Assembly (NCBI GenBank): GCA_013619125.1
Contig: JABXKS010000054.1
Location: forward strand, 52,224 to 105,978
Length of the DNA stretch: 53,755 nt
DNA from: Clostridiales bacterium
Lineage (GTDB): Bacteria > Bacillota > Clostridia > Tissierellales > GPF-1
Reading direction: 5' to 3'
Position 1 is the stretch's first letter; every line of letters starts with the position of its first letter. Shown here piece by piece: positions 1 to 53,755 of the stretch. Under the pieces are notes generated by a model. The model made no database searches and was not told the DNA's origin. It worked only from the letters and a program-made list of their open reading frames with translations. A program made the translations under genes and the position numbers.

Positions 1-2
1 CG

Positions 3-728
3 ATCGACTATCAATCGCCAATTTATTTGCAAGTCAGAAAGGCGATTCGTGATGGGATTGAAAGTGGAGAGTATTTGCCTGGGATGAGTATTCCATCAGA
101 AAATGAATTGGCGGAACGCTATGGCATTCATCGCTTAACAGTGCGTAATGCTGTCTCAGTTTTAATCCGGGAAGGCTTGTTGAAAAGCGTACAGGGAAAA
201 GGAATTTTTGTCGTCGGACCGAAGATGGAACGAGATCTGGATACCTTGGGAGGATTTACGCAAACCATGAGGGAGAAAGGTGCGCACCCTTCTACGAAAG
301 TGCTCATTAAGACCGTGCGGCAGGCAGGAGAAAAATACGCCATGATTTTTCAAATTTGTCCGGAGGATGAGCTATACTACATCAAACGGATTTGTTTTGC
401 TGACGGTGAGCCGGTTTCCTTGGAGGAGATCTATATTCCGGCGGAACTGATTCCAAACTTCGAAGAGCTTGACTTAGCTGTATTTTCCATTTATGAGATC
501 TATGAGTTTTATGGCGTTCAATTAACGCGGGCGAATCAGAGTCTTGATTTAACAACGTTGGAATTGAAGGACGCGAAGCGCTTGGGGATTGATCCAACCC
601 AAGCAGTCATGCTTTTTGCATGTACCAGCTACGATGAGAAAGATCGGGTGATCGAGTTTTCAAGAACCTATACGCGTGGAGACAAAAGTGATTTTACTGT
701 GCATTTTGCAAGCAATCGAGCGGAATAA
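3..728 (+). CDS. GntR/HutC-family transcriptional regulator, 5' end outside the window
   Basis: Ligand-responsive DNA-binding regulator. The frame stays open to the left edge and the upstream codons read IDYQSPIYLQVRKAIRDG, the normal start of a GntR winged helix, so the TTG at 27 is internal and the true start lies before base 1. Visible parts: winged HTH over about the first 75 residues (SGEYLPGMSIPSENELAERY, then the recognition helix HRLTVRNAV and the wing VQGKGIFV), then a UTRA/HutC effector domain to the C-terminus, which ends in the HutC-like FSRTYTRGDKSDFTV. About 241 residues are present. It ends at a terminator shared with the convergent peroxidase gene. Its targets are probably to the left of the window. 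Family call is secure; the effector is unknown. Confidence 0.9.
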   Translation: MDYQSPIYLQVRKAIRDGIESGEYLPGMSIPSENELAERYGIHRLTVRNAVSVLIREGLLKSVQGKGIFVVGPKMERDLDTLGGFTQTMREKGAHPSTKVLIKTVRQAGEKYAMIFQICPEDELYYIKRICFADGEPVSLEEIYIPAELIPNFEELDLAVFSIYEIYEFYGVQLTRANQSLDLTTLELKDAKRLGIDPTQAVMLFACTSYDEKDRVIEFSRTYTRGDKSDFTVHFASNRAE

Positions 729-779
729 GCAATAAGAAATCAGGAGTCGATTGGGTTCAACGAAAGATTGAAAATCAAA

Positions 780-826
780 ATAAGCACGTGAAAATCGAGA
801 CGAGATCCCGAGATTCACGTGCTTAT
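780..826. terminator. Bidirectional terminator between the GntR and peroxidase genes
   Basis: A 13-bp perfect stem, ATAAGCACGTGAA at 780-792 paired with 814-826, encloses a smaller GC-rich dyad. A-rich sequence on the left and T-rich on the right let it serve both converging genes. Confidence 0.8.
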
Positions 827-854
827 TAATTCGTTGGCTTGAGTTGAAAAACAA

Positions 855-1400
855 TTAAAGCAGCGCTTCAATGGAGCCGGCAATCTCGCCCGGTTTAACG
901 GGTGGTTCAAAACGGCTGACCACATTTCCGTTGCGATCTATCAGAAATTTAGTGAAATTCCATTTGATGGAATCGCCGTCAAAGAGTTTGGGGAATTTCC
1001 CTTTCATCTTTTTCATAAAGCTTTGAGTTTCCGGTTTGGAAGGATCTTCGCCGGTGAAGGGCGCTTCCTGAATCAAAAATTGATAGAGGGGATCCGCCTC
1101 TTTGCCGCGCACCTTGATCTTTTCTGAAAGCGGGAAAGTCACTCCGTAATTGAGGGAACAGAAATTTGCTAGACCCTCGCCTTCCAAGGGTTCCTGGTTA
1201 GCGAACTGATCGCAAGGGAATCCTAGGATCACAAAGCCTTGATCCCTGTAGGTTTCGTAGAGCTTTTCGAGTCCCGCGTATTGAGGGGTGAAGCCACATT
1301 TGCTGGCCGTGTTAACAATGAGTAGTACTTTGCCTTGATAGTCGGCAAGATTCTTTTCTTCTCCGTCAAGAGAGGTGTAAGGATATGAGTAAATGGACAT
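855..1400 (-). CDS. Glutathione peroxidase family protein (thiol peroxidase)
   Basis: Reduces hydrogen peroxide and organic hydroperoxides with a catalytic cysteine. The 181-residue thioredoxin-fold protein has the family signature NTASKCGFT with peroxidatic Cys35, the FPCDQF motif with Gln65, and KWNFTKFL carrying the Trp/Asn pair of the catalytic tetrad. Cys35 is an ordinary TGC-type cysteine, not selenocysteine. Cys81 in ANFCSLNYG sits where thioredoxin-dependent relatives keep their resolving cysteine, so thioredoxin rather than glutathione is the likely electron donor (inference). The start has a good AGGAGG site. It is a single-gene unit, convergent with the GntR gene and divergent from the next regulator. 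A general oxidative-defence role is expected in an anaerobe. Confidence 0.93.
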   Translation of the reverse strand: MSIYSYPYTSLDGEEKNLADYQGKVLLIVNTASKCGFTPQYAGLEKLYETYRDQGFVILGFPCDQFANQEPLEGEGLANFCSLNYGVTFPLSEKIKVRGKEADPLYQFLIQEAPFTGEDPSKPETQSFMKKMKGKFPKLFDGDSIKWNFTKFLIDRNGNVVSRFEPPVKPGEIAGSIEALL

Positions 1401-1530
1401 AAAAGCCTCCTAGTTTGTTTTAAGTGTAATCTACAATTAGATACCCATCAGCATGTTGCCTATGCAGGTTTCCTGTAAAATCTTAGAAATTTTCTGATAT
1501 ACTTGAAAAAAGACAAGGGGAGAGAATGGG

Positions 1531-3405
1531 ATGCGGATTGGGTTTATTGCGCCAAATAGAGGAATGATGCAGGATTTGAATAAGTTGAAAGAAGCAGATC
1601 GATTATCGGATCGGGTTGATTTTTTCCTGGGTGATCTTCGCGAAGGACTTCGAATAGCCAATGGACTGGCGTATCAGAAATATGATGTTATCATTAGCCG
1701 CGGTGGAACGGCACGAGTGATCCGAGATTCTGTAGATTTACCTGTCGTAGAAGTTCAAATCACAGGATATGACGCTTTGCGGATGCTACTGCCATACCAA
1801 AACACCGTTTACCAAGTAGCGATATTAGGCTATGAAAATATTGTTCGCGGTTTTTTACCTATTCTTAAAAGATTGGAAATCACAGCATATATTGAGGTTG
1901 TAGAAAAAGAGGAAGAAGTCGCCGAAAAAGTCAATGAGTTGAAAGAGCTAGGCGTTGCAGTTGTTTTGGGGGATACCGTATCGGTTAACCATGCGAAGGA
2001 GGTTGGCTTGGAAGCGGTGTTAATTACATCTGGCCCGGAATCTCTTTTACTGGCGGTGGAAGAGGCTGAAAAGATTGCTGGCGCAATCCGTGAGGATCGA
2101 CAGAAGCAACGTCGGTTGCAGGAAATTTTGAATTTGTCGAATGATGCGATCGTTTTTTTGCGTCCCTCTGGAGTGGTTGAGTTGTTTAATCCGGCAGCAG
2201 AACGGATGTTGGAAGTGCGTCAAGAAAAGGTTATCGGAAAACGGATGGATCAATGCGATTGTTGCCATCAATTATTTTCGCAATTGAAAGAAGAAGGGAA
2301 TTGGGAGAATCGGGTATTAGCATTAGGGAAAAGTCATGCCATGGTAAGTAAACGCATTGTTGAAAATGAGGGGCGGGAAATCGGGACGGTTATTACAATG
2401 AAAGATGTGACCGAGGTACTCGAATTAGAAGCGAGAATTCGCAAGGATTTGCAAGGGCGTGGTCTTGTGGCGAAGAAACAATTTTCGGATTTGATTGGTT
2501 CATCACATTCCTTTCAAGCAACGATTGAGCGCGCGAAAACATATGCAAAAACGAATTCGAATATTTTAATTCGCGGAGAGAGTGGAACGGGGAAAGAGGT
2601 CTTTGCTCAAGCGATTCATTTGGATAGCAAACGGTCTGAAGGTCCTTTTGTTGCACTAAATTGTGCAGCATTGCCTGTTGATATTTTGGAAAGCGAACTC
2701 TTTGGATATGTGGAGGGATCGTTTACGGGTGCGAAACAGGGTGGCAAGCGAGGGCTTTTCGAGTTGGCGCATAGGGGAACCATTTTTTTGGATGAAATTG
2801 GAGAGATGGATGTTAAATTACAGAGCCGATTGCTTCGTGTACTGCAGGAACGAGAAATTATGCGGATTGGCGATGATCGAGTTATTCCGATTGATGTACG
2901 TGTGATCTGCGCAACCAATAAGGATTTGAAGACTGCAGTAAAAAAAGGGGAGTTTCGCGCTGATCTTTATTATCGAATCAACGTTTTGCGAATTGAGATA
3001 CCACCATTGCGAAATCGATTGGAGGACTTGACGGAATTAGCAAATCGTCTTGTTCATCATTATCAGCGGAAATATAAAATGATGGAAAAGGATGTAGATC
3101 AATCGGTTTTGCAGTTATTAAAAAATCATCGATTTGAAGGAAATATACGAGAATTGCAAAATATTATGCAACGGGCGGTTCTTCTTGGCACCGGATCAGT
3201 GGAGGCAAAGATATTAAATGAAATTTTAGCAGATGAGAGTGATATGGAATTGGACGGAATGGATCATACCCTTCAGGAACGAGAGCAAAAATGGATTGAG
3301 CAAGTGTTGCGTGAAGAGGGATATAACAAAACGAAGGCGGCGGAACGATTGGGAATTCATCGTGTGACATTGAGTAAAAAATTGAAGAATTTTGAAATCA
3401 AGTGA
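1531..3405 (+). CDS. PrpR-type sigma-54-dependent activator (PrpR_N - PAS - AAA+ - Fis HTH)
   Basis: Activates sigma-54 RNA polymerase. Domains: PrpR N-terminal sensor (about 1-190, with [13 protein letters not shown]), PAS-like segment (about 195-300), AAA+ domain with Walker A GESGTGKE (349-356) and Walker B FLDEIGE, and a C-terminal Fis-type HTH ([18 protein letters not shown]). The sigma-54 contact loop reads GSFTGA (396-401) instead of the usual GAFTGA. A cysteine cluster C-x-C-C-H at 242-246 lies in the PAS region and could bind metal or sense redox state (inference). A sigma-54 promoter follows about 100 bp after its stop codon, so it almost certainly drives the kdgT-kinase-pdxA2 operon. 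An extended -10 (TGaTATACT, 1495-1503) precedes the gene. Confidence 0.93.
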
Positions 3406-3442
3406 TGCGAATCGTTGCGTAGAGCGATGCGATATGCATCAC
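3402..3442. promoter_or_regulatory. Putative upstream activator site of the PrpR-type regulator
   Basis: Outer arms GTGATGC (3402-3408) and GCATCAC (3436-3442) are perfect inverted copies, with an inner dyad GATGC-GATAT-GCATC (3426-3440). Read from each end, the two 18-mers match at 13 of 18 positions, as expected for two inverted enhancer sites. It sits about 60 bp upstream of the -24 box, the usual position for a sigma-54 activator. There is no long T-run, so a terminator is less likely. Confidence 0.6.
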
Positions 3443-3503
3443 TTTTGGAGCTAGGAAATCGGAAAAAGCCTTAGAAACATTGAAATTCAGCAGGGATGAG
3501 TTT

Positions 3504-3519
3504 TGGCATGAGATTTGCA
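3504..3519 (+). promoter_or_regulatory. Sigma-54 (-24/-12) promoter of the threonate-type operon
   Basis: TGGCATG-AGAT-TTGCA matches the sigma-54 consensus TGGCAYG-N4-TTGCW, with GG and GC dinucleotides correctly spaced. Transcription should start near 3530, before the ribosome binding site at 3541-3550. The site lies inside an upstream extension of the permease reading frame, which argues against a start codon before 3556. Confidence 0.88.
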
Positions 3520-3555
3520 TTATCAAGGTTTGAACAAATTAAAAGGAGGATGAAT

Positions 3556-4515
3556 ATGCAAATCAAAAGAAAGATTGAACGAATTCCTGGCGGAATGATG
3601 GTAGTACCATTGATTATTGGGGCACTTATTAATACTTTCTTCCCACAGGTACTGCTTATTGGTGGATTCACAACTGCAATCGCAAAAGGCGCTGGAGCTT
3701 TGATCGGTGTTTTCCTCGTATGTATGGGATCTGGAATTAGTATAAAAGCAGCACCGAAGGCATTGAAGAAAGGTGCGGCTATTACATTTTCAAAGTTTGT
3801 GATTGGTGTAGCGATCGGTTTGCTTGTCAGCAAGGTTTTCGGAGATAATTTTATGGGACTTTCTTCCCTTGCGATTATTGCGGCAATGACTAATACAAAT
3901 GGAGGATTGTTTGCGGCACTCGCAGGAGAATTTGGGGATGAGACGGATATCGGATCAATTGCGATTATTTCAATTAATGATGGCCCATTTTTAACAATGA
4001 TTGCACTAGGAACAGCAGGATTGGCAACAATTCCACTTATGAGCTTGGTTGCAGTTTTAATTCCTATTATGGTTGGAATGATTCTTGGAAATCTTGATAA
4101 GGAAATGAAAGCGTTTTTATCAAATGGCGGCGGAATGTTAATTCCATTCTTTGCATTTGCGTTGGGTGCGGGCATTAACTTCAGTGTGTTGCTAAAAGCG
4201 GGAGCGGCAGGCGTGCTTTTGGGTGTGATTACAACCTTCATTGGCGGATTCTTTAATGTAATGGCAGATAAAGCGACTGGTGGAACTGGGATTGCTGGAG
4301 CTGCGGCATCAAGTACAGCTGGTAATGCAGTGGCAACACCACAGGCGATTGCTTTGGCTGACCCAAGCTTAGCGGCTCTTGCTTCGGTTGCCGCACCACA
4401 AGTTGCGGCATCAACTATTACTACGGCATTGTTGACGCCAATACTTACGACTTATATTGCTAAACGTAATAAGGCTAAGCAAGTTAAAGAAGAGGAAAAG
4501 GCTAAGGTTGCTTAA
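3556..4515 (+). CDS. kdgT: 2-keto-3-deoxygluconate permease family transporter (KdgT-like)
   Basis: Membrane carrier of the KdgT family. From ATG 3556 it is 319 residues, close to E. coli KdgT (about 327), and begins [19 protein letters not shown], which closely resembles KdgT. About ten hydrophobic segments cover most of the chain, with family blocks [14 protein letters not shown] and [16 protein letters not shown]. The start was set by AAAAGGAGG and by the sigma-54 promoter, which lies within the longer open frame. It is first in an operon with a DUF1537 kinase and PdxA2. Such KdgT homologues occur with D-threonate or D-erythronate genes, so the substrate is more likely a four-carbon sugar acid than KDG (inference). 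Confidence 0.88.
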
Positions 4516-4536
4516 GAGTGGAGTTGGAGGTTTATT

Positions 4537-5796
4537 ATGGACAGAAAATTAGTTGTGGTTGCCGATGATTTTACCGGATCGAATGATACGGGTGTTCAAT
4601 TCAGTAAAACGGGCTTACTCACAAATGTCATCACGGATCCGAGGAATCTTCACGCTGAATTGCAAAATTCTGATGTGCTAGTGGTTGATTTAGAATCTCG
4701 ATTTGATGAGCAAACGGATGCATATCAGAAATGCTTTGATGTGGGTCAGCAATTGAATGGTGAGCCAGTGACTGTATACAAAAAACTGGACTCAACCTTT
4801 CGAGGGAATATTGGAGCCGAAATAGAGGGTCTGATGAAAGGGTTGGGCTTAAAGAAGGCGATTCTAGCGGCGGCTCTCCCATCAAATGGGAGACAAACAA
4901 TTCAAGGAAAAGTATGGGTTCATGGGAGTCCTTTGGTTGAAACAGAATTTGCAAAGGATCCGCGAACACCAATCCACTCTTCATGTATTATGGAGATCTT
5001 ACAAGAACAGACCGAGCTGCGAATGATTCAAATGAGGAGCGATTGGGCAACATTATCTTCAGATGAACGCACGGAAGTCTTTGAAACTGAATTGCAAAAA
5101 GAAGCTGAAATCTTGATTTTTGATGGGCAATCAGAGGAAGACTTGATTGCGGTGGCGGAGCAGATTCGTTCGATTCAGGAATCTATCTTGATTGTGGGAA
5201 CTGCGGGATTGGCCAATCACTTACCTGAGGCGTGGTCACTTGAATCAAAGAAAAGAGTCTTTGTTTTTGCAGGAAGTGTCAGTGAGCAAACTCGGTTACA
5301 GGTTGCATATGCAGAACAGCAAATGGAATTAACGCGCTTTGATATTTTGGGCACAGAGATTTTAAAAGATGAAGCTGGTTTTTTTAAAAAAATCAAAAAG
5401 GATGTTGCCATCGCTTGTGAAGCGGGTGAATCTCGTTTCGTCTTTGCAACAACGCGCTCGAGAGAAGAAGTAGATCAAGTATTTGAAATGGCTGACAAGA
5501 TTGGCTTGACTAATAATGAAGCTGCAGAAAAGATTGCTTTGTGGATTGGAAGACTGTCGGCAGAGTGCATTCAGCAGTATCGTCCTGTAGGAATCTTTTT
5601 GACAGGCGGCGATACAGCAATAAAAACGGTGAAGGCATTAGGCGGAAGTGGGATCCGGATTCATCAGGAAGTTTTGCCGGGAATTCCTTCGGGTGTTTTA
5701 ACTGGATGTGAAATTGATGGAATTGTTGTAACGAAGGCAGGCGGTTTCGGTGATGAAGAAGCAGTTTGTCGTGTAATTGAGTTTTTGGAGGCATAA
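4537..5796 (+). CDS. dtnK: Four-carbon acid sugar kinase (DUF1537 family), probably D-threonate kinase
   Basis: Phosphorylates a four-carbon sugar acid at O4 with ATP; DUF1537 proteins have been shown to be such kinases. The 419-residue protein has the N-terminal substrate-domain motif VADDFTGSNDTG (8-19), KKLDSTFRGNIG, and the C-terminal nucleotide-binding motifs FAGSVSEQT and FLTGGDTAIKTV. It follows kdgT by 21 bp with a GGAGG site, and its stop codon abuts the pdxA2 start. The pairing with PdxA2 is the known diagnostic for D-threonate or D-erythronate breakdown: kinase, then oxidation/decarboxylation to dihydroxyacetone phosphate. Which epimer is used cannot be read from sequence. Confidence 0.88.
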   Translation: MDRKLVVVADDFTGSNDTGVQFSKTGLLTNVITDPRNLHAELQNSDVLVVDLESRFDEQTDAYQKCFDVGQQLNGEPVTVYKKLDSTFRGNIGAEIEGLMKGLGLKKAILAAALPSNGRQTIQGKVWVHGSPLVETEFAKDPRTPIHSSCIMEILQEQTELRMIQMRSDWATLSSDERTEVFETELQKEAEILIFDGQSEEDLIAVAEQIRSIQESILIVGTAGLANHLPEAWSLESKKRVFVFAGSVSEQTRLQVAYAEQQMELTRFDILGTEILKDEAGFFKKIKKDVAIACEAGESRFVFATTRSREEVDQVFEMADKIGLTNNEAAEKIALWIGRLSAECIQQYRPVGIFLTGGDTAIKTVKALGGSGIRIHQEVLPGIPSGVLTGCEIDGIVVTKAGGFGDEEAVCRVIEFLEA

Positions 5797-6780
5797 ATGA
5801 AGAAGATAGCAATTACCATGGGAGATCCAGCAGGGATTGGACCCGAAATTATTTTAAAAACCTTTCAAGGCGAAGAAGCCAAGAATCGAGAATTGATTGT
5901 TGTGGGCGATGCGGCGATTCTGGAAACGGTGCAAGAACGAGCCTTCAGTGAAAAGCTTGAGATTCGATCGATTTCTTCCATTGAGGAAGCTTGCTTTGAA
6001 GAGGGTATTGTTAATGTGTGGGATCTGAAACTGGTAGGTCCGCAAGAGATCACTCCAGGGGTTGTTTCGGCAGTGGCTGGCAATGCCGCATTTCAGTATG
6101 TGGTGGAAGCGATCCGGTTGGCTCAGCAAGGGATGGTGGGTTCTGTGGTTACAGCACCACTGAACAAAGAAGCCATTCATTTGGCGGGTCATAATTTCGC
6201 TGGCCATACGGAGATCTTTGCGACCTATACGAAGACCAAAGACTACGCGATGCTTTTGTATGATGAAAAATTAAGCGTAATCCATGTCTCTACACACATT
6301 TCCTTATTACATGCAATTCAAACTCTTTCGCAAGATCGCGTGGAGCGGGTAATCGCATTGGCGGAAGAGAATATGACAAGAATCCTCGGGCGAAAGCCAA
6401 GAATCGCTGTGGCGGGATTGAACCCTCACGCCGGTGAAAATGGATTGTTTGGTCGTGAGGAAATTGAGACGATTATTCCTGCAGTCAAAAAGATGAAGGC
6501 GCAGGGAATCGAGGTTTCAGGCCCTTACCCGCCGGACACGATTTTCTTGAAGGCGTCTCAGGGCGAATATGACGTGGTCGTTGCCATGTATCATGATCAG
6601 GGACATATTCCATTGAAACTGCTGGGATTCCATAGCGGCGTCAATATTTCAGTGGGAATGCCTGTGATTCGAACTTCAGTCGATCACGGTACTGCCTTTG
6701 AAATCGCCTGGCAAGGGGTAGCAAGAAATGATAGTCTGGTTCAAGCCATTCGGCTTGCAGAACGATTGGGAAAAGAATAA
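5797..6780 (+). CDS. pdxA2: 4-phospho-D-threonate (or erythronate) 3-dehydrogenase, PdxA2
   Basis: PdxA-family, metal- and NAD-dependent beta-decarboxylating dehydrogenase, 327 residues. Metal ligands are visible at His167 (STHISL), His211 (NPHAGE) and His266 (YHDQGH), at almost the same numbering as E. coli PdxA (166, 211, 266), with the opening MGDPAGIGPEI also conserved. Its ATG directly follows the kinase stop (TAAATG), so the two are translationally coupled. That context points to the catabolic PdxA2 role, forming dihydroxyacetone phosphate from the 4-phosphorylated acid, rather than pyridoxine synthesis. A strong terminator follows. Alternative: true PdxA for vitamin B6, less likely because no other B6 gene is near. 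Confidence 0.9.
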   Translation: MKKIAITMGDPAGIGPEIILKTFQGEEAKNRELIVVGDAAILETVQERAFSEKLEIRSISSIEEACFEEGIVNVWDLKLVGPQEITPGVVSAVAGNAAFQYVVEAIRLAQQGMVGSVVTAPLNKEAIHLAGHNFAGHTEIFATYTKTKDYAMLLYDEKLSVIHVSTHISLLHAIQTLSQDRVERVIALAEENMTRILGRKPRIAVAGLNPHAGENGLFGREEIETIIPAVKKMKAQGIEVSGPYPPDTIFLKASQGEYDVVVAMYHDQGHIPLKLLGFHSGVNISVGMPVIRTSVDHGTAFEIAWQGVARNDSLVQAIRLAERLGKE

Positions 6781-6792
6781 GTGGTAAATATG

Positions 6793-6831
6793 AAAGCCAG
6801 CAAACGGGATTATTCGTTTGCTGGCTTTTTT
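6793..6831. terminator. Terminator shared by pdxA2 and the LevR-type gene
   Basis: A 14-bp perfect stem (AAAGCCAGCAAACG at 6793-6806 with 6815-6828), an 8-base loop and a T-run. It lies between two convergent genes and has A-rich flanks, so it can act both ways. Confidence 0.92.
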
Positions 6832-6849
6832 ACGAAATTTTTTCAATAG

Positions 6850-9384
6850 CTATGACAGTGCGCTCGGCAGATACGGTAAAAAGATTTCGATGAGGTAGCA
6901 GATTTCGCTTTGAGGAATTTGAATGCCATAACTCTGCTCTAAATTCAGCAATCCATCTTCTATGGATTTTTTTAGTTGGATTTCTTTTAGAACGAGAGAT
7001 TCATCTTTGTAAAAATGCAGACCTTCATTTCGAATCACTCTTTCCACCATTGATGCGGAATGAACGAGAAATTTTGTACAAAGCTCATCAGAATAAGGAA
7101 TATTCATGGAGGCATTAATGTGGTTTAAGGCGTCGGTGAGCAGATTTACTGCTTTTGTTGGATCCAAGAATGAAAAGATGTCTTCTATAATTCTCGCATA
7201 AAGCTTTCGAACAAAGGGAGAGGCTTCTTTTGTATATTTGTTTCGTATTGTTTTTTTCGACAGCGAAAATGATTTTAGGTCGGAAGCCAATATTTCAAGA
7301 GTCATTTTAGGAAGCACTGATTTTCTGGACGCCTCAATAACAAGCGGTGTGCTGACCATGTCGATGACGGTGATCGGCACTTTGGGCCTTAGTGGAAGGA
7401 GCGCTTCAACAGCTGATAATGATCCCATGTCAGCAAGTATCAGCAAACCGCTCGAGTTTTCAATTTCTTGAATAAAGTGAGAGACCCATTTCAACATATC
7501 TTGTACATCCATATCAAGTGGCATATCAAAGGCTTTGACATGCATGGTTCCGAGCAATGTGTTAGCAACCGTGGCCATATCAGAGGCGATATGATCGCCG
7601 TGACACATGACAAGAACATCGATTCCTTTTGAGAAGTGATTTTGCTTAAATGCATTCATAAACACGGTAAGAATTGCTGTTTCATTTTCAGGGATGTGGA
7701 TTGAGAAAGCATCCTCTAACTCTTTTCGCAGGGTTTCTGCCAACTTGTATTCATGTTGGAATTTCTTTGCGATTTTTTTTACGTCAATATGATGGACATA
7801 TTTATTTTGCCGGATTCGTTCAATGAGGTTTTCAATATGCAAGCAGATCGCATAGAGTGAATTATTGTTGTTAAGCAAAAAATGAATTTCAGGATTTCGA
7901 TTCAATATGTCGATGATTTTGAAATAAATTTGCGGTTTAAGGAATTTTTCTATGGTTTCCTTACTGAGGGTATCAACTTTGGTCTTGAACATCAGTGATT
8001 TCGTATAGGAATTAATGATCTCTTCAAGGGAGTCCCAAATAGAAGAGGGGTCGATTTTTTGATCACTCAATTCTTTGTATTTTTCATCAATCAAGGTGTA
8101 ATAGTCACCCTCATACTTTGAGTTGAAGCTATTGATGATTCTTGGGCTTCGATTTTCTTGATAGGAGTAGATCAGGGTCTCTTTGATATCGAACGGTAAA
8201 TGAAGATCCGTTTGTGTGTCGGGTACACGATGTTTGGCGAAGCTGCCGACAAGAGTCTGTGGAATGTGGGCCAAGTTCACTTCAATCAGTTTTTTTTGAT
8301 TGAGTCGTTTCTCGAGATAAGCGCGTGCGCAAACCAGTTGGATGGTGCTATATAATTCACCGATATTCGAGCGGTAGGTATGTGTGAGGAGGCATAAAAA
8401 GATATTGCGGGAAACTTGAATGGTTTCCTTGAGTCGAAAGGATTCATTTGTAAAGAAATAGTTGAGCAGTTCGATTTTTTCATAGAGCGAACGATCTTCT
8501 AAACTGGGCAGATGAATGGTGACCGGAATACGGCGCATAAAGGTTTTTAACAGAGCGGATTCTGGATTTTCTGTAGTTGCACCGATAATCATGATTTCTT
8601 TTAACGGAATCAATTGTGTGCCGCCTAATTTTCGGTACTCGCCCTTATCGATTAGCTGAAAGAGCATTTCCTGAGCTTGCGGGGGAAGCCGATGTATTTC
8701 ATCCAAGAATAAAATGCCATTCTTTGCTTTCGTGACAAGTCCTTCTTTGGTTTGATCGGCACCGGTGAAAGCACCTTTTGTATGTCCAAATAATTGCGAG
8801 GAAATCAATTCCGGGTTATAGCTATAATCGGCGCAATTGAAAATAATCAATGGTGTTTCAATGAGACGGCTCTTTTGAAGGAAGGTATGGATAAATTCAA
8901 CAAATGTGCTTTTCCCAACACCTGTTTCACCTAAAATCATCATATGTAAGCCGTTCGGAGGATAGAGAACAGCGGCTTTCGCTTGGTCGATCTGCGCGCG
9001 CAAACTGGATTTGCTGCCAATTAAATCGACAAAATCATCTGCGAAGAACTCTTCTGAGGCTGGTTTTCCAGTCTCTTGAGTGGCCGGATAGAGATGAGAG
9101 TGAAGGGTTTCTTTCGTGAGGATAAAGGAGTGCAAGGTAAGAGAGGGGATTATTGTCTTCAGTGCATCAACCGATAAAAAAGTGGTTGGTTTCCCCTTGA
9201 TTTTAAGCGCCTTTCCTTCAAGAACAAGCTCATTTAAGTCTCGGGAAGCATTGCTGCGGTGACAATTGGAAAGTTCGGCTATTGCCGTTGCACTGATTCC
9301 AACGCATGTTGTTTCGTCCCTTTTGGACAAGGCTTCTTCAGAGAAAGAATGCAGGCAAGTGTAAACGGTCAATTTTCTTTTCAT
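6850..9384 (-). CDS. LevR/ManR-type sigma-54 activator with PRD and PTS EIIA domains
   Basis: PTS-controlled activator of sigma-54 transcription, 844 residues. Order: N-terminal HTH (about 1-75), AAA+ domain with Walker A GETGVGKS (152-159), intact GAFTGAD (204-210) and FLDEIHRL (226-233), PRD1 (about 470-580, His516), mannose-type EIIA domain (about 588-700, His595 in MCHGDHIASD), and PRD2 (about 745-840, His775). The histidines are the expected phosphorylation points linking activity to sugar flux and HPr. It diverges from the mannose-family PTS operon across a 354-bp region with six repeat sites and a -24/-12 promoter. Its own start has AAGGAG six bases before ATG. Confidence 0.94.
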   Translation of the reverse strand: MKRKLTVYTCLHSFSEEALSKRDETTCVGISATAIAELSNCHRSNASRDLNELVLEGKALKIKGKPTTFLSVDALKTIIPSLTLHSFILTKETLHSHLYPATQETGKPASEEFFADDFVDLIGSKSSLRAQIDQAKAAVLYPPNGLHMMILGETGVGKSTFVEFIHTFLQKSRLIETPLIIFNCADYSYNPELISSQLFGHTKGAFTGADQTKEGLVTKAKNGILFLDEIHRLPPQAQEMLFQLIDKGEYRKLGGTQLIPLKEIMIIGATTENPESALLKTFMRRIPVTIHLPSLEDRSLYEKIELLNYFFTNESFRLKETIQVSRNIFLCLLTHTYRSNIGELYSTIQLVCARAYLEKRLNQKKLIEVNLAHIPQTLVGSFAKHRVPDTQTDLHLPFDIKETLIYSYQENRSPRIINSFNSKYEGDYYTLIDEKYKELSDQKIDPSSIWDSLEEIINSYTKSLMFKTKVDTLSKETIEKFLKPQIYFKIIDILNRNPEIHFLLNNNNSLYAICLHIENLIERIRQNKYVHHIDVKKIAKKFQHEYKLAETLRKELEDAFSIHIPENETAILTVFMNAFKQNHFSKGIDVLVMCHGDHIASDMATVANTLLGTMHVKAFDMPLDMDVQDMLKWVSHFIQEIENSSGLLILADMGSLSAVEALLPLRPKVPITVIDMVSTPLVIEASRKSVLPKMTLEILASDLKSFSLSKKTIRNKYTKEASPFVRKLYARIIEDIFSFLDPTKAVNLLTDALNHINASMNIPYSDELCTKFLVHSASMVERVIRNEGLHFYKDESLVLKEIQLKKSIEDGLLNLEQSYGIQIPQSEICYLIEIFLPYLPSALS

Positions 9385-9518
9385 AAAAACTCCTTCGGAT
9401 GAATAGAATGATTATTTTGGATGATTTCGCTACACAGAGCTAGTTTTGATTTCATTATATCCTGGAGGGATGCGAATGAACAAGGGGAAAATCAAGACAA
9501 TTCCGAGTATTCGGTTAA

Positions 9519-9661
9519 ATCTGTGTGATTCGCGGAGGTCATCTGTGTGATTTTTGCCAAAACTGTGTCGTTTTATAACACGGATCAGGAATAAACAGCG
9601 AGTGATGGCACAGATGGAAGATCGTGAGTCCTGAACGATTGATGCAAGCAACAACACAGAT
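9519..9661. promoter_or_regulatory. Enhancer array for the LevR-type activator (six ATCTGTGTnATT copies)
   Basis: Copies: ATCTGTGTGATT at 9519-9530 and 9541-9552, AACTGTGTCGTT at 9561-9572, and inverted copies at 9574-9585, 9604-9615 and 9650-9661 that all contain ATC(T/C)GTG on the minus strand. The three direct copies start 22 and 20 bp apart, about two helical turns, so they face one side of the DNA. The array sits just upstream of the sigma-54 promoter at 9675, as expected for binding sites of the divergently encoded activator. Confidence 0.75.
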
Positions 9662-9674
9662 GAATGGGCGTAGT

Positions 9675-9690
9675 TGGCATGGTACTTGCA
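9675..9690 (+). promoter_or_regulatory. Sigma-54 (-24/-12) promoter of the mannose-family PTS operon
   Basis: TGGCATG-GTAC-TTGCA is a full match to the sigma-54 consensus and identical in both half-sites to the promoter at 3504. Transcription would start near 9702, so the IIA gene must begin downstream of that. Confidence 0.9.
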
Positions 9691-9738
9691 CTAAGAAGGG
9701 GTGAAGGAATTGAATTTCCTGAGAAAGGAGGAATGGTA

Positions 9739-10149
9739 TTGCGCAAGGCAATTATAGCAACCCATGGAAGAATTGCGGAAGAATTTATTGAGACGTTGAA
9801 GATGTTTGTGTCAGAAATGGACTTTACATCGATCTGTTTTCCTAGCGGGATGAGTATTGATCTGTTTGGAGAAGAGGTCGAAAAAATCTTGCTGGATGGT
9901 GATCCCGAAGAAATTATCATCTTTGTGGATATATTTGGTGGAAGTCCATGTAACAAGGTGTTGGAAACAATTAAGAAGAATCAAGGATATTTTATGGATC
10001 GGGAGTATGCTGTGATATCGGGTGTGAATTTACCGATGTTATTGGAATACTCATTTGCAAATGACAAGGCCGGTTTTCAATCCATGCTGGGTGTGGTGAT
10101 TGAAAAATCAGCTGAATCAATTAAAACATTTCCAGTAATCAAAAAATGA
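9739..10149 (+). CDS. PTS mannose-family EIIA component
   Basis: Cytoplasmic phosphocarrier that takes phosphate from HPr and passes it to EIIB. From TTG 9739 it is 136 residues, starting RKAIIATHGRIAEEF with the phospho-accepting His9, and contains FVDIFGGSPCNKV, the conserved loop of the EIIA-Man fold. The open frame extends back to 9664, but that overlaps the sigma-54 promoter. AAAGGAGG at 9724-9731 is 7 bases before TTG 9739 and only 1 base before the ATG at 9733, so TTG is preferred; the ATG is the alternative. It is the first gene of a five-gene operon controlled by the LevR-type protein. Confidence 0.9.
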   Translation: MRKAIIATHGRIAEEFIETLKMFVSEMDFTSICFPSGMSIDLFGEEVEKILLDGDPEEIIIFVDIFGGSPCNKVLETIKKNQGYFMDREYAVISGVNLPMLLEYSFANDKAGFQSMLGVVIEKSAESIKTFPVIKK

Positions 10150-10162
10150 GGGGGGTGAAAGA

Positions 10163-10636
10163 ATGAAAATTACATTGACTCGAATCGATGAACGATTGAT
10201 ACATGGACAAGTCATGACGGCTTGGCTTTCTGTAACGGAGTCAAAACGGATTATCATTGTGGATGATGAAACCTATCGAGATGAATTCGTTCAACAGGTA
10301 TTGGAACTTGCGGCTCCGAAGAGCGTCGAGGTGAAGGTATTGGATGTAGAAAGTGCAAAGGAAGTATTTAACTCTGATGACGATGAACGCAATACCATTG
10401 TACTATTCAAACACCCGCAATATGTGCTGAACCTACTCAGTGCTGGTGTTCAACTGGAAGAGGTGGAGTTGGGAAATATGGGTTCAAAACCTTCCCGGAA
10501 TAAGCTTTGCAAAATGGTCTATGTCAGCAAAGAAGAGGATGCTATATTTAATCAGATCAGTGAGAAGGGGTGTACGGTTTTTGTGCGAATGCTTCCCAAT
10601 GATCCAAAACGGTTGTATAAAGAAATAAAAAAATAA
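10163..10636 (+). CDS. PTS mannose-family EIIB component
   Basis: Phosphotransfer subunit between EIIA and the sugar. 157 residues, with the hallmark TRIDERLIHGQV containing the phosphorylated His14, followed by IIVVDD-type strands (IIIVDDETYRDEF). Length and sequence match the EIIB-Man/Sor group. It lies 13 bp after the IIA stop with a GGGGGTG-type ribosome site and 13 bp before IIC. In mannose-family systems IIA and IIB may be fused or separate; here they are separate. Confidence 0.93.
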   Translation: MKITLTRIDERLIHGQVMTAWLSVTESKRIIIVDDETYRDEFVQQVLELAAPKSVEVKVLDVESAKEVFNSDDDERNTIVLFKHPQYVLNLLSAGVQLEEVELGNMGSKPSRNKLCKMVYVSKEEDAIFNQISEKGCTVFVRMLPNDPKRLYKEIKK

Positions 10637-10649
10637 GGAGTGATCAAGA

Positions 10650-11399
10650 GTGAGTTTATTTTTTACGGCATTTTTAGTTGCACTAATTACTTGGTTTGTT
10701 GCTACGGCAATGCCCATGTTCTTAAGATGGTCTTGTTATTTTGGAGGACCACTGGTTGCGGGCTTAGTCATGGGTTTGATTTTTGGAGATGTAACCTATG
10801 GACTTAAGGTTGGGGCAACGATTCAAATGGCTTATTTTGGACTGATTGCTGTTGGCGGTGCACTGCCATCAGATTTAGCCTTGGCCGGTTATCTTGGAAC
10901 TGCATTAGCAATGTCAGTTGGTCTTGAGCCTTCTGCAGCTTTGACGGTAGCGGTGCCATTGGGCGCCCTTGGATTATTGTGCTTCAATGCAAGAATGACC
11001 CTTAACGCCGTTTGGGTGCATAAGGCGGAAACGTATGCGAAAGAAGGGAATATACGCGGCGTGAAAGCGATGAATCTGTTCGCATCTCAGCTCTTTCCGA
11101 TTTTGACCTATTTCATCCCATCCTTTATTACGATATATGTCGGTTCGCAGGGACTTGTAAAATTCCTGGCGTATGTGCCGGATGTATTTGTAAAAGCATT
11201 AAGTGTGACAGGTGGATTGATTCCTGCTCTTGGAATTGGGATGCTATTGTCGTATCTGTGGAAGAAAGAATACGCGCCATTCCTGTTTATTGGTTTTATC
11301 CTTTCAGCATATTTGAAAATCAATATTATTGGTATTGCGGTTTTAGGCGCTTCAGCCGCTATATTCTTTGCTTTTCAAAAAGAAAAGGAGGTTGTTTAA
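10650..11399 (+). CDS. PTS mannose-family EIIC membrane component
   Basis: Forms the sugar channel with EIID. 249 residues, strongly hydrophobic, with the family block FGGPLVAGLVMGLIFGDVTY, where such proteins commonly read DPxxG-GDxxxG-type sequence, and GATIQMAYFGLIAVGGALPS. The start is GTG 10650 with AAGGAG nine bases before it. The stop TAA is immediately followed by the IID ATG (11400), which suggests coupled translation of the two membrane subunits. Confidence 0.93.
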   Translation: MSLFFTAFLVALITWFVATAMPMFLRWSCYFGGPLVAGLVMGLIFGDVTYGLKVGATIQMAYFGLIAVGGALPSDLALAGYLGTALAMSVGLEPSAALTVAVPLGALGLLCFNARMTLNAVWVHKAETYAKEGNIRGVKAMNLFASQLFPILTYFIPSFITIYVGSQGLVKFLAYVPDVFVKALSVTGGLIPALGIGMLLSYLWKKEYAPFLFIGFILSAYLKINIIGIAVLGASAAIFFAFQKEKEVV

Positions 11400-12233
11400 A
11401 TGTCTGAACAAGTAGGGAAGCAGAAGAAAAAATTGACGCGGAAGCAATTGATTAAAACATGGCTGACATGGATCTCGTTTGCACAGATGAACTATAACTT
11501 TGAACGGCTTCAAGGGCTTGGCTATTGCCATGCAATGACACATCCGATTAAAGCATTGTACGAGAAGTCGGAAGACATTAAAAGTGCGTTATCTCGGCAC
11601 TTGATTTTTTTCAATACGGAAAGCACGTGGGGCTCAATGATTGTTGGGATCACCTGTGCATTAGAAGAAGAGAATGCGAATAATCCAGATATGGATCCTT
11701 CGATCATCAATAATGTAAAAACATCATTGATGGGACCGATGGCAGGGATTGGCGACTCTATCACCCAGGGGCTTGTGAAGGTAGTTTTGCTGGCGATTGG
11801 TATTGACTTGGCTATCCAAGGAAATGCATTGGGTCCCATTCTTTATGTCTTGCTCTTTACGCTTTATACGGTAGGACTTAGTTATATTCTGTTTTTTCAA
11901 GGATATAAAATGGGAAAATCGGCGATCATTAATCTTCTCTCGTCCAATGTCATCGATAAGGCAACCGACGCGTTGAAAATTATGAGTCTGATGATTGTCG
12001 GTGGATTATCCGCTTCTATGATTCGAGCGAAATCGGCACTGGTTTTCACATTGGGGAAAACGGTCGTAGAAATTCAACCAATTTTGGATAATATTTTTCC
12101 AAAGCTATTGTCCTTGGGTGCGTTATTCTTAGCTTTCTATCTACTGAAGAAAAAAGAAAAATCGCCAACATACGTATTGGGTGTTCTATTTGTTGTTGGA
12201 TTTGTAGGGACATTTTTAAAGGTTTTGGGTTAG
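11400..12233 (+). CDS. PTS mannose-family EIID membrane component
   Basis: Second membrane subunit of the mannose-family permease, 277 residues. Visible family blocks are SWTSFAQMNYNFER-like (WISFAQMNYNFERLQGLG), FNTESTWGSMIVGITCALEE and SLMGPMAGIGDSITQG, with hydrophobic segments in the second half. It starts directly on the IIC stop codon. The substrate cannot be inferred from IIC/IID alone; the family covers mannose, sorbose, fructose, N-acetyl amino sugars and fructosyl-amino acids. Confidence 0.93.
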   Translation: MSEQVGKQKKKLTRKQLIKTWLTWISFAQMNYNFERLQGLGYCHAMTHPIKALYEKSEDIKSALSRHLIFFNTESTWGSMIVGITCALEEENANNPDMDPSIINNVKTSLMGPMAGIGDSITQGLVKVVLLAIGIDLAIQGNALGPILYVLLFTLYTVGLSYILFFQGYKMGKSAIINLLSSNVIDKATDALKIMSLMIVGGLSASMIRAKSALVFTLGKTVVEIQPILDNIFPKLLSLGALFLAFYLLKKKEKSPTYVLGVLFVVGFVGTFLKVLG

Positions 12234-12242
12234 GAGGAATAT

Positions 12243-13049
12243 ATGAGTTTAATGGATAAGCATAAGGAAATATTTAAGACGGATACGCCGATGATAGGCT
12301 GTGTACATTTTATGCCTTTGCCGGGCACGCCCTATTATGATCCGTCAATCCCGTTTTCAGAACATGTTGAGCGGGCGATCCGGGAGGCCAAAGCGTTGCA
12401 AGAGGGTGGGTTTGATGCCATTATCTTCGCAAATGAAGGGGATCGACCCTATCAATTTGAAGTGGGTAGTGAAATCATTGCCGCATATACAAGGATTGCA
12501 ACGGAGGTATTGCAGCATGTCACGGTTCCATATGGCTGTGGAATACTGATTGATCCCTTTGCGACATTAGCAGTTGCAAAAGCGATTGATGCGTCTTTTG
12601 TTAGGACCTATGTTTCTGGAACCTATGCGGATATGTTCGGATTTCATCAATTCAATCCAGGTGATATTTTCCGATATCAGAAGCAAATTCATGCGGAAGA
12701 TGTACAAATCTATTCTTATTTTGACGCGCACGGGGGAACGTCTTTGGATACGCGATCACAGCAAGATATGATTGATTGCGCATTTAGAAGTTATCCAATT
12801 TCTGGAGTTTTGGTTCCAGGGCAGCGCGCAGGATTGGCGCCAGATTTTGATGAGGTAGCGAAGATTAAAGCAGAATATCCGGATAATCCGATTATGATTG
12901 CAAGTGGCATTCGAGAAGAGAATGTGAAAGAAGCCTTGGAAATTAGTGATGGATTTGTGATTGGAACTGCTTTGAAGCAGGACGGGATTCTATGGAATGA
13001 AGTGTCGCCGGAGCGAGTGAAACGGTTTGTGGAACAGGCAAAAGGATAA
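12243..13049 (+). CDS. BtpA/SgcQ family TIM-barrel protein
   Basis: BtpA-family protein, 268 residues, resembling E. coli SgcQ. It has the family opening IGCVHFMPLPGTPYYD, then GFDAIIFANEGDRPY, IRTYVSG-type text and a C-terminal phosphate-binding segment ASGIREENVKEALEISDGFVIGTALK as in nucleoside-processing TIM barrels. It is the last gene of the PTS operon, 9 bp after IID with a GGAGG site. In E. coli sgcQ is also linked to PTS genes, so a role on the phosphorylated product of this PTS is likely, but no reaction is established as far as I know. Alternative: a chaperone-like role as suggested for cyanobacterial BtpA. Confidence 0.85.
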   Translation: MSLMDKHKEIFKTDTPMIGCVHFMPLPGTPYYDPSIPFSEHVERAIREAKALQEGGFDAIIFANEGDRPYQFEVGSEIIAAYTRIATEVLQHVTVPYGCGILIDPFATLAVAKAIDASFVRTYVSGTYADMFGFHQFNPGDIFRYQKQIHAEDVQIYSYFDAHGGTSLDTRSQQDMIDCAFRSYPISGVLVPGQRAGLAPDFDEVAKIKAEYPDNPIMIASGIREENVKEALEISDGFVIGTALKQDGILWNEVSPERVKRFVEQAKG

Positions 13050-13074
13050 GAAGGGAAAGGGGATCAAATATAAG

Positions 13075-13107
13075 AAATGGCTGTGGAATTTTTCCACAGC
13101 CATTTTT
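13075..13107. terminator. Bidirectional terminator after the PTS operon
   Basis: A 14-bp stem (AAATGGCTGTGGAA at 13075-13088 with 13092-13105), a tight loop and T-runs on both strands. It ends the PTS operon and the convergent aldehyde dehydrogenase gene. Confidence 0.92.
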
Positions 13108-13108
13108 G

Positions 13109-14524
13109 CTATTTGATGAAGTTTTTCAGGAGTCGATGTTTCTCCAAATTGCGGAGGATTTTGTGCTTCTCTTTTGTATAAGGCGGATAGGCCAATGAGA
13201 TGCCGTAGCGTCTGTGTTTCCGTAATATTGATTTATAGTGGCTGAAGGTTTCAAAACTTTTTGCACCATGATAACTACCCATGCCGCTTCTGCCCCTGCC
13301 TCCAAAGGCTAAATAAGACGTGCCTAGATGGGAGACCGTATCATTGATGGCTCCGCCGCCAAATGGAACCCGGGAGATAATGCGATCAATGACAGTTTGA
13401 TTTTCTGAGAATAGGTAGAGCGCCAAGGGATCTGGATGATTGCAAACCCATTTGATCGCTTCGTCTATGGTTTGATAGGTTAAAATGGGAAGGATGGGAC
13501 CGAATATTTCATTCTGCATCATCTGCGCGCCATCTGGAATCTCATCCATTAAAGTGGGTGCAATAAAAAGGGTTTCTTCATTGGTTTCGCCGCCGAAAAG
13601 GACATTTCCTTCCTCTAAATAGCCTTGAAGCCGATTGAAATGCTTTAGATTGATAATATGAGCGTAATCTTTGTGTGCGGGTGTGATCTCACCATAAAAT
13701 TCATGTAGTACTTCGATCAAAGCCTTGACCAAAGGTTCCTTCAATTCCTCTTTTACCAATAAATAATCTGGAGCGACACAGGTCTGACCTGCATTAATAA
13801 ATTTCCCCCAAGCAATGCGTTGCGCGGTTATCTTGGGATTATGAAGTTCATCGACAATGGCAGGACTTTTTCCGCCAAGTTCCAAGGTGACGGGGATCAG
13901 GTTCTCAGCAGCGGCTTGCATTACAAGCTTTCCGACTCGTGTGCTTCCGGTAAAGAAAACATGATCAAGGGGTTGATGCAAAAAGGATTGTGTGACGCTT
14001 GCATCACCTGTTATGGCGAGGATATAATTAGGTTCAAAGGTTGTCTCGATCATTTCGCCGATCACGCCAGAGGTATAAGGGACTTCGCTGGCAGACTTCA
14101 AGATGACGGTATTGCCGGCGGCAATGGCGCCAATTAAAGGTAAGATGACAAGATTGAAAGGATAGTTCCAAGGCGCAATGACAAAAACGGTTCCTCGCGG
14201 CTCGGGATAAACCGTACTCCGGGATGGGAATTGTGTGATCGGTGTATGTTTGCGCTTTGGTTTCATCCAGTCTTTTAGATGTTTGAGCGCAAAGTTGATC
14301 TCTTCATAAGCCTGTCCGACCTCCGTGACATAGGATTCGAAAGCAGGCTTGTGAAAGTCTTTTTCCAAGGCATGAATCAATGGTTTTTCATAAGATTTGA
14401 TGGCAGTTTTTAATCGAATCAACTGTCGTTTGCGAAAATCATAGGAAAGGGTTTTGCCGCTTTGAAAAAGTTCCTTGTGCTGTTCAATGGTGAGTTTTGC
14501 AAAGTCTTCGTTGGTTAGTTTCAT
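13109..14524 (-). CDS. NAD(P)-dependent aldehyde dehydrogenase (class 3 / YwdH-like)
   Basis: Oxidises aldehydes to acids. 471 residues, with the oxyanion Asn in APWNYPFN (120), the general base Glu215 in LELGGKS, the nucleophile Cys249 in NAGQTCVAPDY, and the NAD-fold segment FTGSTRVGKLV. The short length and the C-terminal GGRGRSGMGSYHG block match class 3 and fatty-aldehyde dehydrogenases rather than the longer betaine or succinate-semialdehyde types. It is monocistronic with AAAGGAG before the ATG and is divergent from mgtC. The physiological substrate cannot be read from the sequence. Confidence 0.93.
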   Translation of the reverse strand: MKLTNEDFAKLTIEQHKELFQSGKTLSYDFRKRQLIRLKTAIKSYEKPLIHALEKDFHKPAFESYVTEVGQAYEEINFALKHLKDWMKPKRKHTPITQFPSRSTVYPEPRGTVFVIAPWNYPFNLVILPLIGAIAAGNTVILKSASEVPYTSGVIGEMIETTFEPNYILAITGDASVTQSFLHQPLDHVFFTGSTRVGKLVMQAAAENLIPVTLELGGKSPAIVDELHNPKITAQRIAWGKFINAGQTCVAPDYLLVKEELKEPLVKALIEVLHEFYGEITPAHKDYAHIINLKHFNRLQGYLEEGNVLFGGETNEETLFIAPTLMDEIPDGAQMMQNEIFGPILPILTYQTIDEAIKWVCNHPDPLALYLFSENQTVIDRIISRVPFGGGAINDTVSHLGTSYLAFGGRGRSGMGSYHGAKSFETFSHYKSILRKHRRYGISLAYPPYTKEKHKILRNLEKHRLLKNFIK

Positions 14525-14590
14525 GGCTATTCTCCTTTCTTCCCTTACATACTATATACCGCATGTCAATTTCCGGTAAACGCTGGAATC

Positions 14591-14599
14591 TGATATACT
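14591..14599 (+). promoter_or_regulatory. Extended -10 promoter element before mgtC
   Basis: TGaTATACT is an extended -10 with a near-consensus hexamer 20 bp before the mgtC start; the -35 region is poor. The same nine bases precede the PrpR-type gene at 1495-1503. Confidence 0.5.
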
Positions 14600-14619
14600 A
14601 ATAAAAATGAGGTGGTTGC

Positions 14620-15255
14620 ATGATTACAAATCAAGAAATACTAATTCGATTATTAATGGCCGTGGCATTTGGCGGTATCATTGGTTTTGAACGGGAAATC
14701 AATCGTCGGCCGGCAGGGTTCCGTACCCATGTCTTGGTGAGCATGGGGGCGGCCTTGATCATGATAATTTCTGCTTATGCATATCCGAATGCAGAGCCGA
14801 CACGAATGGCGGCTCAGGTTGTCAGTGGTGTTGGTTTTTTAGGGGCAGGTACAATTATCTTCAGCGGGGACAAGATCAAAGGGTTGACAACAGCGGCAAG
14901 TATCTGGCTTTGCGCAGCCATTGGTTTGGCATCTGGCGCAGGTTTTTATTTTGCTGCCGGTGCTGCGAGTGTCTTAGCCCTAGTGATTCTTCTGGTGGCT
15001 GGTGCGGTTGAGCGTTTTAGCGAAAAGAAGAAGTACAAGCATATTCGATTAACCTTTCATGAACGGACGGGTCTAATCGGCGATATTGGACAAATCGCGA
15101 AGATGTTGAACGTCTTGATCAAGGATATCCATATGAGTCAGGGCGATGAAACGGTTTGTATGGTAGATTTGGTGGTAGAAGTGCCGCCGAACACGTCTTA
15201 CAGCATGTTGGTGTTGGAGTTGTCGAAAATCGAAAGCGTAATTGAGGTTGTATAA
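14620..15255 (+). CDS. MgtC/SapB family membrane protein
   Basis: Inner-membrane protein, 211 residues. The N-terminal 130 residues carry four to five hydrophobic segments with the MgtC signature IIGFEREINRRPAGFRTHVLVSMGAALIM (read at residues 20-48) and GVGFLGAGTIIF. The C-terminal 75 residues are a soluble ACT-like tail. Family members act in magnesium limitation and in inhibition of F-type ATPase in some pathogens; in free-living Clostridia the role is unclear. RBS GAGGTGG precedes ATG 14620. A phosphatase fragment begins 3 bp after its stop. Confidence 0.9.
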   Translation: MITNQEILIRLLMAVAFGGIIGFEREINRRPAGFRTHVLVSMGAALIMIISAYAYPNAEPTRMAAQVVSGVGFLGAGTIIFSGDKIKGLTTAASIWLCAAIGLASGAGFYFAAGAASVLALVILLVAGAVERFSEKKKYKHIRLTFHERTGLIGDIGQIAKMLNVLIKDIHMSQGDETVCMVDLVVEVPPNTSYSMLVLELSKIESVIEVV

Positions 15256-15258
15256 GAG

Positions 15259-15489
15259 ATGAGATTTGCTTATCAGGACAGCGCAACTTTGGTTTGTCAT
15301 TCCGGCGTGATTCGGATGCTTGTCACCCTGTGTTGTGAAAATCCGTTGGAAGAGTTGTTTGACGTGCCGGTGATAAATGGACTGGGATACGAACTTTCTA
15401 TGGAGTGGGAAGAAGGAAAGCTGAAAATGAAAGCCATTGAGAAATTAAAGACGCCTGAAATCATGGGGTCATTTGCATCAGTGGAATAG
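15259..15489 (+). pseudogene. C-terminal remnant of a histidine phosphatase (phosphoglycerate mutase family)
   Basis: 76 codons that read like only the last third of a histidine phosphatase: SATLVCHSGVIRMLVTLCC corresponds to the usual second catalytic block LVVSHGGVIRxLL, followed by an INGLGYELSMEW strand. The first catalytic block RHGET and about 120 N-terminal residues are absent, and the sequence upstream is intact mgtC. The ATG follows the mgtC stop by 3 bp without a clear ribosome site of its own. I read it as a deletion remnant joined to mgtC. It could still be translated by coupling, but the phosphohistidine site is missing. Confidence 0.55.
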
Positions 15490-15508
15490 AAGGAAGCGGG
15501 CACCATAA

Positions 15509-15538
15509 TTGACGGAAGGGTTTCATTTCCGATAGAAT
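15509..15538 (+). promoter_or_regulatory. Sigma-A promoter before the glycosyltransferase/GH13/LacI operon
   Basis: TTGACG (15509-15514), an 18-bp spacer, and TAGAAT (15533-15538). It is followed within a few bases by the palindrome at 15544, which would block or cover the transcription start when a repressor is bound. Confidence 0.6.
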
Positions 15539-15578
15539 AAAGCTGTAATCGATTACATCGAGTGGGCTTTATTTTTTT
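15536..15578 (+). terminator. Possible terminator or attenuator overlapping the operator
   Basis: AATAAAGC (15536-15543) pairs with GCTTTATT (15566-15573), followed by a T-run, with the palindromic operator inside the loop. It could end the mgtC unit or act as an early attenuator of the following operon. Confidence 0.45.
15544..15557. promoter_or_regulatory. Candidate LacI-family operator TGTAATCGATTACA
   Basis: A perfect 14-bp palindrome with central CG, the normal form of LacI/GalR operators, located at about +1 to +15 of the promoter at 15509. The LacI-family gene at 18511 is the last gene of the same operon, so autoregulation is likely. Confidence 0.6.
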
Positions 15579-15625
15579 ATCTAAAAATTTCTATAATCGG
15601 ACGAGGCAAAGAAAGGTGAATGATC

Positions 15626-16858
15626 ATGAAAATCGGCATTGTGATCAATACATATATGATTACGGAAAAGGGAGAGCAAAACCCCTTTGACCATCCAACG
15701 CCGCTTTGGGCATTTGATGAAAAGAATACACTGGAAGGGACATTGAAGAGTATTCGGGATGCCAAGCGGCGTTCGGAAGACGAATGGACCCTGTATCTTT
15801 TTGGGATTGCCGCCAATGAAGCGACAGCGTTTGATGAAGAGATTGAGAGTAAAATGAAGGATTTGGTTAATAGGGTAGGCGAGCTTCCTGCGACGATTGT
15901 CATTACCAACGCCCATGTAAAAATGCTTCGAACTCAAACAGACATCAATTTTTTTGAATCCTCCGGGTACCCGGAGATTCGAAACTTGGGCCTGATCTTT
16001 CCTTCCATGATGGGAGAAGATTTGATTATGCAATTAGACGATGACGAGTTGATACGCCCGAATCATATTGCGCGGTTTGCTGAAATTTTCGAGGCACATC
16101 CAGAGTATGGCATTGTAACGGCTCCTTATGAAAAGGATGGGACCACGCGGATTTTGGGAGCGGATCCTTTGCCGACATGGAGGAAAACATCATCTATGGA
16201 TGTCGATCTTGAGAGGCTACTTTCAGCTGGCGATTGCCAGCAGGCTGTATTTGGATTCGGCGGCAATCTCTGTCTGAGAACCTCGGTTGCCAGACAGGTC
16301 CTTTATCCAAGGCGGGTGCCGCGGGGAGAAGACTTCTCTTTCTTGCTGGCTTGCCGGTTGCTTTATGCGAATGGCGATATGACTGCGGATCTGGCTTCTA
16401 GCAACAGCTGGTTTCTCACCTGGTTCTGTCCGGAAAGGGCAGTCACCATCCTGCATCACCCGCCGGCAGAAGAAAAGGCGGATTTTTTGCAGTCGTTTGA
16501 AATCAATCTGAAGCGGTTTATTCTGGAGCGACAGATGGTGGCCACCCAGGAGGAATTTACTTGGGAGGATCTAGCGGGGCAGTCGAAATACCTAGCGGCT
16601 ATGTTTGGACAGAAAGATTTTTATCATCAGATCAAGCTTTGGATTCAGGAGATTCGCGATTTTCGAACGGATATCCCAGATCCAGAATGGATTGACGCAT
16701 TGGAATCACGGCTTTTTGCCTTTCTTGAAGAGGTGGAAAAGGAACCGCGCTGGCAGAATTATTTGCGGGATCGCAGAAAGTTTGAAGAGGCGCAGAAGAT
16801 TTTGGAGAAGTTGGACGTGAAGGAGAAATTGGTCCAGCAAAGGGGGTGGCAGACGTGA
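15626..16858 (+). CDS. Glycosyltransferase-like (GT-A fold) protein
   Basis: 410 residues. The N-terminal beta strand IGIVINTY and the acidic motif MQLDDDELIRP (Asp138-140) fit a nucleotide-sugar-dependent GT-A enzyme with a DxD metal site; FGFGGNLCLRTSVA and RRVPRGEDFSF resemble the acceptor-side and GED-type segments of such enzymes. The C-terminal 110 residues are charged and helical. There is no signal peptide. ATG 15626 is chosen over 15620 because AAAGGTG lies 7 bases before it. Its end overlaps the GH13 gene by 4 bases (GTGA). Donor and acceptor are unknown. A link to storage or osmolyte glycoside turnover is possible but is inference. Confidence 0.65.
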   Translation: MKIGIVINTYMITEKGEQNPFDHPTPLWAFDEKNTLEGTLKSIRDAKRRSEDEWTLYLFGIAANEATAFDEEIESKMKDLVNRVGELPATIVITNAHVKMLRTQTDINFFESSGYPEIRNLGLIFPSMMGEDLIMQLDDDELIRPNHIARFAEIFEAHPEYGIVTAPYEKDGTTRILGADPLPTWRKTSSMDVDLERLLSAGDCQQAVFGFGGNLCLRTSVARQVLYPRRVPRGEDFSFLLACRLLYANGDMTADLASSNSWFLTWFCPERAVTILHHPPAEEKADFLQSFEINLKRFILERQMVATQEEFTWEDLAGQSKYLAAMFGQKDFYHQIKLWIQEIRDFRTDIPDPEWIDALESRLFAFLEEVEKEPRWQNYLRDRRKFEEAQKILEKLDVKEKLVQQRGWQT

Positions 16859-18489
16859 GTTGGTGGAAAGATACAGTCATCTACGAAATCTATCCAGAGA
16901 GTTTTTATGATGCCAATGGAGATGGCGTGGGTGATTTGGTCGGGATACGAGCAAAGTTGCCGGAGCTTGTTCGGCTGGGGGTAGAAACCCTGTGGATTTG
17001 TCCGATATTTTCTTCCCCCATGAAGGATGGTGGATATGACGTCAGTGATTATTTCGGAATCCGTGAAAGCGTAGGAACCTTTGAAGAATTCGATGCGTTG
17101 GTCGCCGAGCTAAAAGAGCAGAATATGCGACTGATCCTCGATATTCCGATCAATCACACTTCGGATTCGCATCACTGGTTTCAACAGAGCAAAGTGTCAG
17201 AAGCGAATCCCTATCGTGATTATTATATTTGGCGGGCAGGGAAGGGGGAATTTCCCCCAAATAACTGGATTTCATCCAAGGTGGGTGGGTCCTGTTGGGC
17301 TCAAACGGAAGAAACCGAGGCGTATTATTTGCATCTCTATTCCGATTGGCAGCCGGATTTAAACTGGGAAAACCCAGCAGTTCGATCAGCAATGGCACAG
17401 GTCTTGCAGTTTTGGATTGATCGGGGTGTCGATGGATTTCGGTTGGACGTGATTAATAAAATCGGAAAAGAACCGGGACTTCCTGATGCGAATGTGGATC
17501 CTGAGACGGGCGAACCGTTTTTCCCGGAACCCTATTTTCAAAATCACCCCTTGTCTCATGGGTATATTCAAGAATTGAGAAGCCGATTGAAGGGCGAGGA
17601 GATCTTCTTGATCGGTCAAACCCAAGGCGTTTCAGAATTGGAGGCTTATCAGTATGCGGCGCCGGTTCGAAAAGAACTGGACTCCTTTTTGCAATTCGAG
17701 GCAACGGATTTTCGGAAGACGGAAGGACAGTCGCAAGAAGCATTTATAGAAGGGTGGAAGGAAAAACTATTTCGCTGGCAAAGGATCGATGAATGCTTAT
17801 CGGCCATGATCTTTTTTGGCAGTCATGATTTGAGCCGTACCGTTTCCCACTACGGGGAAGATGTGACATATCGACGGGAATCTTCGAAAGCATTGGCCCT
17901 CCTCCTTTTAAGCCTGCGAGGTATTCCAGTTATCTATATGGGCGAGGAGATCGGCATGACCAATGCCCGGTATCGAGATTTTTCAAAGTATCAGGATATT
18001 CGAACTCGTCTAACCTATCAGCGTCGTGTTCTTGAGGGGGGCGAGCCGGAAGAGGAAGTCTTGCGAGAAATATGGGAAACCAGCCGTGACAATGCGCGCT
18101 ACCCCATTCACTGGAATGCGGGAAACAATGCGGGATTCAGCGAGGTGAAGCCACGCTTAAGCCCGGCTTCAAATTACAGGCAAGTGAATGTTGAAAGCGA
18201 ACGGAGAGAGGAAGATTCTGTTCTCACCTTTTATCGAAAGATGATTAATCTGAGACGATCGGAAATGGTGCTGAGAAGAGGAACTTTCCATCCTCTTAAG
18301 AGTGAGCCCGGGGTGATTAGTTTTGAACGTGTTTGGGAGAGTCGGCGAGTCGTTGTTGAAGTGAATTTGACACATACACCGAAGAAAAGCGGCTTGACCG
18401 GGAGCGAGAAAAGTTTGATCACAACGCATTCGAATTCTTGGATGCAACCGACTTTGGCAGCCTATGAGGGGCGGATACTTGTGATATAG
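16855..18489 (+). CDS. GH13 alpha-glucosidase-like protein with altered acid/base site
   Basis: Related to oligo-1,6-glucosidase and trehalose-6-phosphate hydrolase, 544 residues, cytoplasmic. It starts SWWKDTVIYEIYPESF. GH13 regions: I DIPINHTSD, II GFRLDVIN with nucleophile Asp198, III FLIGQTQGV, IV FFGSHDLSR with His324/Asp325. In region III the catalytic acid/base Glu normally found in xVGEM is Gln255 (codon CAA). Either it is not a normal hydrolase, or another group does the proton transfer. GTG 16855 is preferred over GTG 16846 because AAAGGGGG is correctly spaced and gives the usual GTGA overlap. Operon with the preceding GT-like gene and the following LacI gene. Confidence 0.85.
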   Translation: MSWWKDTVIYEIYPESFYDANGDGVGDLVGIRAKLPELVRLGVETLWICPIFSSPMKDGGYDVSDYFGIRESVGTFEEFDALVAELKEQNMRLILDIPINHTSDSHHWFQQSKVSEANPYRDYYIWRAGKGEFPPNNWISSKVGGSCWAQTEETEAYYLHLYSDWQPDLNWENPAVRSAMAQVLQFWIDRGVDGFRLDVINKIGKEPGLPDANVDPETGEPFFPEPYFQNHPLSHGYIQELRSRLKGEEIFLIGQTQGVSELEAYQYAAPVRKELDSFLQFEATDFRKTEGQSQEAFIEGWKEKLFRWQRIDECLSAMIFFGSHDLSRTVSHYGEDVTYRRESSKALALLLLSLRGIPVIYMGEEIGMTNARYRDFSKYQDIRTRLTYQRRVLEGGEPEEEVLREIWETSRDNARYPIHWNAGNNAGFSEVKPRLSPASNYRQVNVESERREEDSVLTFYRKMINLRRSEMVLRRGTFHPLKSEPGVISFERVWESRRVVVEVNLTHTPKKSGLTGSEKSLITTHSNSWMQPTLAAYEGRILVI

Positions 18490-18510
18490 TTAAGGCAGGG
18501 ATGTGATGGG

Positions 18511-19488
18511 ATGAGTACAATCAAAGATGTAGCGAAATATTGCGGATATTCAGTTGCAACGGTATCGCGGGTCATCAATGACGACCCGATTGTTAAGGCG
18601 GAAACTCGGGAGAAAGTCTTACTCGCTATTCGGGCGTTGAAATATCGTCCGAATCTTGTCGCGAAAAATTTGCGAACACAAAAAAGTAATTCCATATTGG
18701 TGATGATTCCAACAATAGCGAACCCGTATTATGCGGAAGTTTTGCGTGGAATCGAGCAAGGGGTGAAAGAAACAGAAATGAACCCCATTATTGGGACTGT
18801 AGAATTTGATCCGAAACATATGGACCATTTTCTTGAACTGTTGGATAGCAATCAAGCGGATGGTGTGATCTTTATCTCTTCCTCCATTACCAGTGATCGA
18901 CTGACTGAAGTTGCAAAAAAACACCCAGCGGTTATGTGTAATGAGTATTTTGATCCGATGCCGGTGTCCTATGTGTCCATCAATAATGAAGACGCCGCCT
19001 ATGAAGCGGCGTGCGAACTGGCAAATGCGGGCTGCAAGCAAATCGCTTATTTTAGTGGTGTACGGGATTCGAGTTCATCGCTAGATCGATCTCGAGGCGT
19101 CAAGCGGGCCGAAGAAGAATGCGAATCTGTTGCAGTTAGTATCATCCGTGGAGAGGATGATCTCCATTCTTTGAAGAATAAAATCCGCAGGATACTCGAA
19201 GAAAATCCAGAGATAGATGGATTGATTATGAACTCGGACGTCAATGGATCGGTTGCCATTCGCGCTCTCGTGGAGATGGACTTGGTTCCGGGGAAAGATG
19301 TACGGATTATTAGCTTTGATGGTACGATTATCTCGGAGATTACAACACCCATGCTGAGTTGTGTAAAACAACCGTTGTTCGATTTGGGGTATAAGGCTGT
19401 TTGGCTCTTGGAAAAACAAATGAAGGAAGAAAATGCGCCCATTGAGCGGCTGATCCTTTCCCATGAAGTTACAATACGAGAAACTTAA
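18511..19488 (+). CDS. LacI/GalR-family transcriptional repressor
   Basis: 325 residues: N-terminal HTH TIKDVAKYCGYSVATVSRVIN followed by the hinge helix RPNLVAKNLRTQKS, then a periplasmic-binding-protein-like sensor domain with IPTIANPYYAEVLRGIEQG and DGVIFISS. It is the last gene of the GT-like/GH13 operon, 21 bp after the GH13 stop, without a visible promoter of its own. Its probable operator is the palindrome at 15544-15557. A weak GGGATG-type ribosome site suggests low-level synthesis. Confidence 0.93.
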   Translation: MSTIKDVAKYCGYSVATVSRVINDDPIVKAETREKVLLAIRALKYRPNLVAKNLRTQKSNSILVMIPTIANPYYAEVLRGIEQGVKETEMNPIIGTVEFDPKHMDHFLELLDSNQADGVIFISSSITSDRLTEVAKKHPAVMCNEYFDPMPVSYVSINNEDAAYEAACELANAGCKQIAYFSGVRDSSSSLDRSRGVKRAEEECESVAVSIIRGEDDLHSLKNKIRRILEENPEIDGLIMNSDVNGSVAIRALVEMDLVPGKDVRIISFDGTIISEITTPMLSCVKQPLFDLGYKAVWLLEKQMKEENAPIERLILSHEVTIRET

Positions 19489-19519
19489 AACAAGGGCTTC
19501 CTCGGAAGCCCTTGTTTTT
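19487..19519. terminator. Bidirectional terminator between lacI-type and helicase genes
   Basis: A 15-bp stem (19487-19501 with 19504-19518) with a 2-base nominal loop and flanking A- and T-runs. The helicase stop codon lies within its right edge. Confidence 0.9.
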
Positions 19520-21851
19520 ATTTGTCCCAAAATGCTTTTAAGTCAGCCAATAAGGGTTTGGACTCTCCATAGAATTGGCCATGTCGCCAATGCGAAGGGA
19601 CCAAGTCAATGGCGGGCGGTACAGAAAACCGTTGTCCCACAAGAATGATCATGCCTTGGTCCGTTTCAGTGCGAATCACTCTTCCACCGGCTTGCATGAC
19701 CTTGTTCATGCCTGGAATTACATAGGCGTATAGAAAACCATCTCCATGTTTTTTATCGAAATGGTTTTTGATTTGATCTCTTTGGAAACTGATCTGAGGC
19801 AATCCGATTCCCACAAGAATGGCTCCGATCAATCGATTCTCTGGCAGATCGACACCTTCTGAGAAAACGCCGCCCAAAACACAGAATCCAAGGAGGGATT
19901 CCGAGGGGGTTGGCTCGAAAGCATCCAAAAAGTCTTCCCGTTCCGGTTCGCTCCATCCGCTCTCCTGCAGGAGGGTTCGTTGTTTGGGGTAGGCATTGAA
20001 AAAAGCGTCGTATACCCGATGCATATAAGCATAGGAAGGAAAGAAGACCATATAGTTCCCTGGCCGTTTTTTGATGGCTTCGCCGATCAAAGCAACGAGT
20101 TCAGGAATTGCGGCATCGCGATATCGATATCGCAGGTTAATGCCGTATTGAAGCCCAACAAAGCAATTCTTTATGTCGAAGGGGGAATCAATGGAGACAG
20201 CCTTGTCGAATTCGGTACCGCCCAGCAATTCTTTGAAGTAGGAAAAAGGAGTCAGGGTGGCGGAAAAAAAGATAGATGATTTCGCGCGTTGATTCAAGGC
20301 TCTCATCTTCATGGTGGGATCCATGCAATACAGGTGCAGGGTCACTTGTTTTTTTTGTTGATAAAGATAGATGAGATAGCCGTCGTCTATGTGTTGTTCG
20401 GAAATACGTAAATAATCCAGGGCTTGGAAATAGAAATCCAACAAAGTCTCCTGCAAGGGAGAATTTCGTTCGGCAAGAATTGGATCCAGATCTTCGATCA
20501 AGCGGTGAAGAGCCCGATCCATTGTATCGGGCGGCGATTCCAAGGGTTTATAAACTGGATCCTCTTCATTCTTAAGATCCAAGAAGACGCGATTGATTCG
20601 ATTTAACGATTTTGCTAATTTTGGATGATGCGGCTTGACTAGGCGCCGAAGGGTAAGAATGTCCTGCTTGTTAAGTTGAGCAGAATACATGCTTCGCAAG
20701 CGATCCACTAGGTTGTGGGATTCATCGACCAAAAAGAGATAAGGGGTGTGCTCCGTATCGAAGAATCGACGGAGATATACCTTGGGGTCATAGACGTAGT
20801 TGTAGTCGCCGATAATGACATCACAAAAAATGGCGAGGTCAAATCCCAGTTCGAGCGGGCAAACCTGATACTCTTTGGCGTATTGTTGAATGACCTCCCG
20901 TGTGTAGTGGGACTCCTTTTTTAGCATCGTCCACAGGCAGTCTTTCACCCGATCAAAATGTCCCTTGGCATAGGGGCAGATCTCCGGTTCGCACTGACAA
21001 ATATCATTGAGACAAATCTTTTCTTTTGCCGTAAGTTCAATCCGTTTTAAAGGGAAATTTGGAAAGAGATTCAGGGTCGACAAGGCGATCTGCTTATGCG
21101 GCGTTTTTGCAGTCAGGTAGAAGATCTTTTCAAGATTTGAGTTTGGCAGGCTTTTTAAGGCAGGGAAAAGTGCCGAGAGGGTTTTTCCGGTCCCGGTCGG
21201 TGCTTGAAGAAACAGATTCTGTTTTTTCTTTATGGTTTGATATACCGCGACAGCCACTTCGCGTTGTCCCTTTCGGTAGACGGGGAATGGAAAGTCGAGG
21301 GATTCGATGGCTTGATTTCGGGTGAGAATCCACTTGCCTTGTAGGGTTGCCCATCGATCATAGGATTTTAAAAGGTCTTCGAAATATGCCAGCAAGTCAT
21401 AACGGCTCCAAGTCTCCGTGTAGACTTTTGATTTTTTTTCTTCCAGGCTGTAATAGGTGAGTTGAACGCCGATTTCTGCAAGGTCTTCTTGGATCAGGAT
21501 AATCGTTCCATAGACTCGTGCTTGTGCCCAGTGGAGGAGTCTTCCTTCTTCCAAGGAGTCTAAACTGCCCTTGATACTTTTGATTTCATCAACAATGATT
21601 CTGTCTTTGAATCGGAAGATGCCATCTGCACGCCCCTCCAATTCAAGGGTGTAAAAGGGAGCGTCCTTTTGGAAGAGGAGATGGACTTCGGTTTCATATT
21701 CATCACCAAATTTTTTCTGGTAGCGGCTTTGTACGGTTTGATGGGCATAAGTGCCTTCCACTGCACGCTTTTGACTCCGAAAGGTGGTGTCGATATCGCC
21801 AGATGAGAGAATAAATTCCACGAATTTACGTACAGATAGATGATTGACCAT
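19518..21851 (-). CDS. DinG/XPD-like superfamily 2 DNA helicase with N-terminal Cas4-like nuclease domain
   Basis: About 777 residues. The N-terminal 170 residues carry a PD-(D/E)xK core: RADGIF (Asp76) and VDEIKS (Glu89, Lys91). Then the helicase: Walker A QAPTGTGKTLSALF, four cysteines of an XPD-type Fe-S domain (ICLNDICQCEPEICPYAKG plus further residues to RVKDCLW), a DEAH-box variant DESHNL, and motif VI QAGGRVIRTETDQG. It fits repair or bypass of damaged forks by unwinding 5'-3' and cutting. The start is placed at ATG 21851 because CAGGAGG precedes it by 7 bases and a TATAAT box (21870-21875) lies inside the ten-codon upstream extension. Monocistronic. Confidence 0.9.
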   Translation of the reverse strand: MVNHLSVRKFVEFILSSGDIDTTFRSQKRAVEGTYAHQTVQSRYQKKFGDEYETEVHLLFQKDAPFYTLELEGRADGIFRFKDRIIVDEIKSIKGSLDSLEEGRLLHWAQARVYGTIILIQEDLAEIGVQLTYYSLEEKKSKVYTETWSRYDLLAYFEDLLKSYDRWATLQGKWILTRNQAIESLDFPFPVYRKGQREVAVAVYQTIKKKQNLFLQAPTGTGKTLSALFPALKSLPNSNLEKIFYLTAKTPHKQIALSTLNLFPNFPLKRIELTAKEKICLNDICQCEPEICPYAKGHFDRVKDCLWTMLKKESHYTREVIQQYAKEYQVCPLELGFDLAIFCDVIIGDYNYVYDPKVYLRRFFDTEHTPYLFLVDESHNLVDRLRSMYSAQLNKQDILTLRRLVKPHHPKLAKSLNRINRVFLDLKNEEDPVYKPLESPPDTMDRALHRLIEDLDPILAERNSPLQETLLDFYFQALDYLRISEQHIDDGYLIYLYQQKKQVTLHLYCMDPTMKMRALNQRAKSSIFFSATLTPFSYFKELLGGTEFDKAVSIDSPFDIKNCFVGLQYGINLRYRYRDAAIPELVALIGEAIKKRPGNYMVFFPSYAYMHRVYDAFFNAYPKQRTLLQESGWSEPEREDFLDAFEPTPSESLLGFCVLGGVFSEGVDLPENRLIGAILVGIGLPQISFQRDQIKNHFDKKHGDGFLYAYVIPGMNKVMQAGGRVIRTETDQGMIILVGQRFSVPPAIDLVPSHWRHGQFYGESKPLLADLKAFWDK

Positions 21852-21996
21852 AAAAAACCTCCTGTAGGTATTATATCTCATTTGAATCGGGAAGAAAATC
21901 CAACGAACCGATTGTAAAATTCTAAAAATTCACACAAATACAAGGAAGAGTGGTAAAATATAGATATATGATGAAAATTTGACTGAGGAGCGTTCG

Positions 21997-23700
21997 ATGG
22001 AAAATCAAGCAGGAATCAACAAATTTCAATTGCGTGATTTATTTGGAGCTGGAGAACATGATCTCTTTGATAAAATGCCGATTTCCGTTTTTGTTAAAGC
22101 CCTGGATGGAGAGCATCTTTTTGCCAACCAAATGTTTTGTGACATGGTGGGACGTTCGAGGGAAGAGGTACTGGGCAAGCGGGACCTGGAATTATTTACG
22201 AGAGATGAGGCACTCCGATATCTGCGTCAAGATCAAATGGTTGTCGAGGGAAAAAATCAAACTTGTTGTTATGACTTTCAGCGGCATGATGTGGAGATAA
22301 AGGGAGAAAAACTTGATTTCGTAGTCCATAAATCGGCAATTAAGGATCCTATTTCCAAAGAAATTGTGGGCATTATCGGTATGGCAATCGATAAAACGCA
22401 GGAGAATTCCTTTCGTAAGGATTTGGAATTTCAAGCGAATTATGATGAATTAACAAGTTTGCCCAATCATAAAACGATGGTTGATGCCTTGGAATCGGCG
22501 CAGTCGGATTCTGAACCGTACGGTATCTTTGTGACAGATTGGACCAGCATGAGTGGGATTAATGAAACCTTTGGATTTGCCTTTGGTGATCGATTGCTGC
22601 AGTCTTTGGCAGATCGACTGAAACAGATTGCTGAAGAGAAGAGGGGTCAGGCATTCCGGTTGAAGATGGATGGATTCGCATTGTTATTGCCCTTGAAGGA
22701 TAAGAAAATCGAATCGATTGCCCGGGAACTGGCGCTGGAATTTGAAGAGTATAATTTTGAAGGTTTGGTTCTGAGTCAGGGCGTACAGGTTGGGTTTTCT
22801 GAAGAAGGGATTCGGGCGGAAACGGGTTCACAGTGGGTGAACAATGCGCGATTGGCGCTGAATTCAATCCGGGGGAAAAAGGAAGCGAAATGGATGAGGT
22901 ATTCGCCAACCCTCAAGGAGAAGCGGATTCGACGGTTTCAATTGGAGAACCGCTTGCGTTCTGCGGTCGAGGAGCAGCGGATTTATGTGGTTTATCAACC
23001 GATTTTGGAGATAAAGTCGGGGGAAATCAGCATGGTGGAAGCCTTGGCAAGGTGGCGAGATCCTGAACTAGGTGAGATTTCACCCAACGAATTCATTCCG
23101 ATTTCAGAGAGCAATGGAGCGATCATGCAAATTGGCGAATTTGTTATGGAAGAGGCTTTTTCTGTGATCAAGGAAATTAATGCCGAAAGAGCAGTGCCCA
23201 TACGAATGGCTCTGAATCTCTCCATTAAACAGATGGAACAGCCCGAATTTGCGGAGCATGTGGTGAAACTTGCGGCTCGCTATCAATTGGAACCAAAATG
23301 GATTGAGCTTGAAGTGACAGAGAATTTAAAATTTGATCGGCATGGTGTGGCGAATGATAATTTGGATCGATTGGATGCAGCTGGATTTTCCATTGTCATC
23401 GACGATTTTGGCAATGGGTATGCGGCGATGGAACGTCTGATGAACCGATATGTCAAGCAGGTGAAAGTCAGCCAGTATTTTACGGAACGCATGATGCAGG
23501 ATATGAATGTCCAGAAGCTGGTTCGCTATATGGTGGAGTTATCCAAGCAGATGGGATTAAAGGTGGTAGCAGAAGGCGTAGAGACTCTTGAACAATTGAA
23601 GTTCTATCAAAAACATGAGGTTGATTTTATTCAAGGTTTCTACTATTATCGTCCAGCATTGAAAAATAGCATACAAAATTGGTTATTAGCAACAGAATAA
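21997..23700 (+). CDS. PAS-GGDEF(degenerate)-EAL protein, probable c-di-GMP phosphodiesterase
   Basis: Cytoplasmic, 567 residues. A PAS domain (about 25-150, PISVFVKALDGEHLFANQ) is followed by a GGDEF-fold domain (about 155-310) whose signature is replaced by KMDGF, so it should not make c-di-GMP. The EAL domain (about 320-560) keeps EALARW, NLSIKQ, LEVTEN, IDDFGNGYAA, the Lys of VKVSQ, AEGVET and IQGFYYYRP. The usual Asp after the Lys (KID) is Ser. Catalytic residues for hydrolysis are otherwise present. ATG 21997 with TGAGGAG is preferred over TTG 21979. Monocistronic, with a terminator 3'. No transmembrane segment is seen. Confidence 0.9.
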   Translation: MENQAGINKFQLRDLFGAGEHDLFDKMPISVFVKALDGEHLFANQMFCDMVGRSREEVLGKRDLELFTRDEALRYLRQDQMVVEGKNQTCCYDFQRHDVEIKGEKLDFVVHKSAIKDPISKEIVGIIGMAIDKTQENSFRKDLEFQANYDELTSLPNHKTMVDALESAQSDSEPYGIFVTDWTSMSGINETFGFAFGDRLLQSLADRLKQIAEEKRGQAFRLKMDGFALLLPLKDKKIESIARELALEFEEYNFEGLVLSQGVQVGFSEEGIRAETGSQWVNNARLALNSIRGKKEAKWMRYSPTLKEKRIRRFQLENRLRSAVEEQRIYVVYQPILEIKSGEISMVEALARWRDPELGEISPNEFIPISESNGAIMQIGEFVMEEAFSVIKEINAERAVPIRMALNLSIKQMEQPEFAEHVVKLAARYQLEPKWIELEVTENLKFDRHGVANDNLDRLDAAGFSIVIDDFGNGYAAMERLMNRYVKQVKVSQYFTERMMQDMNVQKLVRYMVELSKQMGLKVVAEGVETLEQLKFYQKHEVDFIQGFYYYRPALKNSIQNWLLATE

Positions 23701-23720
23701 GCCCTTAGGGGCTTTTTTTT
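23699..23720 (+). terminator. Intrinsic terminator after the EAL gene
   Basis: Stem AAGCCC / GGGCTT around a 4-base loop, followed by eight T residues. It overlaps the stop codon. Confidence 0.85.
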
Positions 23721-23772
23721 GTCCCCTCTTTTCATAAGTTATTGCATATAGAGAAGGAAAGGAGGTGAGAAT

Positions 23773-24000
23773 ATGGCAGCACAACTTACACCAAGTGAAT
23801 CACGAGTACGCGTAAGTCTGCAGGTGGGAACCGATGAATTGGGAGAACCGATCTTGAAGTCCAAGACTTACTCTCGCGTCAAGCCTGGCGCAACCAATGA
23901 TGCAATTTATGCAGCGATGGACGCGATGATGGATTTGCAAGCACACCCTGTTGACGGGTATGAGCGAATCGATTACGGACAATTGATTGACATCGCCTAG
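23773..24000 (+). CDS. DUF1659 family small protein
   Basis: 75 residues, soluble. Family features: an N-terminal strand ESRVRVSLQVGTDELGEPILKSKTY (read at residues 8-32) and a C-terminal LIDI tail. DUF1659 proteins are almost always found next to DUF2922 and YvrJ genes in Firmicutes, as here. RBS GGAGGTGAG precedes the ATG. No function is known to me. The short distances and the repeated GGAGGTGA sites before each small gene suggest high expression. Confidence 0.85.
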   Translation: MAAQLTPSESRVRVSLQVGTDELGEPILKSKTYSRVKPGATNDAIYAAMDAMMDLQAHPVDGYERIDYGQLIDIA

Positions 24001-24029
24001 GAAAGGATGGATAGAAGGGAGGTGAAAAA

Positions 24030-24251
24030 ATGACCAAACGACTTTTAATGAGCTTTCGAAATGCCGCTGGGAATCGAGTCAGCTTGTCGGTAGACGATCC
24101 CCGAGAGGATGTAACGGATGCGGAGGTGAAGGCTGCAATGCAGACGGTCTTGACACAGAACATCTTTACAGCGAATGAAGAGGATCTGGTGGCGATTGTG
24201 GATGCAACAATCATTGAGACCACAAAAACAGATTTGAATGTAGAAGAATAA
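24030..24251 (+). CDS. DUF2922 family small protein
   Basis: 73 residues, soluble, starting KRLLMSFRNAAGNRVSLSVDDPREDVTDAEVKAAM (read at residues 3-37); this pattern of a short beta unit then DPRxDVTxxEV helix is typical of DUF2922. It follows the DUF1659 gene by 29 bp with GGAGGTGA. A strong terminator separates it from yvrJ, so the first two genes are probably transcribed more than the next two. Function unknown. Confidence 0.85.
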   Translation: MTKRLLMSFRNAAGNRVSLSVDDPREDVTDAEVKAAMQTVLTQNIFTANEEDLVAIVDATIIETTKTDLNVEE

Positions 24252-24254
24252 CGG

Positions 24255-24281
24255 AAGGCCGGCGATTGCCGGCCTTTTTTT
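24255..24281 (+). terminator. Strong terminator between the DUF2922 gene and yvrJ
   Basis: Stem AAGGCCGGC (24255-24263) with GCCGGCCTT (24268-24276), loop GATT, then a T-run. The ribosome site of yvrJ begins right after it, so yvrJ and the amidase are probably expressed by read-through. Confidence 0.92.
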
Positions 24282-24293
24282 GGAGGTGAGAAT

Positions 24294-24440
24294 ATGGAAG
24301 AAATGATGGGTGCGATCGGAAACGTAGGCTTTCCCATCGCGGTCAGCATCTATTTGCTGGTGCGAGTTGAGTCGAAGATGGATCGCCTGACACAGAGTAT
24401 CCAAGAGCTCTCCCATGTCATTGAAGTGATTAAGAAATGA
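24294..24440 (+). CDS. yvrJ: YvrJ family small membrane protein (holin-like?)
   Basis: 48 residues: MEEMMGAIGNVGFPIAVSIY and LLVRVESKMDRLTQSIQELS form the family pattern of one N-terminal membrane helix (about 8-24) followed by an amphipathic helix. It has a GGAGGTGAG site 6 bases before ATG. Its stop overlaps the amidase start (ATGA), so the two are translationally coupled. The shape and the coupling to a wall amidase recall a holin/endolysin pair, but that is inference only; no function is established as far as I know. Confidence 0.8.
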   Translation: MEEMMGAIGNVGFPIAVSIYLLVRVESKMDRLTQSIQELSHVIEVIKK

Positions 24441-25000
24441 AGATAGAGGCAGACTGGTTGACTCCGAATCGGTACTCGAGGTCGCAGCGGCCGATCAAAG
24501 AAATTCGGGGAATCGTGATTCACTGGGTGGCAAATCCACATACAAGTGCGAAAGCCAATCGGGATTATTTTGAATCCAGGAAATCAGGCACCCTTGGATT
24601 CGGTTCCGCCCATGAGATTATTGGACTCAAGGGCGAGGTGGTCTTGTGCATTCCGGAAAGGGAAATGGCGTATCATGTTGGAGCGAGAGCATATTGTGCC
24701 GAAGCGGTTCGAGCCTTGTCGCCCTACCCAAACAACTGCACCTATGGGATCGAACTTTGCCACATTGACTGGGAGGGTCGGATGACGAGGGAGACGATGG
24801 GATCGTTAATTGAGCGATTGGCAATTCTCTGTACGCACTGGGAACTGGATCCTGTGAATTCGCTCTATCGACACCAGGAGATTGTCGGGTTTAAGGATTG
24901 TCCGCGCTGGTGGGTGCGGCATCAGGCAGACTGGGAAGCAATGAAATGGCTGGTGCGATCAGAGATGGAAACGGGAGAAAGCTGTATGACGTTTAAGTGA
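24437..25000 (+). CDS. N-acetylmuramoyl-L-alanine amidase (amidase_2/PGRP fold)
   Basis: Cleaves the bond between N-acetylmuramic acid and the stem peptide. 187 residues, one domain. Zinc and active-site elements: His29 in GIVIHWVAN, the YHVGARAY segment, YGIELCHID, a following His in YRHQEIVGFKDCPRWW and its Cys. There is no signal peptide or cell-wall binding repeat, so it must leave the cell with help or act inside; this is the usual form of phage-type endolysins and of sporulation amidases of the CwlA/XlyA group. Coupled to yvrJ by a 4-base overlap. Confidence 0.88.
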   Translation: MKIEADWLTPNRYSRSQRPIKEIRGIVIHWVANPHTSAKANRDYFESRKSGTLGFGSAHEIIGLKGEVVLCIPEREMAYHVGARAYCAEAVRALSPYPNNCTYGIELCHIDWEGRMTRETMGSLIERLAILCTHWELDPVNSLYRHQEIVGFKDCPRWWVRHQADWEAMKWLVRSEMETGESCMTFK

Positions 25001-25039
25001 AGGGGCGGATGGGGTACAATGAGGATAAGGAGGCAGACG

Positions 25040-25948
25040 ATGAAAGAGCTCTTTATTATTTATAACCCATCGGCCGGTCGGCAATGGGAGCAAGATAAGG
25101 TTTTTGAAATTGCACGGCAAATGCAAGTCAGGGCTGACTGGATTGTCAGCCTGTACGCTACAAAGGGACCCAGAGATGCGGAACGCATGGCAGAGACCAT
25201 GCTGGAACGAGGCGTTGATATTGTAATGGCCGCCGGTGGCGACGGAACGATCCATGAGGTTGTTAACGGACTGATGCAGCATAAGAAGCGACCCCGTTTG
25301 GCCATTCTTCCTGCGGGAACGGTGAATGACTTCGCCCGTCAGCTCAAACTTCCCAACTCGGTTGGGGATGTTGTGGATATGTTACTGGCTGAACAGGTGC
25401 AGATTGTGGATGTCGGACAGATGAATAATCGATTTTTTATTAATGTTGCCGCGGGCGGCGCCTTTACGAGCATTGCCCATGAGTTGGCTTCGGAATGGAA
25501 AACATGGTTCGGGCGATTGGCCTATTATGTGCAAGGGGCGGTCAAGATGCCGGAGGAAATCTCAAAATCCTATCTATTGACCTTTGAAACCCCGGAGAAA
25601 ACATTTACGGTGGATACCCTTTTGTTTCTGGTCTCCAATACCGCGAGTGTGGGGGGATTTTCCCGCGCCCTTCCCGACGCTTCCTATCAGGACGGCAAGT
25701 TTGACTGCTTGGTCATCGAACAAGCGCCGATTCCGGAGTTGATGGAGATCTTTACACGGTTTTTGATGGGAATCCATGTGCAGCATGCCAAAGTCCATCA
25801 TTTTCAAACTCAGGATCTCATCATCAATGGATTGAGTAATGTGCCGCTTGATGTGGATGGAGAGCGGGGCGATCTTTTGCCTGTGCAATTCCATATGGAA
25901 CATGGAGCTATAGAATTGATCGTTGTGCCGGAAGACTTTGCAGTCTGA
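25040..25948 (+). CDS. Diacylglycerol/lipid kinase (YegS/BmrU family)
   Basis: Phosphorylates a lipid, probably diacylglycerol, with ATP. 302 residues. NPSAGR (9-14) and the nucleotide-binding AAGGDGTIHEVVNGL (with GGDGT at 66-70) are diagnostic; the Asn in LPAGTVNDFAR is the partner segment. The C-terminal beta-rich half ends in the usual PLDVDGE block. ATG 25040 is chosen because AAGGAGG precedes it by 6 bases; the ATG at 25019 lies before that site. It begins 39 bp after the amidase gene. Confidence 0.93.
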   Translation: MKELFIIYNPSAGRQWEQDKVFEIARQMQVRADWIVSLYATKGPRDAERMAETMLERGVDIVMAAGGDGTIHEVVNGLMQHKKRPRLAILPAGTVNDFARQLKLPNSVGDVVDMLLAEQVQIVDVGQMNNRFFINVAAGGAFTSIAHELASEWKTWFGRLAYYVQGAVKMPEEISKSYLLTFETPEKTFTVDTLLFLVSNTASVGGFSRALPDASYQDGKFDCLVIEQAPIPELMEIFTRFLMGIHVQHAKVHHFQTQDLIINGLSNVPLDVDGERGDLLPVQFHMEHGAIELIVVPEDFAV

Positions 25949-26069
25949 AAGCAGAACGTTCTTTTTTTGCAAGATAGATTCTTCCTAAAATTGCAACATT
26001 GGAAACCTTGTGGCGGAGGGATGGACGACCATATAATAAGGGAAAGAGTTGCAATGGAAGGAGTTAAGG

Positions 26070-27296
26070 ATGAAAATTATCGATATTACCATGGAATTGT
26101 CGGCTGGTATGGATACCTATACCAGCCTCGCTCCGATTCGACAGACCTTTTTGCGCCGGATTGGACCTGAGAACTATGTAAATGTGACAGAAATTGAAAT
26201 GAACACCCATGTAGGAACCCATGTGGACGCGCCGAACCACTTTGTGAAAACGGGGCGCATGATGGATGAGGTTAAGATGGAGGAGCTGATGGGTAATGCG
26301 CAATTGATTGCCGTGCCCGAAAACTTGACCATCGATGCCGATTGGGTTGACCGATTAAACCTGACGGAATCGAAGGTGATCTTTTGCTTTGGCGAAGTGC
26401 GGTTCGATCGAAAATTGGACTATTTTACAGTTGAGGCGGCAAAAAGGCTTTATGCGCGCGGGGTACGCTTGATAGGTACCGATTGCGTCAGCATAGACAG
26501 CAAAACAACGGGAGATAAGATCCACCGCATCGTCTTCGGATTGGATATGCTGGTGGTGCCTGGACTTGTAGTAGCGGGATTAAAACCGAAAACCTACGAT
26601 CTTTTAGTTTTTCCTATTGCAACCAAGGGTGCCGAAGGGGCGCCGGCACGGGTGGTTCTGATTGATCAGGAAGCAACGGCAAGAAGCATTATTGATATTT
26701 CAGAACCCCTTTATGATGATGTCATCAAGTACAAGAGTTTGAAACCATACAAAAGAACCTGGGTGCGGGATTACCATGACGCGGATGGCAACAATATGCG
26801 CATGTCCTCTTTCCAAATGACCTCCCATGTGGGCACCCACATTGACGCGCCGATGCATTATATAGAAGATGGTAAGAATATGGACGAGGTACCCATTGAC
26901 AGGTACTTTGCCAAGGCGCAGGTCATGGAATTGCCAGAAGGAGGAACCGTAACGGCGGAATTTCTGGCGGACAAAATTGAACCGGGGGTAACTGCTCTTC
27001 TTTTTAAATATCGACGAGATCGCCTTGATGGCCGATTTGATTATTTTTCAGTTTCCGGCATTGAAAGCATGATTCAAGCGGGAATTGAGATCATTGGAAC
27101 CGACAACTTCAACGTGGATACACCAGCAACAAAGAAACAGATCCATATGACGGCATTGGGTGCGGGGATGTCCATTTTTGAAGTATTGAATCTTGAAAAA
27201 GTGGAATCAGGCGTCTATGATATTATCGCTTTGCCATTGAAAATTAAGGGCGCGGAAGCGGCACCGGCAAGGATTGTGCTTGTTGAACAGAACTAG
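26070..27296 (+). CDS. Cyclase family protein, tandem duplication of a kynurenine-formamidase-type domain
   Basis: Metal-dependent amidohydrolase of the cyclase family, but twice normal length (408 residues). Two full domains lie in tandem. The metal motif HxGTHxDxPxH occurs at 47-57 (HVGTHVDAPNH) and again at 253-263 (HVGTHIDAPMH), 206 residues apart. GTDCVSIDS/GTDNFNVDT and KGAEGAPARVVL/KGAEAAPARIVL repeat in the same order. Family members usually work as homodimers, so this is a covalent dimer. Substrates in the family include N-formylkynurenine, carboxylate esters and cyclic imides; none can be chosen here. ATG 26070 has GGAAGGAG; the TTG at 26049 lies before it. Confidence 0.88.
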   Translation: MKIIDITMELSAGMDTYTSLAPIRQTFLRRIGPENYVNVTEIEMNTHVGTHVDAPNHFVKTGRMMDEVKMEELMGNAQLIAVPENLTIDADWVDRLNLTESKVIFCFGEVRFDRKLDYFTVEAAKRLYARGVRLIGTDCVSIDSKTTGDKIHRIVFGLDMLVVPGLVVAGLKPKTYDLLVFPIATKGAEGAPARVVLIDQEATARSIIDISEPLYDDVIKYKSLKPYKRTWVRDYHDADGNNMRMSSFQMTSHVGTHIDAPMHYIEDGKNMDEVPIDRYFAKAQVMELPEGGTVTAEFLADKIEPGVTALLFKYRRDRLDGRFDYFSVSGIESMIQAGIEIIGTDNFNVDTPATKKQIHMTALGAGMSIFEVLNLEKVESGVYDIIALPLKIKGAEAAPARIVLVEQN

Positions 27297-27413
27297 ACCC
27301 GAACATTCAAACCTCTTAGATAAAGTCAAGTGGGTCTGATTTTGAGGGCAATAGTAGAAAGCACAGTCAAATTCACAAACAAAATTTCACGGGATTTTTA
27401 TTTGGATTCGCTG

Positions 27414-27449
27414 AGGGTAACGATTTATATAAATTGTTACCCTTTTTAT
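27414..27449 (+). terminator. Palindromic terminator at the site of a group II intron relic
   Basis: AGGGTAAC (27414-27421) pairs with GTTACCCT (27436-27443) and the whole 30-base element is almost a perfect palindrome, followed by TTTTTA. It lies about 120 bp after the cyclase gene. The intron-like sequence begins immediately behind its T-run. Confidence 0.85.
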
Positions 27450-27450
27450 A

Positions 27451-27720
27451 GTGTGCAGGTCACGCACATACGCTAGTTGGTGAAAGTCCACTGCGGAAGT
27501 TTATCGTGCCAACCACGAGCTAAAGACAAGGACGCTAAATTTGAGATTGGGTCTTAAGGAAGCCGGCGGGAAAACTCTGAACTAAGGAGTACAAACTTCA
27601 TAGGAGGCCGGTCATAGCTGGATGAGTCTGCACAACAAATCAAAGCCTAAAACGATTCGAAGGCTTGATTGCTTAATGAAGTGGTTGTAGAGGGAGAACA
27701 CATTCTTTCTCGGACTTGAC
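27451..27720 (+). mobile_element. 5' fragment of a bacterial class C (IIC) group II intron, no ORF
   Basis: The segment begins GTGTGC, the group II 5' consensus GUGYG. In order it then shows GGTGAAAGTCC, AAGGAAGCCGGCGGGAAAAC, CTGAACTAAGGAGTACAAAC, TTCATAGGAGGC, TGGATGAGTCTGCACAACAA, AATGAAG and AGGGAGAACACATTC. These match, in the same order, the domain I landmarks of IIC introns such as the Oceanobacillus iheyensis intron (recalled from memory, not aligned). No reverse transcriptase frame and no domain V hairpin follow, so it is a truncated, immobile relic. The 3' limit is approximate. Insertion directly after a terminator hairpin is the known target habit of class C introns. Confidence 0.75.
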
Positions 27721-27881
27721 TCGCGCCTTAGTCACCTGCCCCAATCTCGAATGATGAGTTCTTTTTGATTTCACCTAATTGATCGGAATTGTCGGTTGTT
27801 AGGTTCATGTGTTTGATAATCTCAAAAGATAGTAACTGCTCTGATTGAAAATTAATTTTGTAAGATTTGTTATACATTCAA

Positions 27882-27893
27882 ATGTAGTGACGT
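27882..27893. promoter_or_regulatory. Candidate GntR operator (ATGTAGTGACGT)
   Basis: One mismatch to ATGTnnTGACAT, the motif found before several units in this region. It lies 30 bp upstream of the second copy at 27912. Confidence 0.5.
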
Positions 27894-27911
27894 GAACCCA
27901 GATATGTTACT

Positions 27912-27923
27912 ATGTATTGACAT
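27912..27923. promoter_or_regulatory. Candidate GntR operator (ATGTATTGACAT) on the -35 box
   Basis: Perfect ATGTnnTGACAT. It contains the TTGACA -35 hexamer of the promoter at 27917-27945, so a bound regulator would exclude polymerase. Confidence 0.6.
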
Positions 27924-27945
27924 TTAAACATAGTCATGTTTTAAT
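27917..27945 (+). promoter_or_regulatory. Sigma-A promoter of the deoC-like pair
   Basis: Consensus TTGACA (27917-27922), 17-bp spacer, TTTAAT (27940-27945). Transcription would start about 60 bp before the GTG at 28014. Confidence 0.7.
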
Positions 27946-28013
27946 GTAGTCAACAAGAATACTAATATCGTTGAGCGGCAAGGAGTAGAAAGTTACTTTA
28001 TGGAGGTGCTACA

Positions 28014-28703
28014 GTGAAAAGAGAAGAACTAAGTAAAAAAATGGGCGGCCGTATTCTAGAATCATATTATGACTATGCCAGTGTTAAAAATCTCGTTTAC
28101 GAAGGACTGGAGTTTGGGTTGGATTGCATTCAGGTTTTTCCCAATATGCTTCCTAAGGTTCAAGAAGTTTTAGAGGGACGGAGACTAGATCTTTGCGCGG
28201 TAATTACTTATCCTCATGGAACTTTCTTGCCTGAACAGAAAGCGTTTGAAATCAAAGATGCTTTGGAATCTGGCGCCACGCAAGTGGAGTTTGTGATTCA
28301 TAACATTAATGTGCGTTCTGGAAATTGGGAACTCGTACGTGAAGAATTCCAAGCCTGCAGAAAGGCAGCCGGCGATCATGTGCTAAAAGCGATTGTTGAA
28401 GTCGAATGGTTGACGGATGAGCAAATTCAGAAGGTTTCTCAATTAGCGATAGAAGAGGGATTGGATCGATTGACAACTTCTATTGGTGTTTATACCATGC
28501 CCGATGAGAATAAAAATGATGTAGGGATCAGATGTAAACCGGATGATGTGAAAAAGATTAAAGCGATTGTTGGCGAACAAGTGAAAGTTGTAGCACAGGG
28601 TCGAATTGACTCTGCTGAAATGGCTGAAGAATTGTTGCTTGCGGGAGCAGATTATATCAGTTCGGAATTTGCAGCGGAGATTCTGAGAAGCTGTGCAAAA
28701 TAG
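28014..28703 (+). CDS. DeoC-like aldolase-fold protein lacking the canonical active site
   Basis: 229 residues with the deoxyribose-phosphate aldolase TIM-barrel pattern, but all three key positions differ. Where DeoC has Asp (EMDIVMN) it has Glu92 (QVEFVIH). The Schiff-base Lys (FLKTGTG) is Thr154 (RLTTSIG). The second Lys (KVKAAGG) is Val193 (KVVAQGR). Lys191 lies nearby and might take over one role. It is therefore unlikely to be a normal deoxyribose-phosphate aldolase. GTG start with GGAGGTG. It is followed after 9 bp by a second DeoC-like gene, which suggests a partner or hetero-oligomer. The function is unknown. Confidence 0.75.
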   Translation: MKREELSKKMGGRILESYYDYASVKNLVYEGLEFGLDCIQVFPNMLPKVQEVLEGRRLDLCAVITYPHGTFLPEQKAFEIKDALESGATQVEFVIHNINVRSGNWELVREEFQACRKAAGDHVLKAIVEVEWLTDEQIQKVSQLAIEEGLDRLTTSIGVYTMPDENKNDVGIRCKPDDVKKIKAIVGEQVKVVAQGRIDSAEMAEELLLAGADYISSEFAAEILRSCAK

Positions 28704-28712
28704 GAGGGTGTC

Positions 28713-29441
28713 ATGTACGATAGAGATTTTGTGAAACGAGCAATTACGTCCCCATTTGCTTCAAACTTAACAGAAGAAGTCGTTAGACAAGAATTAATTG
28801 ATGGATATCAAGAAGGAGTACGAGCTGCGATTATCGCGCCGGGACAGTGTGATTTGATTAATGAAATAAAAGCGGAATATGACAATGGATATACCAGAAC
28901 CGGCATGGTGATTGGGTATCCATATGGCGGTATGTCAACGAATATGAAAGTATATTTAATGAAACTGGCAAAAGAAAAAGGGATTGATGAAGTAGATGTT
29001 GCCTTTAACGTAACGGCGGCTGCATCACGAGATTTTGGTGCTGTAAAAAAAGAACTGGAGCTTCTCTTGGAAGCGGCGGATGGACAGGTAAAAGTGATTC
29101 CAATGCTTTGGATGGTGAAATTTCCATTTGAAATTATAAATGAATTGTGTAAAATCTATGTTGATTTAGGAATTAAGGCGATTAAAACGAGTGCGGGAAT
29201 TCATTTTGGAAAGATGCAAGTTGAACATATTGCTTGGTTGTATAACAACTGGGGGGACAAGTTAAGCATTGAGGTTGCAGGAAAGGTTCGTTCGCGCGAA
29301 ACGGCAGAGGCTATGATGGATGCCGGAGCCGAGTTCTTCCATTTGGGAAGCTGGAGAAGACTGAGTGGGATCGGTCAGGATATCCAATTTGATTTAGTAA
29401 CGAAAGAAGCCAAACTAGGCGCGTATAAAGAGGCACTATAG
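28713..29441 (+). CDS. DeoC-like aldolase with a single catalytic lysine
   Basis: 242 residues, DeoC/LacD-type aldolase fold. It keeps the Schiff-base Lys158 (AIKTSAGIHFG) and Asp95 (EVDVAFN) but has Glu187 where DeoC has the second Lys (LSIEVAGKVR), with a Lys two to four residues later. It may thus still form a Schiff base on an altered substrate. Its only upstream gap is 9 bp to the first DeoC-like gene. The two proteins are diverged paralogues rather than recent copies. A weak terminator follows. Compare the fully canonical DeoC at 40071. Confidence 0.8.
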   Translation: MYDRDFVKRAITSPFASNLTEEVVRQELIDGYQEGVRAAIIAPGQCDLINEIKAEYDNGYTRTGMVIGYPYGGMSTNMKVYLMKLAKEKGIDEVDVAFNVTAAASRDFGAVKKELELLLEAADGQVKVIPMLWMVKFPFEIINELCKIYVDLGIKAIKTSAGIHFGKMQVEHIAWLYNNWGDKLSIEVAGKVRSRETAEAMMDAGAEFFHLGSWRRLSGIGQDIQFDLVTKEAKLGAYKEAL

Positions 29442-29477
29442 CTGGAACGAAAGCATAAATGATAGTGTAAAAAGGTC

Positions 29478-29507
29478 ATTGAAACATCGATAATCAATGG
29501 TTTTTTT
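29478..29507 (+). terminator. Weak intrinsic terminator after the deoC-like pair
   Basis: CATTGA (29477-29482 region) and TCAATG (29494-29499) form a 6-bp core stem followed by a seven-T run. The stem is AT-rich, so termination may be partial. The rest of the gap to 29798 shows no gene I can support. Confidence 0.55.
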
Positions 29508-29797
29508 ACTGTGAAATCGTCCACATTAATTTTATAGCACTCATATAATTGAGCAGAGTATTGATGTGAGGTACAAAGAAATCCGTTATGTTGCAGGATC
29601 TGGATTGCCTTGGAAACGTGATAGCTAGCATGTATCATAGTTGTAACAATATAAACGATCATAAATGGAAAGATCAATGAGTTATATCGCATAAGTGGGA
29701 TGCTAAACTTAACCCATCGCATAGGGTAGTATGACAGAAGATGGAAATAAAAGAGAACTTTTTTAAGATTGCATATCGACACTGAAAAGGAGAGAGA

Positions 29798-30781
29798 ATG
29801 ATTTACAAACAAGTAAAGCGAATAGACAAGAAAATCTCTGCCATGGGGATTGGATGCTGGCTCTTTGGGGGAGATTGGGATTCGTATGAGGAAAAAGAAA
29901 GCATGAAAGTGATTCATGCCGCAGTTGATGCGGGGATCAATCTTTTTGATGTCGCACCGGTTTATGGGTGGCATCAGGCGGAAACCTTATTGGGGAGAAG
30001 TTTGAATAATGGTTCGCGGGAAAAGGTTATCATTGCTTCGAAAGGCGGTATTGCTTGGAATGACCGTCATGAGATCAAATTTGATCTCTCGAGGGAAAAT
30101 TTATTGAGAGAGATTGATGAGAGCCTGACTCGACTGCAGACGGACTATATAGACATCTATCAAATGCACTGGCCGGATCCAACAACACCGATTGAAGAAA
30201 CGGCCGAAGTCTTGAAAGAGATCAAAGCGGCCGGCAAAATTCGACACATCGGGCTTTCAAACTTTGCACAAAAGGACGTAAAGACCTTTATGCAATATGT
30301 GGAGGTGGATGCGCAACAAGGACTTTACAATATGCTGGAAAGAAACGCGGCCAGTTATCATGGGCTTCCATTGGAGTATCGGACAGAAAAGGAAATGTTG
30401 AAGACGGTTCGAGTCGAGGGACAGGCATTTTTACCCTATAGCCCCTTGCTGCAAGGTTTACTGACTGGGACTTTTGCAGAGAATGAAAAGTTTTCAGCTC
30501 GCGATGTAAGAAAAGACAATCCCAAATTATCTGGACCTTTGTACAAGACCTATTATCAAGGCATGCTGGAATTGAAAAAGATTGCCAATGAAATTGGGAA
30601 ACCGTTAAACGAGCTTGCCATCAATTGGCTGCGTCAAAAGCCAGAGGTCACGTCGATTATTGGCGGGGTGTCATCGGTGGCTCAGCTTGAGAAAAATCTA
30701 AAGGCCTTTGATTGGGATATTTCAGAAGAAATCATGGGGAAAATTGCTGAGGTTTTGGTGCCATTTGAGGAAATGGATTAA
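29798..30781 (+). CDS. Aldo/keto reductase
   Basis: NAD(P)H-dependent reductase or dehydrogenase of the AKR superfamily, 327 residues. The catalytic tetrad is visible: Asp51 and Tyr56 (FDVAPVYG), Lys82 (ASKGG), His124 (QMHWPDP). The cofactor-binding C-terminal half has IGLSNFAQ and SIIGGVSSVAQLEKNL. The length and the HWPDP block resemble YajO/IolS-type reductases acting on sugars or inositol. AAAGGAGAGA precedes the ATG. A VOC-family gene follows at once, so both may act on one carbonyl compound (inference). Confidence 0.93.
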   Translation: MIYKQVKRIDKKISAMGIGCWLFGGDWDSYEEKESMKVIHAAVDAGINLFDVAPVYGWHQAETLLGRSLNNGSREKVIIASKGGIAWNDRHEIKFDLSRENLLREIDESLTRLQTDYIDIYQMHWPDPTTPIEETAEVLKEIKAAGKIRHIGLSNFAQKDVKTFMQYVEVDAQQGLYNMLERNAASYHGLPLEYRTEKEMLKTVRVEGQAFLPYSPLLQGLLTGTFAENEKFSARDVRKDNPKLSGPLYKTYYQGMLELKKIANEIGKPLNELAINWLRQKPEVTSIIGGVSSVAQLEKNLKAFDWDISEEIMGKIAEVLVPFEEMD

Positions 30782-30807
30782 CTGTGCTTTGGAAGAGAGG
30801 AGCGAAT

Positions 30808-31200
30808 ATGAAAAATTTGATGCAAGGAACTCACCATATTGGAATACCAACCAACAAAATGGATGATACAATCGCATTTTATAGCAAGCTAGGTGCCGAA
30901 GTCGTAATGAAAAAGGGAGAGTTGGAGGCAGGAAAACCGATACAAGTCGTCCTTATGGAATGGGGTAATTTGATTGTTGAGTTGTATGAGCGAGATGAGA
31001 TTGCCATGCAAACAGGACCACTTGATCATCTTGCAATGAGAGTGACAGATCTCAAGAAAGCATACGAGTATGCGGTAGCGGAAGGGTTTGAATTTTTTTC
31101 GAATGGGATTGAGCAATCATCATACTGGCAAAAAGAGATTTCCTACTTTATGATTATCGGTTGCAATGGAGAGAGAATCGAGTTCACAGAGGGCGTTTAG
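30808..31200 (+). CDS. VOC superfamily protein (glyoxalase/dioxygenase fold)
   Basis: 130 residues, one VOC unit: metal-ligand-type residues HHIGIPTNKMDDTIAFY at the N-terminus, LIVELYERD in the middle, PLDHLAMRVTD, and ERIEF at the end. The set His/Glu/His/Glu is compatible with a glyoxalase-I-like or epimerase metal site. ATG 30808 has AGAGGAG; the GTG at 30784 lies upstream of that site. It is in an operon with the aldo/keto reductase (26 bp gap). A second VOC gene of similar size lies at 39645. Exact reaction unknown. Confidence 0.8.
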   Translation: MKNLMQGTHHIGIPTNKMDDTIAFYSKLGAEVVMKKGELEAGKPIQVVLMEWGNLIVELYERDEIAMQTGPLDHLAMRVTDLKKAYEYAVAEGFEFFSNGIEQSSYWQKEISYFMIIGCNGERIEFTEGV

Positions 31201-31230
31201 GATGAATGTTTTCAGAATAATAAAAAAACA

Positions 31231-31259
31231 TTGACTTTATGATAAGAATTTATTATTAT
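31231..31259 (+). promoter_or_regulatory. Sigma-A promoter of the YheO-type regulator gene
   Basis: TTGACT (31231-31236), exactly 17 bp, TATTAT (31254-31259). The -10 overlaps the first ATG of the open frame at 31258, so translation must start further on. Confidence 0.75.
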
Positions 31260-31293
31260 GATGATAACAAGAGAACGTTTGCCGGAGAAGCCG

Positions 31294-31944
31294 ATGAATA
31301 AAAAATTACTTGAAATGATTCCAATGGTGGATTTTTTAGCTGAAGCCTTTGGTGATGATGTTGAAATTGCACTTCATGATTTAACGAATTTGGAGAACTC
31401 AGTTGTTGCGATACGGAACAATCATGTAAGTGGCCGTCAAGTAGGTGCGCCGGCAACGAATGTTGTCCTTAAGATTATGCATGATGGAAACCACAAGAAT
31501 ATGAATCACCTCACAAATTACCAAGGCGTTTCCAGTACGGGTCGGGAATTGCGATCATCAACTTATTTTATTCGCGATCAAGGAATACTGGTCGGCATGC
31601 TCTGCGTGAATATCGATTATCAGAAGCTATATCAAGCACAAGAGTATTTGAATGATTTCTTGTCCTTAATGTCAGGACAAAAGAAAACGAATCACCTAGA
31701 GCGATTTAGCCAAACCTCAAATGAGGTAACCATCGATAGTATCCATGAAAGGATTCATTCCGTTGGAATTGATCCAAGCCGCATGTCAGCTGATGAGAAA
31801 CTGGAGATTGTTCGCGTTTTATATCAGAATGGGATTTTCCTTCTGAAGGGAGCAGTTGTAGAAACAGCGATTCAACTGAATGTATCGGATGCAACGATTT
31901 ATCGATATTTAGCAAAAGTGAAGCGAAAGGATGAGAGGATATGA
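31294..31944 (+). CDS. YheO/DauR-type transcriptional regulator (PAS_6 + HTH_22)
   Basis: 216 residues from ATG 31294. The N-terminal YheO-like PAS domain has the typical FGDDVEIALHDLTNLENSVV and STGRELRSSTYFIRD. The C-terminal HTH_22 domain (KLEIVRVLYQNGIFLLKGAV then VAETAIQLNVSDATIYRYL-type helix) binds DNA. The start was chosen because GGAGAAG precedes 31294 and the promoter -10 covers 31258. The known relative DauR controls D-arginine use; regulators of this type often sit by amino-acid lyases, as here with patB and an AGCS symporter. The ligand is unknown. Confidence 0.88.
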   Translation: MNKKLLEMIPMVDFLAEAFGDDVEIALHDLTNLENSVVAIRNNHVSGRQVGAPATNVVLKIMHDGNHKNMNHLTNYQGVSSTGRELRSSTYFIRDQGILVGMLCVNIDYQKLYQAQEYLNDFLSLMSGQKKTNHLERFSQTSNEVTIDSIHERIHSVGIDPSRMSADEKLEIVRVLYQNGIFLLKGAVVETAIQLNVSDATIYRYLAKVKRKDERI

Positions 31945-31986
31945 GCGGTAAGAAACAATAGAGGAAAGAGATTTTTTTACTATTAT

Positions 31987-31998
31987 ATGTCATGACAA
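31987..31998. promoter_or_regulatory. Candidate GntR operator upstream of the PatB-type gene
   Basis: ATGTCATGACAA, one mismatch to ATGTnnTGACAT. It lies about 80 bp before the ATG at 32079. Confidence 0.45.
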
Positions 31999-32020
31999 AG
32001 CGACGTAATGTCATAAATAC

Positions 32021-32053
32021 AAACTTTGGTTTCACTAGTAAAAACTAAAGTTT
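32021..32053. promoter_or_regulatory. Inverted repeat before the PatB-type gene
   Basis: AAACTTTGGTTT (32021-32032) and AAACTAAAGTTT (32042-32053) are inverted with one mismatch, with CACTAGTA between them. There is no T-run. It is a candidate operator for the YheO-type regulator encoded just upstream. Confidence 0.45.
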
Positions 32054-32078
32054 CATAAACGCAATAAGGAGGATTAAC

Positions 32079-33260
32079 ATGCAAGTAGATTTTAATCAAG
32101 TGATCGATCGCAGCAATACCAATTCAATTAAATGGGATCATGAAAACCAAGAAATTTTGCCAATGTGGGTTGCCGATATGGATTTTAAAGCGCCTGAGTC
32201 AGTAGTAGCGGCATTGGTGGAGCGTGCGAAACATGGAATTTATGGGTATTCGGAGCCAGATGAAGCGTACTTTGAGGCTATTATCAATTGGCAGGCAAAG
32301 CGCAATGCATGGAAAGTCGAGCAGGAGTGGATTGCATTTAGTCCAGGTGTGGTGCCGGCTGTAAATATGATCATTCGAACGCTGACCAATCCTGGAGAAA
32401 AGGTGCTTGTTCAGACTCCGGTTTACTATCCGTTCTTTAATGCGATTGCAAACAACGGATGCCAAATGGAAACGAATCCCATGATCTTTAAAGACGGAAA
32501 ATACTATATGGATTTTGAAGATCTTGAAGAGAAAACAGCAGATCCGAATTTACATATGATGATACTTTGCAGTCCCCATAATCCTGTAGGACGCGTTTGG
32601 ACAAAGGAAGAACTCATTCGAGTTGGTGAGATCTGTGCGAAAAATGAAGTCTTTGTTATTGCTGATGAAATCCATTCGGATTTGATTTTGTCCGGAAATC
32701 GACATACGCCATTTGCATCGATTTCGGAAGCTTTTGCTCAAAATTCCATTACATGTATGGCGCCGAGCAAGACTTTCAACTTGGCAGGTTTACAAACATC
32801 ATTCCTTGTGATTCCCAACGAAAAGATACGAAATCGCTATCTTCATATCGTTGAGAGCAATTCGTTGATGACAAATACATTTGGAATTACAGGATTGGTT
32901 GCCGCGTATAACACGGGTGAAAAATGGCTGGAACAATTAATTGGTTACTTGGAAAGCAACCTTGATTTTCTTAATCGGTTTGTAAAAGAAAACATGCCGG
33001 AAATTCAAGTTATTCAGCCTGAAGGGATGTATTTGGTGTGGATGGATTTTCGAGCGCTTGGTCTTTCTAAAGATCAGTTGGAAGAATTGATGTTAAAAGA
33101 AGCCAAAATATGGTTGGATGAAGGATACATTTTTGGGTGCGAAGGGGAGGGTTTTGAACGAATTAATATTGCCTGTCCGCGCAGCATCCTGGAAGATGGT
33201 TTGCAGCGAATTGCTGCAGCAATAAAGAAAACCCGAGAGGAGGGGCAATATATATCGTAG
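32079..33260 (+). CDS. PatB/MalY-type PLP-dependent C-S lyase (cystathionine beta-lyase-like)
   Basis: Class I/II aminotransferase-fold enzyme of the PatB/MalY group, 393 residues. Typical blocks are IKWD, LPMWVADMDFKAP, GIYGYSEPDEAY, CSPHNPVGRVW, ADEIHSDL with Asp196, and the PLP-binding Lys231 in APSKTFNLAGLQ. Such enzymes cleave cystathionine, cysteine or related beta-substituted amino acids to pyruvate, ammonia and a thiol. AAGGAGG precedes the ATG. It is followed by a sodium/amino acid symporter (42 bp gap), which suggests uptake and lysis of one amino acid. The exact substrate is open. Confidence 0.92.
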   Translation: MQVDFNQVIDRSNTNSIKWDHENQEILPMWVADMDFKAPESVVAALVERAKHGIYGYSEPDEAYFEAIINWQAKRNAWKVEQEWIAFSPGVVPAVNMIIRTLTNPGEKVLVQTPVYYPFFNAIANNGCQMETNPMIFKDGKYYMDFEDLEEKTADPNLHMMILCSPHNPVGRVWTKEELIRVGEICAKNEVFVIADEIHSDLILSGNRHTPFASISEAFAQNSITCMAPSKTFNLAGLQTSFLVIPNEKIRNRYLHIVESNSLMTNTFGITGLVAAYNTGEKWLEQLIGYLESNLDFLNRFVKENMPEIQVIQPEGMYLVWMDFRALGLSKDQLEELMLKEAKIWLDEGYIFGCEGEGFERINIACPRSILEDGLQRIAAAIKKTREEGQYIS

Positions 33261-33302
33261 CGGGAATTTTTACTACTAATATGGATTTTAAGGAGGGAAA
33301 GC

Positions 33303-34754
33303 ATGCAAAATTTTGTAAATAGTATGAATGGAATTTTATGGAGCAATTATATGATCTATTTATGCTTGGGAACTGGTTTGTTCTTAACATTGGGAACAAG
33401 ATTTGTTCAAATTCGACACATCAAGAACATGGTGAAACTTGTTTTAAATCGAGAAACTTCAGAACAGGGTATTTCATCATTTCAAGCCTTTATGATTGCT
33501 TTATCAGGGCGTGTAGGGACTGGTAATATTGTGGGTGTTGCTACGGCGATTGCTGCAGGTGGCCCAGGTGCGGTTTTCTGGATGTGGATATTGGCGATCT
33601 TAGGGGCTGCAACTTCCTTTGCCGAGTGCACATTGGCACAAGTATATAAGGAAGAAAAATTTGAGGAGTATCGTGGAGGTCCAGCATACTATATCAAGCA
33701 TGGTATGAAAATCAAGTGGCTGAGTACATTATTTGCTGTTGTTGCAGCCGTTGCTCTGCTTGTTCTGATGCCGGGTGTTTCATCCAATGCGATTTCTTCT
33801 GGTTTGCATAACGCTTTTGGGATCAGTAAACTTGTAAGTGGGATTATGATGACTGCAGGTATCGGTTACATTATCTTTGGTGGTGTTCGTCGGATTGGCC
33901 GAACAGCTGAAATTTTAGTACCGATTATGGCGATTCTGTACCTTGGCGTTGGACTTGTGGTTATTATTGTGAACATTGGCCAATTGGGCGAGGTGTTTGG
34001 TTTAATCTTTGCCAGCGCGTTTGGCAAGGGACCAATCTTTGGTGGTATTGTTGGTACAGCGATTTCCATGGGAGTGAAACGTGGTATCTACTCAAGTGAA
34101 GCGGGTATGGGCACAGCCGCTCATCATGCGGGTGCTGCAGAGGTTTCTCATCCAGCAAAGCAAGGACTGGTTCAAGCTTTCTCCGTATATATTGATACGT
34201 TGATGGTTTGTACAGCAACGGCTTTGATGATTTTATTAACAGATGCCTATAATGTCATTGCTCCAGGCGGTGGTTTTCTTGTCAATAATTTGGGAAGCGT
34301 AGAAGTGGGCGCAATGTTTACACAAAAGGCAGTTGAGACACTTTCTCCTGGTTTTGGAAGCGCTTTTGTAGCAATATCTTTGGTGTTGTTTGCATTTACT
34401 TCATCATTTGCTGGTTATTACATAGGAGAGACAAATGTTGCCTTCTTGTTAAAAGGGAAAAACAATAAAAAGGTTTTCACAGCGATAAAAATCATCTACA
34501 TGTTTATGCTGCTTTACTCAAGTGTAAATTCGACTACCTTGGTTTGGTCGATTAGTGATATGGGTGTTGGCATGATGGTTTGGTTGAACTTAATTGCAAT
34601 ACTTGCATTAAGCAAGGTCGTTTTTACTACACTTAAAGATTATGATTCGCAAATGAAACAAGGCATCGATCCAGTCTTTGATCCGAAGAAGCTGGGTATT
34701 GAAACGACAGGTGTTTGGGATCAAGAGAAAAAAGGCTCAGATAAAACTGCATAA
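33303..34754 (+). CDS. Alanine/glycine:cation symporter (AGCS family)
   Basis: Sodium- or proton-coupled amino acid importer, 483 residues with about ten membrane segments. Family signatures GRVGTGNIVGVATAI and EAGMGTAAHHAGAAEVSHPAKQGL (read at 263-286) are clear. The length is typical. It forms an operon with the PatB-type lyase; the transported compound is probably the lyase substrate, such as cysteine, cystathionine or a D-amino acid (inference from context and the YheO-type regulator). A strong terminator follows. Confidence 0.94.
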   Translation: MQNFVNSMNGILWSNYMIYLCLGTGLFLTLGTRFVQIRHIKNMVKLVLNRETSEQGISSFQAFMIALSGRVGTGNIVGVATAIAAGGPGAVFWMWILAILGAATSFAECTLAQVYKEEKFEEYRGGPAYYIKHGMKIKWLSTLFAVVAAVALLVLMPGVSSNAISSGLHNAFGISKLVSGIMMTAGIGYIIFGGVRRIGRTAEILVPIMAILYLGVGLVVIIVNIGQLGEVFGLIFASAFGKGPIFGGIVGTAISMGVKRGIYSSEAGMGTAAHHAGAAEVSHPAKQGLVQAFSVYIDTLMVCTATALMILLTDAYNVIAPGGGFLVNNLGSVEVGAMFTQKAVETLSPGFGSAFVAISLVLFAFTSSFAGYYIGETNVAFLLKGKNNKKVFTAIKIIYMFMLLYSSVNSTTLVWSISDMGVGMMVWLNLIAILALSKVVFTTLKDYDSQMKQGIDPVFDPKKLGIETTGVWDQEKKGSDKTA

Positions 34755-34766
34755 GAATAAACGGAG

Positions 34767-34801
34767 AATAAGGGCTGTGTTCATATACAGCCCTTATTTT
34801 A
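34767..34801 (+). terminator. Intrinsic terminator after the AGCS gene
   Basis: A 12-bp stem AATAAGGGCTGT (34767-34778) with ACAGCCCTTATT (34787-34798), an 8-base loop and a short T-run. Confidence 0.9.
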
Positions 34802-34816
34802 ATGTACGGTGTAATT

Positions 34817-34835
34817 AAGTAATGACATAGTGTCA
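34817..34835. promoter_or_regulatory. Candidate autoregulatory operator of the second GntR gene
   Basis: AAGTAATGACAT (34817-34828) has one mismatch to ATGTnnTGACAT, and TGACA-TAG-TGTCA (34823-34835) is a perfect dyad. A TATGAT -10-like box follows at 34840-34845. Confidence 0.5.
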
Positions 34836-34891
34836 AATATATGATAAGCTGATAGAAATAAGAGTTGTATATAAGAAGGGTGTGTGATCCA

Positions 34892-35650
34892 ATGGGGTTT
34901 TTAGAACAAAAAATTGATAAGAGTACACCAATCCCCTTGTACTTTCAATTGAAGCAGATTATTCTGGGGATGATTGAAAATGGTGAATTAAAGCCAGGTG
35001 ACTCAATTCCTACAGAATATGAATTTATTTCCATGTATAGTTTGAGCCGGACGACTGTTCGCCAGGCAATTATAGAATTGGTGCAGGATGGTCTTTTGTA
35101 TCGGGTCAAAGGGAAAGGGACCTTTATTTCAAAGCCGAAGTTAGCGCAAGATTTTATGCAAAGATTGGAATCATTTGGTGAACAAATGAATCGACTTCAC
35201 GTGACGCCAAGTACAAAAGTCAAGAATTTAAAAGTGCTTAATGGGAACGCGGTGCATAAAACGATTCTTGCTGGATTGAATTTAAACGAGGATGATCAGG
35301 TGATTTATCTTGAACGGCTGCGATTTGCTAATGATCAGCCAATTGTTTTGGTTCGCACCTATTTGCCGATGATCTGTTTGAATATTCTCACCATGAATTT
35401 GGAAGAAGTAGGATTGTACGAGACATTATCGAATAGCGCCAATACGAAGATTGTAGAGGTAGAGCGACAGGTGGAAGCCATCTTGTCAGAACCCTATGAA
35501 AGTGAGTTATTGGAAATTCCGAAGCATAGTGCAGTTCAATTAACGACAACCGTGGGATTCAATGCGTATCATTCTCCGATCGAGTATTCAATTGCGAATT
35601 ATCGCGGAGATAAAAACAAATTCACTGTCAAGCTACGGGTGGGGGAATAA
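34892..35650 (+). CDS. GntR/HutC-family regulator, probable regulator of the sugar regulon
   Basis: 252 residues from ATG 34892. N-terminal winged HTH (PIPLYFQLKQIILGMIENGE, then SLSRTTVRQAIIEL and VKGKGTFIS) and a C-terminal UTRA domain ending EYSIANYRGDKNKF. The frame opens at 34865, but AGAAGGGTG precedes 34892. It is monocistronic, between the AGCS terminator and the promoter of the ABC operon. Copies of ATGTnnTGACAT before its own gene, the ABC operon, the deoC-like pair, the PatB-type gene and the nitroreductase gene make it the best candidate for binding that motif (inference). Confidence 0.9.
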   Translation: MGFLEQKIDKSTPIPLYFQLKQIILGMIENGELKPGDSIPTEYEFISMYSLSRTTVRQAIIELVQDGLLYRVKGKGTFISKPKLAQDFMQRLESFGEQMNRLHVTPSTKVKNLKVLNGNAVHKTILAGLNLNEDDQVIYLERLRFANDQPIVLVRTYLPMICLNILTMNLEEVGLYETLSNSANTKIVEVERQVEAILSEPYESELLEIPKHSAVQLTTTVGFNAYHSPIEYSIANYRGDKNKFTVKLRVGE

Positions 35651-35695
35651 TCAACAGTTTGTGAAACAGAAGTCAGATAATTCGAGCAATGACCG

Positions 35696-35724
35696 TTGAC
35701 AAAAGATTCAGAGTTTTATATGAT
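35696..35724 (+). promoter_or_regulatory. Strong sigma-A promoter of the ABC-importer operon
   Basis: TTGACA (35696-35701), exactly 17 bp, TATGAT (35719-35724). This gives a leader of about 258 bases before the permease ATG. A degenerate operator (ATGATACGACAA, 35736-35747) lies just past the expected start. The 35651-35988 gap contains this promoter, a second one at 35857 and two motif copies, but no gene. Confidence 0.75.
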
Positions 35725-35851
35725 AGTATTAGTAAATGATACGACAAAGGCACATTATAACAATTAATTTGTTTGATAAAAATATTTAGAGATATTCCTG
35801 TGTATATAGCTATTTTGCGGGGATGGACAAATATTTTTTTAATAGATTAAT

Positions 35852-35863
35852 ATGTCGTGACAT
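35852..35863. promoter_or_regulatory. Candidate GntR operator in the ABC operon leader
   Basis: ATGTCGTGACAT, a perfect match to ATGTnnTGACAT. It overlaps the -35 of a possible second promoter, GTGACA (35857-35862), 16 bp, TAAAAT (35879-35884). Confidence 0.6.
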
Positions 35864-35988
35864 TATCACAATACTACATAAAATGTGATGAGTGTTAATT
35901 TGAAGCGTGCTGGCTCCCATTCATTAGCTGTTGGAAAATAGAGATGCGGAAAACGATTTCTACTAGGAAGAAAGGGAAGGGTGGTTTT

Positions 35989-36981
35989 ATGGTCAAGGAT
36001 TTGGTCTTGGATCGCAATACGGGGAAAAACGAGGAGAAAAAGCAGGTTAAATGGTATAAGAAGATCACTCAATTTGAAGAGTTTGGAATTCTTATTGCGT
36101 TGATCGTAATTTGTGCAATCATTGCAATCGCGAATCCGATTTTCCTATCATTCGGTAATATTATGAATGTTTTAATGCAGATCTCTTTAGTTAGCATTAT
36201 GGCTGTTGGTGCGGCATTCGTTATTATCACCGGCGGCATTGATTTATCAGTAGGAAGCTCGTTAACACTAGGTGGGGTTTTGGCTGCTACGTTTTACAGC
36301 TTGGGATTTAATCCATGGATTGCATTGTTTTTAGCCGTGCTAATGGGAAGTTTTGTAGGAGCAATGAATGGATTGTTGATTGTAAAACTCAACATCAATC
36401 CGTTTATTACTACGATGGCGATGGCGAGTGTGATTAAAGGGCTGGCTTACCTGATTACAGGAGGGATGCCACTTTCCTTCAATACGGAGATTAACTTCTT
36501 GGGGGGAGGAACCTTTTTCAGCATTCCAGTTCCAGTCATCATTATGTTGATTATTATTCTTTTTGGACATGTACTTCTGACTAAGACCATTTTTGGGAAA
36601 TATGTTTTCGCGGTCGGTGGCAATGAGAAGTCGGCGAAATTATCTGGTGTGGATGTTCATTTAACTAAAATCAAGGTGTACAGCCTGCTGGGTGCATTGG
36701 GTGCTTTGGCAGGGGTCATCACCGCTTGCAATCTTCGAATCGCGGATACCGCAGCAGGAAATGGCAGAGAGATGGATGTGATCGCAGCGGTGGTCATTGG
36801 CGGTGCCAGTTTATCCGGGGGAAAAGGCTCAATCAAAGGCGTACTGATTGGAGCTGCCATTATGGGGGTCATTCGAAACGGCTTCGTCTTGCTTCGATTG
36901 TCTTCATATTTACAACTGATCTCGATCGGCGCGGTTATTGTCATTGCAGTTGCAATTGATCAATTGAGGAAGAAAAAATAG
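35989..36981 (+). CDS. Ribose-type ABC sugar importer, permease (RbsC-like)
   Basis: Membrane subunit of a CUT2-family importer, 330 residues. After a charged N-terminus of about 35 residues come eight to ten hydrophobic segments, with family blocks FVIITGGIDLSVGSSLTLGG and NEKSAKLSGVDV and the C-terminal VVIGGASLSGGKGS. The start is set at ATG 35989 because GGGAAGGGTGG precedes it; ATG 35944 has no ribosome site. It is first in the long operon. The single permease probably works as a homodimer, as in ribose systems. Confidence 0.92.
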   Translation: MVKDLVLDRNTGKNEEKKQVKWYKKITQFEEFGILIALIVICAIIAIANPIFLSFGNIMNVLMQISLVSIMAVGAAFVIITGGIDLSVGSSLTLGGVLAATFYSLGFNPWIALFLAVLMGSFVGAMNGLLIVKLNINPFITTMAMASVIKGLAYLITGGMPLSFNTEINFLGGGTFFSIPVPVIIMLIIILFGHVLLTKTIFGKYVFAVGGNEKSAKLSGVDVHLTKIKVYSLLGALGALAGVITACNLRIADTAAGNGREMDVIAAVVIGGASLSGGKGSIKGVLIGAAIMGVIRNGFVLLRLSSYLQLISIGAVIVIAVAIDQLRKKK

Positions 36982-36993
36982 GAGGCGGTGTTG

Positions 36994-38505
36994 ATGAAAA
37001 GGCGCGAAATTATTCGCTTAAGGGAAATCACAAAAAGCTTTCCAGGAGTCAAGGCGCTAGACAAAGTTGATTTATCGGTATTTGAAGGGGAAGTACATGT
37101 TCTCCTTGGTGAAAATGGAGCCGGAAAGTCTACGATGATGAATATAATTTGCGGTAATTATCAACCCGATGGAGGAGATATCTATTGGAACGGTGAACTG
37201 ACGCAGTTTCAAACACCACGTATTGCTCAAGAAGCAGGGGTGGGGATTGTTCACCAGGAAAACTCATTGCTCCCGCATTTAGACATAAAAAGTAATATAT
37301 TTTTAGGCCACTATCCAAAGACAGTTCTATTTTTAAATCAGAGATCGATTGAGAAGCAATCTCGCGAGTTACTTCGGAAGTTAGGTCTTGAGAATATGGA
37401 TGCGAATGATTATGTGGAAAGGCTCAGCTTAGCAGATAAGCAGATGGTTGAGATTGCAAAGGCAATTTCAATCTCGCCTAAATTACTTCTTTTGGATGAA
37501 CCAACAGCTGCGCTGACAAAGACAGAGATTGATATTCTTTTTAACATCATTAGAAAGCTGAAAAGCGAAGGCGTTGGCATTATCTACATATCGCATCGAT
37601 TGGAAGAAGTCTTTCAGATTGCGGATCGCGTGACGATCTTGCGGGATGGCGTTCGCGTATTGACCAAACCGGTGGAAGAAATGAATATTGATAGCGTGAT
37701 TCTGAATATGGTGGGAAGAAATCTTGACAAGCAAAAGAAAGAATTGGATTCAACGCAGGATCAATCCTATGACAAGGAAGTGCTTTTGCAGGTAGAGAAA
37801 TTGTCTGCGAAGGGAAGGTTCCATGATATTAATTTGAAGCTTCACAGGGGTGAAGTGTTAGGAATTGCCGGATTAGTCGGTGCTGGGCGCTCGGAGTTGC
37901 TGGAATCGATTTTTGGTTATACGGGATATGACGACGGTGAAATATTCATAAAAGGAAAAAAAGAGCGGATTAAACATCCGAAAGACGCTATACGCAATAA
38001 AATGGCATTGATTCCAGAAGAAAGAAAAGTGAAGGGTCTGTTCCTGAATGCTTCAGTCAAGGACAATATCAATCTGGTAACGATTGGCAGAAATAAGAAA
38101 AGGCTACTGTTGGATGATAAAAAGCAGCGAGACACCGCCAATCAATATGTGGAGCGATTGCAGATTAAAACACCGAGCATTGACAAACGCATTCAAGATC
38201 TGAGCGGCGGGAATCAACAAAAAGCCATATTGGCTCGATGGCTTTTGTCCAATCCGGAAATTTTGCTGTTGGATGAACCGACTCATGGCATCGATGTTGG
38301 CGCAAAGGGTGAGATTTATCAGATTATTCGAGATTTAAAAAAGGCGGGCATAGGGATTATCTTGGTTTCTTCAGAAATGCCGGAATTGATTTTGATGAGT
38401 GATCGCATTGCCGTTATGAACAATGGAGAACTGTCTGGGAAATTACGGAAAGAAGAAATCACGGAAGAAAATATTATGATGTTGGCAGCAGGCGTAAGCC
38501 TGTAA
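36994..38505 (+). CDS. Ribose-type ABC sugar importer, double ATPase (RbsA-like)
   Basis: 503 residues with two fused ATP-binding cassettes. N-half: Walker A GENGAGKST, Walker B LLLLDEPTAALT, and a degenerate signature LSLADKQMVEIAKA. C-half: a degenerate P-loop GLVGAGRSE, a canonical signature LSGGNQQKAILARW and Walker B ILLLDEPTHGID. This asymmetry is usual for CUT2 ATPases (RbsA, MglA). ATG 36994 lies 8 bases after GGAGG; GTG 36988 is too close. It follows the permease gene directly. Confidence 0.94.
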   Translation: MKRREIIRLREITKSFPGVKALDKVDLSVFEGEVHVLLGENGAGKSTMMNIICGNYQPDGGDIYWNGELTQFQTPRIAQEAGVGIVHQENSLLPHLDIKSNIFLGHYPKTVLFLNQRSIEKQSRELLRKLGLENMDANDYVERLSLADKQMVEIAKAISISPKLLLLDEPTAALTKTEIDILFNIIRKLKSEGVGIIYISHRLEEVFQIADRVTILRDGVRVLTKPVEEMNIDSVILNMVGRNLDKQKKELDSTQDQSYDKEVLLQVEKLSAKGRFHDINLKLHRGEVLGIAGLVGAGRSELLESIFGYTGYDDGEIFIKGKKERIKHPKDAIRNKMALIPEERKVKGLFLNASVKDNINLVTIGRNKKRLLLDDKKQRDTANQYVERLQIKTPSIDKRIQDLSGGNQQKAILARWLLSNPEILLLDEPTHGIDVGAKGEIYQIIRDLKKAGIGIILVSSEMPELILMSDRIAVMNNGELSGKLRKEEITEENIMMLAAGVSL

Positions 38506-38527
38506 ATGAAGCTGAAGGAGGATGAAT

Positions 38528-39562
38528 GTGAAAAAAACGGGAAAGCTTTTGATTATGGTATTGGTTTTGGTGTTGATGTTGACGGGTTGCAGTTCTGGAA
38601 CAAGTTCTTCAGAACCGGCTCCAAATGCAAGTGTTGAAGAACCTGCAGGTTTTCCAGATGTAGCGGCACCGGAGATCGCTGGTGTTGAGATCGTGGAACA
38701 AATGCCGGAAAAAGAATTGAATTTTGCATTTTTATGTTTCCAAAACAATCCATTTTGGGAATTGGTTCGAACGGGTTCAGATATTGGCGAGGAGTATTTG
38801 AAGAATTTCAATGTGAATGTTGATTATGTCGTCCTCGGAGATGTTTTGGATGCGCAGACGATCAATGCCGGAATTGATGCAGCGATTGTACAGCAATATG
38901 ATGGCATTATCGTAACGCCTTTTAGTCCAGGAACCGAAGTTTACATTGATAAGGCCGTTGACGCAGGGATTCCAGTGGTTACACTTTTTGGAGAGAGTCC
39001 AGTTCCATCAAAGAGAACCGCATTTTTGGGTCAAGAAGCCTATGCTGCAGGTCAGTATGCCGGGAAATATGTAGCAGATGAAGTTGAAGAACCAGGCAAA
39101 TTTGCGATTATCACCGGTTTGTTCAATGTTGATGTTCATGAGCAAAGAAGAAAAGGATTTGAAGATTATCTGCTCGATGCAGGTTGGGAGAATGTTGGAA
39201 CATATGAAGGTATGGACAAAGCGGATTTAACTTATAATTACGCCAAGGACATTATGACAGCGCATCCTGACGTGGCGGCGATTTACATGACCGCAGGCGG
39301 ACCTTTTGGAGCGGCGCGCGCGACTGTAGAGATGGACAAGGTTGATGATGTAATCGTTCTTGGATATGATGAAGTTCCAGAGAATCTTGATTACGTAGAA
39401 AATGGAGAAATGATTGCAATCAGTCAAGATACATCAGGTGTTGCGCTCAACGGATTGATTACGCTATATAATAAGGTTGTAGCGGACGTTGAACCAGATC
39501 CAGATTTTCTTCCATCAAAAACAGAAATGATTACACAAGAGAACGCAAGCAAATTTAGATAG
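38528..39562 (+). CDS. Sugar-binding lipoprotein of the ABC importer (RbsB-like)
   Basis: Extracellular substrate receptor, 344 residues. A signal peptide with lipobox LTGC places the lipid-anchored Cys at residue 21, followed by a Ser/Pro/Glu-rich linker. The binding domain is the type I fold: FLCFQNNPFWELVRTGS, IDAAIVQQYDGIIVTPF, AGIPVVTLFGE, and the C-terminal VIVLGYDEVPENL. GTG 38528 is preferred because GAAGGAGG ends 6 bases before it; ATG 38522 touches the site. Ribose-like fold, but the ligand cannot be read from sequence. A hairpin follows the gene. Confidence 0.92.
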   Translation: MKKTGKLLIMVLVLVLMLTGCSSGTSSSEPAPNASVEEPAGFPDVAAPEIAGVEIVEQMPEKELNFAFLCFQNNPFWELVRTGSDIGEEYLKNFNVNVDYVVLGDVLDAQTINAGIDAAIVQQYDGIIVTPFSPGTEVYIDKAVDAGIPVVTLFGESPVPSKRTAFLGQEAYAAGQYAGKYVADEVEEPGKFAIITGLFNVDVHEQRRKGFEDYLLDAGWENVGTYEGMDKADLTYNYAKDIMTAHPDVAAIYMTAGGPFGAARATVEMDKVDDVIVLGYDEVPENLDYVENGEMIAISQDTSGVALNGLITLYNKVVADVEPDPDFLPSKTEMITQENASKFR

Positions 39563-39582
39563 ATTTCTCCCCTATTCTATAT

Positions 39583-39614
39583 GCAAAGCAGAGAGAATCA
39601 ACTTTCTGCTTTGC
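39583..39614 (+). other. mRNA hairpin after the sugar-binding protein gene
   Basis: GCAAAGCAGA (39583-39592) pairs perfectly with TCTGCTTTGC (39605-39614). No T-run follows, so it probably protects the upstream message and keeps the receptor more abundant than the enzymes downstream. Confidence 0.6.
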
Positions 39615-39644
39615 AACCATCTACATTCGGTAAGGAGGTAACAC

Positions 39645-40037
39645 GTGGCTGTTCAACAGGTTGATCATATCGCAATCAATAGTTTTGACATGAAAGAATC
39701 TCTTCGTTTTTATTGTGAAGTTTTGGGTCTTGAAAAGGGTAAATCGGTCGATATGGGAGAAGTTATTCTTAATTATGTGGTTCTGCCAGATGGTTCTTCA
39801 ATCGAGTTGTTTGAATTCAAAGATCATGGATTTTATCAAACCCTCTCATCCAGTGAGAATGCAATCAAGCATATTGCCTTGAAAGTGGATGATATTGAGG
39901 GCATGAATTCGGAATTGATTCGGAATCAGGTTCCATTTGAAATGGAGCTATGTGAGCTGACGCCTCTTGGGGTGAAAGCGCTGTTATGCAAAGATCCCAA
40001 TGGTGTAATTGTTGAGTTAAGTGAGAAACTTATATAA
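39645..40037 (+). CDS. VOC superfamily protein (glyoxalase fold)
   Basis: 130 residues: QVDHIAINSFDMKESLRFYC, SSIELFEFKDHG, AIKHIALKVDD and DPNGVIVELSE give the His/Glu/His/Glu positions of a VOC metal site. GTG start with AAGGAGG. It lies between the importer and the canonical DeoC, so it probably acts on a pathway intermediate, as an epimerase, isomerase or lyase. It is a distant relative of the VOC protein at 30808. No better assignment is possible. Confidence 0.82.
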   Translation: MAVQQVDHIAINSFDMKESLRFYCEVLGLEKGKSVDMGEVILNYVVLPDGSSIELFEFKDHGFYQTLSSSENAIKHIALKVDDIEGMNSELIRNQVPFEMELCELTPLGVKALLCKDPNGVIVELSEKLI

Positions 40038-40070
40038 ATGAGAGTCATATAGTCTTAAGGAGGTTGTAAA

Positions 40071-40751
40071 ATGTTAAAAGCAAAGGATGTTGCACAATTA
40101 ATTGATGTGAGCGCAGTGAGGACGCATAATTCATTGACGGATATCGAAGAGGTCGTCGCATATGCGAAGGAGTACTCGTTTATCAATGTTCATGTATTGC
40201 CTAGCTGGGTCGAGACCCTTGCGCCAATGATCAAAGAGGTTCCGGATGTGTATGTTGGTTCGCCGGTTGGATTTCCATCAGGTGCGCACAAAACATCGAC
40301 AAAGTTGAATGAAGCAAAGGAATTGATCGAAGATGGCGTTGAAGAAATGGATATCGTTATGAATGTCGGAAAATTCAAGAGCCAGGAATATGATTACGTG
40401 CTTGACGAATTGAAGCAGATCATTGGCCTGGCAAAAGATGCGGACCGAAAAATCATGACGAAGGTATTGATTGAACTGAATACCTTAACGGATGAAGAAG
40501 TTGAGCGAGCCTGCCAATTGGTCATCGATAGCGGAGCGGACTTTTTGAAAACGGGTACGGGTTGGGTTCCCGGAACTGCAAACGTCGAACGAATTCGTAA
40601 AATCATGGCGTGGGTAGGAGATAAAGTGAAGGTGAAAGCAGCAGGCGGAATTCGAACAAGAGAAGATTTTTTAGCTTTGTATGACATGGGCGTACAGCGC
40701 ATGGGCATCAATACAAAATCGGCAATTGAAATTGTGAAATCCTTCGAATAG
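40071..40751 (+). CDS. Deoxyribose-phosphate aldolase family protein (canonical DeoC active site)
   Basis: 226 residues. The three active-site residues are intact: Asp94 (EMDIVMN), Schiff-base Lys160 (FLKTGTGWVPG) and Lys189 (VKVKAAGGIRT). AGGAGG precedes the ATG. As no nucleoside phosphorylase or phosphopentomutase gene is near, the substrate may be a different 2-deoxy or keto sugar phosphate made by the FGGY kinase that follows. It is the third DeoC-family protein in 13 kb and the only one with a full active site. Confidence 0.9.
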   Translation: MLKAKDVAQLIDVSAVRTHNSLTDIEEVVAYAKEYSFINVHVLPSWVETLAPMIKEVPDVYVGSPVGFPSGAHKTSTKLNEAKELIEDGVEEMDIVMNVGKFKSQEYDYVLDELKQIIGLAKDADRKIMTKVLIELNTLTDEEVERACQLVIDSGADFLKTGTGWVPGTANVERIRKIMAWVGDKVKVKAAGGIRTREDFLALYDMGVQRMGINTKSAIEIVKSFE

Positions 40752-40999
40752 AGAACCGAGGGCCATAACAGTTGGAAGAAAAGTAAGTAACGGAGCGACG
40801 GTTGAGGCCTGAGCAACGATTACATAGCTAGATAAATGTTTCGCGTGGAGGAAAAGTCTTTTATGTCTCCAATGTGATTGAAGGAAAGGGTAATTGGTCG
40901 ATAAAAATAGTGACGCAAATATGGTTCGGCAATCATGTATGATTGAATCAGGATAAAGCAATAGGATGTTCAATAATATGGAGATAGCGGGAGGAAACG
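40752..40999 (+). other. Intergenic gap inside the catabolic cluster
   Basis: 248 bp between the canonical DeoC gene and the kinase gene. No promoter with good hexamers, no regulatory motif copy and no open frame with a ribosome site was seen. The region may be decayed sequence. Confidence 0.4.
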
Positions 41000-42508
41000 A
41001 TGAGACGGTTGATTTTGGCACATGACTTGGGGACAAGTGGTAATAAAGCCTGTTTGTTTGATGTTGACGGCAAGCTGCTCGATAGTGCTTATGAAACATA
41101 CGAAACATATTATCCGCAAGCGGGGTATGTGGAGCAAGATCCAAATGACTGGTGGGAAGCGGTAAAAAAGTCAACAAAAGGCGTTTTAAGTAAACAGAAA
41201 GTTCTTCCAGAAGAAGTAATTGCGATCTCATTCAGTGCACAGTCTTTAGGGTGTGTTCCTGTTGATCAAGATGGAAATTGCTTAAGAGATAAGACACTGA
41301 TCTGGATGGATGGACGTGCTGTTGAGGAGTCGCAATTCATTATCAAGTCTTTTGGTGATCGACGGCATTACGAAACAACGGGCAATAGCTTTGATCTTTC
41401 TTTATATCCTTGTTCAAAAATCGTATGGCTGATGAAGCATGAGCCGAAACTTTATGATGAAACCTACAAATTCATAGGTACCAAAGAATACATTATCGGT
41501 AAATTAACGGGTGTAGTCGGAATGACCGATTATTCGGAAGCAGGGATGTCAGGGCTTTTCAATTTAAGAGAGCATCACTATGAATCGGAACTTCTTGCAC
41601 TTACAAATATTGATCCAGAAAAGCTGTGCAAACCAGTCAAAAACACAACAATTGTGGGAACTGTTCTGCAGATGGTTGCTGAAGAACTCGGATTGTCAGC
41701 TGAAACAAAAGTTGTTTTGGGAACCATGGATAATTTGGCTTGCGCGATCGGTGCGGGATGCATGAATCAAGGAACTTTTGTTACCACATTGGGTACGGCT
41801 GGATGGATTGGTGTGAATCATAGCGAGCCGATCATGTCAGAGGATTTCAAGGCCAATGTCATGTATGTTGGAGACGGCGTGTACCATACAAGCATGCATT
41901 CCCATTCTGCTTGTGTTACCTATGATTGGGTTGTCAGCAATATGGTGACGAATAAGAGCGGTCAATTCGAAGAATTGGAGTCGATGGCGAAAAGTGTTGA
42001 ACCGGGAGCAGACGGATTGTTCTTTATGCCTAGTTTTCTAAGTGGGAATACAATCTATTCATCTCCGTATCTTGCGGGTGCTTTTTTAGGACTTAGATTG
42101 CATCATACGCAGAGTCATCTTGTTCGGGCAGCCCTTGAAGGGGTTGGCTTTGATTTGATGATGGGCATGGAGTTCTTTGAATCAATGGGAAACCGGCCAT
42201 CTGAGGTTCGGTTGATTGGCGGTGGCGCGAAGAATAATCTATGGAGACAAATCCTAGCGGATATGTTTGATGCTACAATGACTCTCCCCAATAATATGCA
42301 GCATATTGGTGCTATGGGGGCTGCGATGATTGCAGGAGTTGGAGCTGGGGTAATCAAAGATTTTTCTAGGATTGACAGCATTATCAATCCATCGGATCCC
42401 ATGGAACCCAAAAAAGAGGAAACAGAGATCTATCGAAAACTGCTTCCGGCATACAAAGCTTGCTATGAGCAATTGATGCCAGTATATGATTTGCAGAATC
42501 AAAAATAA
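41000..42508 (+). CDS. FGGY-family carbohydrate kinase (XylB-like)
   Basis: ATP-dependent sugar kinase, 502 residues. The first domain has the phosphate loop HDLGTSGNKACLFD and WMDGRA. The second has TLGTAGWIG, the FGGY-type stretch FMPSFLSGNTIYSSPYLAGAF and the adenosine block IGGGAKNNLWRQILADMF. Closest in general form to xylulose kinases, though the family covers many pentoses, hexoses and polyols. Likely the entry step after the ABC importer. GGGAGG precedes the ATG. A hairpin follows the gene. Confidence 0.92.
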   Translation: MRRLILAHDLGTSGNKACLFDVDGKLLDSAYETYETYYPQAGYVEQDPNDWWEAVKKSTKGVLSKQKVLPEEVIAISFSAQSLGCVPVDQDGNCLRDKTLIWMDGRAVEESQFIIKSFGDRRHYETTGNSFDLSLYPCSKIVWLMKHEPKLYDETYKFIGTKEYIIGKLTGVVGMTDYSEAGMSGLFNLREHHYESELLALTNIDPEKLCKPVKNTTIVGTVLQMVAEELGLSAETKVVLGTMDNLACAIGAGCMNQGTFVTTLGTAGWIGVNHSEPIMSEDFKANVMYVGDGVYHTSMHSHSACVTYDWVVSNMVTNKSGQFEELESMAKSVEPGADGLFFMPSFLSGNTIYSSPYLAGAFLGLRLHHTQSHLVRAALEGVGFDLMMGMEFFESMGNRPSEVRLIGGGAKNNLWRQILADMFDATMTLPNNMQHIGAMGAAMIAGVGAGVIKDFSRIDSIINPSDPMEPKKEETEIYRKLLPAYKACYEQLMPVYDLQNQK

Positions 42509-42512
42509 CAGC

Positions 42513-42543
42513 TTCGAGAGAGTCCTGTTTGGGTTCTCTCGAA
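42513..42543 (+). terminator. Hairpin after the FGGY kinase gene
   Basis: A perfect 9-bp stem TTCGAGAGA (42513-42521) with TCTCTCGAA (42535-42543). The following sequence is only weakly T-rich, so it may be a partial terminator or mRNA-stabilising hairpin. A motif copy lies just after it. Confidence 0.55.
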
Positions 42544-42556
42544 AATTTGATGTTTC

Positions 42557-42568
42557 ATGTTACGACAT
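42557..42568. promoter_or_regulatory. Candidate GntR operator before the nitroreductase gene
   Basis: ATGTTACGACAT, one mismatch to ATGTnnTGACAT with outer ATGT/ACAT arms intact. It suggests an internal controlled start for the second half of the cluster. Confidence 0.45.
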
Positions 42569-42606
42569 AACAACATTATTAGTCGTATCAAAGTTAGGAG
42601 AATCTT

Positions 42607-43131
42607 ATGGGAAACTCAGATTTAATGGGTTTATCAATCTTCAGGCGTCGAAGTATTCGAAGATTTCGCAAGGAATCAATCAAGAAAGAGCAAATCCAGT
42701 TTATCTTAGACGCAGCCATGGCTGCACCCTCAGCCAATAATTACCGTCCTTGGGACTTTCTCGTGATTGATCAGGCTAAGCATTTGAAATTTCTTGCTGG
42801 AGAGTTGAAGTATGGTCAGGTATTGAATGAGGCTCAGGCAGCAATTCTCGTATGCGGAGTCCAGGAACACAACGGAAAGCCTGATGATTTTTGGGTACAA
42901 AGCTGTAGCGCTTCCACACAAAATATTTTGCTCGGCTTGACGGAAATTGATCTTGGTGGTGTTTGGTTGGGCATCTATCCGCGTGAAGATCGGATGGAGA
43001 TGTTGCGGAATCAATTTGAGCTGCCAACGATGGTGATCCCTTTTTCACTTGTTGCTTTGGGGGTTCCTTTGGATCAGACAAAAAGCATAAGAACGATTGA
43101 AAAAAACAAAGTGCATTGGAATCAATGGTGA
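42607..43131 (+). CDS. Nitroreductase family flavoprotein
   Basis: FMN-dependent NAD(P)H oxidoreductase, 174 residues. It has the family opening FRRRSIRRFRKESIKKEQI, the FMN-binding AAMAAPSANNYRPWDFLVI, and the C-terminal LGVPLDQTKS. Short like the minimal members of the family. TTAGGAG precedes the ATG. Placement inside a sugar cluster is unusual; it could reduce an enone or quinone-like intermediate or dispose of electrons (inference). Confidence 0.88.
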   Translation: MGNSDLMGLSIFRRRSIRRFRKESIKKEQIQFILDAAMAAPSANNYRPWDFLVIDQAKHLKFLAGELKYGQVLNEAQAAILVCGVQEHNGKPDDFWVQSCSASTQNILLGLTEIDLGGVWLGIYPREDRMEMLRNQFELPTMVIPFSLVALGVPLDQTKSIRTIEKNKVHWNQW

Positions 43132-43173
43132 AACAATTCAGAATAATTTGATTAAAAATTTGGAGGAAATAAA

Positions 43174-43755
43174 ATGATTAAAGAGCCTTTCGTACAAGAA
43201 TTTAATATGCAGTCAGGATTATCGTCCGAGGAATCGACAACAGCCAGATATCTTTCTCGAGTAAAAGGGATGTTTGCAGATGAAGCAGCGTATGAGGAAA
43301 AGCTTGCTGAGGGTGATGTGAAGATTTACGACTTTACCGAATTGGGTTTTGATGAAGTTGAACAGGATTTGTTGTTTGGTACGAGCATCACGTATCCAGG
43401 CAAAATCGGAAACGAGTATTTTATGACAAAAGGCCATTTCCATACCATTTTAGACTTGGCGGAAGTATATTTTTGTCTTGGCGGAGAAGGTTATCTTCTA
43501 CTGGAGACGCCAGAAGGTGAATGGAAAGCTGAGTATTGTACCCCGGGAAAAGCCGTTTATGTTCCAGGGCGTTGGGCTCACCGCAGCATCAATGTCGGAA
43601 CAGAGCCATTTATTACCTATTTTGTTTTTCGCGCTGATGCCGGACATGATTACGGATCGATTGAAGACAAAGGATTTCGCAAATTAATGGTTGAGCAGGA
43701 TGGGAAACCAACAATTATTGATAATCCGAAGTGGAAGAGTGAAGGAGCGGAGTAA
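43174..43755 (+). CDS. Cupin-type glucose-6-phosphate isomerase (archaeal PGI family)
   Basis: 193 residues. The metal-binding residues appear at His88, His90 (KGHFH), Glu97 (AEVYF) and His136 (WAHRS), which is the same numbering as recalled for Pyrococcus furiosus PGI. YxPGKxxYVPG-type text follows. The family interconverts aldose and ketose phosphates. In this context it probably isomerises the phosphorylated product of the FGGY kinase rather than serving glycolysis. GGAGG before ATG. Its stop overlaps the next start by one base (TAATG). Confidence 0.9.
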   Translation: MIKEPFVQEFNMQSGLSSEESTTARYLSRVKGMFADEAAYEEKLAEGDVKIYDFTELGFDEVEQDLLFGTSITYPGKIGNEYFMTKGHFHTILDLAEVYFCLGGEGYLLLETPEGEWKAEYCTPGKAVYVPGRWAHRSINVGTEPFITYFVFRADAGHDYGSIEDKGFRKLMVEQDGKPTIIDNPKWKSEGAE

Positions 43756-44690
43756 TGGGATTCAAAATACTTGTAACAGCGCGATCATTTTCAAAAAACG
43801 ATGAAACGCCGAAAAAAATGCTGTTGCAAAAGGGTTATGAAGTGATATCAAATCCGTATGGACGGATTATGACAGAGGATGAGATTATGGAATTAATCCA
43901 TGATGTGGACGGTATCATTTTGGGAGTCGATCCTTTTGGGAAAGGTGTCTTTGAGCAGGCTAAGAAGCTGAAAGTTATTTCGAGATACGGAGTTGGCACG
44001 GATAATATCGATAAGGAGAGCGCCAGCGAGCGGGATATCCCTATTTTTCGGACGGTTGGAGCCAATACTGAAGCCGTTGCGGATTATGCATTTGGTTTAA
44101 TGCTTGATTTAACCCGAAAAATAGCGTTTATTGATCGGCAGTGCAGAAATGGAAATTGGACGAAAATCAAAACGCGTGAGATGAATGGGAAGGTACTGGG
44201 CTTGATTGGATTTGGAGCAATCGGCAAGGCTGTAGCGCGACGGGGCGCTGGCTTTAATATGAAGATTATGGTCTACGACCCCTATGCAAATATTGAGGAA
44301 GCAAAGCGACTTGGCGTAGAGTTTGTGGGGTTGAAAACCCTGTATCGGGATTCGGATTTTATCTCTTTGCATGTTCCTTTGGTCGAAGAAACAACGCATA
44401 TGATCAATCGAGAAGCCTTTCGTGCGATGAAACCATCTGCCGTTGTAGTCAATACAGCGCGGGGTGGTATTGTAGATGAAGCAGCCCTTCTTGAGGCGTT
44501 GCAGACAGGAGAGATCGCAGCGGCAGGGGTGGATGTATTCGATGTGGAACCTCCGGCAAATCCAGATTTGATGAAACTCGACAACCTACTGGTCGGTGCG
44601 CATTGTGCGGCTTCATCCATTGAGGCGATCGATAAGATGAGTTATATGGCAGCGGAGAACTTAATTCATGCGCTAGAGATGAATAATTAA
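43755..44690 (+). CDS. D-2-hydroxyacid dehydrogenase (phosphoglycerate dehydrogenase-like)
   Basis: NAD-dependent oxidoreductase, 311 residues. The catalytic triad is Arg236 (NTARGGIVD), Glu265 (FDVEPP) and His283 (VGAHCAASS). The Rossmann motif GFGAIG spans 152-157 and the substrate-binding block is SRYGVGTDNID. There is no ACT domain, so it is not a regulated SerA. It is coupled to the cupin isomerase by TAATG. Likely oxidises a sugar-derived hydroxyacid, or reduces the 2-keto acid released by the aldolase that follows. Confidence 0.92.
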   Translation: MGFKILVTARSFSKNDETPKKMLLQKGYEVISNPYGRIMTEDEIMELIHDVDGIILGVDPFGKGVFEQAKKLKVISRYGVGTDNIDKESASERDIPIFRTVGANTEAVADYAFGLMLDLTRKIAFIDRQCRNGNWTKIKTREMNGKVLGLIGFGAIGKAVARRGAGFNMKIMVYDPYANIEEAKRLGVEFVGLKTLYRDSDFISLHVPLVEETTHMINREAFRAMKPSAVVVNTARGGIVDEAALLEALQTGEIAAAGVDVFDVEPPANPDLMKLDNLLVGAHCAASSIEAIDKMSYMAAENLIHALEMNN

Positions 44691-44709
44691 AAATTAACGG
44701 GGGGAAAAA

Positions 44710-45357
44710 ATGGATAAAGAGCAAGTTATACAAAGAATTACGGAAGTTGGCTTAGTTGCCGTGGTACGAGCTGAGTCCGCGGAACAAGCCAAGAAGATTA
44801 CGGATGCATGCATTAAAGGCGGCGTCGCGGCAATCGAGATTACTTTTACGGTACCTGGCGCGGCAAAAATTATTGAAGAGTTGGCAGAGACATATTCAGA
44901 GGATGAAATTATCCTGGGTGCGGGAACCGTTCTGGATTCGGAGACCGCTAGGATTGCAATTTTAAGTGGTGCTCAATATATTGTGAGTTCGAGTTTCAAC
45001 GAAGCAACGGCAAAGCTGTGCAATCGATATCGCATTCCCTATATGCCAGGATGCATGACCATGAGAGAAGTTGTTGAAGCCATGGAATTTGGAGCAGATA
45101 TTATCAAGGCATTCCCTGGGAATATGTTGGGACTCGATTTTATTAAAAGTATTAAAGGACCCATGCCGCAGGTAAAAATGATGCCGACGGGTGGTGTGAA
45201 TGTCGAGAACGTAGCGGATTGGATCAATGTAGGAGTAGTAGCTTGTGGAGCGGGAAGCAGCCTTACTGCAGGCGCGAAAACAGGCGATTATGAATTGGTT
45301 ACAAAAACCGCTAAGGCATTTATTAAGAATATTAAAGCAGCGAGGATGAAGCTGTAA
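44710..45357 (+). CDS. KDPG/KHG aldolase (Eda family)
   Basis: 215 residues, TIM-barrel class I aldolase. Glu43 (AIEITF) and the Schiff-base Lys133 (DIIKAFPGN) match Eda positions 45 and 133. AGTVLD, SSSFNEA, PGCMT and MPTGGVN are all conserved. Splits 2-keto-3-deoxy acid phosphates into pyruvate and an aldehyde. A GGGGG site precedes the ATG. Its presence means that the imported compound is at some point turned into a 2-keto-3-deoxy acid. Confidence 0.94.
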   Translation: MDKEQVIQRITEVGLVAVVRAESAEQAKKITDACIKGGVAAIEITFTVPGAAKIIEELAETYSEDEIILGAGTVLDSETARIAILSGAQYIVSSSFNEATAKLCNRYRIPYMPGCMTMREVVEAMEFGADIIKAFPGNMLGLDFIKSIKGPMPQVKMMPTGGVNVENVADWINVGVVACGAGSSLTAGAKTGDYELVTKTAKAFIKNIKAARMKL

Positions 45358-45367
45358 GGAGGATATG

Positions 45368-46318
45368 ATGAGTGTGATTTTGCCAAAACAAGCAACACAG
45401 CCAACCTTTTATTTTGTTGGTGTTACAACAGGAAAATCGTCAATTATGAAAGTGTTCCCTCGTTGGGCAAAAGAGGTATTCTCGCTTGAGGGAGCGGTGA
45501 TCAAGGGAATTGATATGGAACTCAATTCAAAACCTGAGGATTATCGGGCGGTTGTTGAATTTATGAAGAATGATCCGCTTTCCATGGGGGCATTGGTTAC
45601 CACGCATAAGTTGGACCTGTACGAAGCTTGCGAAGATTTATTCGAGTATCTTGATCCGCATGCGCGTCATTTTCGAGAGTTGTCTTGCATCTCAAAAAGA
45701 AATGGTCAAATTCGTGGACATGCAAAAGACCCCATTTCTAGCGGATTAGCGATGGAAGCTTTCGTACCGAATGGATTCTGGGAAGAGAATCGCGGTGAAG
45801 TCTTTATCATGGGTGCTGGGGGCGCAGCTCTTGCCATCAGTTCATATTTAACGAAACCGGAATTTAAGGAAAATGTGCCTTCTCGAATTATAATCTCAGA
45901 GTGTGATGAATTGCGGTTGGTCCATGCGCAAGAGAAGTTGAAAGCGCTAAATCCAAATGTGGAAATTGAGTATGTATTGGCGAGCGCTAATGGCGGAAAT
46001 GATGACTTCCTCACAACGGTAAAGCCCTATTCTTTGATTGTCAATGCTACGGGAATGGGAAAAGATCGCCCGGGTTCTCCATTGAGCGGGCTAGCGGCAT
46101 TCCCGAATCATGCTTTGGCTTGGGAATTAAACTATCGCGGGAATTTAGTCTTTGTTGAACAGGCTATGTCACAGAAAGATGAAAAAGAAATAAAAGTTGA
46201 AGATGGCTGGATTTATTTCATCCATGGTTGGACCCAAGTCATTGCTGAAGTTTTCGATATTGAGATTACAGATTTTATGCTGGACGAGTGCAGTCGAATC
46301 GCAAAAGAGGTACGGTAG
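45368..46318 (+). CDS. Shikimate dehydrogenase-like oxidoreductase
   Basis: AroE-superfamily NAD(P) oxidoreductase, 316 residues from ATG 45368 (ATG 45365 is too close to AAGGAGG). It keeps the catalytic Lys81 (VTTHKLD) and Asp121 (GHAKDPISSG), the glycine-rich GAGGAALAI and the NATGMG block. It differs from true AroE in the GFNTD motif (here HAKD), in longer inserts and in the C-terminal region (WELNYRGNLVFVEQA). Probably dehydrogenates a cyclic or acid-sugar substrate of this pathway rather than shikimate. No other aromatic-pathway gene is near. A terminator follows. Confidence 0.8.
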   Translation: MSVILPKQATQPTFYFVGVTTGKSSIMKVFPRWAKEVFSLEGAVIKGIDMELNSKPEDYRAVVEFMKNDPLSMGALVTTHKLDLYEACEDLFEYLDPHARHFRELSCISKRNGQIRGHAKDPISSGLAMEAFVPNGFWEENRGEVFIMGAGGAALAISSYLTKPEFKENVPSRIIISECDELRLVHAQEKLKALNPNVEIEYVLASANGGNDDFLTTVKPYSLIVNATGMGKDRPGSPLSGLAAFPNHALAWELNYRGNLVFVEQAMSQKDEKEIKVEDGWIYFIHGWTQVIAEVFDIEITDFMLDECSRIAKEVR

Positions 46319-46347
46319 ACAAAGGGGAGAAATCCCCTTTGTTTTTA
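46319..46347 (+). terminator. Intrinsic terminator after the shikimate-dehydrogenase-like gene
   Basis: A 10-bp stem ACAAAGGGGA (46319-46328) with TCCCCTTTGT (46333-46342), a GAAA loop and five T residues. The phosphotriesterase-like gene follows 38 bp later. Confidence 0.88.
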
Positions 46348-46384
46348 AGATAAGCAAGGCGATCCGCAGATTGGGAGGTGAAAT

Positions 46385-47335
46385 ATGACAAAAGTGCGAA
46401 CGATACTTGGAGATATTCCGATTAACCAAATGGGGCATACGCAGTGTCATGAGCATTTATTTATCCGAGAGGGAAGACCACGGGTAGTCAATCAGAATCT
46501 ATGGCTTGAAAGTTCCATGCGTACTTTGGAAGAGCTTGAAAGCTTTAAGGAATGTGGCGGTGGTACGGTTGTGGACGCGCAACCGATTGGCTGTGGACGA
46601 ATGCCGAGACTGCTTGAAGAAGTATCAAGAGAAAGTGGTGTGAATGTCATTGCATCGACGGGATTTCATAAGCTGATATTTTATTCGCAGGATCATTGGA
46701 TCCATTCACTCGGAGTTGAAGCGTTGACGAAGATTTTTGTGAAGGAAATAGTCGAAGGCATGTATATTGCCTGCGATTATTCGGTTCCTACGGTGCAGGT
46801 ACCGCTTAAGGCGGGGATGATAAAAGTTGCTCTTGACCACGAGGGAGTCACGAAAGCATATCGGAAGATGCATTTTGCAGCGATGCAAGCTGCGAATTTA
46901 ACTGGGGTATCGATTCAATGCCATATGGAAACAATGGATAACGCTGAGGAGCTTGTTTATTATTATGAATCGATGGGATTTGATTTATCCAGGTTGATTC
47001 TGGCCCATGTTGATCGGAAGTATGACAATGTGAATTTGATCCTGAACGTATTGAAGAAGGGTGTTTTTGTGGAATTGGATACAATTGGACGGGAACATTG
47101 TCATGATATGCAGACAGAGATCAACTTGATTAAGCGATTGATTGCCAATGGATTTAGCGATCAAATCTTAATGGGATTAGATACGACTCGGGGGCGCATG
47201 ATTTCATATGGGGGAAGGATTGGATTGTCCTATATTCTTTCGGAATTTTTGCCTCAATTGGAGGCGAGCGGTGTGAAACGCGAGTGGATTAACGAGATGC
47301 TACACGTCAATCCGCAACGCGCATTGTCTATATAA
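46385..47335 (+). CDS. Phosphotriesterase-like metal hydrolase / lactonase
   Basis: Amidohydrolase-superfamily barrel, 316 residues. Binuclear metal ligands are all visible: His22 and His24 (CHEHLF), Lys147 (AGMIKVA, carbamylated in relatives), His180 (QCHME), His208 (AHVDRK) and Asp266 (GLDTTR). Bacterial relatives hydrolyse lactones of sugars or acyl-homoserine, or phosphosugar lactones. The last gene of the cluster; ring opening of a sugar lactone would fit a pathway that ends in a 2-keto-3-deoxy acid aldolase (inference). GGGAGGTG precedes the ATG. Confidence 0.88.
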   Translation: MTKVRTILGDIPINQMGHTQCHEHLFIREGRPRVVNQNLWLESSMRTLEELESFKECGGGTVVDAQPIGCGRMPRLLEEVSRESGVNVIASTGFHKLIFYSQDHWIHSLGVEALTKIFVKEIVEGMYIACDYSVPTVQVPLKAGMIKVALDHEGVTKAYRKMHFAAMQAANLTGVSIQCHMETMDNAEELVYYYESMGFDLSRLILAHVDRKYDNVNLILNVLKKGVFVELDTIGREHCHDMQTEINLIKRLIANGFSDQILMGLDTTRGRMISYGGRIGLSYILSEFLPQLEASGVKREWINEMLHVNPQRALSI

Positions 47336-47376
47336 AATTGCTGAAAAGGCAAGGGTTTTGAATTGGAAGGAATTGC

Positions 47377-47601
47377 GTGAACATCCGCAGCCGGAGAACG
47401 ACGCGGGTTTTGTATATACTGAGAGATGGCTTAGGTGTCATTACAGCCATAAAAACTGCAGGATTTGAAGGTTTAGTTTTTTGCTTTTACGTGATAACGG
47501 ATGTTGGTAAAGGGGTTTTAGCAGGTTCCATCGTAGCAACCATTGCACAGAAGTTCATGATGATCGCAGCATTGGAGTGGGAAATGCATAGAAGGTATTA
47601 A
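47377..47601 (+). pseudogene. Possible remnant of a UPF0126/TRIC-type membrane protein gene
   Basis: 74 codons from GTG 47377. The stretch LGVITAIKTAGFEGLVFCFY then VITDVGKGVLAGSI recalls the second repeat of UPF0126/TRIC-type channels (pattern LGVFTxIG...GVITGVGGGVLRD), but the conserved GGG is changed and both flanks are missing. No N-terminal half is found upstream. It may be a decayed fragment. A real short membrane protein is possible, as GGAAGG lies before the GTG. Confidence 0.35.
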
Positions 47602-47666
47602 AAATAGAATGTCCGGATGCGTTTGTACCGGTATCCTTGATGCTGATAAAGCAAGTAGAATCATCA

Positions 47667-47710
47667 AAAGCCCGAAAGACTGAAATTCTTCCAGTCTTTC
47701 GGGCTTTATT
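47667..47710. terminator. Strong terminator-like hairpin
   Basis: A perfect 16-bp stem AAAGCCCGAAAGACTG (47667-47682) with 47692-47707 and a 9-base loop, but only a short T-run. It marks the end of the catabolic cluster. The rest of 47602-48040 holds the TTGCCACA repeats and no gene. Confidence 0.8.
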
Positions 47711-47903
47711 GGTATTTGTTCCGATAGACTTGAACGAACTAGATCGCATAAGGGATTTGAAGATTCAGATCCTACTTTGTTCGTGTCTCCTACTGGAAAT
47801 ATAACGGAAGGATTTTTGTTGGAAAGGAGAATGTTGCAAAATCAATGGAAGCAATCATCCTAAAGAATTGCAATCGCTATCTTTCACAAGAAAATGGTAG
47901 TTT

Positions 47904-48010
47904 TGCCACATTGAGATCGAAAGGATTGCCTATTTCGGGAGCATTGTATTCTTGATTGCCACAATATATACTTAGATCAGTTAGTTAAACACAAAGTTTA
48001 ATGTGGTCAA
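47904..48010. promoter_or_regulatory. TTGCCACA repeat sites before the PRD regulator gene
   Basis: TTGCCACA at 47904-47911 and 47957-47964, plus an inverted TGTGGTCAA at 48002-48010. The half-site fits TTGnCACA, bound by MtlR-type PRD regulators. The two direct copies are 53 bp apart, about five helical turns. Candidate sites for the regulator encoded next. Confidence 0.45.
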
Positions 48011-48040
48011 ATTGCCAGAATTGGATTGGGGTGAAACGCG

Positions 48041-50197
48041 ATGAATGCATTAAAGAAACGTGCGCAATTGATTGTTCAATATTTGTTGGATCAAGACCAG
48101 GCAATTACGGTGGGGCGAATCGCCAAGCATTTTCGTGTGAGTCCTCGTACAGTTCGTTATGACCTGGATGAGATTGATTATTGGTTGCGGAAGCATGAGG
48201 TCTTGCTGAAGAAGGCGCCGCACAAGGGCATTTGGATTGAAGATGTTGATCGGGCAAACGAAGTTTTGAAAAATGTGATTGCAACAAAGGTTGATCACCC
48301 CTACCAATTCTACAGCAAGGAAGAACGGCAAAAAATTATTTTGGGGCAATTGTTTGACAGTAAAGAGTATGTGATTGTGGAAGAGTTGGCGAATCGAGTT
48401 AATGTAAGCAAGTCCACTTGCTATAAAGATGTAGCCGAGCTGGAAGACTGGTTGAAGGAAAGAAAGATCGTGCTGTTGAAAGTGCCGAACAAGGGAATTC
48501 GTTTACAGGCAGAGGAACGGGACTGGCGCCGGGGGCTGATCGACTATCTGGATTCCTGCTTGGGTGACAAGCAAATACTTGAGTTGCTAAGTGTTACCCG
48601 CACAGAATCGACTCGATTGCAGTTTCTATTGGATCATCAATTAAAGACGCTGTTTTCTTCCATTGATTTTTTTGTTATTGAGGAACTGATCTTTCAAATT
48701 CAGGGATCTCTGGATATCGAATTTGTGGATACGGCTTTTGCCGGTCTAATGATTCATATCGCTATTGCCTTGGATCGACTAAAGAGCGGTGAATTGATTG
48801 AGATGCCGGAAGAACGATTGACCAATCTGATTGGCAGCCTTGAATTCGAGGTGATTCAACAATTGTTGGAAGAATCTTCATTACTGGGAAATCAGGCAGT
48901 GCCTGCTGCTGAGATTGGTTATATTACCATTCATGTTTTGGCGGCGAAGCTGAGGAGAAATCATCAAGATACAAATGAATTGAAGCCTGGAGATCGTGAT
49001 GCCAAGATGTTGGATGTAATCCGAGAATATATCGCTAAGGTCAGTTTGGAGATTGGGGTGGATTTATCAACAGACCCTTCTCTGATTCAAAATATGCTTT
49101 TGCATATCAGACCCTTGATTCGAAGACTGGAGTTTGGTCTTCGAAATCGGAATCCTTTGTTAAAGGAATTGAAAAGCAATTATCCGGTGATCTTTCGAGC
49201 CTGCAATCAATGGGCGAAGCTGTTCGAGGAAGCGTATCAAATTAAACTGGATGAGCATGAGGTCGGATTTTTGACCATGCATCTGGGCGCGTCGATTGAA
49301 CGAAGGGTGCGAACGGATCGAAAGAAGGGATTCTCGGTTGCAGTTGTCTGCAGTTCGGGGATTGGGACTTCAAAAATGCTGTCCAGCCGGTTGGCCTATG
49401 AATTTAAGGAAATCGATTCACTGGAAGAATTCTCTGTGCTGGAAATGAATGAGGTGGATTTCAAGAAATTTGATTTGGTGATCTCGACGATTCCGGTGGA
49501 ATTGGAACCTGGAATCAAGGTGATTGAGGCAAGTCCGCTTTTGCAGCGATCGGAGATCGAGGAGATTCAGCGTTTTCTATCGGCGCAAGACGAGCACCGA
49601 TTTCAATCGGTGAATGCAAAGGTTAGCGAGGTTTATCAAATTATTCAGAAGCATTGCGATATTCGAGATATGGATCAATTGATTCAGGATTTGGGTCAGG
49701 CTTTTTCAAAGAACGGCAAAAATTCCGCGTCCATATCGGATGAAGCGGGAGCGGATCTTTGGGATTACTTGAATCGCCATACGGTTCGAATCGAGCGGGT
49801 AAAAACAGATCTTGAAAATGCCATTCGACAAACGGCTCAACCCTTGATCGCTGAGGGAAAGATTGAAGAGAGATATGTGGACGCCATGTTGAAATTGGTT
49901 GAAACCATGCCAAAGCATATGGTTCTGTGTAAGGGCTTTTTTATGCCGCATGCGGCACCCTTCGACGGAGTGAATGAAACCAGCATGAGCTTGATGATTT
50001 TTCAAAAAGCCATTGAAACTGATTTTGAAGACAATGGGATCCATGCGGTACTGGTTGTTGCTGCGGAAGACGATAGCAAGCATATGCGTGCGATGCAGCA
50101 ATTGGTGGACATTCTTAATCATCCGAATATCGTGGATCAATTAAAGGATTGTAGCGATGAAAAAGAAGTGCTTCGGATATTGAAGCGAATTGTGTAG
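48041..50197 (+). CDS. BglG/MtlR-type PTS-regulated transcriptional activator
   Basis: 718 residues. Order: two HTH domains (RAQLIVQYLLDQDQAITVGR, then VEELANRVNVSKSTCYKDVA), PRD1 (about 190-300), PRD2 (about 310-420), a PTS EIIB-like domain (VAVVCSSGIGTSKMLSSRL, cysteine present) and a C-terminal EIIA-like domain with MPHAAP. Phosphorylation of PRD and EII sites links activity to PTS flux and HPr. It binds DNA (unlike antiterminator BglG). It precedes an ascorbate-family PTS operon by 56 bp in the same direction with no promoter between, so they are probably cotranscribed. Confidence 0.93.
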   Translation: MNALKKRAQLIVQYLLDQDQAITVGRIAKHFRVSPRTVRYDLDEIDYWLRKHEVLLKKAPHKGIWIEDVDRANEVLKNVIATKVDHPYQFYSKEERQKIILGQLFDSKEYVIVEELANRVNVSKSTCYKDVAELEDWLKERKIVLLKVPNKGIRLQAEERDWRRGLIDYLDSCLGDKQILELLSVTRTESTRLQFLLDHQLKTLFSSIDFFVIEELIFQIQGSLDIEFVDTAFAGLMIHIAIALDRLKSGELIEMPEERLTNLIGSLEFEVIQQLLEESSLLGNQAVPAAEIGYITIHVLAAKLRRNHQDTNELKPGDRDAKMLDVIREYIAKVSLEIGVDLSTDPSLIQNMLLHIRPLIRRLEFGLRNRNPLLKELKSNYPVIFRACNQWAKLFEEAYQIKLDEHEVGFLTMHLGASIERRVRTDRKKGFSVAVVCSSGIGTSKMLSSRLAYEFKEIDSLEEFSVLEMNEVDFKKFDLVISTIPVELEPGIKVIEASPLLQRSEIEEIQRFLSAQDEHRFQSVNAKVSEVYQIIQKHCDIRDMDQLIQDLGQAFSKNGKNSASISDEAGADLWDYLNRHTVRIERVKTDLENAIRQTAQPLIAEGKIEERYVDAMLKLVETMPKHMVLCKGFFMPHAAPFDGVNETSMSLMIFQKAIETDFEDNGIHAVLVVAAEDDSKHMRAMQQLVDILNHPNIVDQLKDCSDEKEVLRILKRIV

Positions 50198-50253
50198 AAA
50201 TGCTTCCCGAATGGGATTCATGAATAGATTGTAAACGAGAAGGAGGAAGTGTA

Positions 50254-50538
50254 ATGATTCAGATCTTAACAGTGTGTGCAGTAGGGGTCGGTTCGAGTTT
50301 GATGTTAAAAATGAATGCTGACAAAGTGGTAAAGAATCATGGGTTTAAGGCAAAGATCGAGAACACAAATATGACAGGGGCCATGGGGTATAAGCCAGAT
50401 ATTTTGATTACAACGGCTGATATCTATGGACAGATTAAAGGAATCAAAGCAAAAGAAGTTGTTATTTTAACGAATATGGTGAGCAAGAAAGAATTGGAAG
50501 AAAAGCTTGTACCAGCATTGGAAACAGTATCTAAATAA
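50254..50538 (+). CDS. PTS lactose/ascorbate-family EIIB component (UlaB-like)
   Basis: 94 residues. The phosphorylated cysteine is Cys8 in the P-loop LTVCAVGVGSSLML, as in UlaB and SgaB-type proteins. The length is normal. AGGAGG before ATG. It is followed by a hairpin and the IIC gene, and belongs with the IIC and IIA downstream. Ascorbate or another sugar acid is the family substrate; the true one is unknown. Confidence 0.92.
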   Translation: MIQILTVCAVGVGSSLMLKMNADKVVKNHGFKAKIENTNMTGAMGYKPDILITTADIYGQIKGIKAKEVVILTNMVSKKELEEKLVPALETVSK

Positions 50539-50544
50539 TAAAGG

Positions 50545-50605
50545 GACTAAAGCCATTGATTTGTTCGAATCCCGCAAAAGATTTTTAAAATGAATGACTT
50601 TAGTC
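50545..50605 (+). other. Hairpin between the PTS IIB and IIC genes
   Basis: GACTAAAGCCATT (50545-50557) and AATGACTTTAGTC (50593-50605) pair with one mismatch. No T-run follows. Probably an RNA-processing or stability element that separates the small soluble subunit from the membrane subunit. Confidence 0.5.
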
Positions 50606-50644
50606 ACCTGCATTATAACACAATTTTGTAATGGAGGAGAAAGC

Positions 50645-51916
50645 ATGTCGATTATTACTTTTATCGCCGGCCAAATTTTTGGCCAACCAGCAGTACTTTT
50701 TGGATTAATTGCCCTTTTGGGTCTGCTTTTACAGAAGAAAACTGCCAGTGAAGTTATGGTGGGTACTGTAAAAACAGTGATTGGATTCTTTGTATTGATC
50801 GGGGGTGTGAATTTACTTTCTGCCGCGATTATGCCGTTGAGCGGATGGATGCAAGCCATTATTGGTGTACCAGGCATTCAGCCACAAGAATTCGTGGTCA
50901 TGGGCTATGTAATGAAAACCCATGGGGCCGAAGTCGGAATGGCAGTTATGCTCGGTTTTGGAATCAACTTATTGTTGGCCCGATTCACAAAGTACAAGTA
51001 TATTGCAATCACGGGTCACTTGATGCTTCACTGGGCTGCATGGATCGTTGGTATGGTTGCGGCAACGAGCTTGCCATCCTATCAAGTCGTATTGTTGTCT
51101 GGCTTAATTTGTGGACTTCAATACTGGTTATCCCCAACTATTCATCATTATTTTATGAGAAACAATGAGAATCTAACGGATGAATGGTCATTGTATACCC
51201 ATGAAGTAACAGGGATTGCCTTGGCTTCTACCTTGGGAAAATGGATTGGAAATAAAGACAAACGTTGTGATGACATCGAAGTGCCAGAGTCCTTTGAATG
51301 GTTACGCGATACCACAGTTGGTATGGCAGTCATTGCTTCTATTCTCTGGGTGATCATTGGTTTGATCGCCGGTAAAACGGTTGTTGAAACAACCTCAGGC
51401 GGACAAAACTGGGTTATTTACTTAATGCTTTTGGGGATTCAATTCTCCGGTGGTCTTACCGTGCTTCTTTATGGGGTCCGTATGCTGATTGCTGAGTTGG
51501 TTCCTGCGTTTAACGGAATTTCAGAACGATTGGTTCCAGGCGCAATTCCAGGCTTGGATTACCCAACGGTCTTCCATTTTGCTCCAAATGCTGTATTTAT
51601 CGGTTTCATTTTCAACTTATTGGGTGCGATTGCGGCGACAGCGGTAATGGTTGCCTTGAAGTTTCCGATTGTCATTCTACCAGCAGTGTGGATTAACCTG
51701 TGGCAAGGTGCTTTGGTCGGTGTATTCGCGGATGCCTATGGCGGACGACGAGCAACGGTTATTATTACCTTCTTGACCGGTTTCATTTCAGCACTAGGGT
51801 GGTCAGTGATTTATCCATTGCAAGGTATTGCAGCGGATTGCGGCGCAGTATACAACTATACGGATAGTGGAACCATTGGTATCGGCATCGCATGGTTGAT
51901 CAACTTGATTAAGTAG
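50645..51916 (+). CDS. PTS ascorbate-family EIIC component (UlaA-like)
   Basis: Membrane transporter of the ascorbate-type PTS, 423 residues with about ten or eleven hydrophobic segments. Family blocks FGQPAVLFGLIALLGLLLQKK, MPLSGWMQAIIGVPGIQPQE and PGLDYPTVFHFAPNAV are present. ATG 50645 follows GGAGGAGA; an upstream in-frame start at 50594 lies within the hairpin and is unlikely. Confidence 0.93.
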   Translation: MSIITFIAGQIFGQPAVLFGLIALLGLLLQKKTASEVMVGTVKTVIGFFVLIGGVNLLSAAIMPLSGWMQAIIGVPGIQPQEFVVMGYVMKTHGAEVGMAVMLGFGINLLLARFTKYKYIAITGHLMLHWAAWIVGMVAATSLPSYQVVLLSGLICGLQYWLSPTIHHYFMRNNENLTDEWSLYTHEVTGIALASTLGKWIGNKDKRCDDIEVPESFEWLRDTTVGMAVIASILWVIIGLIAGKTVVETTSGGQNWVIYLMLLGIQFSGGLTVLLYGVRMLIAELVPAFNGISERLVPGAIPGLDYPTVFHFAPNAVFIGFIFNLLGAIAATAVMVALKFPIVILPAVWINLWQGALVGVFADAYGGRRATVIITFLTGFISALGWSVIYPLQGIAADCGAVYNYTDSGTIGIGIAWLINLIK

Positions 51917-51930
51917 TTTGGAGGAGCACA

Positions 51931-52380
51931 ATGTTATTGGAATTATTAAAAGAGAATTCGATTGAAATCAATCGTTCAGTGAAAGATGCAGATGAAGCGA
52001 TTCGTCAAGCAGGCGCGATTTTGGTCGATCAAGGGAAAGTAACTTCCGAGTATGTGGAGGGCATGGTGACCATGTCAAAGTTAATCCCTGGTTATATTGT
52101 TTTAGCGCCAGGTCTGGCAATGCCCCATGCGCGTCCCGAATCGGGCGCGAAAAAAGTGGGCATGTCATTGATTACCTTGGAAACTCCTGTGGAGTTTGGG
52201 AATTCCCAGAATGATCCTGTGAAAGTGGTTATTGCCTTGGCGGCGGTTGACAGCACGACTCACATCGAATTATTACAGGAATTCTCAAAGGTGTTTGAAA
52301 GTGAAACCATTGTGGAGCGGATTGCTGCTTGTGAATCAAAGGAAGCTGTGATTGAGATTCTGAATGAGAGTATGGAGTAG
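51931..52380 (+). CDS. PTS ascorbate-family EIIA component (UlaC-like)
   Basis: 149 residues, PTS EIIA type-2 (mannitol/fructose/Ntr fold). The phospho-His66 is in LAMPHARPE. Accepts phosphate from HPr and passes it to IIB. GGAGGAG before ATG; 14 bp after IIC. A terminator follows. Confidence 0.93.
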   Translation: MLLELLKENSIEINRSVKDADEAIRQAGAILVDQGKVTSEYVEGMVTMSKLIPGYIVLAPGLAMPHARPESGAKKVGMSLITLETPVEFGNSQNDPVKVVIALAAVDSTTHIELLQEFSKVFESETIVERIAACESKEAVIEILNESME

Positions 52381-52387
52381 AAGTAGG

Positions 52388-52416
52388 AAGGCATAAGGCC
52401 AGGCTTTATGCCTTTT
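52388..52416 (+). terminator. Intrinsic terminator after the PTS operon
   Basis: AAGGCATAA (52388-52396) with TTATGCCTT (52406-52414), a 9-base loop, then TT. The remaining gap to 52550 holds no clear promoter or gene. Confidence 0.8.
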
Positions 52417-52549
52417 CTATTTAAAATGACTAATTCTGCCAATCGTTATGAAAACGGGTAGTTTACATTCGATTATGTGTACACCAGGCATCAGTTGGTA
52501 CAAGAGGGCTTGTGTCGTGCGACCGTAATTGAAGGATAGGGGGAAGCAT

Positions 52550-53419
52550 ATGAAAGTTGCAGTATTTGGAGCAACGGGTCTCTTCGGAGAAGAGATTGCC
52601 GAAGTGTTTGAAAGCAAACATGAAGTCATTCGGTTCAAGGGATCGAAGGACGGAGATGTGCGTCATTTCACAGAAGTCTATGAGAAATTGGAGCAGATCC
52701 AACCGGATCTGATTATCAATGCGACGGGATACAGAAATCCTGACAATTGCAAAAAAAATCGAAGCCTTGCTATGAGCATTAATGCTCTTGGACCAAAAAA
52801 TCTAGCACTTTGCGCAAAGAAATTGAATGCAGAGTTTTTGCATATTAGTTCAGATTCGGTTTTTTCTGGCAACACAAAATTACCGTATTCAGAATTTGAT
52901 GTTCCGGATGCAACGACGGCTTATGGACATACAAAAATTGCTGCGGAGAAAGCAATTTGCAGCATGACCAATCAGCACTATATTATTCGCGTTGCCATGC
53001 TCTTTGGCTTCAAAGGTGCTGCGGAAGAAAATCTAATTTTCCAAACCTGGGACAATGCGACAACAGGTAAGATCATGTACGGTGCAACGGATCAGATCTG
53101 CAACCCATCCTACACCAAAGATGCTGCAGAGGCTTTGATGGTGGTTGCCGAGTCAGGCATCTATGGCACCTATCACATTGGCAATCAAGGAATCGGATCG
53201 CGTCATGACTTATTGAAAGCCTTTTGTGAACTGGAAGGATTCTCTGGCGATAACATCTATACGATGAACTCGTCGGAAAAATATGATCCGCGTTCGACCT
53301 ATACGGTATTTGATTCGGTAGCCTTTACCCATACATTCCCACAAGTGAAACTAGACAATTGGAGAATTGCTTTAAAGCGTTGCTATCAGGATTATCTGGC
53401 AAGTAAGCGGGGCGAGTAG
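52550..53419 (+). CDS. RmlD-like NAD(P)-dependent sugar reductase (extended SDR)
   Basis: 289 residues, extended short-chain dehydrogenase fold. Cofactor motif GATGLFGEE (7-15), INATGYRNPDNCKKN, the active-site Ser/Thr in HISSDSVFSG, and the Tyr125-x3-Lys129 pair in AYGHTKIAAEK. It is nearest in pattern to dTDP-4-dehydrorhamnose reductases, but no rhamnose-synthesis genes are near. Between a PTS operon and a DapA-type aldolase it more likely reduces or oxidises a catabolic sugar. ATG 52550 with GGGGGAAG is preferred over the in-frame start at 52529. Confidence 0.85.
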   Translation: MKVAVFGATGLFGEEIAEVFESKHEVIRFKGSKDGDVRHFTEVYEKLEQIQPDLIINATGYRNPDNCKKNRSLAMSINALGPKNLALCAKKLNAEFLHISSDSVFSGNTKLPYSEFDVPDATTAYGHTKIAAEKAICSMTNQHYIIRVAMLFGFKGAAEENLIFQTWDNATTGKIMYGATDQICNPSYTKDAAEALMVVAESGIYGTYHIGNQGIGSRHDLLKAFCELEGFSGDNIYTMNSSEKYDPRSTYTVFDSVAFTHTFPQVKLDNWRIALKRCYQDYLASKRGE

Positions 53420-53596
53420 GAGCAAGCCAATCGAGTCTTATACAATATGCATGAGATTGAGGGATCGCAGAAAATGTGGGGTAAGTGCTTGATAAGAGCA
53501 ATAGGTCTTGTCGAACCTTAGGCAAGGCTGATTTTACAAAATAACTATAAAACTTGGTTTTAACATATAAAACTACAATTGAGAAGGAGAAAGAAT

Positions 53597-53755
53597 ATGT
53601 TTAAAATGAAAGGCGTCGTGCCTCCAATGATTACACCCTTTGACAAAGAAGGAAATCTTGATGTTCCTGCTTTGGAAACCTTAGCCACATACTTGAAGGA
53701 TGAAGTCGATGGACTTTTTATTACAGGTTCATATGGCGGCGGTGCATTAATGACG
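53597..53755 (+). CDS. DapA/NanA-family aldolase, 3' end outside the window
   Basis: The first 53 residues only: KGVVPPMITPFDKEGNLDVP, then LATYLKDEVDGLFITGSYGG. This is the family start (strand, then DGLFxxGxxG substrate loop). The loop reads GSYGGG in place of the GTTGE of true dihydrodipicolinate synthases, so a 2-keto-3-deoxy sugar acid or sialic-acid-type aldolase is more likely than DapA. AAGGAGAAAG precedes ATG 53597. The gene continues past the right edge. Confidence 0.85.
   Translation, partial: MFKMKGVVPPMITPFDKEGNLDVPALETLATYLKDEVDGLFITGSYGGGALMT

Follow-up and report, generated by a model that had tools for sequence, protein, structure and literature searches.

A co-travelling five-gene core around an AroE-like dehydrogenase in a clostridial gene cluster, and its possible Entner-Doudoroff-like route

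Twelve consecutive genes of a Clostridiales bacterium (contig JABXKS010000054.1), running from an Rbs-type importer to a PTE-family hydrolase, raise the question of whether they form one catabolic pathway and, if so, for which sugar. All coordinates given here are positions in the window, the 53,755-nt stretch of that contig that was analyzed. A preliminary description had assigned the twelve genes to known families, all in a single direction, and each was confirmed as an uninterrupted open reading frame of the named family, on the + strand and at the position reported. The combination had not been recognized as a described pathway, and a literature search covering titles and abstract openings, with few subscription journals, likewise returned no account of this gene set.

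A recurrent core and an adjoining importer unit

Gene neighborhoods were compared at the best 80 of 435 stretches (stretches, not genomes) with AroE-like relatives in a one-genome-per-species collection, and at six plasmid loci, the records viewed out of 15. The 80 loci are a related, non-random sample, and some of them share one contig (L009 with L010, L047 with L048). Neighbors were counted by tblastn; the counts are lower bounds because the set includes short contigs, and they are independent of the open reading frame map, which missed the AroE-like frame in L026, L061 and L067. Within 5 kb of the AroE-like gene (45365..46318), relatives of the cupin phosphoglucose isomerase (cPGI; 43174..43755; PF06560, 99 bits, cut-off 20.7) were found in 71 of the 80 loci, the D-2-hydroxyacid dehydrogenase (2-HADH; 43755..44690; PF02826/PF00389) in 60, the PTE-family hydrolase (46385..47335; PF02126, 159 bits, cut-off 22.4) in 50 and the KDPG aldolase (44710..45357; PRK06552, 306 bits, cut-off 238) in 46. 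Extending the search from 5 to 10.5 kb added merely three cPGI, two 2-HADH, three PTE and one KDPG aldolase. Pairwise distances among the five proteins correlate (r 0.59-0.74; 0.71 for 2-HADH and 0.73 for PTE against the AroE-like protein), whereas those of the FGGY kinase correlate with the five at r 0.17-0.32; matches below 70% coverage or more than 10.5 kb away were excluded, and the Mantel permutations leave shared ancestry in these values. These five genes are a co-travelling core that recurs in many bacteria. The set is not invariant: no KDPG aldolase relative lies within the 5 kb in 34 of the 80 loci and no PTE relative in 30, and L104 and L105, two of the hits from the phylum, retain 2-HADH, PTE, AroE-like and cPGI genes with no KDPG aldolase in 20 kb.

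Active-site residues are preserved across the core. After matches with less than 28% identity or less than 80% query coverage were dropped, cPGI H88, H90, E97 and H136, which we take to be the metal ligands, were present in at least 97% of 79 aligned rows, and the same 97% minimum held across 51 rows for the binuclear-metal-site residues of PTE (H22, H24, K147, H180, H208 and D266). R236, E265 and H283 of 2-HADH, whose nearest solved structure is the phosphoglycerate dehydrogenase 1wwk, and K133 of the KDPG aldolase are conserved in alignments of their relatives.

The upstream genes show a different pattern. They encode an RbsC-type permease (35989..36981; PRK09512, 261 bits, below the cut-off of 398), an RbsA/XylG-type ATPase (36988..38505; best NCBIfam model 536 bits, below the cut-off of 699), an RbsB-like sugar-binding lipoprotein (38522..39562; weak RbsB/AlsB-type matches of 42-58 bits, below cut-offs), a VOC/glyoxalase-fold protein (39645..40037; PF00903, 50 bits), a DeoC (40071..40751; TIGR00126, 183 bits, cut-off 117), an FGGY kinase (41000..42508; PF00370 and PF02782) that falls under the xylulokinase equivalog cut-off (TIGR01312, XylB; 326 against 380 bits), and a nitroreductase-family protein (42607..43131; PF00881, 77 bits). 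Within 5 kb of AroE-like genes, DeoC was found in 5 of the 80 loci, VOC in 1, a window-type RbsB in 1 and the nitroreductase in none. The idea of a single cluster hence holds for the five core genes, among them the AroE-like, PTE and cPGI genes whose co-occurrence had been put forward as a check, while the importer, VOC, DeoC, FGGY and nitroreductase genes mostly do not accompany them, and we describe the stretch as two units, not one, with the core at 43174-47335. Terminator-like hairpins lie at 42513-42543, after the FGGY gene, and at 46322-46340, before the PTE gene, in a scan whose 14 hairpins exceed the shuffle mean of 10.0 (sd 3.1) only slightly. Directly upstream of the twelve genes, on the same strand, is a GntR/UTRA regulator gene (34865..35650; PF00392, PF07702); because of this position, and because its relatives lie within 5 kb of AroE-like genes in 30 of the 80 loci, the unit probably starts there, and the protein is probably the regulator of the unit.

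Several neighboring genes recur at particular loci. NagB-like genes occur within 5 kb in 9 of the 80 loci and, with a PIG-L gene, suggest amino sugars at those few loci. HxlA and HxlB relatives adjoin the core in L104, where they exceed their cut-offs (248 and 225 bits), and in L025, which shares a contig with L105; they lie at the locus edge in L034, and L043 has just a PHI match (25% identity, E 5e-5). Formaldehyde fixation by these enzymes was set aside. cPGI was likewise discarded as a pathway marker: among the 398 genomes of the phylum, PF06560 exceeds its cut-off in 95, and the AroE-like protein is present in 5.

The AroE-like protein and the lactonase position

The AroE-like protein had no Pfam match at E 0.001, and its best score among the NCBIfam shikimate dehydrogenase models was 30 bits (cut-off 413). 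Its predicted model nevertheless adopts the fold of shikimate dehydrogenase (Z 27.3, rmsd 3.1, 275 residues) and also resembles 5-ketofructose reductase, a sugar reductase (Z 26.4). It thus shares the whole fold of shikimate/quinate dehydrogenases, and Lys81 and Asp121, at the positions of their catalytic pair, are present in 57 of 57 aligned rows (50 of the 80 loci, the six plasmid loci and the window), Asp121 being assigned via a profile alignment and Lys81 by eye. However, it is about 16% identical to shikimate dehydrogenase, has Lys120 in place of the AroE Thr and sits in an operon of sugar enzymes, and the host has a separate AroE. Carriers in the collection include relatives of Paenibacillus and Bacillus as well as gut Lachnospiraceae; the gene is also found on rhizobial plasmids, several of whose records name the protein "shikimate dehydrogenase". 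5-Ketofructose reductase has been described as related to shikimate dehydrogenases, and a clostridial putative shikimate dehydrogenase as inactive on 5-ketofructose (PMC7954740).

The PTE-family hydrolase is proposed, from its sequence, to be a phospho-lactonase. Its best NCBIfam and PDB matches are PTE-family phospho-furanose lactonases (NF045706; 3msr, 3ovg) and their metal-site residues are retained, but it scores just 138 bits against the NF045706 equivalog cut-off of 630. In all six alphaproteobacterial loci viewed, the PTE position is occupied by an MBL-fold hydrolase (PTE, 0 of 6), which was found in 0 of the other 80 loci. Solved relatives of one such MBL protein include the ascorbate-6-phosphate lactonase UlaG, a weak match (E 5.5e-6), and SaxA is matched better (E 6.8e-9). 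SMP-30 was considered as another stand-in, since it lies beside the core in some loci, and was not retained: among 86 loci, 2 have PTE and SMP-30, 48 PTE only and 5 SMP-30 only, a non-significant exclusion (Fisher p 0.12).

A candidate route, its substrate and rival readings

The core may oxidatively degrade a phosphorylated hexose by a route resembling the Entner-Doudoroff pathway without its dehydratase, a reading to which we give a chance not far short of even. Counting against it are the loci with no KDPG aldolase, PTE or 2-HADH nearby, the dehydratase-family proteins of other carriers described below, and the low NF045706 and UlaG scores. In this route a kinase, here FGGY, would convert a ketose to its 6-phosphate and cPGI would isomerize this to the aldose-6-phosphate; the AroE-like enzyme would oxidize the ring at C1, giving a phospho-lactone (lactone-6-phosphate), which PTE, or the MBL-fold enzyme in alphaproteobacteria, would open to the aldonate-6-phosphate; 2-HADH would then oxidize C2 to a 2-keto acid, and the KDPG aldolase would release pyruvate and glyceraldehyde-3-phosphate. 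We infer each reaction, the order and the substrate; families, active sites and neighborhoods agree with the import, phosphorylation, isomerization, lactone oxidation and PTE hydrolysis envisaged earlier, all of which stay at the level of proposals. The pyruvate-forming cleavage fits the same evidence. DeoC, previously regarded as canonical, is divergent: its alignment retains the catalytic Asp, Lys and Lys, while the C-terminal phosphate loop reads GINTKS instead of GTSS, which renders the second, acetaldehyde-forming cleavage doubtful. The AroE-like protein and 2-HADH had no definite step in the preliminary description; their steps are assigned here.

The substrate could be a 3-deoxyhexose, such as 3-deoxyfructose derived from 3-deoxyglucosone, although we regard this as somewhat unlikely. 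It is favored because the host genome, 98.4% complete, shows no sugar-acid dehydratase in the four families searched: the two PF00920 matches are contig-end fragments, and the fragment that was typed scores as IlvD (331 bits; Edd, 95), the enolase-superfamily match (MR_MLE_C, 26 bits) is below cut-off, and neither GD_AH_C nor UxuA was found. With such a sugar every enzyme has a role and a dehydratase is unneeded. The fullest version, to which we assign a rather low probability, is a dehydratase-free Entner-Doudoroff variant spread over several phyla and consuming 3-deoxyhexoses (3-deoxyfructose, 3-deoxyglucosone), with an AroE-fold hexose-6-phosphate dehydrogenase, exchangeable PTE and MBL lactonases and a short cut in which DeoC would cleave 3-deoxyfructose-6-phosphate to hydroxyacetone and glyceraldehyde-3-phosphate. 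3-Deoxyfructose and 3-deoxyglucosone are products of Maillard chemistry and deglycation; the titles and abstract openings searched, with few subscription journals, yielded no bacterial 3-deoxyfructose pathway. Two other leads on the substrate were abandoned. A cyclitol route, suggested by neighbors at some loci that resemble IolG (291 bits, cut-off 355) and IolM (201, cut-off 450), was rejected because it leaves cPGI without a role. GH88-like genes lie within 5 kb in 5 of the 80 loci, and the one typed is best matched by the beta-galactosidase model BglB below cut-off (94 bits, cut-off 420), so that the sugar cannot be read from them.

The same order of enzymes could instead act on an ordinary rare hexose or hexitol, a reading that overlaps the general route and differs in substrate. 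2-HADH would then yield 2-keto-hexonate-6-phosphate, and a dehydratase encoded elsewhere or an unusual aldolase would finish the pathway. Relatives of polyol/sugar dehydrogenases are common beside the core (ADHa in 38, ADHb in 34 and ADHc in 31 of the 80 loci within 5 kb, with overlapping queries), and enolase-superfamily proteins exceed cut-off in 13 of 14 genomes, the host being the exception, and GD_AH_C in 4 of 14, so that dehydratases are present elsewhere in the genomes of other carriers; at least two IlvD/Edd-family proteins occur in 16 of 29 carrier genomes, a count that leaves out L020. We nonetheless hold this reading to be unlikely, given the lack of over-cut-off matches, IlvD excepted, in the host families searched, and KDPG aldolases take pyruvate as donor.

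To much the same low degree, the AroE-like enzyme might be a reductase or dehydrogenase that acts elsewhere on the ring than at C1, as 5-ketofructose reductase does, and, with cPGI, feed a keto-sugar phosphate to glycolysis, with PTE, 2-HADH and the KDPG aldolase forming a second branch. Such a split would suit the 16 of 86 loci where the 5 kb search found no 2-HADH and no hydrolase of the PTE, MBL or SMP-30 kind, in several of which (for example L016, L019 and L024 on the maps) cPGI and FGGY adjoin the AroE-like gene, as well as the fold shared with 5-ketofructose reductase; the co-divergence of the AroE-like protein with 2-HADH and PTE argues against it, as does the inactivity of the clostridial protein on 5-ketofructose. 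That the stretch joins two unrelated pathways, with one sugar handled by an importer-FGGY-DeoC unit and a different one by the AroE-like core, seems less probable again. The scarcity of DeoC, VOC, nitroreductase and window-type RbsB beside the core is consistent with such a division, and genome G804 has a similar FGGY-RbsC-RbsA-RbsB-DeoC-VOC unit that is separated from its complete core by about 2 Mb. However, the same DeoC subfamily occurs near the core (20-25 kb fetched) in the window, L033, L066 and the Sinorhizobium locus L086, spanning two phyla, and of the three genomes with a window-type binding protein (3 of 391 in the class at E 1e-45, host counted), two, the host and G804, also carry the otherwise rare AroE-like protein.

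Relation to known systems

If the AroE-like protein is a sugar-phosphate dehydrogenase, the "shikimate dehydrogenase" record names are wrong and its carriers live on a sugar still to be named; were the 3-deoxy reading true, the core would provide a microbial route for consuming 3-deoxyglucosone-type products. cPGI matches the archaeal cupin PGI 1j3p over its full length (E 1e-59) and keeps the presumed metal ligands, but lies in a catabolic operon. With the Entner-Doudoroff pathway (Zwf, Pgl, Edd, Eda) the proposed route would share its logic, from aldose-6-phosphate through lactone, acid and KDPG to pyruvate and glyceraldehyde-3-phosphate, and the KDPG aldolase (Eda) is common to both; the core differs in having a cupin isomerase, a proposed AroE-fold dehydrogenase and a PTE- or MBL-fold lactonase, and in adding 2-HADH where the known pathway has a dehydratase.

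Gene content and two separable halves

The twelve genes that the preliminary description had drawn together as one unrecognised sugar-acid cluster are all uninterrupted plus-strand open reading frames, and their names are backed by family searches. A GntR/UTRA regulator gene (34865-35650) lies upstream of the importer genes, and the region's best promoter-like site (35696-35724, 11 of 12 positions) falls between them. About 700 bases separate the phosphotriesterase-like (PTE) gene from the next large open reading frame, which encodes a BglG-type regulator that includes a PTS region and is accompanied downstream of the core by ascorbate-type PTS components IIB, IIC and IIA (48041-52380). Terminator-like hairpins in the AroE-like/PTE gap (46322-46340) and after the FGGY kinase gene (42513-42543), found in a scan near chance level, could be attenuators.

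One genome collection contained 435 stretches encoding a relative of the AroE-like protein, and the best 80 of these loci were compared. Within 5 kb of the AroE-like gene, these best 80 of 435 encoded cupin phosphoglucose isomerase (cPGI) in 71 cases, D-2-hydroxyacid dehydrogenase (2-HADH) in 60, PTE in 50 and KDPG aldolase in 46, followed by GntR (30), FGGY kinase (22), RbsA (18), DeoC (5), VOC and window-type RbsB (1 each) and nitroreductase (0). Widening the limit to 10.5 kb added three, two, three and one loci, respectively, for the four core partners. Pairwise distances among the five core proteins correlated at 0.59-0.74, each value being unreached in 999 permutations (0/999), and those of the FGGY kinase correlated with the core at 0.17-0.32. 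RbsA and RbsC reached 0.38 and 0.32 against AroE-like versus 0.69 and 0.68 against PTE, so within the PTE-bearing subset the importer cannot be treated as independent. The five core genes hence do travel together, as had been supposed for the whole cluster, and DeoC, VOC, nitroreductase and window-type RbsB rarely lie by AroE-like; by these counts the supposed single unit is a composite.

Among 249 genomes of the host's order, one was found to carry an AroE-like homolog, as were 5 of the 398 from its phylum. Outside the host, two phylum loci (L104, L105) combine 2-HADH, PTE, AroE-like and cPGI, another (L107) has 2-HADH, KDPG aldolase, AroE-like and GntR, and L106 has only PTE and AroE-like of the core. 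Genes for 3-hexulose-6-phosphate synthase and 6-phospho-3-hexuloisomerase directly follow the core cPGI gene in two loci (L104:11307-12504, L025:12612-13808), continuing in L104 with two ribose pyranases, a ribokinase and two DeoC. Adjoining AroE-like in L008 (11110-14535) is a 1140-residue fusion of [FeFe]-hydrogenase and pyridine-nucleotide oxidoreductase domains, as if for disposal of surplus reducing power; L007 and L010 share its protein cluster, the domains being typed in L008 only. A glycyl-radical enzyme of pyruvate-formate-lyase-like kind, typed in L009 only (1962-4325, near the core), has cluster members in L054 and L075.

Of 391 genomes of the class that were searched, three, the host among them, encode window-type RbsB relatives. 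One of them, G804, carries an FGGY-RbsC-RbsA-RbsB-DeoC-DeoC-DeoC-VOC unit (L103) about 2 Mb from a complete PTE-AroE-like-cPGI-2-HADH-KDPG aldolase core (L109), and a search of the third genome at E 1e-10 gave no match to AroE-like; the importer half and the core are therefore separable. AroE-like is nevertheless present in 2 of these 3 genomes versus 5 of 398 in the phylum, although three genomes are too few to press a link.

The window DeoC keeps the catalytic Asp and both Lys, with GINTKS where the GTSS loop is expected. GINT-bearing relatives (41-72% identity) neighbour the core in L033, L066 and the Sinorhizobium locus L086; in L103 they stand apart from it. Tandem triple DeoC paralogues occur at L066:7143-9261, L103:10813-12931 and L101:6294-8312. 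Both catalytic Lys are lost in the second copy of L066 and L103 and in the third of L101 (whose reading contains one stop, written as X), and one Lys is kept in the third copy of L066 and L103; the paralogues perhaps form mixed complexes with inactive subunits.

Core enzymes and the proposed lactonase position

AroE-like had no Pfam match and scored 30 bits against a shikimate dehydrogenase model. Its AlphaFold2 model (mean pLDDT 91) matched shikimate/quinate dehydrogenases over nearly its full length (Z 27.3 and rmsd 3.1 across 275 residues, at 16% identity), and it also matched 5-ketofructose reductase (Z 26.4). K81, K120 and D121 are invariant across 57 aligned rows. When the profile of the AroE-like protein was compared with the host's own AroE, only a middle stretch aligned (probability 85%). 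In this alignment D121 coincides with the catalytic Asp, and Lys120 occupies the position of a Thr in AroE; the correspondence of K81 was placed by eye. Oxidation by this enzyme at C1 of a hexopyranose-6-phosphate is proposed because of ring geometry, C5 and C1 being related 1,3, just as are the two carbons of shikimate that bear the carboxyl group and undergo oxidation; the other geometric choice is C3.

The remaining core enzymes look active from their residues, which we take to be functional: at least 97% of aligned rows keep H88, H90, E97 and H136 of cPGI (79 rows), H22, H24, K147, H180, H208 and D266 of PTE (51), R236, E265 and H283 of 2-HADH (68) and K133 of KDPG aldolase (50). The cPGI also matches archaeal PGI 1j3p over its length (E 1e-59). 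A second and stronger PTE-family gene (286 bits) lies on the same contig outside the window (C54:42587-43456).

AroE-like also occurs in 15 plasmid records, all with proteobacterial genus names, of which six alphaproteobacterial loci were viewed (Rhizobium, Pararhizobium, Sinorhizobium, Marinovum, Lichenicola). Their operons combine AroE-like with cPGI (6/6), 2-HADH (6/6), KDPG aldolase (5/6), an RpiR/SIS regulator (6/6) and an MBL-fold hydrolase (6/6); all six also have FGGY and importer genes no further than 10.5 kb away. PTE is absent from these six loci, and MBL from the best 80 of 435. Solved relatives of one MBL protein (L084) include two weak matches, to SaxA (E 6.8e-9) and to UlaG, an ascorbate-6-phosphate lactonase (E 5.5e-6), and the top NCBIfam model for the window PTE is a phospho-furanose lactonase, at a score far under cut-off. 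These hints point to phospho-lactone ring opening as the simplest job that PTE and MBL might share. Since the six plasmid loci are related, the swap may represent one event.

A candidate substrate and a proposed Entner-Doudoroff-like route

KDPG aldolase acts on a 2-keto-3-deoxy acid, whose usual source is a dehydratase. In the host genome (98.4% complete), dehydratases were sought in PF00920 (IlvD/Edd), MR_MLE_C, GD_AH_C and UxuA. IlvD-like fragments occur at the ends of two contigs, and the fragment that was typed is IlvD, not Edd; the MR_MLE_C match (26 bits) is under cut-off, and GD_AH_C and UxuA were not found. The ilvD fragments, in the first 679 bases of contigs C6 and C114, are identical at 633 of 679 bases and represent either two copies or an assembly effect. 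Because the aldolase needs a 2-keto-3-deoxy acid and no sugar-acid dehydratase was found in the four families searched in the host, a sugar that is already 3-deoxy is favoured. Other genomes count against this argument: MR_MLE_C proteins are above cut-off in 13 of 14, the host being the sole exception, GD_AH_C is present in 4 of 14, and family-level counts pooling IlvD and Edd in 29 carrier genomes gave two or more proteins in 16, one in 12 and none in 1.

By elimination, which is not proof, a 3-deoxyhexose would make every core enzyme productive. cPGI would convert the 3-deoxyketose-6-phosphate to the 3-deoxyaldose-6-phosphate, AroE-like would oxidise this to the lactone, PTE would hydrolyse the lactone to the 3-deoxyaldonate-6-phosphate, 2-HADH would yield KDPG, and the aldolase would release pyruvate and glyceraldehyde-3-phosphate. 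A deoxy sugar would suit DeoC as well as KDPG aldolase, because both cleave beside a CH2 alpha to the carbonyl, a common fit that is a hint only.

The gene set is real and conserved, and its enzyme families are individually known. The pathway was not found in literature searched by titles and abstracts, with subscription journals mostly outside its scope. We rate it as an Entner-Doudoroff-like oxidation, its substrate being a proposal: the likeness to the Entner-Doudoroff route would lie in the oxidation proposed, and the difference in the enzymes of the window core, which, apart from the shared KDPG aldolase, are unrelated to those of that route.
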